From: Lentzea sp. NEAU-D7
Lineage (GTDB): Bacteria; Actinomycetota; Actinomycetes; Mycobacteriales; Pseudonocardiaceae
Assembly (NCBI RefSeq): GCF_026242055.1
Contig: NZ_JAPJDL010000007.1
Coordinates: 62,001-126,000, forward strand
Length of the DNA: 64,000 nt
Direction: 5' to 3'
Of the stretch, positions 1 to 64,000 are shown one piece after another (position 1 is the first letter of the stretch; every line of letters begins with the position of its first letter). The position numbers were made by a program, and so were the translations under genes. The notes beneath the pieces are model-generated. The model searched no databases. It was given only the letters and a program-made list of their open reading frames with translations, and was not told the DNA's origin.

Positions 1-176
1 CGCAGCGCGTCCGCCATCAGCGGCACGTCGAGGATGTCCGGGCAGTTGGTGATGGTCGTGGTGCCCTCGGCCAGCAGGGCCGCCGCCATCAACTTGAGCA
101 CGCTGTTCTTGGCGCCAACGACGTCGACGTCGCCGACCAGCCTTGCGCCACCGTGTACCCGGAAATGCTCGCTCAC
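1..176 (-). CDS. murA: UDP-N-acetylglucosamine 1-carboxyvinyltransferase, N-terminal part (cut by window edge)
   Basis: Only the first 58 codons are present; the gene runs off the left edge. Reading the minus strand from a GTG at 176-174, the product starts [10 protein letters not shown] and contains [18 protein letters not shown], the conserved N-terminal segment of MurA with the Lys-Asn pair that binds the UDP-sugar. The family enzyme transfers enolpyruvate from PEP to UDP-GlcNAc, the first committed step of peptidoglycan synthesis in the cytoplasm. It is divergent from the cobalamin adenosyltransferase gene with only 35 nt between the two starts. Synteny atpC-DUF2550-pduO-murA matches mycobacteria, which supports the call. 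Confidence 0.9.
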
Positions 177-211
177 GCGGCAATCCTACGTACGGCTCTA
201 AAGTGCCAGGC

Positions 212-784
212 ATGGCGGTGCATCTCACCAAGATCTACACACGGGTCGGCGACGACGGCACGACCGGACTCGGCGACTTCTCGCGCGTTCCCAAGACCTC
301 TGCACGCATCGAGGCCTACGCGGACGTGGACGAGACGAACGCGTCCCTCGGCGTGGCCCTGGCGCTGGGCCAGCTGGCACCGGACGTCTTCGAGGTGGTG
401 CGCAAGGTGCAGAACGACCTCTTCGACGTCGGAGCGGACCTCTGCACCCCGATCACACCGGACCCGAAGTACCCGCCCCTGCGCGTGACCCAGGCCTACG
501 TGGACCGCCTGGAGGGCTACTGCGACACGTTCAACGAACGCCTGGGCAAGCTCGACTCGTTCATCCTGAACGGGGGCACGCCGGGAGCGGCCCTGCTGCA
601 CCAGGCGCGCACCATCGCCCGCCGCGCGGAACGGCGCACGTGGTCGCTGATCGAAGAGGACGCCGAGCACACGAACGTGCTCACGGCCAAGTACCTGAAC
701 CGGCTCTCGGACCTGCTGTTCATCCTGGCCCGCGTGGCGAACCCGGACGGCGACGTCCTGTGGCAGCCGGGCGAGAACGCCTGA
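212..784 (+). CDS. pduO: Cob(I)alamin adenosyltransferase, PduO family
   Basis: A 190-residue protein from the ATG at 212 (MAVHLTKIYTRVGDDGTTGL). The N-terminal T-x-G-D-x-G-x-T segment that binds ATP and the later RRAERR motif (about residues 153-158) are hallmarks of PduO-type ATP:corrinoid adenosyltransferases, which convert cob(I)alamin to adenosylcobalamin in the cytoplasm. The reading frame stays open upstream to 143, but the conserved family N-terminus begins at 212. No strong ribosome-binding site is seen, and only 35 nt separate it from the divergent murA, so a very short or absent leader is possible. It ends just before a strong palindromic terminator. Confidence 0.92.
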   Translation: MAVHLTKIYTRVGDDGTTGLGDFSRVPKTSARIEAYADVDETNASLGVALALGQLAPDVFEVVRKVQNDLFDVGADLCTPITPDPKYPPLRVTQAYVDRLEGYCDTFNERLGKLDSFILNGGTPGAALLHQARTIARRAERRTWSLIEEDAEHTNVLTAKYLNRLSDLLFILARVANPDGDVLWQPGENA

Positions 785-793
785 CGAACGCGA

Positions 794-825
794 AACGACC
801 CGCCGGGAGAACCCGGCGGGTCGTT
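794..825. terminator. Bidirectional hairpin terminator between convergent genes
   Basis: A perfect 14-bp stem (arms 794-807 and 812-825) closes on the tetraloop AGAA. The ends are A-rich on the left and TT on the right. It lies 10 nt after the plus-strand pduO stop and 11 nt before the end of the minus-strand DUF2550 gene, so it can serve both. Confidence 0.85.
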
Positions 826-835
826 CGCACGAACT

Positions 836-1267
836 TCAGGAAGCCCAGGGAATGGACCGCCCGGGCGGAGAAGACTCCAACCAGGACAAGAACCCGGTCA
901 GGGCGTCCGGCCCCATGGCGATCTCTACCTCGCCGGAGGCGGACCGGCAGCGCAGCACGGTCGCCCCCACGGGCATGGCGTAGGCCTCGGGCCCGGTCGG
1001 CTCCCGCCGGGCGTCGATCTCCAGGCCGTCCCGCGAGATCAGCTCGTTCGGCCCTGACCCGAGCGAGAGCACCCGGAACCAGGCGAACGAGTCGCCCCGG
1101 TAGTGCCCCACGCCCAGGTGCCAGCCACGCCCGCGATCATCGAACTTGCTGCGCAGGGCGACGTGCACGCCACCCTCACGCAGCAGCCGGATGCGGCGCC
1201 AGGCGAAGCAGGTGATGACGATCGCCACCCCAAGAAGGATCAGGCCGGCAATCTCGGTGATCCCCAC
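836..1267 (-). CDS. DUF2550-family single-pass membrane protein
   Basis: A 143-residue protein from the GTG at 1267, with an N-terminal transmembrane helix (about residues 5-25, rich in I/L/V) followed by a basic stretch WRRIRLL and a soluble domain. The frame is open further upstream to 1330, but that would run into the end of atpC; the GTG start leaves a 22-nt gap after atpC. A DUF2550 protein next to atpC is the arrangement seen in mycobacteria. Function is unknown; co-transcription with atpC is likely here. Confidence 0.8.
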   Translation of the reverse strand: MGITEIAGLILLGVAIVITCFAWRRIRLLREGGVHVALRSKFDDRGRGWHLGVGHYRGDSFAWFRVLSLGSGPNELISRDGLEIDARREPTGPEAYAMPVGATVLRCRSASGEVEIAMGPDALTGFLSWLESSPPGRSIPWAS

Positions 1268-1289
1268 GGCTGCGGCCTCGTGCCCGGTC

Positions 1290-1655
1290 TCAGGCCGACT
1301 GTTCCACGGCCCGCACGCGCGCTGCCGCACGTGCGCGCTCTGCGTCGTCCGCGTCCTGCAGCGCCGTGCGCGCCGCGTCCACGTCGATCTCGCCCGCGAG
1401 CTCGGCGTCCTCGGCGAGGATCGACACGCCGGTGCCGGTCACGGAGAGGAAGCCACCGTGCACGGCGGCGGTGACCAGGCCACCGTCCGTCGTGCGCACG
1501 CGCACCACGCCACCCTCGACCAGCTGGCCGAGCACGGGCTCGTGACCGGGCAGGATGCCGATCTCGCCCTCGGTGGTCTGCGCCGAAACAGAGGTGGCCT
1601 TACCGGACCACAAACGGCGTTCAACGGCGACCAGTTCAACGGTCATCTCGGCCAC
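1290..1655 (-). CDS. atpC: ATP synthase F1 epsilon subunit, separated from the atp operon
   Basis: A 121-residue epsilon subunit: beta-sandwich N-terminus ([31 protein letters not shown]) and an Ala/Arg-rich helical C-terminus ([19 protein letters not shown]). The GTG at 1655 is preceded by GAGGGAG at good spacing; an internal ATG at 1646 is the alternative. Epsilon sits at the F1 foot with gamma and couples rotation to catalysis. It is oddly placed: atpD ends at 8057 behind its own terminator, and about 6.4 kb of unrelated genes intervene, so atpC must have its own promoter in the 106-nt gap shared with the divergent sigma-factor gene. Confidence 0.93.
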
Positions 1656-1761
1656 GCGTATCTCCCTCGTCGTCTGGAGTCGAACTGAGTCTAAACGGTC
1701 GCCTGACAACCTTGCCGCCCCGCCCGGTGTCAGTACCTCCGACGACCGCCGAAGGGGGGAC

Positions 1762-2250
1762 ATGCAGGACTTCGAGGACTTCGTGGCGTTGCGGTCGCAG
1801 GCGCTGTTGCGCACCGCATACCTGCTGTGCGGCGGCGACAAAGGCGCCGCTGAGGACATTCTGCAGGACGTCCTCATGAACATGTACGGCAAGTGGCGCC
1901 GGATCAGCTCCTCTCCGGAGGCGTACGCACGCGCCGCGCTGGCCAACTCGGCCGCGAACCGGTGGCGACGGCGTTCCCGCAAACCGGAGGCACCGCTGGA
2001 ACTGGGGGCGGTGCCTGCGGCGCGCGGGCACGAGCAACAGGTCGTGGACGCGGACATTGTGGTGCGTGCGTTGGCGCAGCTGCCGAAGAAGATGCGCGCC
2101 GTTCTGGTGCTGCGGTTCTTCGACGACCTCAGCGAGGCGGAGACCGCGCGTGCACTCGGATGCGGCGTCGGCACGGTGAAGAGCCAGACCTCGCGCGGCC
2201 TCGCCCGCATGCGCGAACTGATGGGTGAGCAGGTGCTGACGTGGAGTTGA
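1762..2250 (+). CDS. ECF sigma factor, SigE-like family
   Basis: A 162-residue sigma factor starting at the ATG at 1762 behind GAAGGGGGGA. Region 2 is visible ([20 protein letters not shown], about residues 15-34) and region 4 ([20 protein letters not shown] with the helix-turn-helix [16 protein letters not shown], about residues 97-155). The family directs RNA polymerase to a small regulon and is usually held by a membrane-bound partner. Its stop overlaps the GTG of the next gene by 10 nt, so translation of the two is probably coupled. It is divergent from atpC. Many ECF factors control their own operon, which here could include the shared gap. Confidence 0.9.
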
Positions 2251-3467
2251 AGCAGGCGATGGAGGCCGCGACGGCCGAACTCGACGTGCGGCCGGGATTC
2301 GTGGGGGACGTGATGGCCGGGGGACGACGCAGGCACACGCGCAAGCTGGTGGCGATCACCGCGGCGGTGGCACTGCTGGCAGGCGTGACGACGGGGGTGG
2401 CGCTGACGCGCTCGCCGGAACCGCCGGAGGATCCGCGGCTGACGGCGACGACGACCGGTCCGCACGCCGGCGACTCCGAACTCATCGCGACCGCGCTGCA
2501 CCTATGGGACGAGGCGCAGAAGCAGCCGTGGAAGCCGTACGAGCCCGTGACGGAAGTCTCAAAGCGAGCGAACGTGTTCTGGACGGGACAGACCCCTTCA
2601 GGCCCGATCGCCCTCGTCGCGCAGGAGGTGCGGGTGCGCGACTCCGCACGGCCCGCGACCCTCGTGGGCCTGGTCGCCGACGGCGCGGTGGCGGGCCGCG
2701 AGGTCGTGCAGGCGGAAGCCAGGGACAACGAGACGGGGCTGTACCGCTTCGGTCCTCTCGGCGACCACTACGTGGTGCTGACGCTGGGCAGGACGGTCTC
2801 CTGGTCGTTGAAACCGGCGCGCGGTCCGGACAACCGCCTTGCTCGCGTTTGGGCGACGGCCCCGCACGACGAGGACGGCGTCGTGTTCACGGTGGCTCCG
2901 CTGGCCGATCGGCCGGTGTTCGTGCGCGGCGACTCCGTGCCGCAACCCGACGACTTCACCCGGCAGCCGATCCTCAGCAGGTACGACTACCGGCCGGACC
3001 GCGCGTTCGTGCCCCACCCCGGTCTGGGCTGGAGCGGGCAGAACTGCGCGACGGGCACGCCCGAGGAGCGACGGACGCCGCCGGGGACGAAGGCGGACGA
3101 CCCGAAGCGCGAGCTGCAGAAGCGGGCACTGCTCGACTACCTGGTCGGCTGGGACGTGACCGGCGACTGGAGCGTCTGCGCGTGGCTGCCGGACGGTCGT
3201 TACGCGTTGATGTTCGAGGCCTACGGAGAGCTGTACGGCGCGCTCTACCAGCCGGACGGCACGTTCAGCGCGCCCGTGCTCGGCGGCAGGGCGGTCAAGG
3301 GCGAGCCCGCGGTGCTGGCGTTGCCGGACGGTCAGGGCACGATCGTCGCCGACTTCGGCGCCACCATCGGCCCGCAGGAGCGCGACCACGCCTGGCTGGC
3401 GCCCGCCGGCACCAAGGAGGTCACCGTGCGGCAGCAGGGCGTCCCCAAGGTCGTTCAGCTCCCCTAA
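2241..3467 (+). CDS. Membrane-anchored partner of the ECF sigma factor (candidate anti-sigma/sensor), unknown family
   Basis: A 408-residue protein from the GTG at 2241, overlapping the sigma gene. The first 40 residues are cytoplasmic, with a basic GGRRRHTRK just before one transmembrane helix (about residues 37-58, [19 protein letters not shown]). The remaining 350 residues are presumably outside the membrane and rich in W, P, G and D. No recognised anti-sigma zinc motif (HxxxCxxC) is present, so the regulatory role is inferred only from position and topology. It converges with the ABC transporter genes, leaving 7 nt between the stops. Confidence 0.6.
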
Positions 3468-3474
3468 GCGGTGT

Positions 3475-5205
3475 CTAGGCGCCGTGCCAGGAACGCCAGA
3501 GCGTCGCGTAAGTGCCGTCTCTGGCGACCAGGTCGTCGTGGGATCCCAACTCCACGACACGACCCGCGTCCACGACCGCGATCCGGTCGGCGTCACGCGC
3601 GGTCTGCAGGCGGTGCGCGATCGCGATCACCGTGCGTCTCTCCCGCACGGCCGCGATCGCGCGCTCCGCGTGCCTGGCCGTGGCCGGGTCGAGCGAGGAC
3701 GTCGCCTCGTCCAGCACCAGCGTGTGCGGATCGGCGACCTCGACGCGTGCGAGCGCCAGCTGCTGCGCCTGGGCGGGATCCAGCTCGAGCCCGCCCGCAC
3801 CGAGGAGCGTGTCCAGGCCTTCGGGCAACTCCTCGAACCACGTCGCGCCGACGGTCCGCAACGCTTCGAGCAACCGGTCGTCCGGAGCGTCCGGGGCCGC
3901 CATCGCGAGGTTCTCCCTGACCGTCCCGATGAACACGTGGTGTTCCTGCGTCACCAGTACGATCCGCTGCTCGCCTGCTGCCGCGAGATCGGCGACGGGC
4001 ACCCCGCCGACGAGCACCGACCCCTCCCCCGGCCGGTCGACGCCCGCGATCAACCGGCCCAGCGTCGACTTGCCCGCGCCGGAGACTCCGACGATCGCCA
4101 GCCGTTCTCCCGGCTGCACCACGAGGTCGACACCGTGCAGGACCTCGTGTCCGTCCACATAGGAGTAGTGGACTCCGCTCACCTCGATGCGGTCGCCCTC
4201 CGGTTCGCGGACGGCGGGCGCGGGTTCGGCGTGGGCCCCGATCCCCTCGATCCGGGCGAAGGACGCGCCGCCGCGCTGCAGGAACTCGACCCAGAACAGG
4301 ATGCGGTCCATCGGCTCGACCAGCCGCCAGACCCACAACACCGCCGTGACGACGACCTCGATCCGCACACCGTCGGCCGCGTAGAAGAAGCCACCGACGA
4401 GCAGCACCAGCACGGCCGGCAGGGTGTTCACGAAGGTGGTCACCGGGAACAGCACGTTCCTGAGCGCGAGCGTCCGCAGCCGAGCCCGGTACGACCGCGC
4501 GACGGTGCCGTCCGCGGCGGCCAGCATCCGGGCCCTCAGGCCGTACGTCTCGATCGTCCGGCTGCCCTCGCCGACCGCCGCGGACATCTCCGCGACGTCA
4601 CCGTTGGCCTCGCTCTCCGCGAGGTACGCGTCGCGCGCACGGGCGAGGTACCAGCGCACCACCCACACCACGAACGGCATGCCGACCAGCGAGACGAGGC
4701 CGAGCACCGGGTCCAGCCAGAACACCGCCACGAACACGACCAGGAGGTGTGTGGCGCCCGCGAGCACCTCGGGCACGCTGTCCCGCAACGCCTGGCCGAC
4801 CACGCCGACGTCGCTCGTCACGCGGGTCATCAGGTCGCCGGTGCTCAGCCGGTCGACCACCCGCGCGGGCAACGCCAGCGTGCGCGTCACCGCCTCCTCC
4901 CGCAGCGAGGCCAGGAACCGTTCACCGAGCCTCGCCGCCCGCAACGCGCTGTACCGCACCAGCACCAGGTGCACGACGGCCGCACCGAGCACCCCGAGCG
5001 CGAGCTGGTCCACAGTGGACGGCGTCAGCGAGCCGGCCTCCACCCCGCCGACGATCTTGCCGAGCAGGTACGGCCCGACGAGCCCCGACAACGCCGAGAG
5101 CGCGGTGAGCACGAGCACCGCGGCCAGCGCACGCCGTTCGCCCCGGAGCAGCCGCGCCGCGGCCTGCCGCACCTCGCGGCGGTCCGCGATCGGCAGCCCG
5201 GTCAT
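3475..5205 (-). CDS. ABC exporter half-transporter with intact ATP-binding motifs but degenerate signature
   Basis: A 576-residue type IV ABC exporter subunit: six-helix membrane domain (about residues 20-310) then a nucleotide-binding domain. Walker A GVSGAGKST (373-381), Q-loop VTQEHHVF, Walker B LVLDEATSSLD with the catalytic Glu, and H-loop IAHRL are canonical. The signature LSGGQ is replaced by LDPAQ near residue 475. Start is the ATG at 5205, which overlaps the TGA of the partner gene as ATGA; a longer frame to 5250 is open. With its partner it should form a heterodimer with one working ATP site. Substrate unknown. Confidence 0.88.
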   Translation of the reverse strand: MTGLPIADRREVRQAAARLLRGERRALAAVLVLTALSALSGLVGPYLLGKIVGGVEAGSLTPSTVDQLALGVLGAAVVHLVLVRYSALRAARLGERFLASLREEAVTRTLALPARVVDRLSTGDLMTRVTSDVGVVGQALRDSVPEVLAGATHLLVVFVAVFWLDPVLGLVSLVGMPFVVWVVRWYLARARDAYLAESEANGDVAEMSAAVGEGSRTIETYGLRARMLAAADGTVARSYRARLRTLALRNVLFPVTTFVNTLPAVLVLLVGGFFYAADGVRIEVVVTAVLWVWRLVEPMDRILFWVEFLQRGGASFARIEGIGAHAEPAPAVREPEGDRIEVSGVHYSYVDGHEVLHGVDLVVQPGERLAIVGVSGAGKSTLGRLIAGVDRPGEGSVLVGGVPVADLAAAGEQRIVLVTQEHHVFIGTVRENLAMAAPDAPDDRLLEALRTVGATWFEELPEGLDTLLGAGGLELDPAQAQQLALARVEVADPHTLVLDEATSSLDPATARHAERAIAAVRERRTVIAIAHRLQTARDADRIAVVDAGRVVELGSHDDLVARDGTYATLWRSWHGA

Positions 5206-6707
5206 CGGCTCTCCTCCAGGTGCACGACCTGATCCGCCTGGTTCGCCCACAACGGCGACGACGACACGACGACCGTGGTCCGCCCCGACCGCCTCTCCCG
5301 CACCCTCTTCGCCACCGCCGCCTCGGTCACCGCGTCCAGGGCGGACGTCGGCTCCACCAGCACGAGCAGATCCGGTTCGCTCAGCAACGCCCGCACGAGC
5401 CGCAGCCGTTGCCGCTGGCCGCCGGACACGTTGCGGCCCTGCGACTCCAGGGGTGAGTCGAGGCCGTCCGGCATCGCCTCCACGACGTCCACCGCGGCCG
5501 CCGCGTACAACGCCTCGTCCAGTTCGCGGTCACTGTGCACCGCCACCGACACCGCCTCGCGCACCGTCCCCGGGAACAGGTAGTCGTCGTTGTCCGCGAC
5601 CACGCCCGGCAGCCGGTCGACGGCGTCCCTCGCCAGCGTCGCGTTCGCCGAGACGACCACGGTCAGCGCGCCGGTCTTCACGTCCAGCGGCACGGAATCG
5701 GCGTCCGGCTCCTCTGGCTGCAACCGGAGAACGTCGATGACCCGCCGCGCCGACACCAGCGCACGGGGAATCGCGTCCGCCCCTTCCATGAAGAACCCGA
5801 CCGGCACGGTCAGCGTGGTGACGTACAGGTAGACGGCGATCATCTCCTCGATCGAGATGGCGCCGGAGACCGCCATGCGCGCCACGATCCACGTGACGAC
5901 GGCGAGGAACAACGCGGGCAGCCCCCACGTCAGCGCCTGCACCCAGCTCAGCCACGCCGACACCCGGTAGCCGTCTTCGAGGACCTCCCGCGACAGGGCC
6001 CGGAACCGCGACTCGAACGCCGGCTTCCCGCCGATCCCGGACAGCACCCGCAACCCGCCCACGATGTCCCCGGCCCGCGCACTCAGCTCACCCTGCCGCT
6101 GCCGGTACCCGGCCTCCACGGCGTGCAACCGGCTCAGGACGGGCCCCGTCACCACGGCGAGCACCGGCACCCCGAGCAGCACCACCACAGCCACCAACGG
6201 CGAGATCCGCACCAGCAACACCGCCGTGGCCACGTACGCGACCACGGCACCCACTCCGGGCCCGGTACTGGTCAGCGCGTGCGCGATCCGCGCCGTGTCG
6301 CCGTTCTGCAGGTAAGTGAGCTCCCCTGTGGACAGCTTCCGCCGGACCACCCCGCCGAGCCGGGTGACGTGCCGGACGACGATCTGGACCGTGCGCAGCG
6401 AGGCGTCGGTCCGCACCAGCGTCATCGTGCGGTGGCGGGCGATGAAGACCAGTGCCAGGCCCAGGCCCACCGCGAGCAGAGCGCCGCACCAGCCCAGCAA
6501 CGCGGTCCTGTCGCCGCCCCGCACACCGGCCTCGACCGCTCGCGAGATGAGGTACGGCGGCAGGATCAGCCCGCACATCGACAGCGAGCCCCACCACGCC
6601 CCGGCGAGCACCCGCCCGCGTTGCACGAGCACGAGCCACCACAGGTACCGCCAGGGCGAGCGGACGTCCGGCGTCCCCGGGTCGTCGTGCGGAACGTGTC
6701 GGGCCAT
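5202..6707 (-). CDS. ABC exporter half-transporter lacking Walker A, signature intact
   Basis: A 501-residue partner of the next gene. The membrane domain (about residues 20-310) is complete, but the nucleotide-binding domain is short (about 170 residues): where Walker A should be the protein reads LTVVVSANATLARDAVDRL, with no GxxGxGKS/T. The signature NVSGGQRQRL is perfect (426-435), Walker B is altered (LLVLVEPTSALD, Asp to Val), and the H-loop His is lost (VVSSSP). Taken with the partner's broken signature, only the composite site (partner Walker A plus this signature) can hydrolyse ATP. The frame is continuous, so the loss looks evolved, not a frameshift. Confidence 0.85.
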   Translation of the reverse strand: MARHVPHDDPGTPDVRSPWRYLWWLVLVQRGRVLAGAWWGSLSMCGLILPPYLISRAVEAGVRGGDRTALLGWCGALLAVGLGLALVFIARHRTMTLVRTDASLRTVQIVVRHVTRLGGVVRRKLSTGELTYLQNGDTARIAHALTSTGPGVGAVVAYVATAVLLVRISPLVAVVVLLGVPVLAVVTGPVLSRLHAVEAGYRQRQGELSARAGDIVGGLRVLSGIGGKPAFESRFRALSREVLEDGYRVSAWLSWVQALTWGLPALFLAVVTWIVARMAVSGAISIEEMIAVYLYVTTLTVPVGFFMEGADAIPRALVSARRVIDVLRLQPEEPDADSVPLDVKTGALTVVVSANATLARDAVDRLPGVVADNDDYLFPGTVREAVSVAVHSDRELDEALYAAAAVDVVEAMPDGLDSPLESQGRNVSGGQRQRLRLVRALLSEPDLLVLVEPTSALDAVTEAAVAKRVRERRSGRTTVVVSSSPLWANQADQVVHLEESR

Positions 6708-6723
6708 GCACCCGACCTTGCCA

Positions 6724-7890
6724 TCAGCCGGCGGGCGCCACGACCGATTTCGCCTTCAGCCCAATCGCACCAACGGCCGTTGCGCCCAACGCCGCTACGA
6801 GCGCGAACGCGTAGAAGCCCCACGGGTGCGCCAATCCAGCCGTGAGCAACGCACCGCCGAGCAACGGCCCGCTGATGGCGCCCAGCCGTCCGATCCCAGC
6901 GGCCCATCCGATACCCGTGGCCCGGTTCTCCTCGTAAACCCGCCCCGCGTAGGCGTACACGAGCACCTGCGCGCTGAACACGAAGCACCCGGCCAGCAAC
7001 ACGGCCACGTACACGCCCACACCCGGCAGCTTGATGCTCAGCAGGGCCAGGAACACCACGGCGGCGGCGAACCACCCGATGGCTGCGGGCCTGATCCCGA
7101 TCCGGTCGGCGACCGCTCCGGCGATCAGAAGTCCCACCACAGCACCGATGTTGAGCGTGAGCAACAACGCCAGCGCCGTACCGAGCTCGTACCCGGCGCT
7201 GCGCATGATCTGCGGCAGCCACGTGTTCAGCCCGTACACGAGCAACAGCCCCATGAACGACGCCACCCAGAACGCGATCGTCGCCTTCCGCAGGCCCGGC
7301 TTGAACAGCGAACCGACGGCCTCCAGCGCGGGAGCCGTGCGCGCCGCCGTCTCCGGCAAGTGCTTGACCATCAACGGGATCAGCACCAGCGCCGGTGCCG
7401 CGCCCACCACGAACAGCGACCGCCAGCCCAGCTGCGGGATGAGCACGATCCCCAGCAGCGCCGTGATGACCGCACCGACGTGATAGCCGGTCATGATGAG
7501 CGTCGTGGCCCGCCCGCCCTGCTGCGGCCGCGCCTCGTTGACCAGCGCGATCGCCGTGGGCAGGCACCCGCCGAGGCCGAGCCCCGCGAGGAACCTGAGG
7601 ATCCCGAACGTCGTCGCGTCCGGCGCGAACGCACAGGCCAGCGTGAACACGGAGAACCCGGCCACGGCGTAGATCATCACCTTGCGGCGCCCGATGACGT
7701 CCGTGATGGTCCCGATGACCAGCGCGCCGAGCATCATCCCGACCAGGCCGGCCGTGGAGACCGCGCTGGCGCTCGCCGTCGTGAGCAGCTTCTCCTGCAA
7801 CAGCACAGGGATCACCGTGCCGAGCACCACGAGGTCAAAGCCGTCGAGCAGGACAGCGGTCCAGCACAGCGGCAGCACCCATTTGTTCAC
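6724..7890 (-). CDS. MFS transporter, aromatic acid:H+ symporter-like
   Basis: A 388-residue, 12-helix major facilitator. The first helix carries LLDGFDLVVLGTVIP, the D-G-x-D pattern typical of the aromatic-acid:proton symporter (PcaK/BenK) group, and the 2-3 loop has the MFS motif ITDVIGRRKVM. Substrate is not determinable; uptake of an aromatic carboxylate is a guess from the family. It lies between the ABC exporter genes and the terminator that closes the main atp operon, on the same strand, 16 nt upstream of the ABC pair, so these three probably form one unit. Confidence 0.8.
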   Translation of the reverse strand: MNKWVLPLCWTAVLLDGFDLVVLGTVIPVLLQEKLLTTASASAVSTAGLVGMMLGALVIGTITDVIGRRKVMIYAVAGFSVFTLACAFAPDATTFGILRFLAGLGLGGCLPTAIALVNEARPQQGGRATTLIMTGYHVGAVITALLGIVLIPQLGWRSLFVVGAAPALVLIPLMVKHLPETAARTAPALEAVGSLFKPGLRKATIAFWVASFMGLLLVYGLNTWLPQIMRSAGYELGTALALLLTLNIGAVVGLLIAGAVADRIGIRPAAIGWFAAAVVFLALLSIKLPGVGVYVAVLLAGCFVFSAQVLVYAYAGRVYEENRATGIGWAAGIGRLGAISGPLLGGALLTAGLAHPWGFYAFALVAALGATAVGAIGLKAKSVVAPAG

Positions 7891-8007
7891 GCGCTCTTCC
7901 TCCTCGTCGAGGTGCCCTGGTGTTGCCGAGCATGGTGCGACGGCAGGGCCCGCGACCGGGAGGGCGGTTTCCGTCCAACGGAAACGTCATGTGCTCCGGA
8001 AACGCCG

Positions 8008-8045
8008 GAAGGGCCGTCCCTCCACAAAGGAGGAACGGCCCTTCG
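8008..8045 (-). terminator. Terminator closing atpIBEFHAGD
   Basis: A long GC-rich stem: AAGGGCCGT-CCCTCC pairs with GGAGG-A-ACGGCCCTT around an ACAAA loop, 12 nt past the atpD stop. It separates atpD from the inserted MFS/ABC block and thus from atpC. Confidence 0.8.
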
Positions 8046-8056
8046 GAGAACCTAGC

Positions 8057-10400
<2,344 letters not shown>

Positions 10401-10408
10401 GGCTCAGA

Positions 10409-12055
10409 TCACTTCTTGGTGGGCTCGGGCTTGTGGACCTTCACCGACTCCTGGGCGACCTTGTCGGCGTCCATCGCCTTCTCGGACGCCTCGTTGACGA
10501 TCGTCGTGCCGTCCGAAGCGGTGAACTGCTTCTTGAACTCGGTCACGGCGGCGACAACGCGCTGCTGAGCGTCCTCGGGGAACTTCTTGGTCTCCACGAT
10601 GGAGCCCAGCAGGTCCGCGTGGTTGCGGCGCAGCGAGTCCTTGAAGTCCGCGACGAACCGGCGGATGTCGGCGACGGGGACGTCGTCCAGGTGACCCTTG
10701 GTCGCGGCGAAGATCTCGACGACCTGCTCCTCGACGGGGACCGGGGAGTACTGGCCCTGCTTGAGCAGCTCGACCAGACGGGCACCGCGGTCCAGCTGGG
10801 CGCGCGACGCGGCGTCGAGGTCGGACGCGAACGCGGAGAAGGCCTCCAGCTCGCGGAACTGCGACAGGTCCAGACGCAGCGAGCCCGCGACGTCCTTCAT
10901 CGCCTTGATCTGCGCGGCACCACCGACGCGGGAAACGGAGATACCCACGTTGACGGCCGGGCGGACACCGGCGTTGAACAGGTCGGACTCGAGGAAGCAC
11001 TGACCGTCGGTGATCGAGATGACGTTGGTCGGGATGTACGCCGACACGTCGTTCGCCTTGGTCTCGATGATCGGGAGACCCGTCATCGAACCGCCGCCGA
11101 GGTCGTCCGAGAGCTTCGCGCAACGCTCGAGGAGACGCGAGTGCAAGTAGAAGACGTCGCCGGGGTAGGCCTCGCGGCCCGGCGGGCGGCGCAGCAGCAG
11201 CGAGATCGCGCGGTACGCCTCGGCCTGCTTGGTCAGGTCGTCGAAGATGATCAGGACGTGCTTGCCCTGGTACATCCAGTGCTGGCCGATGGCGGAGCCG
11301 GTGTACGGCGCCAGCCACTTGAAGCCGGCGGAGTCAGAAGCGGGGGCGGCGACGATCGTCGTGTACTCGAGTGCGCCCGCCTCCTCCAGCGCGGCCTTGA
11401 CGCCCGCGATGGTGGAGCCCTTCTGGCCGATGGCGACGTAGACGCAGCGGACCTGCTGCTTCGGGTCGCCCGACTCCCAGGCCTTCTTCTGGTTGATGAT
11501 CGTGTCGATGCAGACCGCGGTCTTGCCGGTCTTGCGGTCACCGATGATCAGCTGACGCTGACCGCGACCGATCGGGGTCATCGCGTCGATGGCCTTGATG
11601 CCGGTCTGCATCGGCTCGGACACCGGCTGGCGCTGCAGCACGGACGCGGCCTGCAGCTCCAGGGCGCGGGTGTCGTCGGCGACGATGTCACCGAGGCCGT
11701 CGATCGGCGTACCCAGCGGGTTGACGACACGACCGAGGAAGCCGTCGCCGACCGGCACGGACAGGACCTTGCCCGTCCGGCGGACCTCCTGGCCCTCTTC
11801 GATCTTGTCGAAGTCACCGAGGATGACCGCACCGATGTTGCGGACCTCGAGGTTCAGGGCGACGCCGAGGACGCCACCGGGGAACTCGAGCAGCTCGTTG
11901 GTCATCGTGCCCGGAAGGCCCTCGACGATGGCGATGCCGTCGTAGGTCTCGGAGACGGTACCGACCTCTTCCCGGCTGACCTCCGGGGAGTAGCTCGAGA
12001 CGTACTTCTCGATCGCACTGCGGATCTCGTCCGACGAGATCGTCAGCTCCGCCAT
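10409..12055 (-). CDS. atpA: ATP synthase F1 alpha subunit
   Basis: A 548-residue alpha subunit from the ATG at 12055 ([20 protein letters not shown]). The P-loop is [13 protein letters not shown] and the family region [20 protein letters not shown] is present. Alpha forms the non-catalytic nucleotide sites of the F1 ring. The C-terminus is extended beyond the usual end by a charged tail (VHKPEPTKK), as in other high-GC actinobacteria. It is co-oriented with atpH upstream (46-nt gap) and atpG downstream. Confidence 0.95.
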
Positions 12056-12101
12056 GTCGTTCCTGCTCTCACTTCTTCGTTCTTGGGAAAGGGCTCGGGG
12101 G

Positions 12102-12929
12102 CTAGCTGGCGAGATTGCGGCGCAGTGCCGCCAACCGGCCTGCGATGCTTCCGTCGATGATCTCGTCGCCGATCTTGATCGAGAGGCCACCGCCCAGAGA
12201 GGGGTCGACCTCCACGTGCAGCGCGATCGGGCGCGAGTAGATCGTGGTCAGCGTCGCGGTCAAGCGGTCGACCTGCTCCGCGGTCAGCGCCACGGCGGAC
12301 CGGACGTGCGCGACGGAACGCTGACGGCGCTTGGCCGCCAGGTCGGCGAGCTCGGAGAGCCCGTCCGCCACGCGCACTCCGCGCGGGTTGCGAACCAGCT
12401 GGTCCACCAGCGTCTTGGTGACCGGGCTGACCTTCCCCTCGATCAGGGAGTCGACCAGCGCGACCTTGCCGGCTGCGTCGCCGGCGGGGTCCGCCAGCAG
12501 CAGCTCGAGCTCGTTCGAACCAGCCACGATGCGGCCGAGCCGGAACAGCTCGTCCTCGGTCGAGTCCAGCTGGCCGTCGCGTTCGGCACGCACCAGCAGC
12601 GTGGTGCGGGCGAGCGACTCGACACCGTCCACGAGCTCGCGCGGGCTGGACCAGCGCGAGGTCACGACGGCGACCAGGATCTGCAGGGTCGCGTCGCTCA
12701 CCTTGCCGGCGAACAGGCCGCGAGCCAGCTGCTCACGACCGGCGGCCTCGGACGAGGCGTCGGCGAGCGCGCCGCGCAGCGAGCGCTGACCGACCAGCAG
12801 GTCGAGCACGGCGAAAAGCTCCTCGCCGAGCTTGGCGAGCTCGTCCGTCGACGTGGTGGCGTCGGCCAGCTCCAGCAGCCGCAGTTCCGCGGCTGCCAGA
12901 GCTTCACGACTAGCGGCATGCAACGTCAT
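12102..12929 (-). CDS. atpH: ATP synthase F1 delta subunit (OSCP)
   Basis: A 275-residue delta subunit, longer than the roughly 180 residues of E. coli, as is usual for actinobacteria. The conserved C-terminal OSCP signature is clear: [20 protein letters not shown] followed by [17 protein letters not shown]. The N-terminal helical bundle caps the alpha3beta3 ring and tethers it to the b stalk. It begins 9 nt after the atpF stop. Confidence 0.93.
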
Positions 12930-12938
12930 CGGCAGCCT

Positions 12939-13487
12939 CTACTTGCTCGCGGGCGCCGCGACGGCGTCCAGCTCGTTGAGGAAGCGGTCGACGGTGCCAC
13001 GGCGGCGGGAGTCGTCCTCGAGGGACTCGCCCACGACCTTGCTCGCCAGCTCGACAGCGGTGCGGCCGAGGTCGGCACGCAGCTCCGCGACGATCTGGGC
13101 GCGCTGAGCGTCCAGCTGGTGCTGGCCCTGCGCGACGATGCGCGCGGACTCGGCCTGCGCCTGCTCGCGCATCTCCTCGACGATCTGCAGGCCCTCGGCC
13201 CGAGCGTCGTCGCGGATGCGCGCGGCCTCGGCGCGAGCCTCGGCCAGCTGCTCCTTGTACTGCTCGAGAGCACGCTGGGCTTCGGCCTGGGCCTGCTCAG
13301 CCTTCTCGATGCCACCCTCGATCTTGGCCGTCCGCTCCTCGTACAACGCCTCGAAGCGCGGTGAGACGAACTTCTTGATGACGAAGAGGAGGAGCAGGAA
13401 CGCGACGAGACCGAGGATGATCTCCGAGGTGTGCGGGAGGACCGGGTTGACCGGTCCCTCCGCCGCCAGGATGAGGGTGTCCATCAC
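12939..13487 (-). CDS. atpF: ATP synthase Fo b subunit
   Basis: A 182-residue peripheral stalk subunit: one membrane helix (about residues 22-42, [20 protein letters not shown]) followed by a long, charged Ala/Glu/Gln-rich coiled coil to about residue 150. It dimerises and connects membrane subunit a to delta. Start MMDT gives two adjacent ATGs (13487 and 13484); either may be used. Confidence 0.94.
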
Positions 13488-13515
13488 GGTTTCTCCTAAC
13501 GCGATCAGGATTCGG

Positions 13516-14602
<1,087 letters not shown>

Positions 14603-14751
14603 TGTGTTCCTTCCGGTTCTCCCGGCCGGCGTTCACTCCGCCGGGGGAATCGTCACGATCTGGACTTAACGTACCTTACGGTTCGCAAGCGACTACCAGA
14701 GGCACCCCTGCTATCGGGTGTCCCTGGTCTGCGCGGACCATATCAGCAGGT

Positions 14752-15198
14752 CTAGGCGCCTTCGGAGGCGGGCACGACCATCTGGCTACGGCTGCGCTTG
14801 GAGGCTCTGGCCTCCAGGAACGACGTGACGAGCACAGTCGCCACCAGGGTGATTCCCAGTGCCTTGGGTTCGAGCCAGGACTGGTTGCGAAGCAGGATCA
14901 CGGCGAGCAGCAACACGATCAGCTTGCCCATGAATCCACCGAGTGCGGCGACCATCACGAACATCGGATCGAGCGCCGCCGTCTTGCGCATCAACAACAA
15001 CGTGGCAAGGCTCGAACCGATGGCGATCGCACCACCGATCAATGATCCGAAGAGACCAGCGGTCCCCCAGATCACAGTTGACACGACGACGCCGAGGACA
15101 AACGTGCCGAGCGCGGCCCACGCGGCCTCGCGGAACATTTCCCCGGCGAGTCGCTGGACGGTCAGCTCGTGCGTGACGGCCTTGTCCGCGTCGCTCAT
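14752..15198 (-). CDS. AtpI-like accessory membrane protein
   Basis: A 148-residue protein from the ATG at 15198 (MSDADKAVTHELTVQRLAG). Four hydrophobic helices: about residues 27-48, 52-72, 82-102 and 112-130. The N-terminal half and the position just ahead of atpB match the poorly conserved AtpI/Rv1303-like protein of actinobacterial atp operons, thought to help c-ring assembly or Mg2+ handling. The long frame that continues upstream into wecA territory is a shadow. A 54-nt stretch past the start holds no other gene. Confidence 0.75.
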   Translation of the reverse strand: MSDADKAVTHELTVQRLAGEMFREAAWAALGTFVLGVVVSTVIWGTAGLFGSLIGGAIAIGSSLATLLLMRKTAALDPMFVMVAALGGFMGKLIVLLLAVILLRNQSWLEPKALGITLVATVLVTSFLEARASKRSRSQMVVPASEGA

Positions 15199-15323
15199 GT
15201 CCCGAAGTCTAGGAACCCGCATTCCAGCACCTGCGGGCAGCCCCTCGTTAACGGTGGTTAAGCGGCCCCAAACAAGATGGCGGACCAATTTCCCGTGTCT
15301 CGCGGGCGAACGGAGGTTTCCGT

Positions 15324-16481
15324 TCAGGACTTGCTGCGGGCGTCCCTGAGCCGGGGGATCACCGAGACCACGAACGTCACGATCAGCCCGATGACGAAGC
15401 ACGTGGCGACGATGATCGGGTCGAACAGCGTGAGCGCGACGGCACCGAACGCCAGGACACCGGCCCACAAGTAGATGAGCAGCACGGCGCGGCGCTGCGA
15501 GTGCCCGATCTCCAGCAGCCGGTGGTGCAGGTGCATCTTGTCCGGGGAGAACGGGCTCTCGCCGCGGCGCGTGCGGCGGATGATGGCCATCAGCAGGTCG
15601 AGCAGAGGCACGAACAGCACCGCGGCGACCACGATCAGCGGCGAGAGCAGACCGAGCAGGTCGGCCGCGCTGCCGGTGGCCTGGTTGATCTTGCCCGACG
15701 CGCTGGTGGTGGCGGCGGCGAGCATGAGGCCGATGAGCATCGAGCCCGAGTCGCCCATGAAGATGCGCGCGGGGTTGAAGTTGTGCGGCAGGAAGCCCAG
15801 GCACGCCCCCGCCAGCACAGCGGCGATCAGGGCGGGCGGGTAGGCCTCGACGGCACCCTGGCGCTCGACGAGCAGACCGATGGAGAACGCGGCCGTCGCC
15901 GCGGCGGCGATGAGGCCGATGCCGGCGGCGAGCCCGTCGAGCCCGTCGACGAAGTTCATCGCGTTGATCATGGTGACCGCGAGCAGCACGGTCAGCAGAG
16001 CGCCCTGGTTCTGGTCGAGGGAGATCGTCGCGCCGCCGTCCCACGGCACCCACGCGATCATCCACTGCAGACCGAACAGCACGAGGATGCCCGCGGCCGT
16101 GACCTGGCCGGCGAGCTTGGTGAGCGAGTCGAGCTCGAACCTGTCGTCGATAGCGCCCACGAGCACGATGACGCCGCCCGCGACGATGACGCCCCACGGG
16201 TCGTTGGAGAAGTCGAACGCGGCCCGCAGCACCGGCAGCTGGTGCGCCACGAACATGCCGGCCAGCACACCGCCGTAGATGGCGACACCACCCATGCGCG
16301 GCATCGGCTGCACGTGCACGTCACGCTGCCGCGGGTACGCCACCGCCCCGAGCCGGAACGCCATCGCGCGCACCAGGCCGACGAGCAGGAACGTCACGAC
16401 GGCAGCGATCAACGCGACGAGCAGGTACTCGCGCACGGGAAGGATGAACGAGGATGCGGGCCCCACGGGCCTACCAATCAA
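15324..16481 (-). CDS. wecA: WecA-like polyprenyl-phosphate GlcNAc-1-phosphate transferase
   Basis: A 385-residue membrane enzyme of the MraY/WecA superfamily with about eleven helices. Diagnostic loops are present: GAIDDRFELDSLTKLAGQ (DDxxD-type), NAMNFVDGLDGLAAG, the metal-binding FMGDSGSM and the C-terminal HLHHRLLEIGHS that marks the WecA branch. Members move GlcNAc-1-phosphate from UDP-GlcNAc to decaprenyl phosphate, starting linker-unit synthesis for arabinogalactan-type walls. It sits between tsaC and the AtpI-like gene, as rfe does in mycobacteria. Confidence 0.9.
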   Translation of the reverse strand: MIGRPVGPASSFILPVREYLLVALIAAVVTFLLVGLVRAMAFRLGAVAYPRQRDVHVQPMPRMGGVAIYGGVLAGMFVAHQLPVLRAAFDFSNDPWGVIVAGGVIVLVGAIDDRFELDSLTKLAGQVTAAGILVLFGLQWMIAWVPWDGGATISLDQNQGALLTVLLAVTMINAMNFVDGLDGLAAGIGLIAAAATAAFSIGLLVERQGAVEAYPPALIAAVLAGACLGFLPHNFNPARIFMGDSGSMLIGLMLAAATTSASGKINQATGSAADLLGLLSPLIVVAAVLFVPLLDLLMAIIRRTRRGESPFSPDKMHLHHRLLEIGHSQRRAVLLIYLWAGVLAFGAVALTLFDPIIVATCFVIGLIVTFVVSVIPRLRDARSKS

Positions 16482-16547
16482 TCGGGGGTGTTCGGGGTGG
16501 TCGCCACGGTACCCGCGGCGACCATGATCAATTCTGGCAGCCGCCGG

Positions 16548-17198
16548 CTACCGCGCGACCTCGACCTCGATACCGAGCACCTCGTTGACGTCTTCCTTGC
16601 TGACCGCACCCTCGCGCAGGATCAGCGCGTCGGGCCTGGTGAGGTCGACGATGGTGGAGGCGATGTTCTCGCCGCTGAGCCCACCGTCGAGGTACACGGG
16701 CACGGCGTCGCCGAGCTGGTCACGAGCCTCCTGCGCACTGGACGCGGGCGCGTGCCCGGTCTTGTTGGCGCTGGACACGGCCATCGGACCGACGTCGCGC
16801 AACAACTCGAGGGCGACAGGGTGCAAAGGCATGCGCAACATGACGGTGCCGCGCGTCTGCCCCAGATCCCACGCCAGGCTGGGCGCGTGCGGCAGCACGA
16901 TGCTGAGCCCACCGGGCCAGAAGGCCTCGATGAGGGCCCGCGCCTGCCGCGGCACGCTGAGAACCAGCCCGTCGATGGTGGTCCAGGACCCGACCAGCAC
17001 GGGCACGGGCATGTCGGGCCCACGCCCCTTGGCGTCGAGAAGACTCCGGACGGCTTCCGCGTCGAACGCGTCGCAGCCGATCCCGTAGACGGTGTCGGTG
17101 GGCAGGACGACAAGGCGCCCGCTCCGCACCGCGCCGGCGGCGGCGGCAAGCCCCGCCGCGCGATTGCCCGGTTCGCTGCAGTCGTAGACCGTGCTCAC
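16548..17198 (-). CDS. tsaC: L-threonylcarbamoyladenylate synthase (TsaC/Sua5 family)
   Basis: A 216-residue YrdC-domain enzyme. Visible marks: LVVLPTDTVYGIGCDAFD near the N-terminus, the PGGLSIVLP strand and PMAVSSANKTG. It makes threonylcarbamoyl-AMP from threonine, bicarbonate and ATP for the t6A37 modification of ANN-decoding tRNAs. It lacks the extra Sua5 C-terminal domain. It is normally adjacent to prmC; here the two are separated by the 8 kb plus-strand insertion. Confidence 0.9.
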   Translation of the reverse strand: MSTVYDCSEPGNRAAGLAAAAGAVRSGRLVVLPTDTVYGIGCDAFDAEAVRSLLDAKGRGPDMPVPVLVGSWTTIDGLVLSVPRQARALIEAFWPGGLSIVLPHAPSLAWDLGQTRGTVMLRMPLHPVALELLRDVGPMAVSSANKTGHAPASSAQEARDQLGDAVPVYLDGGLSGENIASTIVDLTRPDALILREGAVSKEDVNEVLGIEVEVAR

Positions 17199-17465
17199 CT
17201 CGGTGAGCCTAGCCAGCCTCCACGGCCGGGTGACGCAAGGCCTGTCCTATCCCTCTCCCCCGCGGGCCGGACCGGACACTCTCCGAGATCTCGTTCGCGG
17301 TCCCGTACGTGCGGCCCGGTTCTCACTTCGCGCGTCTGCGACCGCTCTGACCAGGTGAAGTTCCGGCCCGAACAGGCTGAGTAGTTCAACGCATCCCCCA
17401 AACGGCCGCACAACTGTATGGTCATGAGTCGACCACGGAGCGCAATGGGGGAGGGTCGAGCTTCT

Positions 17466-17903
17466 GTGTCCGAGGAAGCAACGTCATGGGGGAAGCGCGG
17501 CAGTTTCCTGCCGAAGCAGAACGTGCAGGCCGTGCTCGGCACCGGTGTCGCGGACATCGCGGCTGCGAGCAAGGCGGTGGCGTCGGCCACCGGATCCGGA
17601 AGCTTCTCCGTCGATCCGGCCGTCGTCGACAGCATGGTGAGGAAGCTGCGCGAGATGAAGGACGCGCTGGCCGAGGTCTTCGACGCGAAGCGCGAACTCA
17701 CGGCCGACACCAAGCTCGGCGGCGGCTACGCGCAGACGATGAGCCAGCTCAACAAGCAGTTCGGCGAACACGCCACGCAGCAGCTGGTCGACATCACCAA
17801 GGTCATTCAGTCGCTCATCGAACAGGTGGAGAAGAGTCGGGCCTCCTACCAAAATATCGATCAATCGCACGCCGACTCCCTCAAGAAGCTGAACGGGAAG
17901 TAA
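17466..17903 (+). CDS. Small helical protein with a type VII secretion export motif
   Basis: A 145-residue, mostly helical protein. I place the start at the GTG at 17466, about 10 nt past GGGGGAGGG; the frame is open to 17418 but that part is unlikely. No WXG motif is visible in the expected turn, but the C-terminal helix carries Y-Q-N-I-D, a match to the YxxxD/E export signal of type VII (ESX) substrates. It opens a run of eight plus-strand genes with tight or overlapping junctions; its TAA shares one base with the next ATG. The family was not recognised. Confidence 0.75.
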   Translation: MSEEATSWGKRGSFLPKQNVQAVLGTGVADIAAASKAVASATGSGSFSVDPAVVDSMVRKLREMKDALAEVFDAKRELTADTKLGGGYAQTMSQLNKQFGEHATQQLVDITKVIQSLIEQVEKSRASYQNIDQSHADSLKKLNGK

Positions 17904-18436
17904 TGAAGCGAACCTTGATCGCCGCCGCCATCGGTCTCACGGCGTTGTCCGCCGGGTGCACCGGTACGACGGGCACCCCGCAGCCAGGGCCGAGCGGCGG
18001 AGAGACTCCTACGACCACCTCCGGGGCAGTGTCCGGACTCGCGTCCGTCAAGCCTTGCGACCTCCTCAGCGAGGCTGAGGCGAAGGGGTTCGGACTCGAA
18101 TACCCCGGAGAAGCGAAGAAGCTCGGGTCCGCCGACAACTGCCGCTGGAAGGTCAGCGGCGACGGCGGTGTGAGCGTCAGCGTTCGTCCCGATGCCGGCG
18201 TCAAGGACCTGAACACCAAGGGTGACAAGGACGTCGAGACGAAGATCGGCAAGTTCGACGCGATCCGTTCCGAGGGGTTCGAGGGCGCGAAGAGCACGTG
18301 CGCCATCTGGATTTCCGTCACCGACAGCTCGACCGTTTCGGTGATCGGGACGGTGGACCTGGCACGTGAAGACACGGCCGCAGCATGCGACCGTGCCGAA
18401 AAGGCCGCAGAGAAGGTCGCGGCGAAGCTGCCGTAA
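17903..18436 (+). CDS. DUF3558-type lipoprotein
   Basis: A 177-residue lipoprotein: basic N-terminus, hydrophobic stretch and lipobox ALSAGC (acylated Cys at about residue 20), then a Thr/Pro/Gly-rich linker and a folded domain beginning SVKPCDLLSEAEA with a second Cys pair (DNCRW ... STCAIW). This pattern fits the DUF3558 family common in Actinobacteria next to EspG/WXG genes. Expected at the outer face of the membrane; function unknown. Confidence 0.8.
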   Translation: MKRTLIAAAIGLTALSAGCTGTTGTPQPGPSGGETPTTTSGAVSGLASVKPCDLLSEAEAKGFGLEYPGEAKKLGSADNCRWKVSGDGGVSVSVRPDAGVKDLNTKGDKDVETKIGKFDAIRSEGFEGAKSTCAIWISVTDSSTVSVIGTVDLAREDTAAACDRAEKAAEKVAAKLP

Positions 18437-18458
18437 CGCCATCCAAGGGGGAAATCTC

Positions 18459-19712
18459 ATGGCGCCCGTCAAGCCCGTCGTCCAACCGTCGACGGAGAAC
18501 TATCCGGCCCAGGAACACGACCACATGCAGGGCCTGGTCAACCAGAACTACGACCCGAACGCCGCGACGGGCGTCATCGACGTCTGGGTTCAGTTCGGCA
18601 CGAAGTTCCGCGAGCTCGCCCACGACTTCAACAAGATCGTCAACGAGTCCCAGAGCGGCTGGAACGGCAATGCCGCCGAGGCGGTCCGGGCCGCGCTGAC
18701 GAAGGTCAGCACGTTCGCGCACGACACGGGCTCGGCGTTCCACGCCACGGCCGGGGCCATCGCGACGCAGCGGGACGCGGCGGTGCAGGCGCACCACAGC
18801 ATGCCGAAGCCCGTCGACTACAACCCGTTGCAGATCGCGGGCAAGTGGGGTGCGGCCGCGGTCATCGCTCCGCCGGCGATGATCGGTGGCGCCATCGAGA
18901 TGTACACCACGCACAACGAAAAGGTCGAGGCCAAGCAGGAAGCCGTGCGCGTCATGCAGCAGCGTGACACCACGATGATGTCCGCGGCGCAGTCGATGCC
19001 CGCCATGGACGTGATCCCTGAGGTCACCAGGGACCAGGGCGTCACGCAGACGAGCAGCACCACGCACTCCCAGAGCCTGAGCAACTCCAGCACGTTCCAG
19101 CCTCGTTCCACCAGCACGGGCATGCCGGGCATCCCGTCGCCGAACGCCGGCAACAACAACACGACGAACCCCGCGTGGGTCGCGCCCGGACTCACCCAGC
19201 CGGGCAACCCGAACAACCCGCCCGGCGGCGGCCAGAACCGGCCCCCGGTCGGTCCTCCAGGAGCACTCCCGCCGGGAATGCTCCCGCCCGGCGTGCGACC
19301 GCCCGGCGGCGGCGTGAACGGCAGGCCCGGCGGCGGTGGACCAGGTGGTCCTGGCGGTGGCCGCGGCGGCGGTCCCGGTGGCCCCGGCGGTGGCGGTGCG
19401 GGTGGCCGCGGCATGGGTCCCGGCGGCATGGCCGGTGTGGGCGGCTCAGGTCGTGGCATGGGCAGCTTCGGTCCCGCCACCCCTGGTGGCAGCGCCGGCG
19501 TCGCGGGTGGTCCGGGTGGCGCCGCGGGTGCCGGCGGTGCTGGTGCCGCGGGCCGTGGCGGCGCCGCCGGTGCGGGTGGCATGGGTGCCGGAGGTGGCGC
19601 CGGTGCCGGGAGTGGCGAGGAGGACAAGGAGCACAAGTCCAACTACCTCATCCCCACCGACGAGTTCTTCGACGACGATCGCATGGTCGCGCCGCCGGTG
19701 ATCGGCGGATGA
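18459..19712 (+). CDS. WXG/PPE-like secretion substrate with long Gly/Pro-rich tail
   Basis: A 417-residue protein from the ATG at 18459 behind AAGGGGGAAA. Residues 1-180 are helical and carry the W-x-G turn (ESQSGWNGNAAEAVRAAL, about residue 68); one short hydrophobic stretch lies near 128-145. A PN-rich linker follows, then about 150 residues of nearly pure Gly/Pro/Ala/Arg (repeats such as GGPGGPGGG). The last 25 residues return to a defined acidic tail ending MVAPPVIGG. The neighbouring EspG suggests it is the chaperoned substrate. The TGA overlaps the espG ATG. Confidence 0.8.
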   Translation: MAPVKPVVQPSTENYPAQEHDHMQGLVNQNYDPNAATGVIDVWVQFGTKFRELAHDFNKIVNESQSGWNGNAAEAVRAALTKVSTFAHDTGSAFHATAGAIATQRDAAVQAHHSMPKPVDYNPLQIAGKWGAAAVIAPPAMIGGAIEMYTTHNEKVEAKQEAVRVMQQRDTTMMSAAQSMPAMDVIPEVTRDQGVTQTSSTTHSQSLSNSSTFQPRSTSTGMPGIPSPNAGNNNTTNPAWVAPGLTQPGNPNNPPGGGQNRPPVGPPGALPPGMLPPGVRPPGGGVNGRPGGGGPGGPGGGRGGGPGGPGGGGAGGRGMGPGGMAGVGGSGRGMGSFGPATPGGSAGVAGGPGGAAGAGGAGAAGRGGAAGAGGMGAGGGAGAGSGEEDKEHKSNYLIPTDEFFDDDRMVAPPVIGG

Positions 19713-20461
19713 GGCAGATCGCGCAGCTCTCCCTGCCCGCGTTCGAGGTCCTCTGGGAGGACCTGCGGGCGGGGAGCATCCCGTACCCGTTCGACATCAG
19801 CCAGCACGGCGAGACGCTCGACGAGCGCGCCCGCATCAAGGCCGCCGTGCACGCCGATCTCGAACGCCGGAACCTGGCACGGCGGGGCAGGCCGGAGCCC
19901 GACCTCGAGGACGCGCTGAACCTGTTGGCGCGCCCCGAACTCCGCGTGATCGCGCTCTGCATCCCGGACATGACCCAGCAGAAGCTCGTTCGCGCCAGCG
20001 TGGTGGCGCGCGGCGGCTACGCGGTGCTGGTGGTCCAGGAGGACACGGGCGTCACGCTGAGCCTGGTGCAGCCCAACGAGATCGCCACCTGCCTCGCGAA
20101 CGCCATGCCGCACGGCAGGCCGGGGCCGGGCAAGCTCGTGACGGTGCCGGCCCAGGCCTTCGAAAGCCTTCCGCAGCAACAAGAGGGCTTCCGGCAGTCG
20201 GTCCGCACGGCGGAGAGCGACGAGGTCCGCATCGCCAAGCAGATGCTGACCGGCCCGGCCATCGGCAACGGACACTTCCTGGTGCAGATGGGACAGGGCC
20301 GCACCACCCGCGACTTCCCGCCCGTCACGTGGGTCGACACCAGCCAGGGGCGCTACGCCAACGTCGAGACCCGCAAAGGCTGGTTCACGATCAGCCCCGC
20401 CGACAACATGGGACTGGCACGACACCTCGGACAGGTGCTGGCGATGACGAGCGAGCGATGA
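19709..20461 (+). CDS. espG: EspG-family ESX secretion chaperone
   Basis: A 250-residue protein matching the EspG family in size and layout: N-terminal LSLPAFEVLWEDL, central beta strands (LRVIALCI, YAVLVVQEDTGVTLSLV) and the C-terminal GWFTISPADN(M)GLARHLGQVL. EspG proteins bind PE/PPE-type substrates in the cytosol and hand them to the type VII secretion machinery. It overlaps the upstream substrate gene and the downstream YbaB gene by 4 nt each. No EccB/C/D/E core gene is in the window, so secretion must use a machine encoded elsewhere. Confidence 0.85.
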   Translation: MRQIAQLSLPAFEVLWEDLRAGSIPYPFDISQHGETLDERARIKAAVHADLERRNLARRGRPEPDLEDALNLLARPELRVIALCIPDMTQQKLVRASVVARGGYAVLVVQEDTGVTLSLVQPNEIATCLANAMPHGRPGPGKLVTVPAQAFESLPQQQEGFRQSVRTAESDEVRIAKQMLTGPAIGNGHFLVQMGQGRTTRDFPPVTWVDTSQGRYANVETRKGWFTISPADNMGLARHLGQVLAMTSER

Positions 20462-20937
20462 ACCCCGAACAGATGATCGCGGACCTGGAGTCAAGGGCGC
20501 AGCAGCTCCAGCAGCGCTCCCAGCAGATGCAGGAGCAGATCCAGCAGGCCAGCAGCACCGTCACCTCCCCCAACGAGGCGGTGACGGTTCAGGTCGCTCC
20601 GAACGGCGCGTTGCAGCACATCGAGTTCTCGCCCGTCGCGATGCGACTGACGCACGTGCAGCTGAGCCAGCTCGTGATGCAGACCGTGCAGAAGGCCCAG
20701 ATCCAGGCCGCCGAGCAGGTCGCGTCCATTGTGGAGCCTGAGTTCGGCGGCACCGAGGCGATGGATTTCCTGCGCAGCTTCATCCCGCAGCAGGAGGAAG
20801 AAGAAGCGCCGCCACCGCCCGCGGAGGGTCAGGTCATGCGCGAGGTCTCGTGGAACGAGCCCGCGCCGAAGCTGCAGCCGAGGCCACAGCGCCCGCCGGA
20901 GGATGACGAGGACGGATTCGGGAGCGTGCTCCGATGA
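20458..20937 (+). CDS. YbaB/EbfC-family protein of an ESX cluster
   Basis: A 159-residue protein with an N-terminal Gln-rich coiled coil (ESRAQQLQQRSQQMQEQIQQ) followed by the YbaB core (VTVQVAPNGALQHIEFSP, then VMQTVQKAQIQAAEQV) and an acidic Pro-rich tail. YbaB proteins are small DNA-binding dimers; copies in actinobacterial WXG/EspG clusters are common but their role there is unknown. Start and stop both overlap neighbours (ATGA). Confidence 0.82.
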   Translation: MNPEQMIADLESRAQQLQQRSQQMQEQIQQASSTVTSPNEAVTVQVAPNGALQHIEFSPVAMRLTHVQLSQLVMQTVQKAQIQAAEQVASIVEPEFGGTEAMDFLRSFIPQQEEEEAPPPPAEGQVMREVSWNEPAPKLQPRPQRPPEDDEDGFGSVLR

Positions 20938-21242
20938 CCGGCCCGGGATTCGGCGTTGACCCGGTCGAACTGCTCAAGTTCGCGAAGGGCCAGCGAACGC
21001 GGGAAGACGCACTGGACGCCGTCGGCAGTAAGGCGGCCGCGGTCGACCTGGGCGGCGACACGTTCGGCCAGTTGCTGTCCTTCTTCGCTGCGAACGCGCA
21101 GGAGTGGGCGCAGGGCACCACCGCCGCGATCAGGGAACTCGCCACTGCTGTCGGCAAAGCCTCCGAAGACACCGTGGCAACAGCCGAGACCTACGAGTCC
21201 CATGAAGACGCGAACCGCGACAGGTTCGGAGGCCCTCGATGA
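20934..21242 (+). CDS. EspC-like ESX secretion-associated protein
   Basis: A 102-residue helical hairpin like the EspC/ESX-associated group: GVDPVELLKFAKGQRTRED, a central DTFGQLLSFFAANAQEW and a C-terminal helix carrying Y-E-S-H-E, a YxxxE export signal, followed by DANRDRFGG. Such proteins are secreted or act as secretion partners. It overlaps both neighbours by 4 nt. Confidence 0.78.
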   Translation: MTGPGFGVDPVELLKFAKGQRTREDALDAVGSKAAAVDLGGDTFGQLLSFFAANAQEWAQGTTAAIRELATAVGKASEDTVATAETYESHEDANRDRFGGPR

Positions 21243-22459
21243 GCTGGACCGGCTTCGGCGATGGAGCCTTGCACACCGACAACTACGCGGGCGCAGGCCC
21301 TGTCGAGTCGTTGGCTCAGACCATCGACTCGGCAATGCGCCTCGGAGAAGGGGACGTCGCCGAGTTCGGCATGAACGCGGCCGCGCTCGGCCTCGACGTG
21401 CTGGGCGCCGTCATGGATCCGGTGGGCGCGCTCGCCACCGCTGGCATCGGCTGGCTGATCGAACATCTCAGCTTTCTGCGCGAACCGCTCGACTGGTTGG
21501 CCGGCAACGGCGACAAGATCAAGGCTGCTGTCACCACGTGGAACCAGGTCGCGGACGATCTCCACAACATCAGTGAGCAACAGGACAGGGCCGTTAAGAG
21601 CGAGCTCCCGTGCTGGGAGCAGGGCACCGCGGCCGAGCGGTTCCGGCAGAGCCAGGGCGAACTGGCCGCCGAGATCGCGATGGTGTCGAAGATGAGCACC
21701 TACGTCGCATCCGAGGTGGCCACCGCAGGCACCATCACGGCGGCGATCCGCGGCATGATCCGCGATCTCATCGCGCTGTTCATCTGGGAAGTCATCCGCA
21801 ACGCGGTCATCGCGCTCGCGTCGTCGGTGGTGTCGCTGGGCAGCTCGATCGCAGCGTTCTCGGCATGGGCCGTGGGGCGCGGAGCGATGGTGCTCGGCAA
21901 GATCACGCAACAGCTGGCCAAGCTGGTCAAGCTGGTCATGCGCATCATGAACCGCGTGAAGGGCCTCTTCGGACAACTGGGCGACGCTCTGAAGCGCCTC
22001 GGCAGGTTCGGCAATGGCGGCGGCACGAGCGCGCCGCGCACTCCGTCGCCCCGGGGAGACGGTCTCGCGGATGCGGGCAAGCGGCTGGAGGACTGGGGCA
22101 GCACTCGCCCCTCGCTCAGCGATGCCGGTGACAAGCTCAAGCAGGCAGGTCGCGAGTTCAAGGACGGCTACGGAGACGCGGGCAACGTCTGGAAGAACAA
22201 GTACGAGGAACCGTGGAGCAACAGGGAGCACGTCAAGAGGGTTTCCGAGAAATCCCAGGACGCGGTCGGGGCTTACACACCCTATAAGCCGCGCACGCGC
22301 CCAGACGGCACGGTGACGCCGCACTCGATGCCCAACATCGAGAACGGCGGCTGGGTCGCCAAAGCTACGGCAGACCATCTCCGTGAGTGGGCGAAGTACG
22401 ACGAGTTGGAGAGCCAGGGCCGAACGTTCCCGAGACAGCAAGGATCGTTGGACGAGTGA
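21239..22459 (+). CDS. Large candidate type VII secretion effector
   Basis: A 406-residue protein. The N-terminal 230 residues are helical, with a W-E-x-G-T turn (about residue 126) resembling long WXG/LXG-type domains, and a hydrophobic central part (about residues 160-225, IAALFIW-like helices). The C-terminal 150 residues are charged and compact (DAGKRLEDWGSTRPSLSDAG, then SNREHVKRVSEKSQDAVG), where a polymorphic toxin domain would sit, but I recognise no toxin family. The stop overlaps a small membrane-protein gene as GTGA, the arrangement expected for an effector with an immunity protein. That role is inference. Confidence 0.65.
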   Translation: MSWTGFGDGALHTDNYAGAGPVESLAQTIDSAMRLGEGDVAEFGMNAAALGLDVLGAVMDPVGALATAGIGWLIEHLSFLREPLDWLAGNGDKIKAAVTTWNQVADDLHNISEQQDRAVKSELPCWEQGTAAERFRQSQGELAAEIAMVSKMSTYVASEVATAGTITAAIRGMIRDLIALFIWEVIRNAVIALASSVVSLGSSIAAFSAWAVGRGAMVLGKITQQLAKLVKLVMRIMNRVKGLFGQLGDALKRLGRFGNGGGTSAPRTPSPRGDGLADAGKRLEDWGSTRPSLSDAGDKLKQAGREFKDGYGDAGNVWKNKYEEPWSNREHVKRVSEKSQDAVGAYTPYKPRTRPDGTVTPHSMPNIENGGWVAKATADHLREWAKYDELESQGRTFPRQQGSLDE

Positions 22460-23064
22460 CCCGCCCCAGACCCGAGCTCCAGCCGAAGCAACTTGTTCGC
22501 ACAGGCCTGCTCGCTTCAGGAATCATCGCGGGCAGCTTCCTCTTCATGGCGGTCGGCAAGGCCTTCATCCTCGTGGCGTTCGCCGTGGTCGCCTGCTTGA
22601 TCTTCTACGTCCTCGCTGCCGGGGGCTACCGGCCCAAGCCGTCGAGGTGGGCCGGTCTTCCCGCGATGGTGATCGGCATCGTCACCGTCTTCCCCTCGAA
22701 CGTCGGCAGTCATTCGTTGTGGCTCACCGCGTTCGGGGACAACCTGCGCTGCGACGTCATCAGCGTCCAGGAACACCCCGGCCGACGTGGCCCCACGACC
22801 TACAGCAACGAGCTGCGGTGCGGCGACCGGCAGGTGCACTACACGCCGACGTCGTCCCACTCTGCTCAGAAGCCCGGCGCGGAGATGGACCTCGTCGTCG
22901 ACAGGACGGGGTTCGTCCCCCACCTGGAACCTGACAAGGTCGGGCTGGGGCGCAGCCTGATGTTGCTGGTCGCCCTGCTCATGAACGCGGCGTTCATCTT
23001 CCTCGTCGCCTGGCTTCCGGTTCGCGAAGCCGTGCCGGCGGAAGCAGAAGAGGACCAGAGGTAG
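22456..23064 (+). CDS. Membrane protein coupled to the candidate effector (possible immunity protein)
   Basis: A 202-residue protein from the GTG at 22456, sharing GTGA with the upstream stop. Helices are predicted by eye at about residues 14-34, 36-53, 63-80 and 165-187, with a 90-residue loop between the third and fourth that contains two Cys (LRCDVIS, LRCGDRQVHYT) which could form a disulphide outside the cell. Family not recognised. It ends the operon and is followed by a large stem-loop. Confidence 0.65.
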   Translation: MTRPRPELQPKQLVRTGLLASGIIAGSFLFMAVGKAFILVAFAVVACLIFYVLAAGGYRPKPSRWAGLPAMVIGIVTVFPSNVGSHSLWLTAFGDNLRCDVISVQEHPGRRGPTTYSNELRCGDRQVHYTPTSSHSAQKPGAEMDLVVDRTGFVPHLEPDKVGLGRSLMLLVALLMNAAFIFLVAWLPVREAVPAEAEEDQR

Positions 23065-23069
23065 GCGCA

Positions 23070-23118
23070 CACGCGGTCACGCGCGAGGCGGCGGTTCCTC
23101 GTAGCGCGTGACCGCGTG
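23070..23118 (+). terminator. Large stem-loop ending the secretion cluster
   Basis: Arms 23070-23084 and 23104-23118 form 15 bp (CACGCGGTCACGCGC with its complement), and GAGG/CCTC (23085-23088 / 23097-23100) extend the stem past a 3-nt bulge. It begins 6 nt after the last gene of the cluster. No U tract follows, as is common in high-GC terminators. Confidence 0.7.
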
Positions 23119-23438
23119 CCCTCCCCGCGGAGAACATACGACCGTTCGGCTCCACCGGCATCAAACGTCGTGTTATTGGCCAGGATTTGGCCACTCCCCA
23201 CACCGGGCAGGACGCGGCGCCGGAGCGGCGGCGTCGGGATGGCGCGTCCGGCAAGCGCGTCGTTTGCCCTCTTTCGGCGCATTGACAATGCCTATTTTCG
23301 CCATCTTCGCCCCATTCCGATCAGGAACGACTATCGTCCCTGCAGCAGAGTTCAATTACGTGTTGTTGTTGTCTCACCATGTCCCTGACCAGCACAAAGA
23401 CAGAGTGCTCTATTCAATGACAGAAAGTGGACAGGACA
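23119..23438 (+). promoter_or_regulatory. 320-nt gap with AT-rich promoter region for the next two-gene unit
   Basis: No gene is seen. The right half is much richer in A/T than its surroundings (CCTATTTTCGCC, TTCAATTACG, TTGTTGTTGTC). TTGACA occurs at 23282-23287, but no convincing -10 element lies 17 nt on, so the promoter is not placed. The AT-rich block suggests transcription of 23439-25468 starts here. Confidence 0.4.
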
Positions 23439-25148
23439 ATGTCAACTCCCGCGCCGGCGACGGGAAACGATTCTCCGAAGTTGCGCGACGACACGACCCG
23501 CTTCCTCTGCGGAGCCGCTCACCGCGACGAGGAGTTCGCGGATTCCGCCATTCGCGAGTACCTCGTGGAGGCCACTCGGTCGATTCCGCGTTCGCCCGGC
23601 GTCAACTCCGGCGCGGTGTTGCGGGAGGCGGTGGCGGCGCGTACTCGGCGCAAGGTGCGCGACGGGCTGCTGCTGGTGCTGGCGGTGGCGGCGTTGTTCG
23701 CCGCGAGCGGGACGGTGCTCGTGATCTGGCTGGTGATCGCCTCCCTCGCGGCGGCCGGGGCCGGGGCTCGGATGGCGTTCGCGCGGCCGCGGCGGGTCGC
23801 GCAGCGGGGGCCGGCCGTGCTCGGCGCGATCGCCAGCGCGATCGCGCTCTTCTTCGTGCTGTACAAGTTCATCGAAGAGCTCGACGACTCCACCTCGTAC
23901 TGCAGGCCCAGGTACGAGGAGTGCGGGCCGGAGAGCAGCGACGGCGCGCTCGCGGTCTTGATCATCGCGATCGTGCTGATCTTCGCGGTGCTGTTCGCGG
24001 ATCGGGTCGTGACGTGGCTGCTGGTCACGAAGAGCTTCCGGCGCGCGGGGTTCCGCACCAGCAAGGGCGAGAAGGAGCTGTGGCGAAACGAGTGGGCGTT
24101 CCGGGGGCTTGGGCACGCGAACTACGCCGCAGCGCTCGCGCTCTACCCGGTCGAGGAGGACGACGAGCCTGACGAGGCGGACGGCGCTCAGGTGATCGTC
24201 TACCACGGCTACCGGCCGTTCGTCGGCTCCGGTGCGATGTTCGAACCGTGGTCCATGGCGCTGCCCCTCAAGCCCGCCGAGGGGAAGCTCGACGCGCCAC
24301 TGCCGGGATTCGCCCTGCCGGAGCTGTACGAGCGCATCACGAGCGAGCTGGTCAAGACGGGCCGTTCGCCGTCGTTGTCGCCGGGTCATCGGTTGCGCAA
24401 CCTCCAGACCGGCGACCGCGTCGTCATCTCCTCGGTCGAGCTGATCGACCACATCGACGACGCCGAGGCGCGGATCGTGTTGCCCGACAAGGACCACTCG
24501 CCGCAGGACACGGTCAGCCGGTCCGTTGTGGACGATCTGATCACCAGGCCGATGGAGTGGATGCGCTACTTCCGCTCGTTCCAGGTCGAGACGTGGGACC
24601 GCGACGTGGTGATCTCCGCGTACCTGACGTTCGGACTCGACGACGAGATGCTCTACGTCGAGTGGACGCCGTGCATCCTGCACCCGATCAACTCCGAGCA
24701 CCGGAAGATCGACATGCTGCCCGAGCAGTCGCTGCGGCCGTTCGTCGAGGCGATCGTGGACCTGCTGAGGTTCCCGGCCTCGATCCCGAAGCGGTTCACC
24801 ACGGCGGTCGGCTGGATGAACCCCATCCCGCAGGCGGAGGGCACGTACGTCGCGGAGCGCTACGGCGCCAGCAACAGCCTGCGCGAACTCGCTAGCAGGA
24901 GCCAGGTCGACAACTACTTCCAGCTCACCGACGTCGAGCGCTACATCAAGGTGCTGGAGTCACGGCTGCTGCGCACGCTCGGCGAGTTCCTGGAGAGCAA
25001 GGGCATCTCGGTCACCGAGTTCATGGAACAGGCCATGCAGGTGACGAGCAACAACGTGCACATCACCGGCCCGGTGATCTCCAGCAACATCGGCACGTCG
25101 GGCAAGGCACGCACCGGCAAGACGAACGTCGGCAAGGGAACCTCATGA
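23439..25148 (+). CDS. Membrane protein of unknown family with C-terminal Gly/Asn motif shared with its neighbour
   Basis: A 569-residue protein from the ATG at 23439 (a GTG at 23427 in frame is possible). Four membrane helices: about residues 73-92, 93-112, 124-143 and 170-190. Then about 340 residues of soluble domain. The end carries ITGPVISSNIGTSGKARTGK, nearly the same as the start of the next protein (IQGPVIGSNIGTSGRARTGD). The two genes overlap by 4 nt. A shared short motif in adjacent proteins suggests they bind each other through it. No function is assigned; there is no sign of enzyme motifs. Confidence 0.7.
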   Translation: MSTPAPATGNDSPKLRDDTTRFLCGAAHRDEEFADSAIREYLVEATRSIPRSPGVNSGAVLREAVAARTRRKVRDGLLLVLAVAALFAASGTVLVIWLVIASLAAAGAGARMAFARPRRVAQRGPAVLGAIASAIALFFVLYKFIEELDDSTSYCRPRYEECGPESSDGALAVLIIAIVLIFAVLFADRVVTWLLVTKSFRRAGFRTSKGEKELWRNEWAFRGLGHANYAAALALYPVEEDDEPDEADGAQVIVYHGYRPFVGSGAMFEPWSMALPLKPAEGKLDAPLPGFALPELYERITSELVKTGRSPSLSPGHRLRNLQTGDRVVISSVELIDHIDDAEARIVLPDKDHSPQDTVSRSVVDDLITRPMEWMRYFRSFQVETWDRDVVISAYLTFGLDDEMLYVEWTPCILHPINSEHRKIDMLPEQSLRPFVEAIVDLLRFPASIPKRFTTAVGWMNPIPQAEGTYVAERYGASNSLRELASRSQVDNYFQLTDVERYIKVLESRLLRTLGEFLESKGISVTEFMEQAMQVTSNNVHITGPVISSNIGTSGKARTGKTNVGKGTS

Positions 25149-25468
25149 ACGAGCGCAACTTCGAGATCCAGGGCCCGGTGATCGGCAGCAACATCGGGAC
25201 CAGCGGACGCGCCAGGACCGGGGACGTCCACATCGGACACATCAAGGACGTGAGCACCGTGCTGCGGCTGCTCGACGAGCTGCGCGAGGACCTGAACGAG
25301 GCCCAGGCGGCCACGTCCACGATCGAGGTGGTGGACGACCTCCGCGCCGAAGCCCGCAAACCCAAGCCCAGCAAGGACGTCGCGGACCACCTGATGGACA
25401 AGCTGTCGGACCGCGGCCTGGGCGAGCAGGTGAAGGACCTGTCGAAGGCCTTCGACGCCCTCTTCTGA
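25145..25468 (+). CDS. Small partner protein with N-terminal Gly/Asn motif
   Basis: A 107-residue protein. Residues 6-30 repeat the GPVI-SNIGTSG-ARTG motif found at the C-terminus of the upstream membrane protein, followed by a helical charged domain (VLRLLDELREDLNEAQAATS, then DVADHLMDKLSDRG). Translation is coupled to the upstream gene (ATGA). It converges with prmC, 4 nt apart. Family not recognised; a small adaptor or regulator of the membrane protein is the simplest reading. Confidence 0.7.
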   Translation: MNERNFEIQGPVIGSNIGTSGRARTGDVHIGHIKDVSTVLRLLDELREDLNEAQAATSTIEVVDDLRAEARKPKPSKDVADHLMDKLSDRGLGEQVKDLSKAFDALF

Positions 25469-25472
25469 CCCG

Positions 25473-26342
25473 CTACCCGACCTTGCGGGCGGTCGCGAAC
25501 CGCGGCCTCCCGGCGAGGTCGGCGTGGTCGGTCACGTCCGTGAGCACGCGCCGCGCGGACAGCAGCGCCGGCACGGACTCGCCCTGCGTGTCGTCGTGCT
25601 CGATCCCGACGGACCCGCCGGGCTTCAGCCACCGCGCGGCCGCCCGCACGACGTGCCTGATCACGTCCAGCCCGTCGGCGCCCGAGAACACGGCGTGGTG
25701 CGGATCGTGCACGCCCACCTCGGGCTGCACCGGGGTTCCCTCGGGCACGTAGGGCGGGTTGCACACCACGAGATCCACCAGACCGTCCAGGTCGGACAGC
25801 AGCGACGGGTCGGTGGCGTCACCCGAGTGCAGCCGGATCGGCGTGTCCCCGGCCGCCACCCGCGCGTCGGCGTTGCGCCGCGTCCACGACAGCGCCTGCG
25901 GGTCGATCTCCACCGCGTGCACCACCGCGTCCGGGCGGGCGGCCGCGATCGACAACGCCAGCGCGCCCGTTCCCGTGCAGAGGTCCACGACCACCGGCGA
26001 CGAGACGCCGACGAGCGCCTTGAGGCCCCACTCCATCAGCAGCTCGGTCTCGGGCCGCGGCACGAACACCCCCGGCCCGACCTCGACCGAGATGGTGCCC
26101 ATGGGCGCCCAGCCGAGGATGTGCTGCAACGGGATGCGCGAGGCGCGAACGCGCACGAGCTTGTGCAGCTGGTCGATCACCGACGGATCGACCAGCGGGA
26201 TGAGCGGCAGCCGCCCGCGCTCGACGCCGAGCACGTGCGCGGCCAGGTACTCCGCGTCGACGCGCGGACTGTCCACCCCCGCCTCGGCGAGGATCTTCGC
26301 CGCCTCGGAGACGGCGAGGCGGATCGGCTGCCGGTTCATCAT
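25473..26342 (-). CDS. prmC: Release factor glutamine methyltransferase
   Basis: A 289-residue SAM-dependent methylase with an N-terminal helical domain, the SAM loop VVDLCTGTGALALSIA (about residues 117-132) and the catalytic NPPYVPEG motif (about 195). It methylates the Gln of the GGQ loop in release factors, raising termination efficiency. prfA, its substrate's gene, lies upstream, separated here by two unrelated genes where mycobacteria have none. The 3' end abuts the end of the plus-strand unit. Confidence 0.92.
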   Translation of the reverse strand: MMNRQPIRLAVSEAAKILAEAGVDSPRVDAEYLAAHVLGVERGRLPLIPLVDPSVIDQLHKLVRVRASRIPLQHILGWAPMGTISVEVGPGVFVPRPETELLMEWGLKALVGVSSPVVVDLCTGTGALALSIAAARPDAVVHAVEIDPQALSWTRRNADARVAAGDTPIRLHSGDATDPSLLSDLDGLVDLVVCNPPYVPEGTPVQPEVGVHDPHHAVFSGADGLDVIRHVVRAAARWLKPGGSVGIEHDDTQGESVPALLSARRVLTDVTDHADLAGRPRFATARKVG

Positions 26343-26357
26343 CGAGAAGAAGCTATC

Positions 26358-27743
26358 TCAGAAGTTGATCATGTGCCCGGCCAGGCCGTGCACCGCTTCC
26401 TTGACCGCCTCGGACAGCGTCGGGTGCGCGTGGACGTTGCGCGCGACCTCGTGGACGGTGAGGTCCCACTGCTGCGCCAGCGTGAGCTCGGGAAGCAGCT
26501 CGGTCGCCTCGGGGCCGATGATGTGGCCGCCGAGCAGCTCGCCGTGCTTGCCGTCACTGATCAGCTTCACGAAGCCGCCGGGCTCGGCCAGGCCGTGCGC
26601 CTTGCCGTTCGCGGTGAACGGGAACTTCGCGACCTGGACGTCGAAGCCCTTCTCGCGGGCCTGCTTCTCGGTGTAGCCGAAGGAGGCGATCTGCGGCTGG
26701 CAGAACGTCGCCCGCGGGATCATCACGTAGTCGAGCTCCATGGTCTCGGCGCCCGCGATGGTCTCCGCGGCGATGATGCCCATGGACTCGGCCGTGTGCG
26801 CGAGCATCAGCTTCGCGGTGACGTCGCCGATCGCGAAGATGTGCGGCACGTTGGTGCGCCCGCGGCCGTCGATGTCGATCGCGCCGCGCTCGGTGAGCTT
26901 CACGCCGGTCTTGTCGAGGCCGTAGCCCTCGACGCGCGGCACGAACCCGATGGCCTGCATGACCTTGTCGGCCTCGAGGACTTCCTCGGCACCGTTCTTC
27001 GAGACGGTGACGCGGACCTTCGGGCCCGACTCGTCGATCGACTCGACCCGCGTGCCGACGCGCACGTCGACGCCCAGCTTCTTGTAGCGCTTGAGGAGCT
27101 CGGCGGACACCTCTTCGTCCTCGAGCGGCACCATGCGGTCGAGGAACTCGACGATGGTGACCTTCACGCCGTAGTTGTGCATGACGTAGGCGAACTCGAC
27201 GCCGATCGCGCCCGCACCGGCGATGATGATCGACTCGGGGAGGTCCTCGGTCATGATCTGCTCTTCGTAGGTCACGACGCGGTCGGACTTCTGCGTGTTG
27301 GGCAGCATCCGGGTCGTGGCGCCCACGGCGATGATCGCGTGGCCGAACGTGATCGTCTCGTCCCCGACGGTCAGCGTGTGGTCGTCGGTGAAGTTGGCCC
27401 ACCCGTTGTACTCGGTGATGCCGTTCTTCTTCATGAGGAAGTGCACGCCCTTGACGCGCCCGTCGGCGACCTTGCGGCTGCGCTGCCACGCCGCGCTGTA
27501 GTCGAAGCTGACGGTTCCGTCGACCTTGATGCCGAACGTCTTCTGCTCGTGCGTGAAGAGGTGCGCGAGCTCAGCGTTGCGCAGAAGAGCCTTCGAGGGG
27601 ATGCAGCCCACGTTCAGGCACACACCGCCCCAGTACTTCTCCTCCACGATGGCGGTCTTCAGCCCGAGCTGAGCCGCACGGATCGCGGCGACGTACCCGC
27701 CGGGACCCGCACCCACGACGACGACATCAAAGTGTGCGCTCAT
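26358..27743 (-). CDS. lpdA: Dihydrolipoyl dehydrogenase
   Basis: A 461-residue flavoprotein from the ATG at 27743. FAD-binding [20 protein letters not shown], redox disulphide [17 protein letters not shown]-binding [14 protein letters not shown], second FAD site [14 protein letters not shown] and the catalytic HAHPTLSE near the C-terminus are all intact. E3 reoxidises dihydrolipoamide in 2-oxo-acid dehydrogenase complexes. No E1/E2 gene is adjacent; it is inserted between prmC and the hydrolase gene. Confidence 0.93.
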
Positions 27744-27754
27744 AAGCACACAAC

Positions 27755-28963
27755 CTAGCTCCCGAGCTGCTCCCGCAAGAACTCAACCGTCCGTTTCCAG
27801 GCGTTCGCGCGGGCGCGTGCGGTGGCCTGCGGAACACCACCACCCGAGAAGGTGACGCCCGGCCCCGGATAGGTCACGTCGGTGGCCGGCCGGTGCGGCG
27901 GGCCCGCGATCAGGTGTCCTGCCTCGGGATACACGACGTGCTCGTACGGGAACGGGTGCTCGTGGTCCTTCAGCCGCCGCATCGCGACGTCGCTCAGCTC
28001 GGCCGACGGCCACCCGTCGTCCTGCCCGGACGAGATGAGCAACACACCTCCGGCGATGTTCTCGACCGGGATCTCGGTGTCCTCGGGGATGCCGTCGCTC
28101 GTGTCGAACGCGAGCCGCAGCGGCACCGGTTCGCCGTTCACGATCTTCGCGCGCAGCTCGTCGCCCACGTAGTACGGCAGGTACGGCAGCGGCTCGCCCT
28201 TCCACGTCCACGACGCCGCCTCGTGCTGGAGCTTCTGCAGCAGGTTCGCGCCCGGCCCGATCGCCTGCGTCACCACACCGCTGCCGACGACGCTCACAAC
28301 AGCGCTGACCTGCGAGAACTTGGACCCGACGAGCAACGCCAGCTCACCGCCGCGCGAGCCGCCGACGACACCGATCTCGCCCGCGCGTTCGGACAGGTGC
28401 TCGATCGCCTTGCCGAAGTACTCCAGCGGGACGTCCTCGAGGTGCTCCGGCAGCCCGTCCACGCCGAAGTAGCCGAGCGCGAACGTGACGAACCCGTGCG
28501 CGGCCAGCAGCGCCGCGTCAGCCTCCTGAAGACCGCCCTCCGACCCTCCGAGCACGATGACGCCCGGCAGCTCGCCTCCGTCGTCCTCAGGGGCGAACAG
28601 CGTGCCCACGAGACCGTGCTCCCGGACCTCCAGCCGCTCGACGCCCTCGGGCACGGACTGCCGGTCGAGCACGCGGTCCCCCACGCCCTCGACGGAGAGG
28701 ACGGTGGGGCCGGCCTTGCCGCCGGTGCGTTCCAGCGACCAGAACAGCCCCATCGGGTCGACGCCGTCGTAGCTGCCATCGACTGGTGCGTGCCGTGTGA
28801 GGTCCACGACGCCACGGTCGTCAGCCTCGAACACGGCACGGGAGGCGCGATCACCCGTGGACAGCTGCACGGTGATCGACTGGCCGGGTTCCAGCCCGGC
28901 GACGACCACGTCCACCTGCCGGTCGAGAGGCGCTGTCAGCGGACTAACCAGGATCTCGGCCAC
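27755..28963 (-). CDS. Acyl-CoA thioesterase/BAAT-like alpha/beta hydrolase
   Basis: A 402-residue two-domain protein: an N-terminal beta-sandwich ([20 protein letters not shown], as in acyl-CoA thioester hydrolases/bile-acid-CoA acyltransferases) and an alpha/beta hydrolase domain. The nucleophile elbow reads [13 protein letters not shown] (Ser at about residue 204); Asp in [10 protein letters not shown] and His in [10 protein letters not shown] complete the likely triad. Substrate unknown; a long-chain acyl thioester or ester is likely by family. It starts 22 nt after the prfA stop and ends 11 nt before lpdA. Confidence 0.82.
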
Positions 28964-28985
28964 AACGCGCCCCTCTCACGTCGGA

Positions 28986-30050
28986 TTACCCGCCTGCGAG
29001 CCGTTCTGCCCGGTCAGCGGCGGCGAGTGCGTCCACCACCGCGTCCAGGTCACCGTCGAGCACCTGGTCCAGGTTATGCGCTTTGTACCCAACCCGGTGA
29101 TCAGAAATTCGCGATTCCGGGAAGTTGTACGTCCGCACGCGCTCGCTGCGGTCGACCGTGCGGATCTGGGTGCGGCGCGCGTCCGACTGCTCCTGCGCCT
29201 TCTGCTCCTCGGCGAGGGCGATCAGGCGGCTCTGCAGCACCTGCATGGCGCGGGCCTTGTTCTGCAGCTGGCTGCGCTCGTTCTGGCAGGACGTGACGAT
29301 GCCGGTGGGCAGGTGGGTGATGCGCACCGCGGAGTCGGTGGTGTTGACCGACTGGCCGCCCTTGCCCGACGACCGGTACACGTCGATGCGCAGGTCCTTC
29401 TCGTCGATCTCGACCGCGGCGGTCTCCTCGGTCTCCGGGAAGACGAGGACGCCGGCGGCCGACGTGTGGATGCGCCCCTGCGACTCGGTGACGGGCACGC
29501 GCTGCACGCGGTGCACGCCGCCCTCCCACTTCAGCCGGCTCCACACCCCGTCCGGGACCGGGCTCTTGGCCTTGATGGAGACGGTGACGTCCTTGAACCC
29601 GCCGAGGTCGGAGTCGGTGCCGTCGAGCATCTCGACCTTCCACCCCTGCCGCTCGGCGTACCGCGTGTACATGCGCAGCAGGTCCCCGGCGAACAGCGCG
29701 GACTCCTCGCCGCCCTCGCCGGACTTGATCTCCAGCAGCACGTCGTCCCCGTCGTGCGGGTCGCGCGGCAGCAGCAGTTCGTTGAGCTTCTCCTCCAGCC
29801 TGGGGAGCTGCTCCTCGATCTGCTCGACCTCCTCCTGGAACGACCGGTCCTCGGCAGCCAGCTCCCTGGCCGCCTCCAGGTCGTTCCTGGCCTGCTCGAT
29901 CTCCCGCGCCGTCTTCACGATCGGACCGAGCGCGGCGTACCGCTTGCCGAGCTTGCGCGCCCCCGTCTGGTCAGCGTGCACGGAGGGGTCGGCGAGCTTC
30001 TTCTCCAGCTCGTCGTACTCGGCGAGCAAGCTGTCCAGCGACTGCGACAC
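28986..30050 (-). CDS. prfA: Peptide chain release factor 1
   Basis: A 354-residue class I release factor. The stop-codon reading PxT tripeptide (VPVTES, about residue 190) marks RF1 (UAG/UAA), and the catalytic GGQ is in [15 protein letters not shown]. Start is the GTG at 30050. It lies downstream of rpmE as in mycobacteria; prmC, the enzyme that methylates the GGQ, is two genes further on. Confidence 0.95.
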
Positions 30051-30135
30051 GTCTCCTGCTTTCGTAGTGTTTCCCTGGAAACGGCGACGGCGCCCGCCCC
30101 GGCCCGAAGGCCGAGGTCAGGCGCCGTGAAAGCAG

Positions 30136-30348
30136 CTACTTGTTGCGCTTGCCGTAACGCGCCTCGAAGCGCGCCACGCGACCGCCGGTGTCCAGGATGC
30201 GCTGCTTGCCCGTGTAGAACGGGTGGCAGTTGGAGCACATCTCGACGCGAACCTCGGACGCCGAGGTGGTGCTGCGCGTGGTGAACGCGTTCCCGCAGCT
30301 ACAGGTCACTTCGGTGACGGTGTACTCGGGGTGGATTCCACTCTTCAA
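30136..30348 (-). CDS. rpmE: 50S ribosomal protein L31, zinc-binding type
   Basis: A 70-residue L31. Four Cys (C16, C18, C38, C41) form the zinc site of the C+ form, as opposed to the zinc-free paralogue made in zinc starvation. It is between rho and prfA, the usual actinobacterial place. Confidence 0.95.
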
Positions 30349-30615
30349 GATCTTGTCCCTTTCAAGGATGGCCGCCGGGTCCCTGTTGGTGAACGGGTGA
30401 ACCGGAGCCGGACTCGACCGTTTAGTTTGCCAGACCGTTCAACACGTGCAAAAACGCGGTTGTTCCCGGGAGTGATCGGTGGCTTAAGTCACAACCGCTT
30501 AACCGCCGCGATACGCCGTTCAGCGCAAGGTGTCGCCGTTCGACCAGATACGGCTCTGTGTTGTTGGTCGGCGTCCATCAGACTGTGTGCCGTGTTCTGC
30601 ACCGCTGAGCGGCCG

Positions 30616-30978
30616 ATGAACCAGCACATGTGGCTGGCAGTGCCGTTCCTCTTCTCCGCCGCCGTGCTCGGCCTGATGGGGTCGGCAGGGCTGCTCGTCG
30701 GGTCCTGGACCACGGTGCCGCTGTCGCCGGTCGTGTCGGGGGCCGGGGTGGCCGTGGCCGCCGCCGTCTCCGGCGGGGTGCGGTGGAGGCGGGCGTGGCA
30801 GCGGGCCTGGCTGCGGTGGCCCTACCTGGCCGCGGTGCTGGTGCTGGGAGTCGTCGTGGGCGCGGTGGAGGTACCCGTGCTGGCCGCGACGGTGGTGGGA
30901 GTCCCGGTGCTGCTGGGGCTGGTGTTCCAGCTGCTGGTGCAGAACGACGAGAACCGCCAGACCGCCGGCTGCCGCTGA
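30616..30978 (+). CDS. Small membrane protein, hypothetical
   Basis: A 120-residue protein with about four hydrophobic helices (residues 6-28, 36-54, 68-88 and 89-106) and a basic loop WRRAWQRAWLRWPY. It is the only plus-strand frame in this otherwise minus-strand stretch and ends 47 nt before a strong terminator in its own direction, which supports it being expressed. No good ribosome-binding site is visible ahead of the ATG. The 267 nt between rpmE and this start hold no other gene and must contain the rpmE promoter. Confidence 0.5.
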   Translation: MNQHMWLAVPFLFSAAVLGLMGSAGLLVGSWTTVPLSPVVSGAGVAVAAAVSGGVRWRRAWQRAWLRWPYLAAVLVLGVVVGAVEVPVLAATVVGVPVLLGLVFQLLVQNDENRQTAGCR

Positions 30979-31025
30979 GGCCGTTTCGGACCGGCTCCGG
31001 CATTCGAGTGAAGAGCAATGAGAAA

Positions 31026-31055
31026 GCCCCCGCTGACCTGCAGCGGGGGCTTTTT
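31026..31055 (+). terminator. Strong intrinsic terminator downstream of rho and the plus-strand gene
   Basis: A 10-bp perfect stem (GCCCCCGCTG / CAGCGGGGGC) with loop ACCTG, followed by TTTTT on the plus strand and flanked by AAA on the left. The plus-strand U tract suits the small membrane gene; in the other direction it can end rho. Confidence 0.9.
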
Positions 31056-31075
31056 CACGTGAAACTCACACGGCG

Positions 31076-33100
31076 TCAGTCCTGCTCGGCACCGGGCGTC
31101 GTCTTCGCGACCTGCATCAGGAACTCGATGTTGGTGCGCGACTTCCGCAGCCGGTCCAGCAGCAGGTCGATCGCCTGCTGACCGTCGAGCGCGTGGAGCA
31201 CCCGGCGCAGCTTGTGCGTGACGGCCATCTCGTCCGGCGAGAGCAGCAGCTCTTCCTTGCGGGTACCCGACGAGTCGACGTCCACGGCCGGGAACGTCCG
31301 CTTGTCCGCGATCTTCCGGTCGAGCTTGAGCTCGGCGTTGCCCGTGCCCTTGAACTCTTCGAAGATCACCGAGTCACCGGCGGAGCCGGTCTCGACCAGC
31401 GCGGTGGCGATGACGGTCAGCGAACCGCCGCCCTCGATGTTGCGAGCGGCACCGAGGAAGCGCTTCGGCGGGTACAGCGCGGTCGAGTCGACACCACCGG
31501 ACAGGATGCGGCCGGAGGCCGGTGCCGCCAGGTTGTAGGCACGGCCCAGACGCGTGATCGAGTCGAGCAGCACGACGACGTCGTGGCCCATCTCGACCAG
31601 GCGCTTCGCCCGCTCGATCGCCAGCTCGGAGATGGTCGTGTGGTCCGACGGCGGCCGGTCGAAGGTGGAGGCGATGACCTCACCCTTCACCGAGCGCTGC
31701 ATGTCGGTGACCTCTTCCGGACGCTCGTCCACCAGCACCACCATGAGGTGGCACTCGGGGTTGTTCGTCGTGATCGCGTTGGCGATCGACTGCAGCACCG
31801 AGGTCTTGCCGGCCTTCGGAGGCGACACGACCAGGGCGCGCTGGCCCTTGCCGATCGGCATCACCAGGTCGATGACACGGGTCGTGAGGATGTGCGGCTC
31901 GGTCTCCAGGCGCAGACGCTCGTTCGGGTAGAGCGGCGTCAGCTTGGTGAAGTCCGGGCGGTTGCGCGCCTCTTCCGGGTCCAGGCCGTTGATCTTGTCG
32001 ACGCGGACCAGCGGGTTGAACTTCTGGCGCTGCTGCTCACCGTCGCGCGGCTGGCGGACGGCGCCGGTGAGGGCGTCACCGCGGCGCAGGCCGTACTTGC
32101 GGACGAGCGAGAGCGAGACGTAGACGTCGTTCGAGCCGGCGAGGTAGCCGGAGGTGCGGACGAACGCGTAGTTCTCCAGCACGTCCAGGATGCCCGCGAC
32201 CGGGAGCAGGACGTCGTCGTCGCGGACCTCGGTCTCGCGGTCACCACGACCGCCGCCACCCTGGTCCTCGCCACGGCCACCGCGACGGCGGCGGTCGCGG
32301 AAGCGGCCACGGCGACCACCGTCGTCGTCACCGTCGGGCTGGCCGCCACCCTGGCGGTCGCCGCCGCGGTCACCGCGGTCGGAACGCTCGCCGCGGTCGC
32401 GGTTGCGGTCACGGCCGCCGCGCTCGTTGCGGTCGCCGCGGTCACCCCGGTCGGAACGCTCGTTGCGCTCGCCGCGGTCCTGGCGCTCACCGCGGTCCTG
32501 GCGCTCACCGCGCTCGGGGCGCTCAGCGCGCTCCGGCCGGTCGGTCCGCTCAGGACGGTCGGCGCGCTCAGGGCGCTCGGAACGCTGCTGCTCCTGCTGC
32601 GGCTGGCCATCGCCCTCGGCGTTGCCGCCGCCACGGCCGGAACGGCGGCGACGGTTTCCGCGGCGCCCCCCGTCCTCGGACGAGCGGGAGTCGTCAGACG
32701 CGCCGGACTCGGCCGCGGCGGGCTTCTCCGCCACGTCGAGCTGCTGCTGAACAGGCTTCTCAGCGGCCCTGGCAGCGGCGGGCTTCTCAGCGGGCGCCTC
32801 GGCGGGTGCCTCGGCCTTCGCGGCGACCTTCTCGGTCTTCGCGGGCTTCTCCGCCTTCGCCGGGGCTCCGGAGCCCTGCTTCTCCTTGATGGCCGCGATC
32901 AGGTCGCCCTTGCGCAGGCCTGCGGTTCCGGTGATGCCCATTTGGCCGGCGAGCTCGCGCAACTCAGCGAGCACCATGCCGGACAGACCCGCGCGGCGGC
33001 GCGGCGTCGTGCCGTTCGATGGGGTGGACAGAGCGTTCTCCTCGGCTCCAGAACCAGCGGCAGCTGCGACTTCGCTGCTCAGCAAATCGGTGTTGGTCAC
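31076..33100 (-). CDS. rho: Transcription termination factor Rho with long Arg/Asp-rich insert
   Basis: A 674-residue Rho from the GTG at 33100. Residues 38-75 are the Rho N-terminal helix domain (GLSGMVLAELRELAGQMGIT). Residues about 80-290 are a disordered insert rich in Ala/Lys/Glu, then Arg/Asp/Glu/Gly with runs of RGER/DRGDR repeats; E. coli Rho lacks this, high-GC actinobacteria have it. The RNA-binding cold-shock domain (GILDVLENYAFVRTSGYLAG) and the ATPase domain follow: P-loop SPPKAGKTSVLQ, and VDERPEEVTDM. The hexamer loads on unstructured RNA and ends transcription. It is within the thr-rho-rpmE-prfA order typical of the phylum. Confidence 0.95.
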   Translation of the reverse strand: MTNTDLLSSEVAAAAGSGAEENALSTPSNGTTPRRRAGLSGMVLAELRELAGQMGITGTAGLRKGDLIAAIKEKQGSGAPAKAEKPAKTEKVAAKAEAPAEAPAEKPAAARAAEKPVQQQLDVAEKPAAAESGASDDSRSSEDGGRRGNRRRRSGRGGGNAEGDGQPQQEQQRSERPERADRPERTDRPERAERPERGERQDRGERQDRGERNERSDRGDRGDRNERGGRDRNRDRGERSDRGDRGGDRQGGGQPDGDDDGGRRGRFRDRRRRGGRGEDQGGGGRGDRETEVRDDDVLLPVAGILDVLENYAFVRTSGYLAGSNDVYVSLSLVRKYGLRRGDALTGAVRQPRDGEQQRQKFNPLVRVDKINGLDPEEARNRPDFTKLTPLYPNERLRLETEPHILTTRVIDLVMPIGKGQRALVVSPPKAGKTSVLQSIANAITTNNPECHLMVVLVDERPEEVTDMQRSVKGEVIASTFDRPPSDHTTISELAIERAKRLVEMGHDVVVLLDSITRLGRAYNLAAPASGRILSGGVDSTALYPPKRFLGAARNIEGGGSLTVIATALVETGSAGDSVIFEEFKGTGNAELKLDRKIADKRTFPAVDVDSSGTRKEELLLSPDEMAVTHKLRRVLHALDGQQAIDLLLDRLRKSRTNIEFLMQVAKTTPGAEQD

Positions 33101-33419
33101 ACAAGTCCTTCCTGACCAGGCCCCGCCTCCTACGCGGCCCAGCGGACCCGCCTTCCCACTTCAGCGGGGAACGGCGGTCAAGTCCGATGAAGACGGAAGC
33201 ACGACGGCTTCCCTCAAGCACGGGACTTTTCTCAGATCACACGGCGATCGGGTGCCTTTTCGCGTCCGCCCCGCCCGCACGGCACAGAGCCGGAACACAA
33301 AAGGATTGCGACCCGGAACGAATGTCCGAGCGCGACACCGGCGCCCGTGCGCGCAGTGACTGATCGCCCCCGAGGGTAGACGCAGGTCCCCCGCCATGCA
33401 ACAACCGGGGTCGGGCGTG
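33101..33419 (-). promoter_or_regulatory. 319-nt rho leader/promoter region, no gene
   Basis: No coding frame stands up in this gap between thrB and rho. Rho leaders are usually long because the gene is autoregulated, so the space is plausibly the rho promoter and untranslated leader. I could not place a -10/-35 pair or a convincing attenuator hairpin. Confidence 0.35.
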
Positions 33420-34274
33420 TCAGTCCAATGGCCGAACGCGCACGCCGGCGGCGTCGACGTCGAGTCTGCGCACGTCGAAGCCGTGCGTGTCGACCTCGGC
33501 CGGAAGATCACCGAAGGCGATCACGGTGGGTCCCGCTCCGCTCACGCAGGCGGGAACTCCCAGCTTGCGAAGATCGTTGATCACCCGAACGGTGTCCGGC
33601 CATGCGGGCTCGCGGTAGTTCTGGTGGAGTCGATCCTCAGTGGCCGCAAGGAGAACCGTCGGATCGGACGTCAGCGCGTGCACCGCGAGGGCAGCCCGAC
33701 CCGCGGCGTGCGCGGCGTCCGCGTGCGGCACCTCGGAAGGGAGCAGGCCGCGCGTGGTCTTGGTGGACGACTCCTGCGACGGGATCAGGACGACCGGGCG
33801 CACCCGTGCGTCCACGTCCATCCGGACGGCGCGGTACCGCTCTCCTTCGGACCACGCGACGACGACCCCGCCGAACAGCGAGGCGGCCGCGTTGTCCGCG
33901 TGCCCCTCGAACTCGGCGGCGATTTGCAACGCGCCCGTGTCCAACTCGCGACCCAGCAGGGTGAACCCGGCTACGACACCCGCCACGATCGCGGCGGCCG
34001 ACGAGCCCAGTCCCCGTGCGTGCGGGATGGTGTTGCGGCACCTCAGGGCCAGGCCACCGGTGTAGCCGGTGGCGCGGACGGCCCGCACAACGAGATGGCT
34101 CTCGTCGAGCGGGACATCGCCTGATCCGGCACCATCCACGGTGATCGAGAGGCCGTCGACGCCTTCGCCGCCGGCCACCTCGACGTCGTCGTACATGCCG
34201 AGCGCCATGCCCAGCGCGTCGAACCCCGAACCGAGGTTCGCGGTCGACGCGGGGACGGAGACGAGGAACTTCAC
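33420..34274 (-). CDS. thrB: Homoserine kinase
   Basis: A 284-residue GHMP kinase from the GTG at 34274, which overlaps the thrC stop (GTGA). The substrate loop [16 protein letters not shown] is at the N-terminus, the ATP-binding [16 protein letters not shown] loop at about residue 87, and the C-terminal [12 protein letters not shown] closes the fold. It phosphorylates homoserine with ATP, feeding ThrC. It ends the lysA-hom-thrC-thrB run. Confidence 0.94.
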
Positions 34275-35338
34275 GCCAGCTCCAGCGCGTGCGCGACGGC
34301 ACCGGGGTCGACCGGGACGGGCTCGACCTCGGTGGTGCCGAGCAGCGCCGTGTCGGGGTCCTTCAGACCGTGACCGGTGACGGTGCACACAACGGTGGAG
34401 CCCTTCGGCAGCCTGCCGTCCTCGGCGGTCTTCAGCAGACCGGCGATGGACGCGGCCGACGCGGGCTCGACGAAGATGCCCTCGGACGACGCCAGCAGCC
34501 GGTACGCGCTGAGGATCTGCTCGTCGGTGACGGCGTCGATCAGGCCGCCGGAGGAGTCCCTGGCGTTGACCGCGCCCGTCCACGACGCCGGCGAACCGAT
34601 GCGGATCGCGGTCGCGATGGTCTCGGGGTTCGGCACCGGCTGGCCGCTGACCAGCGGAGCGGCGCCCGCGGCCTGGAAGCCGAACATGCGGGGCAGGCCC
34701 TTGTCGTAGGACGTGTAGCCCTTCCAGTACGCGGTGATGTTGCCCGCGTTGCCGACAGGCAGGCAGTGCACGTCCGGCGCCTGGCCGAGCACGTCGCAGA
34801 CCTCCCACGCGGCGGTCTGCTGGCCGACGAGGCGCACCGGGTTGACCGAGTTCACCAGCGTGACCGGGTACTCGGCCGCGGTCTTCGACGCGAGCTCCAG
34901 GCAGTCGTCGAAGTTGCCGTCGATCTGCAGGATCTTCGCGCCGTGCATGACGGCCTGCGCCAGCTTGCCCATCGCGATCTTGCCGCTGGGCACCAGCACG
35001 GCCGCCGTCAGGCCCGCCTTGGCCGCGTAGGCCGCGGCGGACGCCGACGTGTTGCCGGTGGAGGCGCAGATGACCGCCTTCAGGCCGGAGGCGAGCGCGT
35101 ACGTCATGGCCACGGTCATGCCGCGGTCCTTGAACGAGCCCGTCGGGTTCGCACCCTCGACCTTGACCCAGACGTCGGACCCCGTGGCGGCGGAGAGGCG
35201 CTTGGCGTGCACCAGCGGCGTGCCGCCCTCGTGCAGCGTCACGACCTCGGCGCCCGCGGGGATCTCGATGCGGTCCCGGTAGGCGTTGATGAGACCGGGC
35301 CAGCCTGCTCTCGCAGTGCTCATTCCTTCTGGACTCAC
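34271..35338 (-). CDS. thrC: Threonine synthase
   Basis: A 355-residue PLP enzyme. The Schiff-base Lys is in [13 protein letters not shown], and the phosphate-binding glycine turn is [15 protein letters not shown]. It converts O-phosphohomoserine to threonine. The GTG at 35338, behind GGAGGGCGAAGA, overlaps the hom stop; an ATG at 35323 is less well placed. Short threonine synthases like this one, without the long N-terminal domain, are the actinobacterial form. Confidence 0.94.
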
Positions 35339-36636
35339 TCTTCGCCCTCCACCCTCATGACGCTGACGACGTCCCGCACCACGGGGAGGCCACCGATCTT
35401 GTCCACAGTGGACCGCAGCGCGGCGTCGGTCGCCGCGTGCGTGACGATCACCAGGCTGGCGTCCTCGACGCGGCCTTCCTGGCGCACCGCGGCGATGCTC
35501 ACGTCGTGCTCGGCGAAGACCGCGGCGACCTGCGAGAGGACACCGGGCTTGTCCGCCACGTCGAGGCTGATGTGGTAGCGGGTGGGCGTGTTCCCCATGG
35601 GCTGCGCGGTGAGCGCGGCGTAGGCGGACTCGCGCGGGCCGTGCCCGCTCGCGACCATGTTGCGCGCCACGGCGACCAGGTCGCCGACGACCGCGCTCGC
35701 CGTGGGGGCGCCACCGGCGCCCTGCCCGTAGAACATCATCTCCCCCGCCGCGTCGGCCTCGACGAACACCGCGTTGAACGCTCCGTTGACGCTCGCCAGC
35801 GGATGCGTCCTGGGGATCATCGCCGGGTGCACTCGAACGGCGACTGACTCCTGGCCGGACGGGCTGGTCACGCGCTCGCAGATCGCGAGCAGCTTCACCG
35901 TGCGGCCGAGCCCCTTGGCCGCCGCGATGTCCGCCGCGGACACCGCGCGGATGCCCTCGCGGTAGACGTCCGAGGCCGTGACGCGCGTGTGGAACGCAAG
36001 GGAGGCAAGGATCGCGGCCTTCGACGCGGCGTCGAACCCGTCGACGTCCGCCGTCGGGTCGGCCTCGGCGTAACCGAGGCGCGAGGCCTCTTCGAGCGTC
36101 TCGCTGTACCCCGCGCCCGTGGCGTCCATCGCCGACAGGATGAAGTTCGTCGTGCCGTTCACGATGCCCATGACGCGCGTGATCCGGTCTCCCGCAAGGG
36201 ATTCCCGCAACGGGCGCAGCAACGGGATCGCACCGGCGACGGCGGCCTCGAAGTAGAGGTCCGCCCCGGAAGCGTCCGCCGCCTCGAACAGGTCGGAACC
36301 GTGCTCGGCCAGCAGCGCCTTGTTCGCCGTCACGACGGACTTGCCGCCGCGCAGCGCTTCCAGCAGCAGGCCGCGCGTGGGGTCGACACCGCCGATGACC
36401 TCGACGATGACGTCCACGTCGGCGCGCTTGACGAGCGCCTCGGCGTCCGTGGTCAGCAGGTGCTCCGGCACTTCACGGTGTTTGTTCGGCCTGCGCACGG
36501 CGATGCCGGCGAGCTCAACCGGCGCGCCGATGCGCTGGGTGAGGTCCTCGGCCTGGTCCGTCAGCAGCCGGACTACCTCCGTGCCCACCGTGCCACATCC
36601 CAGCAAGGCGACCCGAATCGGTTTCACGGCTTTCAT
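35335..36636 (-). CDS. hom: Homoserine dehydrogenase with ACT domain
   Basis: A 433-residue enzyme: NAD(P)-binding [17 protein letters not shown] at the N-terminus, the catalytic region with [14 protein letters not shown] and [20 protein letters not shown], and a C-terminal ACT domain ([18 protein letters not shown]). The ACT domain usually confers threonine feedback inhibition. It reduces aspartate semialdehyde to homoserine. Start and stop overlap lysA and thrC by 4 nt. Confidence 0.95.
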
Positions 36637-38054
36637 ACCTCCAGACGGAACAGATCGTCCTCGGTCTCACGACGCAGCAGCAGCCGCGCCTCTCCATCGG
36701 TCACCGCGGCGAGCGCGGGCCGTGGAAGTCGGTTGTACCCGCTCGCCATCGAGTAGCAGTAGGCCCCTGTGGCGGCGATCGCCACGAGGTCGCCCGGCGC
36801 CAGGTCGTCGGGCAACCAGCAGTCGCGCACCACGATGTCACCGGACTCGCAGTGCTTGCCCACCACACGACACAGCACGGCCCTCGACTCGGGCTCGGAA
36901 GCGCGCGAGACGAGCTTGCAGTCGTAGACCGCGTCGTACAGAGCGGTGCGGATGTTGTCGCTCATGCCGCCGTCGACGCTGACGTACCGGCGCCGCGCGC
37001 CGCCGTCGAGCTCGATGTCCTTGATCGTGCCGACCTCGTACACGGTGACCGTGCCGGGACCGACGATCGCGCGGCCGGGCTCCACCGCGATGCGAGGCAT
37101 CTCCAGGCCGTTGTGCTCGCACTCCTTCTGCACGATGTTGTGCAGCTGCCGCGCGAGCTCGGCGGGCGGGGGCGGGTCGTCGTCCGGCGTGTAGGCGATG
37201 CCGAGACCGCCGCCGAGGTCGACGACGTTCAGCGACGGGACGTCGCCGTGCTCGGCGCGGATCTCCGCGAGCAGGCCGATCACGCGGCGCGCGGCGACCT
37301 CGAAGCCGGACGCGTCGAAGATCTGCGAGCCGATGTGGCTGTGCAGGCCGACGAGCTCGAGCCCACCGGCCTTCAGCACGCGGCGCACCGCCTCGGCCGC
37401 GTCGCCGGAGGACAGCGAGAAGCCGAACTTCTGGTCCTCGTGCGCGGTCGCGATGAACTCGTGGGTGTGCGCCTCGACGCCGACCGTCACGCGGATCAGC
37501 ACCTTCTGCACCACACCGCGGTCGCGCGCGATCTGGTCGAGGCGCGCGATCTCGTGGTACGAGTCGAGCACGATCCCGCCGACGCCGGCCTCGACGGCCG
37601 CGATCAGCTCGGGAACGCTCTTGTTGTTGCCGTGCAACGCGATGCGCTCGGCCGGGAACTCCGCCCGCAGCGCGATGGCGAGCTCGCCGCCGCTGCAGAC
37701 GTCGATCGAGAGGCCTTCCTCGGCCACCCACTTCGCGACCTGCACGCTCAGGAACGCCTTGGAGGCGTAGTGCACGAGCGTCGGGTCGCCGAACGCCTCG
37801 GCGTGCTCGCGGCAACGCGCGCGGAAGTCCTGCTCGTCCATGACGAACAACGGGGTGCCGTACTGCTCGGCGAGCCCGCGCACGTCCACGCCCGCGAGCT
37901 CCACGACGCCCGCGTCGTTGCGCTTGGCGTTGCGCGGCCACACCGTCGGGTGCAGGTAGTCGAGCTGGTCCGCGCTGGAAGGGCGGTCGCCGGCGGTGGT
38001 GCCGGATGCCATGACGTCGGCGTGCCGGGGTCCGGCCGGATGCGCGCGCATCAC
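36633..38054 (-). CDS. lysA: Diaminopimelate decarboxylase
   Basis: A 473-residue fold-III PLP enzyme. The PLP Lys lies in [13 protein letters not shown] (about residue 94); other family blocks are [25 protein letters not shown] and the C-terminal CESGDI. It decarboxylates meso-DAP to lysine, the last step of lysine synthesis. Two ATGs (38054 and 38051) overlap the argS stop. Order argS-lysA-hom matches mycobacteria. Confidence 0.95.
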
Positions 38055-39679
38055 ATGCGCTCCGGGGCGGTCACGCCGAGCAGGCCGAGGCCCGCGGCGA
38101 ACACGCGCCTGGTCGCGTTGACGAGCTGAAGCCTGACCTGGTGCAACGGAGTCGTCTCCTCATCGCCGCGCGGAAGGACGCGGCAGTCCTGCTGGAAGCG
38201 GTGGTACGTGCCCGCGAGCTCTTCGAGGTAGCGGGCGACGCGGTGCGGTTCACGCAGCTCGGCGGCGGTGGCCACCACTCGCGGGAACTCGCCGATGGTG
38301 CGGATGAGGTCGCCCTCGCGCTCGTGGGTGAGCAGCGCGAAGTCCTCACCTGGGGTGATGCCGAGATCAGCGGCGTTGCGCAGGATCGACGACGTGCGGG
38401 CGTGCGCGTACTGCACGTAGTAGACCGGGTTCTCGTTGCTGTGCTTGCGCAGCAGGTCGAGGTCGATGTCGAGGCCGGAGTCGACCGACGAGCGGATCAT
38501 GGCGTAGCGGGCGGCGTCCACGCCGACCGCGTCGACCAGGTCCTCCATCGTGATGACGGTGCCCGCGCGTTTGCTCATCCGGACGGGCTGGCCGTCGCTG
38601 ACGAGGTTCACGAGCTGGCCGATCAGCACCTCGACGCTGTCGGGGTCGTCGCCCAGGGCGGCCGCCGCGGCCTTGAGGCGCGCGATGTAGCCGTGGTGGT
38701 CCGCGCCGAGCATGTAGATGCACAGGTCGAAGCCGCGACCGCGCTTGTCGACGAGGTAGGCGATGTCGCCCGCGATGTAGGCCGGGTTGCCGTCGCTCTT
38801 GATGACGACGCGGTCCTTGTCGTCACCGAAGTCCGTGGACCGCAGCCACCAGGCGCCGTCCTTCTCGTACAGCGAGCCGTTCGCCTTGAGCTTCGCGATC
38901 GCCTCGTCCACGCGGCCGCTCTGGTGCAGCGAGTCCTCGTGGAAGTAGACGTCGAAGTCGGTGCCGAAGTCGTGCAGGCTGCTCTTGATCTCCTCGAACA
39001 TCAGCCCGACGCCGATCTTGCGCACCGTCTCCGGGTCGCTCAGCGCGCCCGGCTCGCGGCGCAGCACCTCGGCGGCGATGTCGCTGACGTACGTGCCCGC
39101 GTAGCCGTCCTCGGGGGCGGGCTCGCCCTTCGCGGCGGCGATCAGCGACCGGACGAACCTGTCGATCTGCGCGCCGGCGTCGTTGAAGTAGTACTCGCGG
39201 GTGACCTCGGCGCCGCGGGCCCGCAGCACCCTGCCCAGCGCGTCACCGACGGCGGCCCAGCGCGCGCCGCCGAGGTGGATGGGGCCGGTGGGGTTCGCGG
39301 AGACGAACTCCAGGTTGATCCGCCTGCCGCCGAGCTCGGTGCCGGTGCCGTACCCGGTCTCCAGGGCCGCACGAACGATCGCGCCCTGCGCCTCGGTGGC
39401 GATGGTGAGGTTCAGGAAGCCGGGACCGGCCACGTCGGCCCGGGCGATGGCGTCCTGGGCGAGCAGGGCCTCGGCGAGCCACGTCGCGAACTCGCGGGGC
39501 GCGACGCCGGCCTTCTTGGCGATCTGGAGCGCGACGTTCGTGGCGTAGTCCCCGTGCTCGGGGTTCCTGGGTCGCTCGACCGTCACCTGCTCGGGGAGCG
39601 CGGTGGTGTCCAGGCCCCGGTCGGCCAGCAACCGGGCAACCGCGGTCCGAACGAGATCGGCGAGCACTTCAGGAGTCAC
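38051..39679 (-). CDS. argS: Arginyl-tRNA synthetase
   Basis: A 542-residue class I synthetase from the GTG at 39679 ([18 protein letters not shown]). The HIGH-type motif is [17 protein letters not shown] and the KMSK-type motif [10 protein letters not shown]-terminal helical domain begins near [16 protein letters not shown] and recognises the tRNA anticodon. The frame is open to 39751, but no better start is seen and no clear ribosome-binding site precedes 39679, so a leaderless start is possible. It begins the five-gene amino-acid operon. Confidence 0.93.
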
Positions 39680-39848
39680 GCCCGGAGAGTCTAGAGAAGC
39701 GTTGTCGCAGGTCTCGACCGGGTTACCGGGTCTCGGAGGGTGAGACGGCAAGTGTTAACGCGCACGTGGTATCGCACTGCGCTGACAGTGACCAGACACG
39801 ATGTCCCTACACTGGCGCCGGTTGACCAGGACGACATCTGAGGCGGAC

Positions 39849-40679
39849 ATGACCAGCGGCAAGAAGACGAAGGCCACACGCAACAGCGTGGCCGCAGCCC
39901 GTTCCTCGGTGGTGGCGAGCAAGCCGAAGCCGTGGGGCACGATCATCGCGGTGATCGCGGTGCTGGGCCTCGCGGGCGGTGTTTTCGGGTATGCGTACTC
40001 GCAGATCCACGCGAACAACGTCAAAGAGGCCGCCCTGGCCAAGTGGAAGCCCTCGGACACGAACAAGGACCCGTCGACCGCGCTCGCGGGCATCGTGATC
40101 AAGGAGTACAAGGGCTCCCGCCACGTCGAGCCGACCCAGCGCGTCGCGTACGACCAGACTCCCGCGTTCGGCGGCCCGCACGACGCCCAGTGGGCCGACT
40201 GCACCGGCGTCGTCTACGACAAGGCCGTGCGCACGGAGAACATGGTCCACGGCCTGGAGCACGGCGCCGTGTGGATCGCGTACAACCCCGACCAGGTCAA
40301 GGACGACGCTCTCACCAAGCTGAAGACCAAGGTCGAGGGCATCCCGTACATGATGCTGTCGCCGTTCCCCGGCCTCGACAAGCCGATCTCGCTGCAGTCC
40401 TGGGGCCACCAGCTGAAGGTCGAGAGCGCCGACGACGAGCGCGTCGACCAGTTCATCTCGTCGCTGCTGCGCAACGCGAACACCTACCCCGAGGTCGGCG
40501 CGTCCTGCGAGAACACGGCGTTCCTGTCGAACCCGGCCCCGTTCGTGGCCGAGAAGCCGGGCGCCGACGCCGTTCCGATGGACGGCGGCAAGGACGACTC
40601 CGTGACCGAGGGCCAGCCGCAGCAGAACCCCAGCACGCCGCCCGCGTCGGGCTCCGCCTCGACGCCGCCGTCGAGCTGA
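39849..40679 (+). CDS. DUF3105 membrane-anchored protein
   Basis: A 276-residue protein from the ATG at 39849. A basic cytoplasmic N-terminus, one membrane helix (about residues 30-50, WGTIIAVIAVLGLAGGVFGY), then an extracellular DUF3105 domain with the conserved blocks YDQTPAFGGPHDAQWADC and MVHGLEHGAVWIAYNPD; the paired His in VHGLEHG suggest a metal site. A low-complexity Pro/Ser tail ends it. It shares one base with the DUF305 gene, a pairing common in actinobacteria. Confidence 0.85.
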   Translation: MTSGKKTKATRNSVAAARSSVVASKPKPWGTIIAVIAVLGLAGGVFGYAYSQIHANNVKEAALAKWKPSDTNKDPSTALAGIVIKEYKGSRHVEPTQRVAYDQTPAFGGPHDAQWADCTGVVYDKAVRTENMVHGLEHGAVWIAYNPDQVKDDALTKLKTKVEGIPYMMLSPFPGLDKPISLQSWGHQLKVESADDERVDQFISSLLRNANTYPEVGASCENTAFLSNPAPFVAEKPGADAVPMDGGKDDSVTEGQPQQNPSTPPASGSASTPPSS

Positions 40680-41374
40680 TGACCGTTCCCGGCACCGACG
40701 AGGCACCCGGCCGCCCCTCCGGGGTGGTCCGGGTCCTCGTCATCGGCGCAGCGGTCCTCGCCGTGCTCCTGCTGGGCGCGGCGGTGGGCCTGCTCGTGAA
40801 GCTCCCCGGCTCGACCACGTCCTCCGCGGCTCCGGCCTCCGGTTCCGTGGACGTCGGCTTCTGCCAGGACATGGCCATGCACCACCTGCAGGGCATCCAG
40901 ATGGCGAACATCGCCCGGGACCGCTCGACGGACCCGGAGATCCGCCAGCTCGCCTTCGACATCTCCTCCACCCAGCTCGAACAGGTGGGGCGGATGAAGG
41001 GCTGGCTGATGATGTGGAACGAGCACGAGCAGAACATCTCGGGCGTCTACATGAAGTGGATGGACGCCGCCGGCGTCCACGGCCACGGCGCCACCACGCC
41101 CGAGGCCGGCAAGCCCCTGATGCCCGGCATGGCCACGACCGACGAGCTGACCAAGCTGCGCACGGTGGCCGCCGGCCGCGAGTTCGACGTGTACTGGCTG
41201 CAGCTGATGCTCCGCCACCACGTGGGCGGCGCGCCGATGGCCGAGTACGCCTCGACCGCCGCCGGTCAGACGGTCGTGCGCACGCTGGCCGACAACATGC
41301 TGAAGTCGCAGTCCGCCGAGACCGAGCTGATGAAGGACTACCTGGCGAAGCGCGGAGCCGCACCGCTGCCGTAG
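40679..41374 (+). CDS. DUF305 membrane-anchored protein (ferritin-like, probable metal binding)
   Basis: A 231-residue protein from the ATG at 40679 with one N-terminal helix (about residues 17-42) and a helical DUF305 domain. The family His pairs are present: FCQDMAMHHLQGIQMA and LQLMLRHHVGGAPMAEYA, with Met-rich segments (MKGWLMMW, PLMPGMAT). DUF305 proteins are linked to copper or other metal handling outside the membrane. Translation is coupled to DUF3105. A terminator follows. Confidence 0.85.
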   Translation: MTVPGTDEAPGRPSGVVRVLVIGAAVLAVLLLGAAVGLLVKLPGSTTSSAAPASGSVDVGFCQDMAMHHLQGIQMANIARDRSTDPEIRQLAFDISSTQLEQVGRMKGWLMMWNEHEQNISGVYMKWMDAAGVHGHGATTPEAGKPLMPGMATTDELTKLRTVAAGREFDVYWLQLMLRHHVGGAPMAEYASTAAGQTVVRTLADNMLKSQSAETELMKDYLAKRGAAPLP

Positions 41375-41398
41375 CCCGGTGTCGCTGATCAGGTTCCG

Positions 41399-41433
41399 AG
41401 GGCCGTCCCCAGAGGTGTGGGGGCGGCCCTTTC
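41399..41433 (+). terminator. Terminator after the DUF3105-DUF305 pair
   Basis: A GC-rich stem-loop (AGGGCCGTCCCC with GGGGGCGGCCCT, loop around AGAGGTGT) followed by TTTCCCTT. The 190 nt from here to the next gene hold nothing else recognisable. Confidence 0.75.
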
Positions 41434-41626
41434 CCTTGCCCCGCGGGTGCGACGGGCGGGCTGTCCGACGTAGGCCGACGGCAAGGCAACAGCCCGCACG
41501 CAAGGCGACCCCCTCCGCCGGAACGCGACGAACGCCCGCGAGCCGACCCGCGCGGGCGTCCTCGAACCCCATGGACATCCGCCTACCTCTGAGTAACGTG
41601 GGTCACACCCCTACTCGGAGGTAACC

Positions 41627-43501
41627 ATGACCGTCGACGAGCGCGCGGCCAGGCAGGTCGCCGAACAAGCACGCGAGACCCGCTGGCAGCGACCGAGTTT
41701 CGGCAAGGAGCTCTTCCTCGGTCACTTCCGCATCGACCTCATCCACCCGCACCCGAGTGGCACCGCGGAGGACCGCGCGCGCGGCGAGGCATTCCTCGAA
41801 GAGCTCCGGAAGTTCACCGAGACCCGCATCGACAACACCGTCATCGAACGCGACGCGCAGATCCCCGACGACGTCCTGAAGGGCCTCAAGGACCTCGGCG
41901 CGTTCGGCATGAAGATCAAGCCCGAGTATGGCGGCATCGGCCTCACGCAGGTCTACTACAACAAGGCCCTCATGCTGGTGGGCAGCGCCAGCCCCGCGCT
42001 CGGCGCCATGCTCTCCGCCCACCAGTCCATCGGCGTCCCGCAGCCCGTCGCGATGTTCGGCAGCCCCGAGCAGAAGCAGGAGTTCCTGCCCCGGTGCGCC
42101 AAGGGCGAGATCACCGCGTTCCTGCTCACCGAACCGGACGTCGGCAGCGACCCGGCGAGGCTCGGCACCACCGCCACCCCGGACGGCGACGACTACGTCC
42201 TCAACGGCGTGAAGCTCTGGACCACCAACGGTGTCGTGGCCGACCTCCTCGTCGTCATGGCCCAGGTGCCGGACAAGGGCATCACGGCGTTCGTCGTGGA
42301 GGCGGACGCCGAGGGCATCACCGTCGAGAACCGCAACGCGTTCATGGGCCTGAGGGGCCTGGAGAACGGCGTGACGAGGTTCCACCAGGTCCGCGTCCCC
42401 AAGAAGAACGTCATCGGCAGGGAGGGCGCCGGCCTCAAGATCGCCCTGGCCACCCTCAACACCGGCCGCCTCAGCCTGCCCGCCCTCTGCGCGGGCAGCG
42501 CCAAGTGGTGCCTCAAGATCGCGCGCGAATGGTCGAACGCACGCATCCAGTGGGGTCTTCCGGTCGGCAGGCACGAGGCCATCGCGGGCAAGATCGCCTA
42601 CATCGCGGCGACGTCCTACGCGCTGGAGGCCGTGCTGGACCTCAGTTCCGAGCTCGCGGACGCCGGCAGCCACGACATCCGCATCGAGGCCGCCCTTGCG
42701 AAGCTCTACGCGTCCGAGAAGGCGTGGCTGGTGGCCGACGAACTGGTCCAGATCCGCGGCGGCCGGGGCTACGAGACGGCGGAGAGCCAGGCGGCGCGAG
42801 GGGAACGCGGCGTCGCGGCCGAGCAGGTCCTCCGCGACCTCCGCATCAACCGGATCTTCGAGGGCTCGACGGAGATCATGCACCTGCTGATCGCCCGCGA
42901 GGCGGTGGACGCGCACCTCAGCGTCGCCGGCGACATCATCGACCCCGACGCCGACCGCCAGGCCAAGATGAAGGCCGCGGCCAAGGCGGGCGGGTTCTAC
43001 GCGAAGTGGCTGCCCACGCTCGTCGTCGGCAAGGGCCAGACCCCGGCCGGCTACACGGAGTTCGGGCCGCTCGCGAAGCACCTGCGGTTCGTGGAGCGGT
43101 CGGCGCGCAAGCTCGCGCGGCAGACGTTCTACGCCATGTCGCGGTGGCAGGGGAAGATGGAGCGCAAGCAGCGGTTCCTGAGCCGGATCGTGGACATCGG
43201 CGCCGAGCTGTTCGCGATCAGCGCCGCGTGCGTGCGGGCCGCGCAGGACGAGAACCCCAACTCCCAGGCGCTCGCGGACGCGTTCGCCAAGCAGGCGCGG
43301 ATCCGGGTCGACGAGCTGTTCGAGAAGCTCTGGAAGAACACCGACGACAGCGACCAGGTGCTGGCGCGGCAGGTCCTCGACGGCAACTACGCGTGGCTCG
43401 AGGAGGGCGTGGTCGACTCGTCCATCCCGGGCAGCTGGATCGCGGACTCCACCCACCACGAGTCGACGGCGGACAACGTCCACCGGCCGACACCTCGCTA
43501 G
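41627..43501 (+). CDS. Acyl-CoA dehydrogenase, long form with C-terminal extension
   Basis: A 624-residue flavoprotein. ACAD blocks: N-terminal helical domain, LTEPDVGSDPARLGTTAT, the FAD/CoA strand LWTTNGVVADLLVVMAQV, the helical domain with RIQWGLPVGRHEAI and IRGGRGYETAESQAARGE, and LRINRIFEGSTEIMHLLIA. The last 170 residues form an extension as in very-long-chain ACADs. It should oxidise long-chain acyl-CoA in the cytoplasm. The ATG at 41627 follows CGGAGGT at ideal spacing. Confidence 0.9.
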   Translation: MTVDERAARQVAEQARETRWQRPSFGKELFLGHFRIDLIHPHPSGTAEDRARGEAFLEELRKFTETRIDNTVIERDAQIPDDVLKGLKDLGAFGMKIKPEYGGIGLTQVYYNKALMLVGSASPALGAMLSAHQSIGVPQPVAMFGSPEQKQEFLPRCAKGEITAFLLTEPDVGSDPARLGTTATPDGDDYVLNGVKLWTTNGVVADLLVVMAQVPDKGITAFVVEADAEGITVENRNAFMGLRGLENGVTRFHQVRVPKKNVIGREGAGLKIALATLNTGRLSLPALCAGSAKWCLKIAREWSNARIQWGLPVGRHEAIAGKIAYIAATSYALEAVLDLSSELADAGSHDIRIEAALAKLYASEKAWLVADELVQIRGGRGYETAESQAARGERGVAAEQVLRDLRINRIFEGSTEIMHLLIAREAVDAHLSVAGDIIDPDADRQAKMKAAAKAGGFYAKWLPTLVVGKGQTPAGYTEFGPLAKHLRFVERSARKLARQTFYAMSRWQGKMERKQRFLSRIVDIGAELFAISAACVRAAQDENPNSQALADAFAKQARIRVDELFEKLWKNTDDSDQVLARQVLDGNYAWLEEGVVDSSIPGSWIADSTHHESTADNVHRPTPR

Positions 43502-43510
43502 CCCGTTGGC

Positions 43511-43559
43511 TGCACTGGGCAGGCTGATGGTGGTGCGGGCGCGGCACCTGCCCAGTGCA
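43511..43559. terminator. Inverted repeat ending the acyl-CoA dehydrogenase gene
   Basis: TGCACTGGGCAGG (43511-43523) is repeated in inverse at 43547-43559, a 13-bp stem with a 23-nt loop, 10 nt past the stop codon. Confidence 0.6.
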
Positions 43560-43563
43560 CGGC

Positions 43564-43598
43564 CGGTAGGGGGCTACGTCCCCCGCATCCCCCTACCG
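43564..43598. repeat. Second, adjacent inverted repeat
   Basis: CGGTAGGGGG (43564-43573) pairs with CCCCCTACCG (43589-43598). It follows the first inverted repeat by 4 nt. In the opposite direction it lies about 124 nt past the ROK gene's end. It may be a second terminator for convergent transcription; the AT-richer 123 nt to its right contain nothing I recognise. Confidence 0.5.
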
Positions 43599-43721
43599 AC
43601 TCCCCTTGCAACGGAAGGACACAACCCTCCAGGTGGAGGTTCCGGTAACGCTAAGCCACAAAACGCCGTTAACAGTTACGACAATTGAGTGAACTACCAG
43701 GTGAGGGGTACTCAACTACAC

Positions 43722-44891
43722 TCAGAGAGTAACTTCGAAGACCAATTCCCGGGCGGCTTCGAGGCCCATCGCGACGGCCCCGGAGAGCACCGCGCCGTCA
43801 CCGAGCGAGCCCGCCACGATCCGCGGCGCCAACGGTGTCATCGTGCGCAGCGAGGCCTCCAGCGGCTCCAGCAGCAGGTCGACGTTCGACCCGACGCCAC
43901 CGCCCAGCACGACCAGTTCCGGGTCGATCACCGCGGTGACGGCGGCCACGAGGAACGCGAGCCGTTCCGCTTCCAGCCGCACGATCCCCAGAGCCCGGCC
44001 GTCGCCTTTGCGCGCGAGCCCGAACACCTCGCGGGCCGTGCGCGCCGTCAGGCCCCGCTCCCGCGCCAGTGCCACAACGGATCCCGCCGACGCCGCGTCC
44101 TCGAACTGTCCACGCCGGACGTCCGAAGCGGACTTCCCGTACGGCAGGAAGCCGACCTCGCCGGCCGCCCCGTGCGCACCGCGGAACAGCGTGCCGTCCA
44201 CGACTATCCCCATGCCGACGCCGGTGCCGACCGTCGCGCACACGAACACGCGTGCGCCCTGAGCCGCCCCGTGGACGTGTTCGCCCAGGGCCGCCAGGTT
44301 CGCGTCGTTCTCCACGACCACCACCGGCCCGAGCGACGACTCCAGGCCGTCCAGGACACCCTCCGACTCCCAGCCGGGCAGGTGCGGCGCGTGCCGAACG
44401 ACCCGCGACCGCTGATCGATCACCCCGGGGCTGCCGACCACCTTCACCACGACGTCCGTGAGAGCGATCCCGGCATCGGCCACCGTCCGCTCGGCCAGGC
44501 CGGTCACCGCGCGCACCACGGCGGCGGCCGAGCGGCTGCGGTTCCGCTCGTCGACGCGGGCCACGACGGCCCCGCCCAGATCGGCCAGCGCCACCCGGAC
44601 CCGTTCCCGGCCGATGTCGACGCCCAGCACGTACCCGGCGGTGGCGTCCGGCTCGTAGACCACGGCCGACCGGCCGGGACCCGACGTCGTGCGACCGGTG
44701 GGGCGCACCAGGCCGTGGCGTTCGAGGTCGGCCAGCGCCTGCCCGACCGTGGGCTTGGACAGGCCGGTGTCCTTGGCGATCTGCGGACGGGTGGCCGCAC
44801 CCGAACGGCGCAACAGGTCGAGCACAGCGCGTTGGTTGAGCACGCGCATTCCCGCCGGTGTACCCACCTCTGGCGGCTTGCGGTCGCGCAC
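43722..44891 (-). CDS. ROK-family transcriptional regulator
   Basis: A 389-residue NagC/XylR-like protein. An N-terminal winged helix (ATRPQIAKDTGLSKPTVGQA, about residues 33-52) precedes a sugar-kinase-like domain (VLGVDIGRERVRVALADLGG; ENDANLAALGEHVHG; CATVGTGVGMGIV). The usual zinc motif GHxxxxxxxxxCxCGxxGC is missing: after GAAGEVGFLPYG the protein reads DVRRGQFEDAAS with no His or Cys. It is divergent from the GH92 gene and probably controls it in response to a sugar. Confidence 0.88.
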   Translation of the reverse strand: MRDRKPPEVGTPAGMRVLNQRAVLDLLRRSGAATRPQIAKDTGLSKPTVGQALADLERHGLVRPTGRTTSGPGRSAVVYEPDATAGYVLGVDIGRERVRVALADLGGAVVARVDERNRSRSAAAVVRAVTGLAERTVADAGIALTDVVVKVVGSPGVIDQRSRVVRHAPHLPGWESEGVLDGLESSLGPVVVVENDANLAALGEHVHGAAQGARVFVCATVGTGVGMGIVVDGTLFRGAHGAAGEVGFLPYGKSASDVRRGQFEDAASAGSVVALARERGLTARTAREVFGLARKGDGRALGIVRLEAERLAFLVAAVTAVIDPELVVLGGGVGSNVDLLLEPLEASLRTMTPLAPRIVAGSLGDGAVLSGAVAMGLEAARELVFEVTL

Positions 44892-44919
44892 CTGACGATT
44901 CTAGATCTTGATCGACTCG

Positions 44920-44979
44920 TGTCGCGCGCAACTGTTGAGAGGACAGGTTGCGCGACAATTCCCGTCCGGTCCCTTGACA
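44920..44979. promoter_or_regulatory. ROK/GH92 divergent control region with inverted repeat and -35-like box
   Basis: TGTCGCGCGCAAC (44920-44932) faces GTTGCGCGACA (44947-44957), an imperfect inverted repeat in the gap between the divergent genes, suitable as an operator for the ROK regulator. TTGACA (44974-44979) follows on the plus strand, 64 nt ahead of the GH92 start; its -10 partner is not clear. Confidence 0.5.
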
Positions 44980-45042
44980 ACGATGTCACGTGCAGAAAAG
45001 GTCCCCACCAAAAGGGGCAGGCCAGGCGGCGGAAGGGTTGCA

Positions 45043-48000
45043 ATGAGGCAACTGGGGAAGAGACGAACCAGAACTCTGTTGAGCGTTGCGATCACTGCGA
45101 CACTGGTGTGCGGCGTCACCAACGGCCACGCGGCCGCCGCACCAGAGGAGCCAGGCGTGGGTTTCTTCTCGTCCTTTGAGGACGATCAACCGCAACCGTC
45201 GTGGGTCAGCACGGTCGAGACCGACGCCGCAGGGCAGCCGAAGTCGGCGGGCGTGATCGGCTCGAGCGGCACCGGGCTGCCCGGCAACGTCGCCGACAAA
45301 GCGACCTTGGCGGTCAACGGCGAGAACGCGGGCTCGGGCGAAGGCAAGGCCGAGCTCGTCGACGGCACCACCAGCACCAAGTGGCTGGTCTTCGCCACGA
45401 CCGGCTGGGTGACGTTCGACTTCGGGACGAGCGCCCAGACGATCAAGAAGTACTCGCTCTCCTCGGCGAACGACGCACCGGAGCGCGACCCGAAGGACTG
45501 GACGCTGCAGGGCTCGAACGACGGCACGAACTGGGCAGTCCTCGACACCCGCGCCGGCGAGAACTTCACCGACCGGTTCCAGACCAAGGTCTACGACATC
45601 GCCTCCCCGGCGTCGTACCGGCACTACAAGCTCGACATCACGGCGAACCACGGCGCGAACATCGTGCAGCTCGCCGAGGTCGAGCTGTCCGACGGCACGA
45701 CGACGCCCCCGGCGCCGAACATGCGCAGCCTCGTCGGCAACGGCCCCACCGGCGGCTACACGGCCAAGTCGCGGGTCGGCTGGACGGGCGTGAAGGCGTT
45801 CCGCGCCCAGGGCAAGCACACGACCGAGGGCCGCGCGTACAGCTACAACAAGGTCTTCGACGTCGACGTCCCGGTCGGCGCCAGGACCGAGCTGTCGTAC
45901 ATGATCTTCCCGGACTTCGTGACCGACAACCTGAACTACCCGAGCACGTACTCGTCGGTCGACCTGGCGTTCTCCGACGGCACGTACCTGAGCGACCTCA
46001 AGGCCGTCGACCAGCACGGCGCGGTGCTGTCGCCGCAGGGTCAGGGCGCGGGCAAGTTCCTGTACGCCAACCAGTGGAACAAGGTGGCGTCCACGATCGG
46101 CGCCGTCGCGGCCGGCAAGACGATCAAGCGGATCCTGGTCGCCTACGACGGCCCGAAGGGCCCGACGGAGTTCGGCGCCTGGTTCGACGACATCCGCATC
46201 GGCGACGTCGTCACCAAGCAGTACGCGAAGCCGTCGGACTACGTGCTGACCACGCGCGGCACGAACTCGAACGGCTCGTTCTCGCGGGGCAACAACTTCC
46301 CGGCGACCGCGGTGCCGCACGGCTTCAACTTCTGGACCCCGATGACCAACGCGGGTTCGCAGAGCTGGCTGTACGAGTACCAGCAGCGCAACAACGCGCA
46401 GAACCTGCCGACGCTGCAGGCGTTCACGACCTCCCACGAGCCCAGCCCGTGGATGGGTGACCGCCAGACGTTCCAGGTCATGCCGTCGGACAAGGCGCCG
46501 ACGCAGGACCGCGCGCTGCGGGCCCTGCCGTTCCGGCACGACAACGAGGTCGCGAAGGCGCACTACTACGGCGTGACCTTCGAGAACGGCATGAAGACCG
46601 AGATCACCCCGACCGACCACGCGGCGGTCTTCCGGTTCACGTTCACCGACGAGGGCCAGAAGAACCTCGTGTTCGACAACGTGAACAACCTCGGTGGTGT
46701 CACCCTCGACGCGGCCAACGGCGTCGTCACGGGCTACTCGGACGTCAAGAGCGGCCTCTCCACCGGCGCGACCCGCCTGTTCGTCTACGGCAAGGTCGAC
46801 AAGGCGGTCACGGCGAGCGGCCGGCTCACCGGCGCGGGCCGTGACAACGTGGGCGGCTACTTCTCGTTCGGCGACAAGACCGTCGAGCTGCGGATCGCCA
46901 CCTCGCTGATCTCCGTCGACCAGGCTCGGGCCAACCTCGAGCAGGAGGTCTCGGCGTCCGACACGTTCGACGCCGTGCGCGACCGCGCCCAGGCCGCGTG
47001 GGACAAGATCCTCGGCATCATCTCGGTCGAGGGCGCGTCCGAAGAGCAGCTGATCACGCTGTACTCCAACATGTACCGGCTCTACCTCTACCCGAACTCG
47101 GGCTTCGAGAAGGTCGGCGACAAGATCCAGTACGCGTCCCCGGTGTCGCCGCCGGTCGGGGAGAGCACGCCCACGAAGACGGGCGCGAAGATCGTCGACG
47201 GCAAGGTCTACGTCAACAACGGGTTCTGGGACACCTACCGCACGACCTGGCCCGCCTACAGCCTCTTCACGCCGAGCAAGGCGGGCGAGATGGCCGAGGG
47301 CTTCGTCCAGCAGTACAAGGACGGCGGCTGGATCTCGCGCTGGTCCTCCCCCGGTTACGCGGACCTGATGACGGGCACGAGCTCCGACGTGGCGTTCGCG
47401 GACGCGTACCTCAAGGGCGTCTCGAACTTCGACATCAAGGCCGCCTACGACGCCGCGGTGAAGAACGCGTCCGTCGTGCCGCCGAGCAACAACGTCGGCC
47501 GCAAGGGCATGGACCGGTCGATCTTCCTCGGCTGGACCGGCAACGACCAGCTGCACGAGGCGTGGTCGTGGGCGATCGAGGGCTACCTCAACGACTTCGG
47601 CATCGCGTCGATGGCGAAGGCGCTGCACGAGAAGACGGGCGAGAAGCGGTACCTGGAAGAGCACGAGTACTTCCTCAACCGTGCCCAGAACTACGTGCTG
47701 ACGTTCGACAAGCGGATCGACTTCTTCCAGGGCCGCAACGTCGACGGTTCGCGGCGCGTCGAGGACCCGGCGAAGTACAACCCGCAGGACTGGCGCTACG
47801 ACTACACCGAGACGAACGGCTGGAACATGGCGTTCACGGTGCCGCACGACGGGCAGGGTCTCGCGAACCTGTACGGCGGGCGGGACAAGCTGGCGCAGAA
47901 GCTCGACTCGTTCTTCACCCTGCCGGAGACCGCGAAGTTCCCCGGCGGCTACGGCGGCGTGATCCACGAGATGATCGAGGCGCGGGACGTGCGGATGGGC

Positions 48001-49272
48001 CAGTACGGCCACTCGAACCAGCCGTCGCACCACATCGCCTACATGTACAACTATGCGGGCAAGCCCTCGGGCACCCAGGAGAAGGTGCGCGAGATCCTGT
48101 CGCGCCTGTACGTGGGCTCGGAGCAGGGCCAGGGCTACGCGGGTGACGAGGACAACGGCGAGATGTCGGCCTGGTACCTCTTCTCGTCGCTGGGCTTCTA
48201 CCCGCTGCAGATGGGCAAGCCCGCCTACGCGATCGGTTCGCCGCTGTTCACCAAGGCGACCGTGAAGCTGGAGAACGGCAAGAAGCTCGTCGTCAACGCG
48301 CCGAAGAACAACGCGAAGAACATCTACGTGCAGGGCGTGAAGGTCAACGGCAAGACGTGGAACAAGACGTCGCTGCCGCACGACCTGCTCTCGGCCGGCG
48401 CCACGATCGACTTCGACATGGGCCCCAAGCCCTCCGCCTGGGGCACGGGCGTGAACGACGTGCCGGACTCGATCACCACCGGTGACGCGGTCCCGACGCC
48501 GCTGCGCGACGTCGCCTCCGGCGTGTCCACGGCTGCTCTGGTGGACAACAACTCGTCGACCTCCGCGGTGGTCCGCTCGTTCGACTTCAAGCCCGCGGAC
48601 GCGAAGGAGAAGGCGGAGTTCTACACGCTGACCAACGGCAAGACGGGCACGTCGCCGTCGGCGTGGGAGCTGAAGGGCTCCTACGACGGCAAGACGTGGT
48701 CGACGGTCGACAAGCGTTCCGGTGAGAACTTCCAGTGGCAGCAGTACACCCGGTCGTTCAAGATCGCCTCGCCGGGCCGGTACAACTTCTACCGGCTGGA
48801 GTTCGCGGGCGACGTGACGCTGGCCGAGTTCGAGCTGATGTCGAAGCCGCTGCCCGCCGCCACCACCACGGTGACGGGCACGGTCAACGGGCCGCTGCAG
48901 GTCAAGGGCGTGACCTATGTGGACGGTGCCACGATCAGCGGCCCGGTGACGGTGCAGAAGGGCGCCACGCTCTACGTCTTCGGCGGCGAGATCAAGGGCC
49001 CGCTGTCGGCGGCTGACGCGGCGTCCGTGGTGCTGGTCGGCACGAAGGTCGGCGGCCCGGTGACCGTGCACGGTTCTTCATCGGAGGTCGCGGTGGAGAA
49101 CTCCTCGGTCGGTGGCCCTGTGTCACTGACGTCGAACAAGACCAGGTCAGTCGTGGCGGCCACCTCGGTCGGCGGGCCGTTGTCCTGCACGGGCAACGAC
49201 CCGGCGCCGTCGAACAACGGCTTCGCGAACGACGTGAAGGGGCCGAAGGCAGGACAGTGCGCTGGGCTGTAG
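45043..49272 (+). CDS. Secreted GH92 alpha-mannosidase, multi-domain, with Gln at the acid position
   Basis: A 1409-residue protein from the ATG at 45043 (GGAAGGG ahead). Signal peptide about 1-37 (basic start, TLLSVAITATLVCGVT, AAAA). A discoidin (F5/8C)-like domain follows (about 60-230), then a GH92 unit (about 430-1140) with NNGFWDTYRTTWPAYSLF, and GDEDNGEMSAWYLFSSLGFY whose D1035/D1037 fit the base pair of the family. The usual NEPSHH is NQPSHH (Gln993), so the general acid Glu is missing. A second discoidin-like domain (about 1150-1280) and a repeat tail (about 1290-1390) end it. It acts outside the cell on mannosides, probably phosphomannans. Confidence 0.9.
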   Translation: MRQLGKRRTRTLLSVAITATLVCGVTNGHAAAAPEEPGVGFFSSFEDDQPQPSWVSTVETDAAGQPKSAGVIGSSGTGLPGNVADKATLAVNGENAGSGEGKAELVDGTTSTKWLVFATTGWVTFDFGTSAQTIKKYSLSSANDAPERDPKDWTLQGSNDGTNWAVLDTRAGENFTDRFQTKVYDIASPASYRHYKLDITANHGANIVQLAEVELSDGTTTPPAPNMRSLVGNGPTGGYTAKSRVGWTGVKAFRAQGKHTTEGRAYSYNKVFDVDVPVGARTELSYMIFPDFVTDNLNYPSTYSSVDLAFSDGTYLSDLKAVDQHGAVLSPQGQGAGKFLYANQWNKVASTIGAVAAGKTIKRILVAYDGPKGPTEFGAWFDDIRIGDVVTKQYAKPSDYVLTTRGTNSNGSFSRGNNFPATAVPHGFNFWTPMTNAGSQSWLYEYQQRNNAQNLPTLQAFTTSHEPSPWMGDRQTFQVMPSDKAPTQDRALRALPFRHDNEVAKAHYYGVTFENGMKTEITPTDHAAVFRFTFTDEGQKNLVFDNVNNLGGVTLDAANGVVTGYSDVKSGLSTGATRLFVYGKVDKAVTASGRLTGAGRDNVGGYFSFGDKTVELRIATSLISVDQARANLEQEVSASDTFDAVRDRAQAAWDKILGIISVEGASEEQLITLYSNMYRLYLYPNSGFEKVGDKIQYASPVSPPVGESTPTKTGAKIVDGKVYVNNGFWDTYRTTWPAYSLFTPSKAGEMAEGFVQQYKDGGWISRWSSPGYADLMTGTSSDVAFADAYLKGVSNFDIKAAYDAAVKNASVVPPSNNVGRKGMDRSIFLGWTGNDQLHEAWSWAIEGYLNDFGIASMAKALHEKTGEKRYLEEHEYFLNRAQNYVLTFDKRIDFFQGRNVDGSRRVEDPAKYNPQDWRYDYTETNGWNMAFTVPHDGQGLANLYGGRDKLAQKLDSFFTLPETAKFPGGYGGVIHEMIEARDVRMGQYGHSNQPSHHIAYMYNYAGKPSGTQEKVREILSRLYVGSEQGQGYAGDEDNGEMSAWYLFSSLGFYPLQMGKPAYAIGSPLFTKATVKLENGKKLVVNAPKNNAKNIYVQGVKVNGKTWNKTSLPHDLLSAGATIDFDMGPKPSAWGTGVNDVPDSITTGDAVPTPLRDVASGVSTAALVDNNSSTSAVVRSFDFKPADAKEKAEFYTLTNGKTGTSPSAWELKGSYDGKTWSTVDKRSGENFQWQQYTRSFKIASPGRYNFYRLEFAGDVTLAEFELMSKPLPAATTTVTGTVNGPLQVKGVTYVDGATISGPVTVQKGATLYVFGGEIKGPLSAADAASVVLVGTKVGGPVTVHGSSSEVAVENSSVGGPVSLTSNKTRSVVAATSVGGPLSCTGNDPAPSNNGFANDVKGPKAGQCAGL

Positions 49273-49298
49273 CGGGTAACTGACCTTCCTGCAGACGA

Positions 49299-49332
49299 GA
49301 AGGGCCGCGTTCCGTCACGGAGCGCGGCCTTT
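49299..49332 (+). terminator. Terminator after GH92
   Basis: AAGGGCCGCGTTCCG pairs with CGGAGCGCGGCCTTT, a long stem with a short TCA loop and flanking A/T, about 27 nt past the stop. The following 200 nt to the CDF gene end contain no gene I can support. Confidence 0.85.
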
Positions 49333-49534
49333 CCCGTTCACCTGAAAGGATCTATCCCTTTCAGACATACTTCGGTGAGATCTTGACAGTTCAGGTGCGG
49401 TGACTGGGGAGGCTGTTGTGGTGCCGTTCGAACGAGGCCGCGTGTGGGTGGCGGTGCCTCAGCCCAGGCTTCCTGTCATTCCGTCACGAACCGGCGCCCG
49501 GTCCACCAAGGACGGCATCCGCGACCTGCCTGGC

Positions 49535-50443
49535 TCACCACGAAAGCTCCCGGCACCGCTGCGCTGACGAGCCACCCTCGACCTGCAGCGTCGCGTGCTC
49601 GATGTGGTACTTGGTCGCCAGCAACGACTGCGCGGCCTTGAGCACGATCTCGTGGTCGGCGTCCTTCGCGGTGGCGAGGTGCGCCGAGCACACCTCCATG
49701 CCACTGGTGAGCGTCCACACGTGCAGGTCGTGCGCCTCGGTGACTCCCGGCAGCTCGGTCAGCGCCTTCTGCATCTCGGTGACGTCCAGCCGCTCCGGCG
49801 CGTGCTGGAACAGGATGTGCAGCGCGTTCTTGGCCAGCGTGTACGTCCGCGGCAGCACCCACACGCCGATCAGCACACCCATGATCGGGTCCGCGTACTT
49901 CCAGCTCGTGGTGATCGTGACCAGCGCGGAGACGAGCACGCCCACCGACCCGATCAGGTCGGCCAGCACCTCGAGGTACGCACCCTTGACGTTGATGCTC
50001 TCCTTGGCGCCCTCCTTGAGGACGCTGAAGGAGACGAGGTTGGCCGCGAGCCCCAGCGCCGCGGCGATGAGGACGGGCCACCCCGGCACGCTGGGCGGGT
50101 CCTGGAACCTGCCGACCGCCTCGTAGATCACGTACCCGGCCACGCCGAAGAGCAGCACGGCGTTGGCCAGCGCGGCCAGCACCTCGGCCCGGTAGAAGCC
50201 GAACGTGCGGTTCTTCCCGGCCTTGGCCCTCCTGGCGACCATGATCGCGGCCAGCGCCATGCCGACCCCGAGCACGTCGGTGAGCATGTGCGCGGCATCG
50301 GAGATCAAGGCGAGCGAGGACGTCGCGAACCCCACGACGAACTCCACCACCATGAAGACCGCACCGATGCCGAACGCGATCCAGAGCTTGCCGGCGTGCT
50401 GCCCGCTCGCCGACGCTGATCCGTGTCCATGGCCATGACCCAT
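49535..50443 (-). CDS. CDF-family cation efflux protein (CzcD/ZitB-like)
   Basis: A 302-residue exporter from the ATG at 50443, starting with a His-rich MGHGHGHGSAS. Six helices; the metal site in helix 2 is SDAAHMLTDVLGV, and helix 5 has YLEVLADLIGSVG, where Glu replaces the usual His. The cytoplasmic C-terminal domain includes EAHDLHVWTLTSGMEVCSAHL. Zinc or a similar divalent cation is the likely substrate, exchanged for protons. An upstream frame to 50521 is open but the His-rich start is typical. Confidence 0.88.
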   Translation of the reverse strand: MGHGHGHGSASASGQHAGKLWIAFGIGAVFMVVEFVVGFATSSLALISDAAHMLTDVLGVGMALAAIMVARRAKAGKNRTFGFYRAEVLAALANAVLLFGVAGYVIYEAVGRFQDPPSVPGWPVLIAAALGLAANLVSFSVLKEGAKESINVKGAYLEVLADLIGSVGVLVSALVTITTSWKYADPIMGVLIGVWVLPRTYTLAKNALHILFQHAPERLDVTEMQKALTELPGVTEAHDLHVWTLTSGMEVCSAHLATAKDADHEIVLKAAQSLLATKYHIEHATLQVEGGSSAQRCRELSW

Positions 50444-50594
50444 GCTTCGGAACATATAGCGACATGCGCATGAGTGCAATCCGGAGTATTCCTCACCAGG
50501 GCTGTTGGTGACGGAGGCCACGCTCAGGGGTACTACCGGGGGTAGGTGTGAAACACAGTCGCGCGAGTGCGCTAGGATCTTCCACGTAGCTACG

Positions 50595-50669
50595 GCCCCC
50601 GTAGCTCAGGGGATAGAGCACCGCCCTCCGGAGGCGGGAGCGCAGGTTCGAATCCTGCCGGGGGCACCA
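50595..50669 (+). tRNA. tRNA-Arg(CCG), integration site of the mobile element
   Basis: Cloverleaf read directly: acceptor GCCCCCG/CGGGGGC, D stem GCTC/GAGC, anticodon stem CCGCC/GGCGG with loop CTCCGGA (anticodon CCG), T arm GCAGG-TTCGAAT-CCTGC, discriminator A and encoded CCA. It reads CGG codons for Arg. An integrase gene ends 178 nt downstream, so its 3' half is probably the left attachment site. Confidence 0.95.
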
Positions 50670-50673
50670 CGCA

Positions 50674-50717
50674 AAAAGGCCCGCTGAACTGCACGAATGC
50701 AGACCAGCGGGCCTTTT
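50674..50717 (+). terminator. Intrinsic terminator of the tRNA gene
   Basis: AAAAGGCCCGCTG pairs with CAGCGGGCCTTTT; a small inner hairpin (TGCA-CGAA-TGCA) forms the loop. U tract on the plus strand. It lies within the presumed element side of the junction. Confidence 0.85.
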
Positions 50718-50846
50718 GCTTGTCCGGCTGTGCACGGCCAAAAACGGCCGTTTACGGGCGTCTGTGCCGATGGTGTGCCGACGAGATCGCCCCGAACTTG
50801 ATCAAGAGGGCCTCGAAGCGGCATGCTGGCCGTGACCTCGATCACG

Positions 50847-52244
50847 TCACTTTGCGTCGTCCGAAGCCTCTTTGAGTCCAGCCTCGACGAGTGCGCGGAT
50901 CGCCTCGTTGGAGCCGCTCAGCACGTGGGCGTAGATCCGGAACAGTACCTCCAGGGAATGCCCTGCCCACTCGGCGACCTGCTTCGGCGGCACGCCAGAG
51001 CTGAGCCACAACGAGATGCCGGCATGACGCAAGTCGTAAGGCGTTGCGGCGAGGTCGCTCGCCGCCAGTTCGGCGGGCAATGCCTTCTCGCGCGCCTTGC
51101 GCCACGCCCGCAGGATCGTCAGCTTGGGCAGCTCGTCGTCGTTGCGCTCGCCACGGAACAGGCGGCCGTCCCTCGCGGTGCCGTAAGTCCGCATGTGGCG
51201 GTGCAGCAAGGCGGTCAACTCGGGAGGGCTGGGAACCGGGCGGATCGTGCCCGCATCCCTCTGCTTGAGCATTCGCTCGTCGCGGTTCTTCCCGCTGTCG
51301 GTCCAGTCTTTGCCCGCGTACGGGTGGGCGTCCTCCAGGTGGATCTCACCCCAGCCTTCCTCGGGCAGCGAGAGCTGGCGCTTGGAGAGCGCGACGGCCT
51401 CCTCTGGGCGCATCCCGGCGTAGTAGAGGCAGCCGAAGAACGCCGTCAGGCGAGGGCCGCTGCGCTTCTGCAACCGCACGGCCTCCAGGAGGTCGCGCAT
51501 CTGCGACGGGTTCGCGACTCGGCGCTGATCGACCGCCTGGACCGTCTTCCGCGGCGCGATCCACTTCAGAGCCGGGATGGGGTTGGAGTCGAGGAGCTTG
51601 CGCTCCACGGCGTACTCCATCGCCGTGCCGAGGATCTTGCGCTGACGGGAGACGACGCTCGGTGCCGCTGGCTTGCCGTCGAGCTTGACCGCGAGCCTGT
51701 CCAGCAGGGGGCGCAGCACCTGCGGGTCGCGCAGCGACGCCACGGGCAAGGTGTTCGCCTCAACCCACCTCAGCGTCCGGCGCACCTCCTCAGGCATGTC
51801 GGCCGCGTCCCGGCGATTGGTGTTGAACGCCCAGCGGGTCAGCGCGCTACGGATCAGCGCATCGTCCGGCTTGCCCTTGGTCGAGGACCACATCGCCGGC
51901 GTGGCCCTGGTCAGTGCCTCGGCGTGCGTGCGGCGGGTCGTGGCCGCGACGTGCGGCCACTTCATGTCGACGAACGCGCAGGCGAACTGGTACCAGCTCA
52001 TCTCGTCGGACTGGCGGGCCATCGAGACCGGCAGTCCGTCGAAGGTCCGGAACGCCTCACCCTTGCGGGCTGCGGCGATCAGGTTGGACCGGAACGCCTC
52101 CGCGAGGGCCTTGGTCCCGTATTTGGACTTGAAGCGCTTCTTGGTGACCCGCCAGCGCACCCAGTAGGTGACCTTCTTGCTGCCCTTGTGGGCGTACGGG
52201 TCGAGCGCGAAAACCTGGACGTCGTAACTGGTCTCGTCCGTCAT
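50847..52244 (-). CDS. int: Tyrosine site-specific recombinase (integrase)
   Basis: A 465-residue integrase from the ATG at 52244 (AGGAGGAG ahead). The N-terminal AP2-like arm-binding part is basic (KKVTYWVRWRVTKKRFKSKY), then a core-binding domain and the catalytic domain with Arg in AGMRPEEAVALS, H-x-x-R-type box YDLRHAGISLWLSSG, GHS, and the nucleophile Tyr in FRIYAHVLSG. It directs recombination between the tRNA-Arg attachment site and the element. Its start overlaps the excisionase stop (ATGA), so the two are made together. Confidence 0.93.
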   Translation of the reverse strand: MTDETSYDVQVFALDPYAHKGSKKVTYWVRWRVTKKRFKSKYGTKALAEAFRSNLIAAARKGEAFRTFDGLPVSMARQSDEMSWYQFACAFVDMKWPHVAATTRRTHAEALTRATPAMWSSTKGKPDDALIRSALTRWAFNTNRRDAADMPEEVRRTLRWVEANTLPVASLRDPQVLRPLLDRLAVKLDGKPAAPSVVSRQRKILGTAMEYAVERKLLDSNPIPALKWIAPRKTVQAVDQRRVANPSQMRDLLEAVRLQKRSGPRLTAFFGCLYYAGMRPEEAVALSKRQLSLPEEGWGEIHLEDAHPYAGKDWTDSGKNRDERMLKQRDAGTIRPVPSPPELTALLHRHMRTYGTARDGRLFRGERNDDELPKLTILRAWRKAREKALPAELAASDLAATPYDLRHAGISLWLSSGVPPKQVAEWAGHSLEVLFRIYAHVLSGSNEAIRALVEAGLKEASDDAK

Positions 52245-52423
52245 GGCGACTCCTCCTGTTGTTCGAGCCACCGCTCGTACTCAGTAGCCCGAACCCGCAG
52301 CTCGCCGTTTGGCAGGCGAATGCACTTCGGGCCGCGCTGCTTTGCGCGCCAGTCGTAGAAGGTGGACCGGGCGATCCCGAGATCAGCGCACACGTCGGCG
52401 ACAGTGAGATGACGAGGGGGCAA
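52241..52423 (-). CDS. xis: Excisionase/recombination directionality factor, MerR-like HTH
   Basis: A small helix-turn-helix protein: LTVADVCADLGIARSTFYDW is the DNA-binding unit, followed by RLPNGELRVRATEYERWLEQ, as in AlpA/Xis proteins encoded next to integrases. The start is uncertain. I use the TTG at 52423 (60 residues) because the longer frame up to 52492 runs through a perfect 13-bp hairpin; GGAGAG lies ahead of this TTG. Confidence 0.75.
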   Translation of the reverse strand: MPPRHLTVADVCADLGIARSTFYDWRAKQRGPKCIRLPNGELRVRATEYERWLEQQEESP

Positions 52424-52454
52424 TGGGTTGACTCTCCGATTCGATTTCCAGAAG

Positions 52455-52486
52455 AGGCGGGACACCCGAATCTGGGTGTCCCGCCT
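52455..52486. terminator. Perfect 13-bp hairpin ahead of xis-int
   Basis: AGGCGGGACACCC (52455-52467) and its complement (52474-52486) around GAATCT. It is 18 nt past the stop of the last gene of the preceding overlapping cluster, and may terminate that operon or act as an operator for xis-int. Confidence 0.65.
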
Positions 52487-52503
52487 GTGCATTCAGCGTT
52501 CGA

Positions 52504-52872
52504 TCACTGCGACGTCAGCTTGATGACGTTGCCCGAGTAGGGGTGGACGACCAGCCCCCACGGACCACGCACCCAGACCACGTCGTTCTCCAGCCACACC
52601 TCGACATACAGGCCGTCCTCCGCGTTCGCGCGGAACCTGATGCGGGGCTCCTTGCCCAGACCGATCGGAATCTCGTCGCTAGCCGCAACCAAGATCGCGT
52701 CGGACTCCTCCGGCCGGGTGTCGAGCCTGGCCTCGGCCGCTCGCCGGTCGGCGTACTCGACTTCGCGGGCAGCGATCCGTGCGGAGTCGCGCAGGCGCTC
52801 CAGCTTCACCTGGACCCAACGGGGCAGCCTGTCCTCGCGCGGGTCGCGCGTCACCAGCTCGGCGATTGTCAC
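52504..52872 (-). CDS. Hypothetical element protein
   Basis: A 122-residue protein: N-terminal coiled-coil helix (RWVQVKLERLRDSARIAARE) and a C-terminal beta-rich part (GLYVEVWLENDVVWVRG, VVHPYSGNVIKLTSQ). Proteins with this layout are found among small phage genes of actinobacteria; no function known. It overlaps its upstream neighbour by 4 nt and is the last of seven genes linked by such overlaps. Confidence 0.75.
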   Translation of the reverse strand: MTIAELVTRDPREDRLPRWVQVKLERLRDSARIAAREVEYADRRAAEARLDTRPEESDAILVAASDEIPIGLGKEPRIRFRANAEDGLYVEVWLENDVVWVRGPWGLVVHPYSGNVIKLTSQ

Positions 52873-53255
52873 GCCTCGAACGCCCTTCCCTGGCGCAGGG
52901 AGCGCAGCAGGTCCGCGTACAGCTCGCCCGCCTCAACCTCGCCGGCCTCGTCCTCCGCCTTGAGGCGCTCGTAGGCATCAGCGTGCACGACCATCTCGCC
53001 AAGCCCGTGCGCGACCAGCTCGTGGAGCAGGTCCTCGACGCGATCGAAGCCGCGCAGGCTCTGCGCGTTGCTGGTGTAGAACGCGCGGCGGAACTTGCGA
53101 CCCCGCAGGCGGAACAACAGCGGCGTCGAGGCAGCCATGACCTGTTGGTGGCGGAACTGCGGGTAGTGGCGCCGCTCCTCGGGGAAGCCGACGATCAGGA
53201 GGTCGGCCTCGTGGGCAAGCTCGGGGACCGTGCGGGTGATGGGGCCGGTGTTCAC
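52869..53255 (-). CDS. Hypothetical element protein
   Basis: A 128-residue protein from a GTG at 53255 that overlaps the upstream stop. Mixed alpha/beta with a short hydrophobic strand (ADLLIVGFPEE), a basic middle (FRLRGRKFRRAFYT) and an acidic C-terminal helix. Family not recognised. Confidence 0.7.
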   Translation of the reverse strand: MNTGPITRTVPELAHEADLLIVGFPEERRHYPQFRHQQVMAASTPLLFRLRGRKFRRAFYTSNAQSLRGFDRVEDLLHELVAHGLGEMVVHADAYERLKAEDEAGEVEAGELYADLLRSLRQGRAFEA

Positions 53256-53485
53256 TGAGCGGAACCGTCCTTAATGGAGGGAACGGGACTGATGGGTTGG
53301 GGATCGAGCAACCCCAGCGATCTCGCGATCACGCGATGGATCTCCAGGGCGATGCACTCGACGAGGTCCTCGAACTCGGGCTCGGAGCCGACTGGACAGG
53401 TGCAGCGGATGGCCTCGTACCAGCCGTCTTCGCGGACGCCGGGCGACGTCCAGACCGCCCGGCAGTCCTTGCAGCGGAGGATCAT
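53252..53485 (-). CDS. Small zinc-ribbon-like protein
   Basis: A 77-residue protein from the ATG at 53485: MILRCKDCRAVW and IRCTCPVGS give two Cys pairs (C-x2-C and C-x-C) that could bind one zinc. A helical part with ECIALEIHRVIARSLG follows. Both ends overlap neighbours. Confidence 0.7.
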   Translation of the reverse strand: MILRCKDCRAVWTSPGVREDGWYEAIRCTCPVGSEPEFEDLVECIALEIHRVIARSLGLLDPQPISPVPSIKDGSAQ

Positions 53486-53664
53486 TGGCCGCGTTCCTCG
53501 TCGACCTGGCTCTCGATCTCGTTTGCGACAGCGCGAAGGATCGAGACCAGCGCCGCGTCGGAGTCGGCCTCCAAGGCTCGGCGGTCGAGGTAGCCGACGA
53601 GCTGCGCAGGCAGGTCGCCGACCGTGACGAAGAAGGGGACGCGGCGATAGGGCGGGATGCTCAC
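53482..53664 (-). CDS. Short hypothetical protein
   Basis: A 60-residue protein (MSIPPYRRVPFFVTVGDLPA, then an acidic helix ending VDEERGQ). It overlaps both neighbours by 4 nt, which is the main evidence that it is translated. Function unknown. Confidence 0.65.
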   Translation of the reverse strand: MSIPPYRRVPFFVTVGDLPAQLVGYLDRRALEADSDAALVSILRAVANEIESQVDEERGQ

Positions 53665-53954
53665 CAGCCGCGCTCGCGGAAGTCGACGCTCTCGCGGAGT
53701 GCGCCCAACGCGAAGCCGTCCGGCGGAAGACCGCGAAGCTGCGCGTTCTGTCGGCGCAGGCCGTCGACCGCGTCCACGACGCGACGCATGTTCGCCAGGT
53801 CCCAGGTCTGACCGCCGAGCGGGTTCTCGCCGAGGTTGACCCCGACCAGTCGCCCAATCTCCGCTAGGAGTCCGCGGGCCTCGCCGCCACGCTCGTTCTC
53901 CTCGTAGACGGCCTCCTGGACCGCCTCCATCGCGCGATGGAGCTTGCTGCTCAC
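53661..53954 (-). CDS. Hypothetical helical protein
   Basis: A 97-residue protein from the GTG at 53954. Mostly helical and charged, with a Leu/Arg-rich end (MRRVVDAVDGLRRQNAQLRG) that could form a coiled coil. The start overlaps the upstream TGA. Confidence 0.65.
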   Translation of the reverse strand: MSSKLHRAMEAVQEAVYEENERGGEARGLLAEIGRLVGVNLGENPLGGQTWDLANMRRVVDAVDGLRRQNAQLRGLPPDGFALGALRESVDFRERGW

Positions 53955-54145
53955 GCGGCCACCTCGCACTGCGCCTCGTGTTCAGCGAGGGCCGTCTTTG
54001 CGGCCTTGACCGCCGCCTTGGCGGTGGTCACGAACGCGAGATTGCGGCTGGTCTCGTTGCGCACCGCGATCCGGGCTACGCGGGTGAGGTTGCCCCTCTC
54101 CGACGAGAGCGCGAAGCGACGAGCCAAGCACGTCTGGCAGCTCAT
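53951..54145 (-). CDS. Short Cys-containing hypothetical protein
   Basis: A 64-residue protein from the ATG at 54145: an N-terminal MSCQTCLARR (C-x2-C) and an Ala/Lys-rich helix ending HEAQCEVAA. Overlaps both neighbours by 4 nt. Confidence 0.6.
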   Translation of the reverse strand: MSCQTCLARRFALSSERGNLTRVARIAVRNETSRNLAFVTTAKAAVKAAKTALAEHEAQCEVAA

Positions 54146-54408
54146 GCGGCCACCTCCGACCAATGCTTGGCGCGGGCGTTGTGGACCCGGCGCGACTGCT
54201 CAGTGAGGTGCAGGAGGCCCTCGGGGCACTCGTAGATCCGGTTCTCGCGCTTCATGCCGCGCCGAGAAGCCGGGTTGTTCTGGTCTGCCCAGCGCTCCCG
54301 ACGAGCGCGTGCACGGCCGAGGGCCTTCTCGGCGTCGTGGTCGTCCGTGAAGCCCCGCTTCCCACAGGCGTCGCACCAGACATGGGAAACCGTCTTGAAG
54401 CTGCTCAC
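54142..54408 (-). CDS. Small zinc-finger-like protein
   Basis: An 88-residue protein from the GTG at 54408 with GGAAG 7 nt ahead. HVWCDACGKRGFTDDHDAEK gives a C-x2-C pair, and RIYECPEG supplies a further Cys, a possible treble-clef finger. Basic middle (RARARRERWADQ). It starts the seven-gene overlapping run. Confidence 0.7.
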   Translation of the reverse strand: MSSFKTVSHVWCDACGKRGFTDDHDAEKALGRARARRERWADQNNPASRRGMKRENRIYECPEGLLHLTEQSRRVHNARAKHWSEVAA

Positions 54409-54432
54409 AAGGTCACTTCCAGAAGGGATGCA

Positions 54433-54460
54433 CTCGGGCCGCCTCCGACAGCGGCCCGAG
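54433..54460. terminator. Hairpin between two small-gene clusters
   Basis: CTCGGGCCGC (54433-54442) and GCGGCCCGAG (54451-54460) with an 8-nt loop, 16 nt past the end of the gene at 54477. No ribozyme is found in this gap. Confidence 0.6.
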
Positions 54461-54476
54461 CGAGGGGAGAAAGGGA

Positions 54477-54899
54477 CTACTGCTGGTCCTGCCCGCAGGT
54501 GCACCCGCGGACGGAGCATTTGCCGCCGTAGCGGGCCAGTTCGTGCGCGCCCTGGAGGTGGAAGCACTGATCGCATGCCGCGACCGGGACGCCGGGGTTC
54601 TTCTTGAGGCGCTCCGTGAAGGCGCCTGTGCTGCACAGCCGCAGCGACATCGACTGGCCGCCGAGCTTCGCCTTGGTGGCGAACTTGACGACCTCGGAGT
54701 CCGAGGTGAACGGACCCCAGGCCAGTTGCATCTCGCCCGGACCGAAGCGGTGCACCCAGGCGTAGAACTCGCGGTCAGCGAGTACCTCGCCTACGCGCTT
54801 GATCACGGCTTTCGCTAGGGCTTCTGCGGACTCGTAGCTGCCGTCTTCCAGCACTTCCACGATGGCCGCGACCTCGTGCTTGCGAGGCGTGATCCTCAC
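54477..54899 (-). CDS. Hypothetical element protein with C-terminal Cys cluster
   Basis: A 140-residue protein from the GTG at 54899 (overlapping the upstream stop). The end carries ACDQCFHLQGAHELARYGGK followed by CSVRGCTCGQDQQ, several Cys and a His that suggest a zinc site. The first 90 residues are mixed alpha/beta. Family not recognised. Confidence 0.7.
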   Translation of the reverse strand: MRITPRKHEVAAIVEVLEDGSYESAEALAKAVIKRVGEVLADREFYAWVHRFGPGEMQLAWGPFTSDSEVVKFATKAKLGGQSMSLRLCSTGAFTERLKKNPGVPVAACDQCFHLQGAHELARYGGKCSVRGCTCGQDQQ

Positions 54900-55360
54900 T
54901 GGGCAACCTGATCACTCAGGTTACCCAATCGGCCATGCCATCGTGAGGCGTGCACGACCTGAAGGTCCTTGGGGTCGAACGGGATGACGTGGGCCGACTC
55001 GGTCATGCGGACGTAGACCACGCCGCGGGAGACGTCGTTCACGATGCCCGTTGAGCCGACCGGCGCCCAACCGGGAAACGCGGTGGACAGAATGCACACC
55101 GGCTCTCCCGAGACGAACGCGGGGACGCCTTCCTCGGGTGCCGGCGCGAGCATGATGTCAGCCGCACGAAGAAGAACCACGCCTCCGTTCTCAGCGCGGC
55201 CGAAGTAGTGCTCACCCTCGACACTGGGGATCTCGGCCTTCCCGATGATGGCGAAGAGCTGAGACTCAGGATGAGCACGGAGGACGACGTCGTCCCCGTC
55301 CTCGAAGGGCGGCCCCTGCGCGACGGGAACGCCTGCGCCGTCCGGGCTCTTGTTACTCAC
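54896..55360 (-). CDS. Hypothetical element protein, beta-rich
   Basis: A 154-residue protein from the GTG at 55360, with GGGAGG ahead. Strands dominate (VVLRAHPESQLFAIIG, GVVLLRAADIMLAP, GVVYVRMTESAHVIPFD). Its last codons are written into the repeated GGGTAACCTGAG site described separately, so the site is partly coding here. Function unknown. Confidence 0.65.
   Translation of the reverse strand: MSNKSPDGAGVPVAQGPPFEDGDDVVLRAHPESQLFAIIGKAEIPSVEGEHYFGRAENGGVVLLRAADIMLAPAPEEGVPAFVSGEPVCILSTAFPGWAPVGSTGIVNDVSRGVVYVRMTESAHVIPFDPKDLQVVHASRWHGRLGNLSDQVAQ
54901..54935. repeat. Repeated operator-like site, palindromic pair (copy A)
   Basis: GGGCAACCTGAT on the plus strand at 54901-54912 faces GGGTAACCTGAG on the minus strand at 54915-54926, a palindrome. 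The longer CTCAGGTTACCCAATCGGCC block (54915-54934) recurs at 55386 and, with two changes, at 63568. It is just upstream of the gene that starts at 54899. Confidence 0.5.
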
Positions 55361-55447
55361 TGTTGCAGCTCCCTCCCTGTCGTTTCTCAGGTTACCCAAT
55401 CGGCCAGCCGTGGGCAACCTGATTGACGAGGGTTACACGAATTGCCG
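55361..55447 (-). promoter_or_regulatory. Intergenic region with two operator-like sites (copy B)
   Basis: This gap holds the same CTCAGGTTACCCAATCGGCC block at 55386-55405 and an opposed GGGCAACCTGAT at 55412-55423. It lies just ahead of the gene starting at 55360 and has no ribozyme, so it may hold an internal promoter controlled by an element repressor. Confidence 0.5.
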
Positions 55448-55825
55448 TCACTGGCGGGGGCGCTTGGGCGCGTCGAACCTGTCGTCAGTGCCGATGCCCC
55501 GGAGCAGGAAGCTCAGCATCGCCAGGCAGTGCCAGGCGGCGTGCGCCAGGTGCGGCAGGCCGCTTTCGGGGTCCAGCTCCTCGCCAGCCCAGAACGCCAG
55601 CAGGTGGCGCATGCAGGCGTCGAAGCTCAGGCTCCAGGCGTAGCCGCGCAGGTAGTTGTGCTGCGAGTACTTCGCCGCACCGAACCCGGACGCCTCCGCC
55701 AGCACGAGCAGGGCTTTTGGGTCGAGGCTGCCCACCGAAGCCAGCTTCTTGCCCTTCTCCCCGCCAGTCTCCGACACCACGCGAACCTCTTCGCCGCGCT
55801 TGATGATCGGCTCGGGCGGCGCCAT
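55448..55825 (-). CDS. dATP/dGTP diphosphohydrolase-like protein (DUF5664/MazZ-related)
   Basis: A 125-residue phage-type protein. The family pattern is clear: GFGAAKYSQHNYLRGYAWS, then CMRHLLAFWAGEELDPESGL and PHLAHAAWHCLAML. The His, Asp and Glu in these helices match the metal-binding helices of the dATP/dGTP diphosphohydrolase N-terminal domain found in phages, which trims host purine dNTP pools and in some phages serves 2-aminoadenine DNA synthesis. No PurZ is in the window, so the latter cannot be claimed. The start shares one base with the upstream stop (TGATG). Confidence 0.75.
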   Translation of the reverse strand: MAPPEPIIKRGEEVRVVSETGGEKGKKLASVGSLDPKALLVLAEASGFGAAKYSQHNYLRGYAWSLSFDACMRHLLAFWAGEELDPESGLPHLAHAAWHCLAMLSFLLRGIGTDDRFDAPKRPRQ

Positions 55826-56106
55826 CAGGCGGCCCTCAGTTCGCGCAGCTCGATGTATGGCGCCCACTCGGGGTGCCGGTTCACCAACTCCCGCGCGTAG
55901 CGGCTGGTGTAGGCGTCGTTCAGGGCGAACGTGCCCGGCGCGGCAGCCTTGCTGCGCTCCCACCGCATCGTCTCCCAGAGCATCTTCACCCCAAGCTTGC
56001 GCATCCCCGCCGAGAACCACTCGCCGGCGAGACGCTCCAAGGCCTCGAAGACCTCTGGGTTGTCCAGGTGAAACTGCTGGAAGCGCTCCTGGATGGTGTG
56101 CTGCAC
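55825..56106 (-). CDS. Hypothetical element protein
   Basis: A 93-residue helical protein (DNPEVFEALERLAGEWFSAG, then KMLWETMRWERSKAA) from the GTG at 56106, which has GAGGAGGA ahead. It resembles short helical proteins common in actinobacteriophages; function unknown. It is the first gene downstream of ribozyme 1. Confidence 0.7.
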   Translation of the reverse strand: MQHTIQERFQQFHLDNPEVFEALERLAGEWFSAGMRKLGVKMLWETMRWERSKAAAPGTFALNDAYTSRYARELVNRHPEWAPYIELRELRAA

Positions 56107-56120
56107 TCAGTCCTCCTCGT

Positions 56121-56180
56121 GGCAGGCTCATCAGCGCGGGGATGCCAGCCCCACGGACCCGGCTCGCGCCGGGTTTCGCC
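56121..56180 (-). ncRNA. Hammerhead ribozyme 1 (type II)
   Basis: On the minus strand: GGC-GAAA, stem III CCCGGC/GCCGGG with loop GCGA, cleavage triplet ending UC (cut after the base at 56156), stem I CGUGGGG/CCCCGCG with loop CUGGCAU, core CUGAUGA, GCC, tail UGCC. GGC and GCC form stem II. It starts directly after the stop codon of the gene at 56181 and lies 14 nt ahead of the next start. Confidence 0.9.
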
Positions 56181-56624
56181 TTACTTCCTCGCCTCGTTGA
56201 AGTGGCGGACCCAGAAGTTGGTTACCGTCGAGTCGATCACCAGATGCGGCACCTCGACGATGCGCGCGACGAGGTCGCGCACCAACGCTCCGTCCCCCGC
56301 CGCCCGCGCCAAACGCGCGAAGTCCTGATACGCGCGCTCCTTGCGCTCCAGTAGCGGCGCCGCGCGCTTGCGTAGCTCGTCATAGGGCAGCGCCACGACG
56401 TGGCGCACGTGGGCGCTCATCGCCTCGTCGTTCACCAGCCGTAGGCGCCACACCTCCCGCGGTATGGCTGGAATCAGGATGTCGAGCGCGTCAAGGCACC
56501 CGTCGCACCGGTTGCGGTCGTTGCCCGCGTGGTAGATCGAGGACCCCATCGCGTCGATCTCCGGGCAGCCCGGCGTGTAGCACAGGCCGCCGAAGTTACC
56601 CCTCGCCTCACTGGCCTTGGTCAT
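56181..56624 (-). CDS. Hypothetical element protein with Cys pairs
   Basis: A 147-residue protein. N-terminal CYTPGCPE and RCDGCLDALDIL give two Cys pairs (possible zinc site binding both), then a helical C-terminal half rich in Arg (ERKERAYQDFARLARAAG). Its stop codon abuts ribozyme 1. Family not recognised. Confidence 0.7.
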   Translation of the reverse strand: MTKASEARGNFGGLCYTPGCPEIDAMGSSIYHAGNDRNRCDGCLDALDILIPAIPREVWRLRLVNDEAMSAHVRHVVALPYDELRKRAAPLLERKERAYQDFARLARAAGDGALVRDLVARIVEVPHLVIDSTVTNFWVRHFNEARK

Positions 56625-56641
56625 CTTGTCTCCCTCATCTC

Positions 56642-56697
56642 GGCAGGCTCATCAGCACAGGGATGCCAGCCCTGCGGACGCCTCACGGCGTTTCGCC
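56642..56697 (-). ncRNA. Hammerhead ribozyme 2 (type II)
   Basis: GGC-GAAA, stem III CGCC/GGCG (loop GUGA), UC cut after 56677, stem I CGCAGGG/CCCUGUG (one G-U) with loop CUGGCAU, CUGAUGA, GCC, UGCC. Compared with copy 1 the stem I pairs are changed on both sides. Four nt after a stop, 17 nt before a start. Confidence 0.9.
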
Positions 56698-56701
56698 TCG
56701 T

Positions 56702-57064
56702 TCATGCGAGGTGGTGGAGCGAGACGGCGTGGGGCTGCACTCGCCCATCTGCGTAGTGGACAAAGATGTGCGCCCCCTTCAGCTCGTCGTCACCCGCATC
56801 AGGGACCAGTTCTCGCGCCGGGGTGCAGCCGTCCTCAACGATCGGCTCGTCGTAGCCGCCGCTGCCGTCGAAGTCCTCCGCCGGCACCCACCGCTGACCA
56901 CAGCAGTTGTCCTCGTCGTCGAAATCCAGGCCGATCTCACGAGCCCGGCGGTTGGCTTCATCTGCGGAGGCCGCCTCGATCACCACGTGTTTCGTGATCC
57001 CGCGCTCCGGGTCGTACACGAATCGGCCACCCGTGTTGAGCTGGCGGAACTCGTAGAACTGCAT
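56702..57064 (-). CDS. Hypothetical element protein
   Basis: A 120-residue acidic protein from the ATG at 57064, 16 nt past the end of ribozyme 3. VFYEF-like strand start, a helix ADEANRRAREIGLDFDDEDN followed by CCGQRWVPAEDFDG, then a beta-rich end (GAHIFVHYADGRVQPHAVSL). Family not recognised. Confidence 0.7.
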   Translation of the reverse strand: MQFYEFRQLNTGGRFVYDPERGITKHVVIEAASADEANRRAREIGLDFDDEDNCCGQRWVPAEDFDGSGGYDEPIVEDGCTPARELVPDAGDDELKGAHIFVHYADGRVQPHAVSLHHLA

Positions 57065-57080
57065 GGGCACTCCTCCTGCT

Positions 57081-57136
57081 GGCAGGCTCGTCAACGCAGG
57101 GATGCCAGCCCTGCGGACCCCCGTGGGGGTTTCGCC
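57081..57136 (-). ncRNA. Hammerhead ribozyme 3 (type II), altered core
   Basis: GGC-GAAA, stem III CCCC/GGGG (loop CACG), UC at 57116, stem I CGCAGGG/CCCUGCG with loop CUGGCAU, GCC, UGCC. The core reads UUGACGA, not CUGANGA: the essential C3 is U, so cleavage should be weak or lost. Everything else is kept. Confidence 0.75.
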
Positions 57137-57140
57137 TCAA

Positions 57141-57479
57141 TCAGTGCTCGGCGCCGGCCAGTCCCACCTCGACCAGGGACAGAAAGTGCTTGTCCCCTAG
57201 GTGGTAGGTCTCCGTGCGCCAGTCGCTGCGGTACTGCTCTCTCGCGTGCCTCTCGCAAAGCGGGCACAGGGAGCCTCGCTCCACGCGAGTCGCGACCCCG
57301 TCGCAGTAGTCGCAAATGGGCCGAACTCCCAGGACCTCCGCCCGCGCGGTGTGACCCCAGGACCCCGTGATCAGTCGGGCCAGCAGTTCGGCCTGGTCTG
57401 CGTCGTAGGCCAGCGGATAGACCGTCGTGCGGTCTTGCTCGTCTCGCAGCCTGACGGCGAACTCCCGCAACTCGCTCAT
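57141..57479 (-). CDS. Small zinc-finger-like protein
   Basis: A 112-residue protein from the ATG at 57479 behind GAGGGAG (a GTG at 57488 in frame is possible). PICDYCDGVATRV and SLCPLCERHAREQ make a C-x2-C ... C-x2-C pair. The N-terminal half is a YPLAYDADQAELLARLI alpha/beta part. Function unknown. Confidence 0.7.
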   Translation of the reverse strand: MSELREFAVRLRDEQDRTTVYPLAYDADQAELLARLITGSWGHTARAEVLGVRPICDYCDGVATRVERGSLCPLCERHAREQYRSDWRTETYHLGDKHFLSLVEVGLAGAEH

Positions 57480-57499
57480 CGTCCACACTCCCTCTGTTC

Positions 57500-57560
57500 G
57501 GCAGGCTCGTCAGCGCGGGGATGCCAGCCCCACGGACCGTCCGCAATGGACGGTTTCGCC
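57500..57560 (-). ncRNA. Hammerhead ribozyme 4 (type II)
   Basis: GGC-GAAA, stem III CCGUCC/GGACGG (loop AUUGC), UC cut after 57535, stem I CGUGGGG/CCCCGCG, loop CUGGCAU, core CUGACGA (U7 to C, a tolerated position), GCC, UGCC. It starts 3 nt after the stop of the 12-codon ORF at 57564. Confidence 0.9.
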
Positions 57561-57563
57561 CTG

Positions 57564-57602
57564 TCATAACGGGTGCCACTGGTACTGCCTGATCGGCGGC
57601 AT
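57564..57602 (-). CDS. Micro-ORF, 12 residues (MPPIRQYQWHPL)
   Basis: Start is preceded by GAGAGGAGAGGGACACC, a near-ideal ribosome-binding site, and the stop is 3 nt from ribozyme 4, the same spacing as for full genes. A second ORF of the same length and similar start (MLPIRQEQYFHR) lies at 57817. Product role unknown; a short peptide or translation-coupling leader. Confidence 0.5.
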   Translation of the reverse strand: MPPIRQYQWHPL

Positions 57603-57620
57603 GGTGTCCCTCTCCTCTCG

Positions 57621-57791
57621 TCAGCCGGCGAGCTGGTCCGCGGGGCCGCAGAACCTGTTGCCCATTACTTGGCAGATCCAGCCGGGGTCGTCCTCCTGGA
57701 GCTCTCTGAGAGGCACGACCGGCAGGTTCGTCATCGTCAGCCCCGTCACCAGGACGAGGGCCAACACCTTGCGCAGCAGTCGAATCGACAT
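57621..57791 (-). CDS. Small secreted or membrane peptide
   Basis: A 56-residue protein: MSIRLLRKVLALVLVTGLTM is a basic start plus one hydrophobic helix that can act as signal or anchor. The remainder contains two Cys (WICQVMGNRFCGPADQLAG) that could pair outside the cell. It is flanked by two 12-codon ORFs. Too short for family assignment. Confidence 0.6.
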   Translation of the reverse strand: MSIRLLRKVLALVLVTGLTMTNLPVVPLRELQEDDPGWICQVMGNRFCGPADQLAG

Positions 57792-57816
57792 GGCCGCATT
57801 CCCTTCGTTGCTTGAG

Positions 57817-57855
57817 CTATCTGTGGAAGTACTGCTCCTGGCGAATCGGCAACAT
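57817..57855 (-). CDS. Micro-ORF, 12 residues (MLPIRQEQYFHR)
   Basis: Its ATG shares a base with the TGA of the upstream gene (TGATG), and GAGGTGAGG lies ahead. Same length as, and similar to, the micro-ORF at 57564 (PIRQ-x-Q shared). The 63-nt gap it occupies is the only gap in this run without a ribozyme. Confidence 0.45.
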   Translation of the reverse strand: MLPIRQEQYFHR

Positions 57856-58439
57856 CAGTGCCTCACCTCGCCGAAGCACGCGACCTGTGCAACCAGGTCA
57901 CCCGAAACGGCGTCCAGGTCCTGAACCTGGATGCCGTCCGCGTCTCTGTCCGCCCACGCCGTACGGAAGTAGTGGGCGGATCGGGCATGGACGAGTTTCT
58001 GCTCGGGATCGGCCAGCATCAGGAAGGCGATGCGGATGTCGCCGTAGGTCAGATGGAAGTCCCGGTCGTTTGCCATGTCGACCACAGTGAACCTGGTCCC
58101 CGACGGGGTTTCCGCTTCGTTCGCCAGGTTCAGCGGGTCCATCCAGTGGTCGGCCCCCTGGCTCATCAACTCCATGATGCAGCGGACGTTCTCGTCCGTG
58201 ATGGCACGGTGATCCTGCGCGGCCACCCACTCGCTGACTGTCCGAACCCGCAGGCGCCAGGCGTCCGCGTAGCTCTCTCGCTCCCATCCGCCCGGATCAC
58301 GAACCGACACCTTGGCGGTGCCGTTGTACTCAGCGCCCCGCGTGACCCGCAGGAAGGTTCCGGGCATCCCGCGGAAGTTCGCGATCGAGTCACCCTCGTT
58401 TATGCGTTCGCCGGCCTCGTTCAACACCAGGTGCGGCAT
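57855..58439 (-). CDS. Hypothetical element protein
   Basis: A 194-residue protein from the ATG at 58439 (AGAGGGGAACGA ahead). The N-terminal 70 residues look like a small beta-barrel (GDSIANFRGMPGTFLRVTRG, SVRDPGGWERESYADAWRLR); the rest is helical and acidic. Family not recognised. Confidence 0.7.
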   Translation of the reverse strand: MPHLVLNEAGERINEGDSIANFRGMPGTFLRVTRGAEYNGTAKVSVRDPGGWERESYADAWRLRVRTVSEWVAAQDHRAITDENVRCIMELMSQGADHWMDPLNLANEAETPSGTRFTVVDMANDRDFHLTYGDIRIAFLMLADPEQKLVHARSAHYFRTAWADRDADGIQVQDLDAVSGDLVAQVACFGEVRH

Positions 58440-58457
58440 TTCGTTCCCCTCTCGCAT

Positions 58458-58518
58458 GGCAGGCTCATCAGCGCAGGGATGCCAGCCCTGCGGACCGTCC
58501 GCCTTGGACGGTTTCGCC
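58458..58518 (-). ncRNA. Hammerhead ribozyme 5 (type II)
   Basis: GGC-GAAA, stem III CCGUCC/GGACGG (loop AAGGC), UC cut after 58493, stem I CGCAGGG/CCCUGCG with loop CUGGCAU, CUGAUGA, GCC, UGCC. It begins at the last base of a UAG stop. Confidence 0.9.
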
Positions 58519-58797
58519 CTAGACGCCCTCGATCACGCGGACGAACTCCTGGGCCGCGCACAGGAACTCCTCGTAGGTTCTCGGGGCTTCGGTCATGAAT
58601 CGCTCGGGTTTTCCGACGCGGATCGTCGACCACTCATCCGTCTCCCTGAGCCGGACGCCGAAGTGCAACCGCTGGTACCCAACGGGGTTGGCGAGTCGGT
58701 TGAGGTTCCGGCCGTCCTGCGATGGCCAGTCGACCGCGAACCAGCGGTCACTACTCGCATTGGTCAGCTCGGGCGGCGTCGACTTGATGTCGTTCAT
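58519..58797 (-). CDS. Hypothetical element protein
   Basis: A 92-residue protein from the ATG at 58797: SSDRWFAVDWPSQDGRNLNR, then strand-rich YQRLHFGVRLRETDEWSTIR and a C-terminal helix TYEEFLCAAQEFVRVIEGV. The longer frame to 58881 runs through ribozyme 6 and is rejected. Function unknown. Confidence 0.65.
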   Translation of the reverse strand: MNDIKSTPPELTNASSDRWFAVDWPSQDGRNLNRLANPVGYQRLHFGVRLRETDEWSTIRVGKPERFMTEAPRTYEEFLCAAQEFVRVIEGV

Positions 58798-58816
58798 GTG
58801 GCGCCTCTCGGCTCTT

Positions 58817-58877
58817 GGCAGGCTCATCAGCGCAGGGATGCCAGCCCCGCGGACCCGGCTGCGAGCCGGGTTTCGCC
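58817..58877 (-). ncRNA. Hammerhead ribozyme 6 (type II)
   Basis: GGC-GAAA, stem III CCCGGCU/AGCCGGG (loop CGC), UC cut after 58852, stem I CGCGGGG/CCCUGCG (one G-U), loop CUGGCAU, CUGAUGA, GCC, UGCC. It starts directly after a UGA stop. Confidence 0.9.
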
Positions 58878-59720
58878 TCATCTCGGATCGGGCTCACGTC
58901 CCTGCGCGGCGTCGAACTCGCGCACCGTTCGCACCGCGACCCTGACGGCCTCGTTGATCACGGAGCCGACGTCCCAGGCCGGGTTCTCGCCCTCCGTGGC
59001 CGCCACGACGCGCTCCAGGCTGGCTGGGCCGGCAACGACCGCATCCCAGACCACGTCGGGCACCTCGTCCTCGTCCTCGTCCCCGTGACCCGACTCGTCC
59101 TTGAGGTTCTCGGGAGGTGTCGGCGTGTCGGAGCTGGCCTCCCAGCGGGCGTCCTCCTCCCGGCGGCTCAGTGCCGCCCGCGCCTCTGCCTCGGCTTCGC
59201 CCTCGTCGAAGAAGCCGCCGACCGCTTCGACTTCCTCCCAGGAGTCCCGGTCCTCGTGGTCCGGGTTGGTCCAGGTCGTTCGCTTCTCGATCACGAAGCG
59301 GACAGCCTCGTTGTTGGCCCAGGAGCGGTACTCGTCCCGCTCATCACGCAGGAGCTGCAAGCCCCCGCTCTCCATCTGCTCGGGGTTGCCGCGCTTGGCA
59401 CCCGTCCAGAAGTCCACGTCGTCGGGCATCACGTACCAGATCGCGAACGCTCCGTCGCTCGGGCGGTCGACCAGAGTGACCGCACCGTGGATCGCCCGTG
59501 CGTAGCGCTCAAAGATCCGCACAGCGAGCGGGCTGGAGTAGCGGTAGGCCAAACGCATCCAGGCGGCGGACAGCGGTCCAAAGTCGTCGTCGATCGGGAG
59601 GTAGTTGCGGCGAAGGAAAGTGATCACGTTCGTCACAGCGGCCCCCGTCGTGCGCGGGTTCTCCGCGTACTCGTCGTGCTCGATGCGGTAGCGGAACTCG
59701 GGAATCAGCGTGCTTGTCAT
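58878..59720 (-). CDS. Hypothetical acidic element protein
   Basis: A 280-residue protein. The N-terminal 160 residues are mixed alpha/beta (TNVITFLRRNYLPIDDDFGP, AIHGAVTLVDRPSDGAFAIW), then a low-complexity acidic linker (ESGHGDEDEDEVPD) and a short helical end. One of the two largest products of the ribozyme-punctuated run. Family not recognised. Confidence 0.7.
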   Translation of the reverse strand: MTSTLIPEFRYRIEHDEYAENPRTTGAAVTNVITFLRRNYLPIDDDFGPLSAAWMRLAYRYSSPLAVRIFERYARAIHGAVTLVDRPSDGAFAIWYVMPDDVDFWTGAKRGNPEQMESGGLQLLRDERDEYRSWANNEAVRFVIEKRTTWTNPDHEDRDSWEEVEAVGGFFDEGEAEAEARAALSRREEDARWEASSDTPTPPENLKDESGHGDEDEDEVPDVVWDAVVAGPASLERVVAATEGENPAWDVGSVINEAVRVAVRTVREFDAAQGREPDPR

Positions 59721-59736
59721 GGGCTCCCCTTCTCAT

Positions 59737-59797
59737 GGCAGGCTCATCAGCACGGGCATGCCAGGCCCGTGGACCGTCGTAAGTGGACGGTTTCGCC
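59737..59797 (-). ncRNA. Hammerhead ribozyme 7 (type II)
   Basis: GGC-GAAA, stem III CCGUC/GACGG (loop CACUUAC), UC cut after 59772, stem I CACGGGC/GCCCGUG (perfect), loop CUGGCAU, CUGAUGA, GCC, UGCC. Stem I differs from copies 1-6 at several positions with both strands changed. Confidence 0.92.
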
Positions 59798-59801
59798 AGA
59801 C

Positions 59802-59990
59802 TCATGGGGTGCGGACGCACACCCGGTACGTGACCCCGTTCGGGGTGGTCGTCTCGTACTGATGGGCGCAGAAGACGCCTTGAACGGTCTCGGGCGAGAT
59901 CCAGGCGACCAGGAAGACCATGCCGACCGCCAGGCCGACCGTGACGATCCAGACGGCCGCGAACACCATCAGGGCATTGCGAGTTTTCAC
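59802..59990 (-). CDS. Small membrane protein
   Basis: A 62-residue protein from the GTG at 59990 (GGAG 6 nt ahead): one helix ALMVFAAVWIVTVGLAVGMV and a short outer part with two Cys (VFCAHQYETTTPNGVTYRVC). Similar in design to the 56-residue protein at 57621. Function unknown. Confidence 0.65.
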   Translation of the reverse strand: MKTRNALMVFAAVWIVTVGLAVGMVFLVAWISPETVQGVFCAHQYETTTPNGVTYRVCVRTP

Positions 59991-60008
59991 TGGTACTCCA
60001 AGGGATTT

Positions 60009-60068
60009 GGCAGGCTCGTCAGCACGGACACGCCAGGTCCGTGGACGGGAGTCCCCTCCCGTTTCGCC
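60009..60068 (-). ncRNA. Hammerhead ribozyme 8 (type II)
   Basis: GGC-GAAA, stem III CGGGAG/CUCCCG (loop GGGA), UC cut after 60044, stem I CACGGAC/GUCCGUG, loop CUGGCGU, core CUGACGA, GCC, UGCC. Loop base A to G still pairs with the tail U as G-U. It is the furthest from its upstream stop (16 nt). Confidence 0.9.
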
Positions 60069-60084
60069 AGTGCCGGCCAGGTGC

Positions 60085-60654
60085 TCAGAGTTGACCGATC
60101 GCCTGCGCCAGCAGGATTGCCCGCTCAGGAGTCGTCTCGACCGTGAAGCAGACGCGCTCGTATCGGGCGTCCACCTCAACGCGCATCTCCTCGTCGTTCC
60201 CGCCGAGCCGCACTGAGTTGTCTTGCTTCTGTACGTAGGCTCGGTCGCCTAGCGCAGACCGGATGCTTTCGGCCCGGCGAACAATCGCCGCCTCTTCCTC
60301 GTCGTGAGCCCGCTTCCGCGCCAGCGTCTCCCCGAGCACCGGGAGCGCCCTGGGAAGCAGTTGGCGCTTGATGTCGCCCGCGATCTCCTCAGGCGTCTTG
60401 CGCACCGAGGCCTGGATTTCCACGATCATGCCGGGCGGTCGGAAGCGGTACAGCCCCCTCACGGAGAGCCCGATCTGGAAGTGGGTCACGCTGGCGTAAT
60501 GGTTGAACCTGAAGTGAAATTCGAGGCCATCCGGACCCGTCAGGAAGGCGTTCTGCTTGTTCTCCCACTGTCCGGGAGAGGCACTCCAGCCGTCGCCCAG
60601 CTCAGTCGCGATTTCCTTCGCGATTGAGAGCACGTCGAACTGCGGCTCGGTCAT
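60085..60654 (-). CDS. Hypothetical element protein
   Basis: A 189-residue protein from the ATG at 60654 behind AGGAGGAG. Beta-strands in the first half (LEFHFRFNHYASVTHFQIGL), a central charged helix (ETLARKRAHDEEEAAIVRRA), and strands at the end. Family not recognised. Confidence 0.7.
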   Translation of the reverse strand: MTEPQFDVLSIAKEIATELGDGWSASPGQWENKQNAFLTGPDGLEFHFRFNHYASVTHFQIGLSVRGLYRFRPPGMIVEIQASVRKTPEEIAGDIKRQLLPRALPVLGETLARKRAHDEEEAAIVRRAESIRSALGDRAYVQKQDNSVRLGGNDEEMRVEVDARYERVCFTVETTPERAILLAQAIGQL

Positions 60655-60676
60655 CAAGACCACTCCTCCTATTGAT

Positions 60677-60736
60677 GGCAGGCTCGTCAGCACGGACATG
60701 CCAGGTCCGCGGACGGGAGTTGGCTCCCGTTTCGCC
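60677..60736 (-). ncRNA. Hammerhead ribozyme 9 (type II)
   Basis: GGC-GAAA, stem III CGGGAG/CUCCCG (loop CCAA), UC cut after 60712, stem I CGCGGAC/GUCCGUG (one G-U), loop CUGGCAU, core CUGACGA, GCC, UGCC. Confidence 0.9.
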
Positions 60737-60740
60737 GTGG

Positions 60741-61307
60741 TCAGTGCGAGAAGATGAAGACGCCACCGTCCGGTGCGTCGAGCGCGTCGTAGTCGCTCAT
60801 GAAGAACTCGCGGGCAGCCGCATCCCAGTCGATGCAGCTATACGGAAACTGCGAGGTGTCGACTCCGTCGCACTCCTCGATCCAGTCCCGGACGTAGTCC
60901 TCCGCGCTGTCAGCTCTCCCCTGGTAGGAGTCCTGGAACTGCTTCAGGTGGTCGGAGTCGGCCGACAGGTGCTGGTTGGCGAGCCACGCGCCGAAGGCGT
61001 CGCGCTCGTCGTCGCCGAGGTCTTCGACCAGCTGCCAGACCTCGGCCGCCTGACCGGGCGAGCACTCACCCTTGATCAGGTCGCCGAACCCTTCCGAGTC
61101 GTAGCACCACAGTTCCTCGTGGGCCTCGACGATGTGGTAGGCCTGGGCCTTGCCGTTCGGCCAGTTTCTCGCGCTGTCGATCAGGCTGGTCCACTGGTCC
61201 ATTTCGGCGTAGGTGTCCGCCTCGTCCGCATCCACCCATTCGCCGACCAAGAATCCGCCGTTGTAGCAGCCAATGCAGCCGATCCAGACGCGCGGCATCT
61301 CGTTCAT
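60741..61307 (-). CDS. ardA: ArdA-family antirestriction protein
   Basis: A 188-residue protein with the ArdA layout: N-terminal PRVWIGCIGCYNGGFLVGEW, the acidic middle helices, FQDSYQGRADSAEDYVRDWI and the C-terminal DWDAAAREFFMSDYDALD plus GGVFIF. ArdA is an acidic DNA mimic that blocks type I restriction enzymes when mobile DNA enters a new host. Here it is one unit of the ribozyme-separated transcript. Start is the ATG at 61307 behind GGGGA. Confidence 0.85.
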   Translation of the reverse strand: MNEMPRVWIGCIGCYNGGFLVGEWVDADEADTYAEMDQWTSLIDSARNWPNGKAQAYHIVEAHEELWCYDSEGFGDLIKGECSPGQAAEVWQLVEDLGDDERDAFGAWLANQHLSADSDHLKQFQDSYQGRADSAEDYVRDWIEECDGVDTSQFPYSCIDWDAAAREFFMSDYDALDAPDGGVFIFSH

Positions 61308-61325
61308 TGATTCCCCTTGGTTTTG

Positions 61326-61386
61326 GGCAGGCTCATCAGCACGGGCATGCCAATCCCGTGGACCGTCCAGTCAGGACGGTTTCGCC
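61326..61386 (-). ncRNA. Hammerhead ribozyme 10 (type II)
   Basis: GGC-GAAA, stem III CCGUCC/GGACGG (loop UGACU), UC cut after 61361, stem I CACGGGA/GCCCGUG (six pairs, the loop-closing pair lost), loop UUGGCAU, CUGAUGA, GCC, UGCC. Two nt after a stop. Confidence 0.88.
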
Positions 61387-61388
61387 AG

Positions 61389-61979
61389 TCAGGCCACGTA
61401 CAGCGCGGCGTACTCGCGGCGCCAGTGGACCCACGTGGTCGCCTGCACAGCAGCGGGCGACAGGTCGGTGCCGAACTCCCGCGACAGGATTCGGGCCGCG
61501 CGGCGGTAGACGTCGCACACCTCGTCGTAGGCCCCAGCGCGACTCAGGAGCACGCCACGCACCTTGTCGCCGAGCACGCGGCCTGCCGCGATATCGATCG
61601 CGTGCCGGTCGATCACGACCGCGCGGGGGTCGGACGGGTCCGCGATGGTGCGCCAGAAGGCGCGCACCTTGGGTCCGCTCACGACGTCCTCGGGGTTCTC
61701 TCCCGCGAGGATTCGTCTCGCCTTCTCCGCGTTGAGGCCCAAGGTCTTGATGGGACGTCCGGCGTAGGCGTTCTGCGCCTCGATCACGTTGCGCCGCCAC
61801 GAGAGTTGCGGGGACAACACCGCGATCACGGCCGCCGCCCGCGCGGGGTCCTCTGGGTCCAGGCTTTCGGCGATCTCTCGTGCGGTTGCGTACCAGCCGC
61901 GCCCTTCCACCCGGTCATCCGTGGTGGCAGCGCGGTAAATCCGGGTGATGTTGCGGACGGACACCTTCACGTCGGGCAT
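61389..61979 (-). CDS. Element protein with helix-hairpin-helix-like fold, function unknown
   Basis: A 196-residue helical protein. The run VIAVLSPQLSWRRNVIEAQN, then LNAEKARRILAGENPEDVVS and VVIDRHAIDIAAGR recalls HhH-type DNA glycosylase helices (a hairpin followed by a conserved Asp), and similar proteins occur in actinobacteriophages. Without a lysine or known catalytic set I do not claim glycosylase activity. The 82-nt gap upstream (to ribozyme 11) is unusually long. Confidence 0.65.
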   Translation of the reverse strand: MPDVKVSVRNITRIYRAATTDDRVEGRGWYATAREIAESLDPEDPARAAAVIAVLSPQLSWRRNVIEAQNAYAGRPIKTLGLNAEKARRILAGENPEDVVSGPKVRAFWRTIADPSDPRAVVIDRHAIDIAAGRVLGDKVRGVLLSRAGAYDEVCDVYRRAARILSREFGTDLSPAAVQATTWVHWRREYAALYVA

Positions 61980-62061
61980 GGATGTTCCTTGGCTGTGCGC
62001 GGGGAAGGGGGTGGTGCGATGCCTGGCGCGCTCGGGTAGACCGGCGACAACTCAGGTCGTG

Positions 62062-62122
62062 GGCAGGCTCATCAGCACGGGCATGCCAAGCCCGTGGACC
62101 GTCCGGATAGGACGGTTTCGCC
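62062..62122 (-). ncRNA. Hammerhead ribozyme 11 (type II)
   Basis: GGC-GAAA, stem III CCGUCC/GGACGG (loop UAUCC), UC cut after 62097, stem I CACGGGC/GCCCGUG, loop UUGGCAU, CUGAUGA, GCC, UGCC. It is 82 nt from the next start, the only copy with a long 3' spacer. Confidence 0.92.
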
Positions 62123-62124
62123 GG

Positions 62125-62349
62125 TCAGCTCCAGTTCGTCCACCACGACAGGACCTCGCTTGGGTCCGTCTCGTAGTTCTCTCTGATGGCCGAATCCAGG
62201 TCCGTTTCCGGGTCATCCAGTACGGACATGACGGTGTTCACGACCAGGTTCAGGAGGTCGTCGTCCCGGTCCCCCAGTTCGAGAGCGGTCCGCACGAGGT
62301 CCGACCCGTTGTTCACGGCAGCGAGGACCTGGTCCCGCGTGTAGGCCAT
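62125..62349 (-). CDS. Short hypothetical element protein
   Basis: A 74-residue acidic helical protein (MAYTRDQVLAAVNNGSDLVR; VLDDPETDLDSAIRENYETD). Similar short DNA-mimic-like acidic proteins occur on mobile elements, but no family is recognised. Confidence 0.65.
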   Translation of the reverse strand: MAYTRDQVLAAVNNGSDLVRTALELGDRDDDLLNLVVNTVMSVLDDPETDLDSAIRENYETDPSEVLSWWTNWS

Positions 62350-62373
62350 TCGTTCACCAATCCCTTGCTATGC

Positions 62374-62429
62374 GGCAGGCTCATCAGCACGGGCATGCCA
62401 GTCCCGTGGACCCCTCGCGGGGTTTCGCC
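62374..62429 (-). ncRNA. Hammerhead ribozyme 12 (type II)
   Basis: GGC-GAAA, stem III CCCC/GGGG (loop GCGA), UC cut after 62409, stem I CACGGGA/GCCCGUG (six pairs), loop CUGGCAU, CUGAUGA, GCC, UGCC. First ribozyme in transcription order within the window. Confidence 0.9.
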
Positions 62430-62435
62430 GGTTGG

Positions 62436-63194
62436 TCAGACAGACAGGGGCAGGGCAGGCTGCGCAGGGTCGTAGACCCACTTCCGCCACGCGGCCAGCA
62501 CGGTGCCCTGGATGTGCTCGGTGATCTCGCGGAAGCTGGTGTTCGTGATGGACGTCGCGCTCTGGAACTCCCAGTAGGCGGGGATGTAGCCGTAGAACAT
62601 CTCGCGCAGTTCATCGTCGGAGACGCCGAAGTCCTCCCAGCCGTCCCCGCCAGCCCACTTGTCCAGCTCGCCGATCAGGTCGCTACGCAGCCACTCGTCC
62701 CACGCGGCCTCGCGCAGCTCCTGCTCGTACTCGTAGAGCTTGTCGTGGTCCAAGACCGGGTAGTCCGCGATCCTGTCGACGCACTCGACGATGTGTGCCA
62801 GCCACTCCAGGCACGTGTCGATGTCCTCGCCCAGGTCGCCCGGCAGTTCGCCGAGCTGCACCTGTGCGTACCCCTCGCCCCCGCGCCCCTCAGTCTTGGT
62901 CTCCACGCCGGGGGTGCCTTCCAGGGCAAGCACGTTCGCCGCGTCGAATTCGCTTCCGTGGTGGTCGCTGTAGCTGACCAGGGTCACGGTCACGGCCTCG
63001 TAGTCGAACGTTTCCGCGCCGTCGCTCATGATGAGCTGGTGCAGGTGGTCAGGCTCGATCTTCTCGATGCCTCTCCCCCACGTGTCCCCGCTCAGGCGGA
63101 TCACGTGGGAGTCCAGCAGATTCCCCCACAACTCCACGGCGCGCTCGTACTGCGCCGGGGTGTACGTGCGGTAAAAGCGCATGATCGTGCTCAT
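62436..63194 (-). CDS. Hypothetical acidic element protein
   Basis: A 252-residue acidic protein from the ATG at 63194. N-terminal MRFYRTYTPAQYERAVELWG, central VTLVSYSDHHGSEFDAANVL, then acidic helices (ELREAAWDEWLRSDLIGELD). Its Asp/Glu content and lack of catalytic motifs would suit a DNA- or RNA-mimic, but this is a guess. Family not recognised. Confidence 0.7.
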   Translation of the reverse strand: MSTIMRFYRTYTPAQYERAVELWGNLLDSHVIRLSGDTWGRGIEKIEPDHLHQLIMSDGAETFDYEAVTVTLVSYSDHHGSEFDAANVLALEGTPGVETKTEGRGGEGYAQVQLGELPGDLGEDIDTCLEWLAHIVECVDRIADYPVLDHDKLYEYEQELREAAWDEWLRSDLIGELDKWAGGDGWEDFGVSDDELREMFYGYIPAYWEFQSATSITNTSFREITEHIQGTVLAAWRKWVYDPAQPALPLSV

Positions 63195-63215
63195 GTTCAA
63201 GGCTCCTGATTTCGT

Positions 63216-63280
63216 CGATTGATGACCTGAGCCAGGGGCCGTACGGAAGCCGCACGCACCCCTCGACCGGACATCAATCG
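63216..63280 (-). ncRNA. Structured three-stem element in place of a ribozyme
   Basis: Arms 63216-63224 and 63272-63280 (CGATTGATG with its complement) form a 9-bp outer stem; inside, AGGGG/CCCCU and a 7-bp hairpin (CGUGCGG/CCGUACG, loop CUU) are separated by two internal loops. It sits in the gap where other genes have a hammerhead, but lacks the GAAA and CUGANGA core. It could be another self-cleaving class or a terminator; the upstream stop codon lies in its outer stem. Confidence 0.5.
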
Positions 63281-63543
63281 GCGTTTCTGGCCGCCAGTTC
63301 TCGCTCCGCGATTTCGCGGGTCCACTCGAAGTGTTCGTCCTCGTCCTCTTCCGAGGAGGACTCCCCGTGCTCGGAAAGCCAGGTGATCGCCTGTTCCCTC
63401 CAGCCCAGGAGCCAGAGAACATCAGCCAGCACGTCCACCTCACTGCACGCGAGGGATTCCGACACGTGGGAAGCGAGCATTCCGTCCGCCCACTTGTCGC
63501 CGAACGTTGCGACGGCGGCAAGAAGGGCCTCAGTACCGGGCAT
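63274..63543 (-). CDS. Hypothetical element protein
   Basis: An 89-residue protein from the ATG at 63543 (GGGAG 7 nt ahead), predominantly helical (ALLAAVATFGDKWADGMLAS; VLADVLWLLGWREQAITWLS) with an acidic end (EHGESSSEEDEDEHFEWTRE). It is the first clear gene of the minus-strand run in this window. The frame is open to 63660 but that part crosses an operator-like site. Confidence 0.65.
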   Translation of the reverse strand: MPGTEALLAAVATFGDKWADGMLASHVSESLACSEVDVLADVLWLLGWREQAITWLSEHGESSSEEDEDEHFEWTREIAERELAARNAD

Positions 63544-63567
63544 TGTTGTCTCCCATTGTTCAAACCA

Positions 63568-63618
63568 CTCAGGTTGCCCAATCGGGCAAGAGAAGGCACA
63601 CTTCACCCCTGTGAAGTG
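63568..63618. promoter_or_regulatory. Operator-like site (copy C) and palindrome upstream of the run
   Basis: CTCAGGTTGCCCAATCGG begins at 63568, the third copy of the site seen at 54915 and 55386. CACTTCAC/GTGAAGTG (63599-63618) is a separate 8-bp palindrome with loop CCCT. Both lie just ahead of the first gene of the run, where its promoter or an operator would be. Confidence 0.5.
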
Positions 63619-63689
63619 ACTCCGCCCTTGCGCCTGTCGCCGCTTCCGAGGCATGGCCATCCTGAAGATGGTCAGCGACAGACTGACCT

Positions 63690-63708
63690 CTCAAGTTACC
63701 CATCGAGG
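63690..63708. repeat. Operator-like site (copy D)
   Basis: CTCAAGTTACCCATCGAGG matches the other sites with two or three changes. GGTCAG/CTGACC (63670-63688) lies beside it. Confidence 0.4.
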
Positions 63709-64000
63709 TCTGAGAATTCGGCAGCATCGTTCCTGCCTGGGCTCCGCACGTGATGTGTCATCCACGCACTTCCCAGGGGTATCGGCTGGCCCATCCACGT
63801 GCCCCCGAGGGGGCTAACGGGCTGCCCGTATGCGATGCCGCATTTCCGGTTACACGCTATTTAGTTCCCAAAGAGCAAGCCTGGAGTGGCTAGCTTGAGG
63901 GACGCTCCGGACTTAGCAGCCATTTCTGGCGACCAGTATCCGGTCCCTCTCTTCCGTGCTGTGTCAAACCTTAGCAGGTCTGATCTGAATTCGCAAGTTA
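63709..64000. other. Right-edge region without a recognised gene
   Basis: About 290 nt with lower G+C than the rest of the window and no supported frame. A GC hairpin (GCCCC-CGAG-GGGGC type) lies at about 63800-63814. The sequence probably holds a long leader or divergent promoter region; the rest of the element is outside the window. Confidence 0.4.

Follow-up and report, generated by a model that had tools for sequence, protein, structure and literature searches.

Type II hammerhead ribozymes at the gene junctions of a probable early operon in a temperate actinophage

The window analysed here is a stretch of 64,000 nucleotides from Lentzea sp. NEAU-D7 (contig NZ_JAPJDL010000007.1), and the element which hosts the features described below is a siphovirus-type prophage inserted in tRNA-Arg. 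A 51-bp direct repeat begins at position 50620, and its second copy is found 52.2 kb further on, outside the window. The genes of interest run leftward, beginning with gene A; array genes of the three sister prophages match it with 40-55% identity across 253-255 aa. The stretch at 57564-57855 contains the micro-ORF m1 (12 aa, start at 57855, overlapping the stop of the preceding gene), a 56-aa gene (57621-57791) and the micro-ORF m2 (12 aa, start at 57602). Gene K and the gene following it overlap by TGATG, and there is no ribozyme at this junction. For each hammerhead the score with the Rfam model RF02276 and the position of the predicted C17, the final base of the upstream product, are given, with scores from our own model R1 for HH1, HH4 and HH5.

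62436..63599, minus strand: gene A, first of the run, up to 387 aa, start uncertain
62371..62429, minus strand: hammerhead HH1, Rfam 28.6 bits (below gathering), R1 74.3 bits, C17 62409
62059..62122, minus strand: hammerhead HH2, Rfam 43.4 bits, C17 62097
61389..61979, minus strand: DUF7178 protein, 196 aa (PF23802, E 8.7e-50)
61323..61386, minus strand: hammerhead HH3, immediately upstream of ardA, Rfam 44.7 bits, C17 61361
60741..61307, minus strand: ArdA antirestriction protein, 188 aa (PF07275, E 9.5e-21)
60674..60736, minus strand: hammerhead HH4, Rfam 30.6 bits (below gathering), R1 80.5 bits, C17 60712
60006..60068, minus strand: hammerhead HH5, Rfam 35.9 bits (below gathering), R1 80.2 bits, C17 60044
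59734..59797, minus strand: hammerhead HH6, Rfam 42.4 bits, C17 59772
58814..58877, minus strand: hammerhead HH7, Rfam 45.8 bits, C17 58852
58455..58518, minus strand: hammerhead HH8, Rfam 43.4 bits, C17 58493
57564..57855, minus strand: m1, 56-aa gene and m2, no ribozyme within
57497..57560, minus strand: hammerhead HH9, Rfam 43.8 bits, C17 57535
57078..57136, minus strand: hammerhead HH10, core change C3U, Rfam 33.5 bits (below gathering), C17 57116
56639..56697, minus strand: hammerhead HH11, Rfam 37.2 bits, C17 56677
56118..56180, minus strand: hammerhead HH12, Rfam 41.7 bits, C17 56156
55825..56106, minus strand: gene K, 93 aa, GTG start, first after the last ribozyme
55448..55825, minus strand: dATP/dGTP diphosphohydrolase N-terminal domain protein (PF18909, E 4.4e-33, searched from 55828)
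50847..52271, minus strand: prophage tyrosine integrase (phrog_1, E 2.3e-34; PF00589, E 4.3e-7)
50595..50669, plus strand: tRNA-Arg(CCG), probable attachment site

On the minus strand each of the twelve copies, which together span 56118-62429, reads in order GGC-GAAA, a stem III hairpin, UC, a stem I hairpin, CUGANGA and GCC. A preliminary description of this DNA had taken them to be type II hammerheads, and this identification holds: stems I and III are closed, stem II is open, and compensation keeps the stems. With RF02276 (Hammerhead_II) eight of the twelve (37.2-45.8 bits) pass the gathering threshold, set at 37 bits, while the four lower copies (35.9, 33.5, 30.6 and 28.6 bits) have E-values of 0.00028 to 0.023, and all twelve thus lie at E ≤ 0.023 in the 13.6 kb searched. 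A model built from the twelve copies and run on the 9.3 Mb genome finds these twelve and nothing else at E ≤ 0.001. A chance-level match is seen at 20372-20460 on the opposite strand (18.1 bits, E 0.036). Covariation and a pseudoknot, described below, agree with Rfam on the type II assignment.

The array is one of several. Hammerhead arrays occur in the named phage subfamily Arquatrovirinae and in four sister prophages, including the one in the window; the other three have 13, 14 and 17 copies, and seven of the eight Streptomyces phage regions examined carry 8-11, the laboratory phage R4 among them. The host of R4 is given in its record as Streptomyces coelicolor A3(2). No hammerhead was found in Hydra, a related phage with similar gap lengths. 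A scan of a genome collection with a strict pattern found one strain only, Saccharothrix sp. ALI-22-I.

In the usual numbering the letters of the hammerhead core are C3 U4 G5 A6 N7 G8 A9, G12 A13 A14, the pair A15.1-U16.1, and H17. The preliminary description held the core to be fixed in 11 of the 12 copies and the two strands of the stems to change together, and both statements are borne out. The exception in the core is HH10 (57078-57136, UUGACGA); from its C3U change this copy is expected to be inactive or weak. CUGANGA in its canonical form is seen in 52/56 copies of the prophages and in 66/67 of the phages, and the altered prophage cores are HH10 and three U4C copies in the sister prophages. 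As for the stems, the twelve copies contain 35 double-change cells against 11.9 in shuffled alignments (0/500 shuffles reach this), 9 of 22 pairs have a double change (8/500 reach this), and 97.3% of the cells are paired against at most 39.5% in a slid alignment; the number of further pair types among the twelve is not above that of the shuffles (184/500 reach it). The arrays of the four prophages together give 56 distinct rows, one of them a chance hit and one truncated, with 192 double-change cells against 53.9 in shuffled and at most 47 in slid alignments. Stem II is GGC/GCC in all twelve copies. An origin by chance or from one repeat family was rejected because each copy keeps its own stems by compensation.

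A pseudoknot absent from the preliminary description joins loop I (UGGCA) to the tail past stem II (UGCCA). In the window its four inner pairs are present in 12/12 copies and the fifth in 10/12. When 117 of the 123 copies were parsed and 6 left out, 83 of the 92 distinct combinations of loop and tail had a pseudoknot of at least 4 bp; 500 shuffles gave a mean of 65.9 and a maximum of 77. This stricter test supersedes one with a more loosely cut loop, in which 7 of 150 rows were dropped because the required core motif was missing; it gave 82 of 97 distinct pairs against a shuffled mean of 66.5 and a maximum of 79 (300 shuffles). RNAfold predicts both hairpins in 11 of the 12 copies. In its minimum structure the 5' GGC is paired with the tail's distal GCC, and the pseudoknot cannot be drawn by this program; the modest z-scores, -0.29 to -2.94, are uninformative because the catalytic fold rests on the pseudoknot.

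The position of the copies gives good support to the earlier suggestion that they punctuate a polycistronic mRNA. All twelve lie on the sense strand, with similar placement in the three sister prophages and in seven isolated phages. In ten of the twelve the first base is no more than 7 nt away from a predicted stop; in the four prophages taken together this holds for 41/56, and 49/56 end at most 25 nt from a predicted start. A run resembling a ribosome-binding site follows within the next 30 nt in 54/56 prophage copies, compared to 1822/4000 random stretches with the same lenient pattern. In the seven annotated phages a simple junction rule appears: a hammerhead is present in 49 of 57 gaps of at least 50 nt, in 1 of 16 gaps of 20-49 nt and in none of 111 gaps below 20 nt. 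Junctions free of ribozymes are the 57564-57855 stretch in the window and 8/57 of the long gaps in the phages. Of the phage copies 50/67 lie in gaps, and 17/67 have an overlap of over 12 nt with annotated genes. Judged by position and by the prophage genes, several hammerheads flank genes of one prophage transcript, and we infer that a single transcript spans the run. Plain terminators were rejected on two grounds, the conservation of core and pseudoknot and the genes that follow at once downstream.

Our preferred reading, which we consider probable, is that a temperate actinophage here has its early (cargo) genes in one operon with type II hammerheads between them, and that the transcript cuts itself and thereby insulates the genes. 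Counting against it are the altered cores, the junctions free of ribozymes, the phage copies that overlap genes and the absence of hammerheads from Hydra. Most likely the long leftward transcript would be cut after C17 of each active copy. A middle product would then carry a 5'-OH and the stem I hairpin, followed by a ribosome-binding site and a gene, and would end in the stem III hairpin with a 2',3'-cyclic phosphate. Most genes would in this way receive standard 5' and 3' ends and their messages would be uncoupled from the neighbours, much as with RiboJ; it should be noted that cleavage in vivo, protection of the ends, insulation and recombination at the ribozymes are what we infer. The preliminary description spoke of single-gene messages, which is mostly right, the exceptions being the predicted product from 58493 to 57535 (958 nt), which would have four reading frames, and the last product, which would extend into the downstream genes.

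The same description regarded the mRNA-processing system as undescribed. This is not right as stated, as the passages of Perreault et al. (2011; PMC3088659) drawn on here propose that clustered phage hammerheads cut transcripts into single-gene or operon-length mRNAs, and report that three clusters were cleaved in vitro and one, the cluster flanking ardA, in E. coli. Those clusters and the array have in common the type II form, the pseudoknot between loop I and the 3' tail, the location between phage genes and the ardA neighbour. They differ in that the largest cluster numbered in these passages is a triple, whereas 8-17 copies are found per gene run here, and in the apparent split inheritance of the stems described below. 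Our literature search, with partial coverage, found no report of arrays this large, and on phage hammerheads it found nothing recognisable beyond PMC3088659 in a coverage that takes in few subscription papers. The RiboJ insulator, according to the parts of PMC7536230 used here, is a hammerhead placed ahead of a gene which normalises the 5' end of the transcript. The array hammerheads likewise sit before genes; RiboJ is however man-made, has an added hairpin and is used once per transcription unit, whereas the array has one per operon gene.

A different use of cleavage would be as a switch, in which ribosomes at the stop before the ribozyme block stem II and only untranslated or finished messages are cut. 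The close spacing to the stop in 41/56 prophage copies is what such a model needs, but in the isolated phages just 21/67 copies lie within 7 nt of a stop and the distance to the last annotated stop is up to 272 nt, and close spacing is therefore not general; we regard the switch as unlikely. A slightly slimmer chance is given to the reading that the elements are mainly protective hairpins or spacers in the mRNA, with cleavage incidental or absent. It would explain the two hairpins in 11/12 predicted folds and would tolerate the altered cores in 4/56 prophage copies, but the core letters outside both hairpins are kept in 52/56 and 66/67 copies while the stems vary by compensation, and the pseudoknot, which according to the passages of PMC3088659 serves catalysis, covaries.

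The third alternative concerns the fate of the products. The half-ribozyme at each end of a cassette follows from the sequence, and if excised cassettes were closed into circles the joined halves would form a complete hybrid hammerhead. Repeated hammerheads in viroids, satellites and retrozymes divide a long RNA into units with half a ribozyme at either end, and these units are circularised copies of one RNA. The units of the array would be bounded in the same way, but each is a different mRNA and none is known to form a circle. The 5'-OH and cyclic-phosphate ends would suit the ligase RtcB, which the host encodes (E 4.4e-128), although this is little informative as RtcB is present in 9/14 control genomes. 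Also in favour of circles, three prophages share a cassette of 126-128 nt that can hold no more than a 12-codon frame. Against them, the ends would be held by stem II with just 3 bp, and Perreault et al. (PMC3088659), in the passages drawn on, report a search for circular or spliced products from clustered hammerheads that gave none; we give circles a low probability, below that of protective hairpins. The least probable of the four alternatives is that of selfish repeats spread by self-copying between genes and of little use to the phage, for although one prophage contains two identical copies (L158:5716-5778 and 6650-6712) and neighbouring copies in the window share a stem I type, the copies lie mostly in gaps (50/67 in phages) and always on the sense strand of a single run of genes, function appears to be kept over wide divergence, and no linked enzyme was seen.

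The two halves of the ribozymes appear to have different relations to the adjacent genes. Orthology labels were assigned from blastp, except for five (m1, m2, S, T and K) that were given by eye where ends or starts matched. In the four prophages stem III goes with the upstream gene, which is new here: its identity is 0.697 for the 32 pairs of copies with orthology upstream only, 0.514 for the 33 with orthology downstream only and 0.497 for the 1087 with neither. The upstream value is reached by 0 and the downstream value by 399 of 1000 permutations. Also new, and less secure, is that stem I goes with the downstream gene in the four prophages (identity 0.811 downstream-only, 0.783 upstream-only, 0.744 neither; 0 and 54 of 1000 permutations for downstream and upstream). 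Omitting the five labels set by eye leaves, of 500 permutations, 0 for stem III upstream and 193 downstream, and 0 for stem I downstream and 91 upstream; with four omitted, both stem III upstream and stem I in downstream-only pairs stand at 0/500. For pairs sharing both genes stem I is not above chance with four (158/500; 10 pairs) or five labels omitted (303/500; 7 pairs), the identity in these 7 pairs being 0.723 against 0.744 in unrelated pairs. The stem III result replicates cleanly in the seven isolated phages (0/1000 upstream, 319/1000 downstream), and there stem I tracks both neighbours (0.66 upstream-only, 0/1000; 0.63 downstream-only, 12/1000). The phage test used all 67 copies, three R4 reading frames over ribozymes having been dropped, and some of its downstream labels are probably wrong because 14/67 copies are more than 41 nt from the next counted start.

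This split suggests that the exchange of genes took place within the ribozymes. The place of the switch is only roughly located, at columns 35-42 in 310 of 400 subsamples with a tail to column 78, and breakpoints which spare the genes fall inside a ribozyme anyway because the ribozyme fills nearly all of the intergenic space. Exchange between arrays would most simply take place by homologous recombination. The host genome encodes reverse transcriptase at two places (contigs C22 and C24); no reverse transcriptase gene was found in the prophage contig, and a route through RNA copies is without support because these genes lie outside it. As a serious but tentative possibility, the segment from ribozyme to ribozyme may be both the excised RNA unit and the DNA unit swapped between phages. 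Each recombination near the cut site would rebuild a working hybrid, since stem III would go with the gene upstream and stem I with the gene downstream, the halves being joined by no more than the 3 bp of stem II, and the ribozymes would be standard assembly seams for gain and loss of insulated accessory genes. Integron gene cassettes are also exchangeable single-gene units with a common element at each seam; the likeness is an analogy, and no cassette integrase linked to the array is known.

Arrays of up to 17 copies, a sharp placement rule and the presence of such an array in phage R4 make the question of what bacterial hammerheads do directly testable. Engineers have approached a similar idea independently with ribozyme insulators. 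Beyond the cutting of RNA, the apparent split inheritance of the two stems points to a second use, in which ribozymes would be standard joints for the modular exchange of genes.

The preliminary description claimed twelve type II hammerhead motifs with a core fixed in 11 of them, and both points hold: the motifs are present on the minus strand at 56118-62429, and the core is intact in 11/12, HH10 (57078-57136) carrying the change C3U. In an Rfam search 8 of the 12 copies reached the gathering score of RF02276 (Hammerhead_II, 37 bits), and the remaining four scored 28.6-35.9 bits (E 0.00028-0.023). At E <= 0.001, R1, a covariance model built from the twelve window copies, matched the same twelve copies and nothing else across the 9.3 Mb genome. 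Among these copies double-sided changes occur in 9 of 22 pairs, all within stems I and III, in 35 cells versus 11.9 after shuffling, and 97.3% of cells pair, versus at most 39.5% after sliding the structure 1-3 columns. The pair-type count of the covariation test was not above that of shuffles for the twelve copies. The preliminary description overlooked a pseudoknot in which loop I (UGGCA) pairs with the tail that follows stem II (UGCCA), with four inner pairs in 12/12 copies and the fifth in 10/12; such a pseudoknot is described for type II hammerheads in the text of Perreault et al. (PMC3088659). In 11/12 window copies (56118-62429) RNAfold favours pairing between the 5' GGC and the distal GCC of the tail. 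This pairing would compete with stem II and the pseudoknot, and an inactive alternative fold is possible.

The element holding the array is a siphovirus-type prophage. It is marked by a 51-bp direct repeat (one copy inside tRNA-Arg(CCG) at 50620, the second 52.2 kb further), by an integrase gene just inside the repeat and, outside the window, by terminase, portal, protease, capsid, tail-terminator and tape-measure genes. The array spans a series of small genes running leftward (DUF7178, ArdA, DUF7296, most other proteins being without family match) and is predicted to give cut-to-cut products of 272 to 958 nt; within it, 57564-57855 holds three small frames and no ribozyme. The ribozymes end where genes begin to overlap: gene K, the first gene after the last ribozyme (55825-56106, minus strand), shares TGATG with the dGTP diphosphohydrolase gene. 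Other features of the prophage (L001, L002) and the window are:

L001:2356-2376, repeat of 21 bp from the 3' part of tRNA-Arg within the prophage, close to the beginning of the endolysin-like gene
L002:12988-13917, minus strand, phosphotransferase-family protein (PF01636), host-like cargo near the element's right end
L002:15506-16642, plus strand, HTH/DUF5753 protein, host-like cargo near the right end
Window 30370-30411, minus strand, L31-Actinobacteria ribosomal protein leader (RF03158, Rfam 45.1 bits), ordinary

R1 matches were found in 7 of 390 family genomes, with large arrays in four: the window genome (12 copies), G173 (Saccharothrix sp. ALI-22-I, 17), G176 (14) and G044 (13). Of the 24 genus genomes one matches. 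In the class sample, with strict filters and 13 candidates scored per genome, model R2 matches 5 of 394 genomes including the window genome, the others with at most 3 copies. The three sister arrays likewise lie in siphovirus-type prophages. Their identity to the window prophage is 70-94% for capsid, portal, terminase, protease and integrase and, in the two whose examined DNA extends to it, for the tape measure. Arrays are also present in 7 of 8 Streptomyces phage regions of 11.6-15.1 kb (Amethyst 8 copies, R4 9, Celia 11, Spernnie 10, Thestral 11, Hank144 9, Diane 9); seven of these phages were chosen by blastn matches to the ribozymes and Hydra by a common gene, and 7/8 is no occurrence rate. 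Rfam alone gives 56 matches above gathering in the seven. The Hydra region has no hammerhead by R2 or Rfam. Many of its early genes (L124) are separated by gaps of ~80-120 nt resembling those of its relatives, yet without hammerhead. A pattern scan gave at least 120 viral-contig stretches, with at least 3 copies in 13 of those 120 (own parser, duplicates kept). A subclass of the phage hammerheads has a long stem III hairpin (27-32 nt):

L164:11983-12057
L166:7964-8042
L167:11454-11530
L168:12094-12168
L169:11698-11774
L123:2200-2278

In an alignment of all four prophage arrays, with 56 distinct rows among 57 (one chance and one truncated row included), 97.0% of cells pair, and double changes number 192 versus 53.9 after shuffling and no more than 47 after sliding. 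They fall in 11 pairs, slightly above shuffles (69/500 get there). Stem II is nearly constant, and its rare changes still give a standard pair. A pseudoknot of at least 4 bp can form in 83 of 92 distinct loop/tail combinations versus a shuffled mean of 65.9 and maximum of 77 (500 shuffles), which supports the pseudoknot across arrays. Cores other than CUGANGA occur in 4/56 prophage and 1/67 phage copies, four of these five being U4C, a change with lower activity in vitro that is enough in a viroid, according to the text of Perreault et al. (PMC3088659). Two sister prophages have the U4C core CCGAYGA at one common junction (L158:9950-10008, L159:9181-9240), and the third has a normal core there (L138:540-598). 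One prophage has a pair of identical hammerheads at separate junctions (L158:5716-5778 and L158:6650-6712), which points to recent copying or gene conversion.

The position of the ribozymes follows the gaps between genes. Counting gaps between the annotated genes entered into the analysis for the seven phages, a hammerhead is present in 49/57 gaps of at least 50 nt, 1/16 of 20-49 nt and 0/111 below 20 nt. The overlap with annotated genes is at most 12 nt in 50/67 phage copies; eight of the other 17 are in R4, three of them within small annotated frames which are probably not genes:

L164:5763-5846, gp60.1
L164:8126-8218, gp67.1
L164:11074-11175, gp75.1

Of the 56 copies in the four prophages, 41 have a predicted stop no more than 7 nt from their 5' end and 49 a predicted start no more than 25 nt from their 3' end, the outlying distances being partly due to small frames missed by the gene finder. 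A lenient ribosome-binding-site pattern follows 54/56 copies versus 1822/4000 random array stretches. Two related 12-aa micro-ORFs, MLPIRQEQYFHR and MPPIRQYQWHPL, stand on either side of a 56-84-aa gene:

Window 57564-57602 and 57817-57855, minus strand, micro-ORFs
L158:10029-10067, plus strand, micro-ORF
L159:10208-10246, minus strand, matching frame
L138:481-519 and 1235-1273, minus strand, micro-ORFs

The second is alone between two hammerheads in L158 and L138 (predicted cassette 128 or 126 nt). In the 128-nt L159 counterpart the matching frame starts with GTG, has no stop there and runs into the ribozyme.

The four prophages have similar late genes, and their array genes have been reordered, gained and lost. 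We compared all copies pairwise across prophages. Stem III likeness is 0.697 with orthology of the upstream gene only (32 pairs) and 0.700 with orthology of both genes (17 pairs), and at background with the downstream gene only (0.514, 33 pairs, versus 0.497 with neither, 1087 pairs). Stem I has the reverse, weaker trend (0.811 with the downstream gene only, 0.816 with both, 0.783 with the upstream gene only and 0.744 with neither). These values were attained in 0 (stem III, upstream), 399 (stem III, downstream), 0 (stem I, downstream) and 54 (stem I, upstream) of 1000 permutations and, when the five visually assigned labels are dropped, in 0, 193, 0 and 91 of 500; the 7 pairs then sharing both genes are not alike in stem I (0.723, attained by 303/500). 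Resolved by column, the link to the upstream gene covers the flank, stem III and the base of stem I; that to the downstream gene covers stem I and the flank on the downstream side. The best switch point is after alignment column 40, two columns beyond C17, the predicted last base of the upstream product; it falls at columns 35-42 in 310/400 subsamples, the tail reaching column 78. In the seven isolated phages stem III tracks the upstream gene alone (0.604 versus 0.525 and 0.508) and stem I both neighbours (upstream only 0.66, downstream only 0.63, versus 0.576), with orthology from existing annotation and 14/67 copies more than 41 nt from the next counted start. The inheritance of stem III with the upstream gene stands in two data sets; that of stem I with the downstream gene, seen in one, is suggestive.

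The type II permutation suits a seam: each closed hairpin lies whole in one half and only stem II crosses; this stem, the sole part needing fit across halves, has 3 bp and is nearly constant in the prophages. From the switch point we infer that the exchanged DNA unit may be the excised RNA unit. Cleavage of the window array is likely by analogy, because comparable clusters cleave, as shown in vitro for three and in E. coli for one by Perreault et al. (PMC3088659). The ribozyme class, the pseudoknot and the hypothesis of mRNA processing are already known. A literature search, incomplete for subscription journals and for Perreault's figures and data sets, found no earlier report of arrays this large, of their presence in R4-like phages, of the junction rule or of split inheritance, and earlier notice of any of these is possible. 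On the most likely reading, self-cleavage after C17 would supply most genes with a separate message that carries hairpins at both ends, a 5'-OH and a cyclic phosphate, and may in this way insulate genes that come and go.
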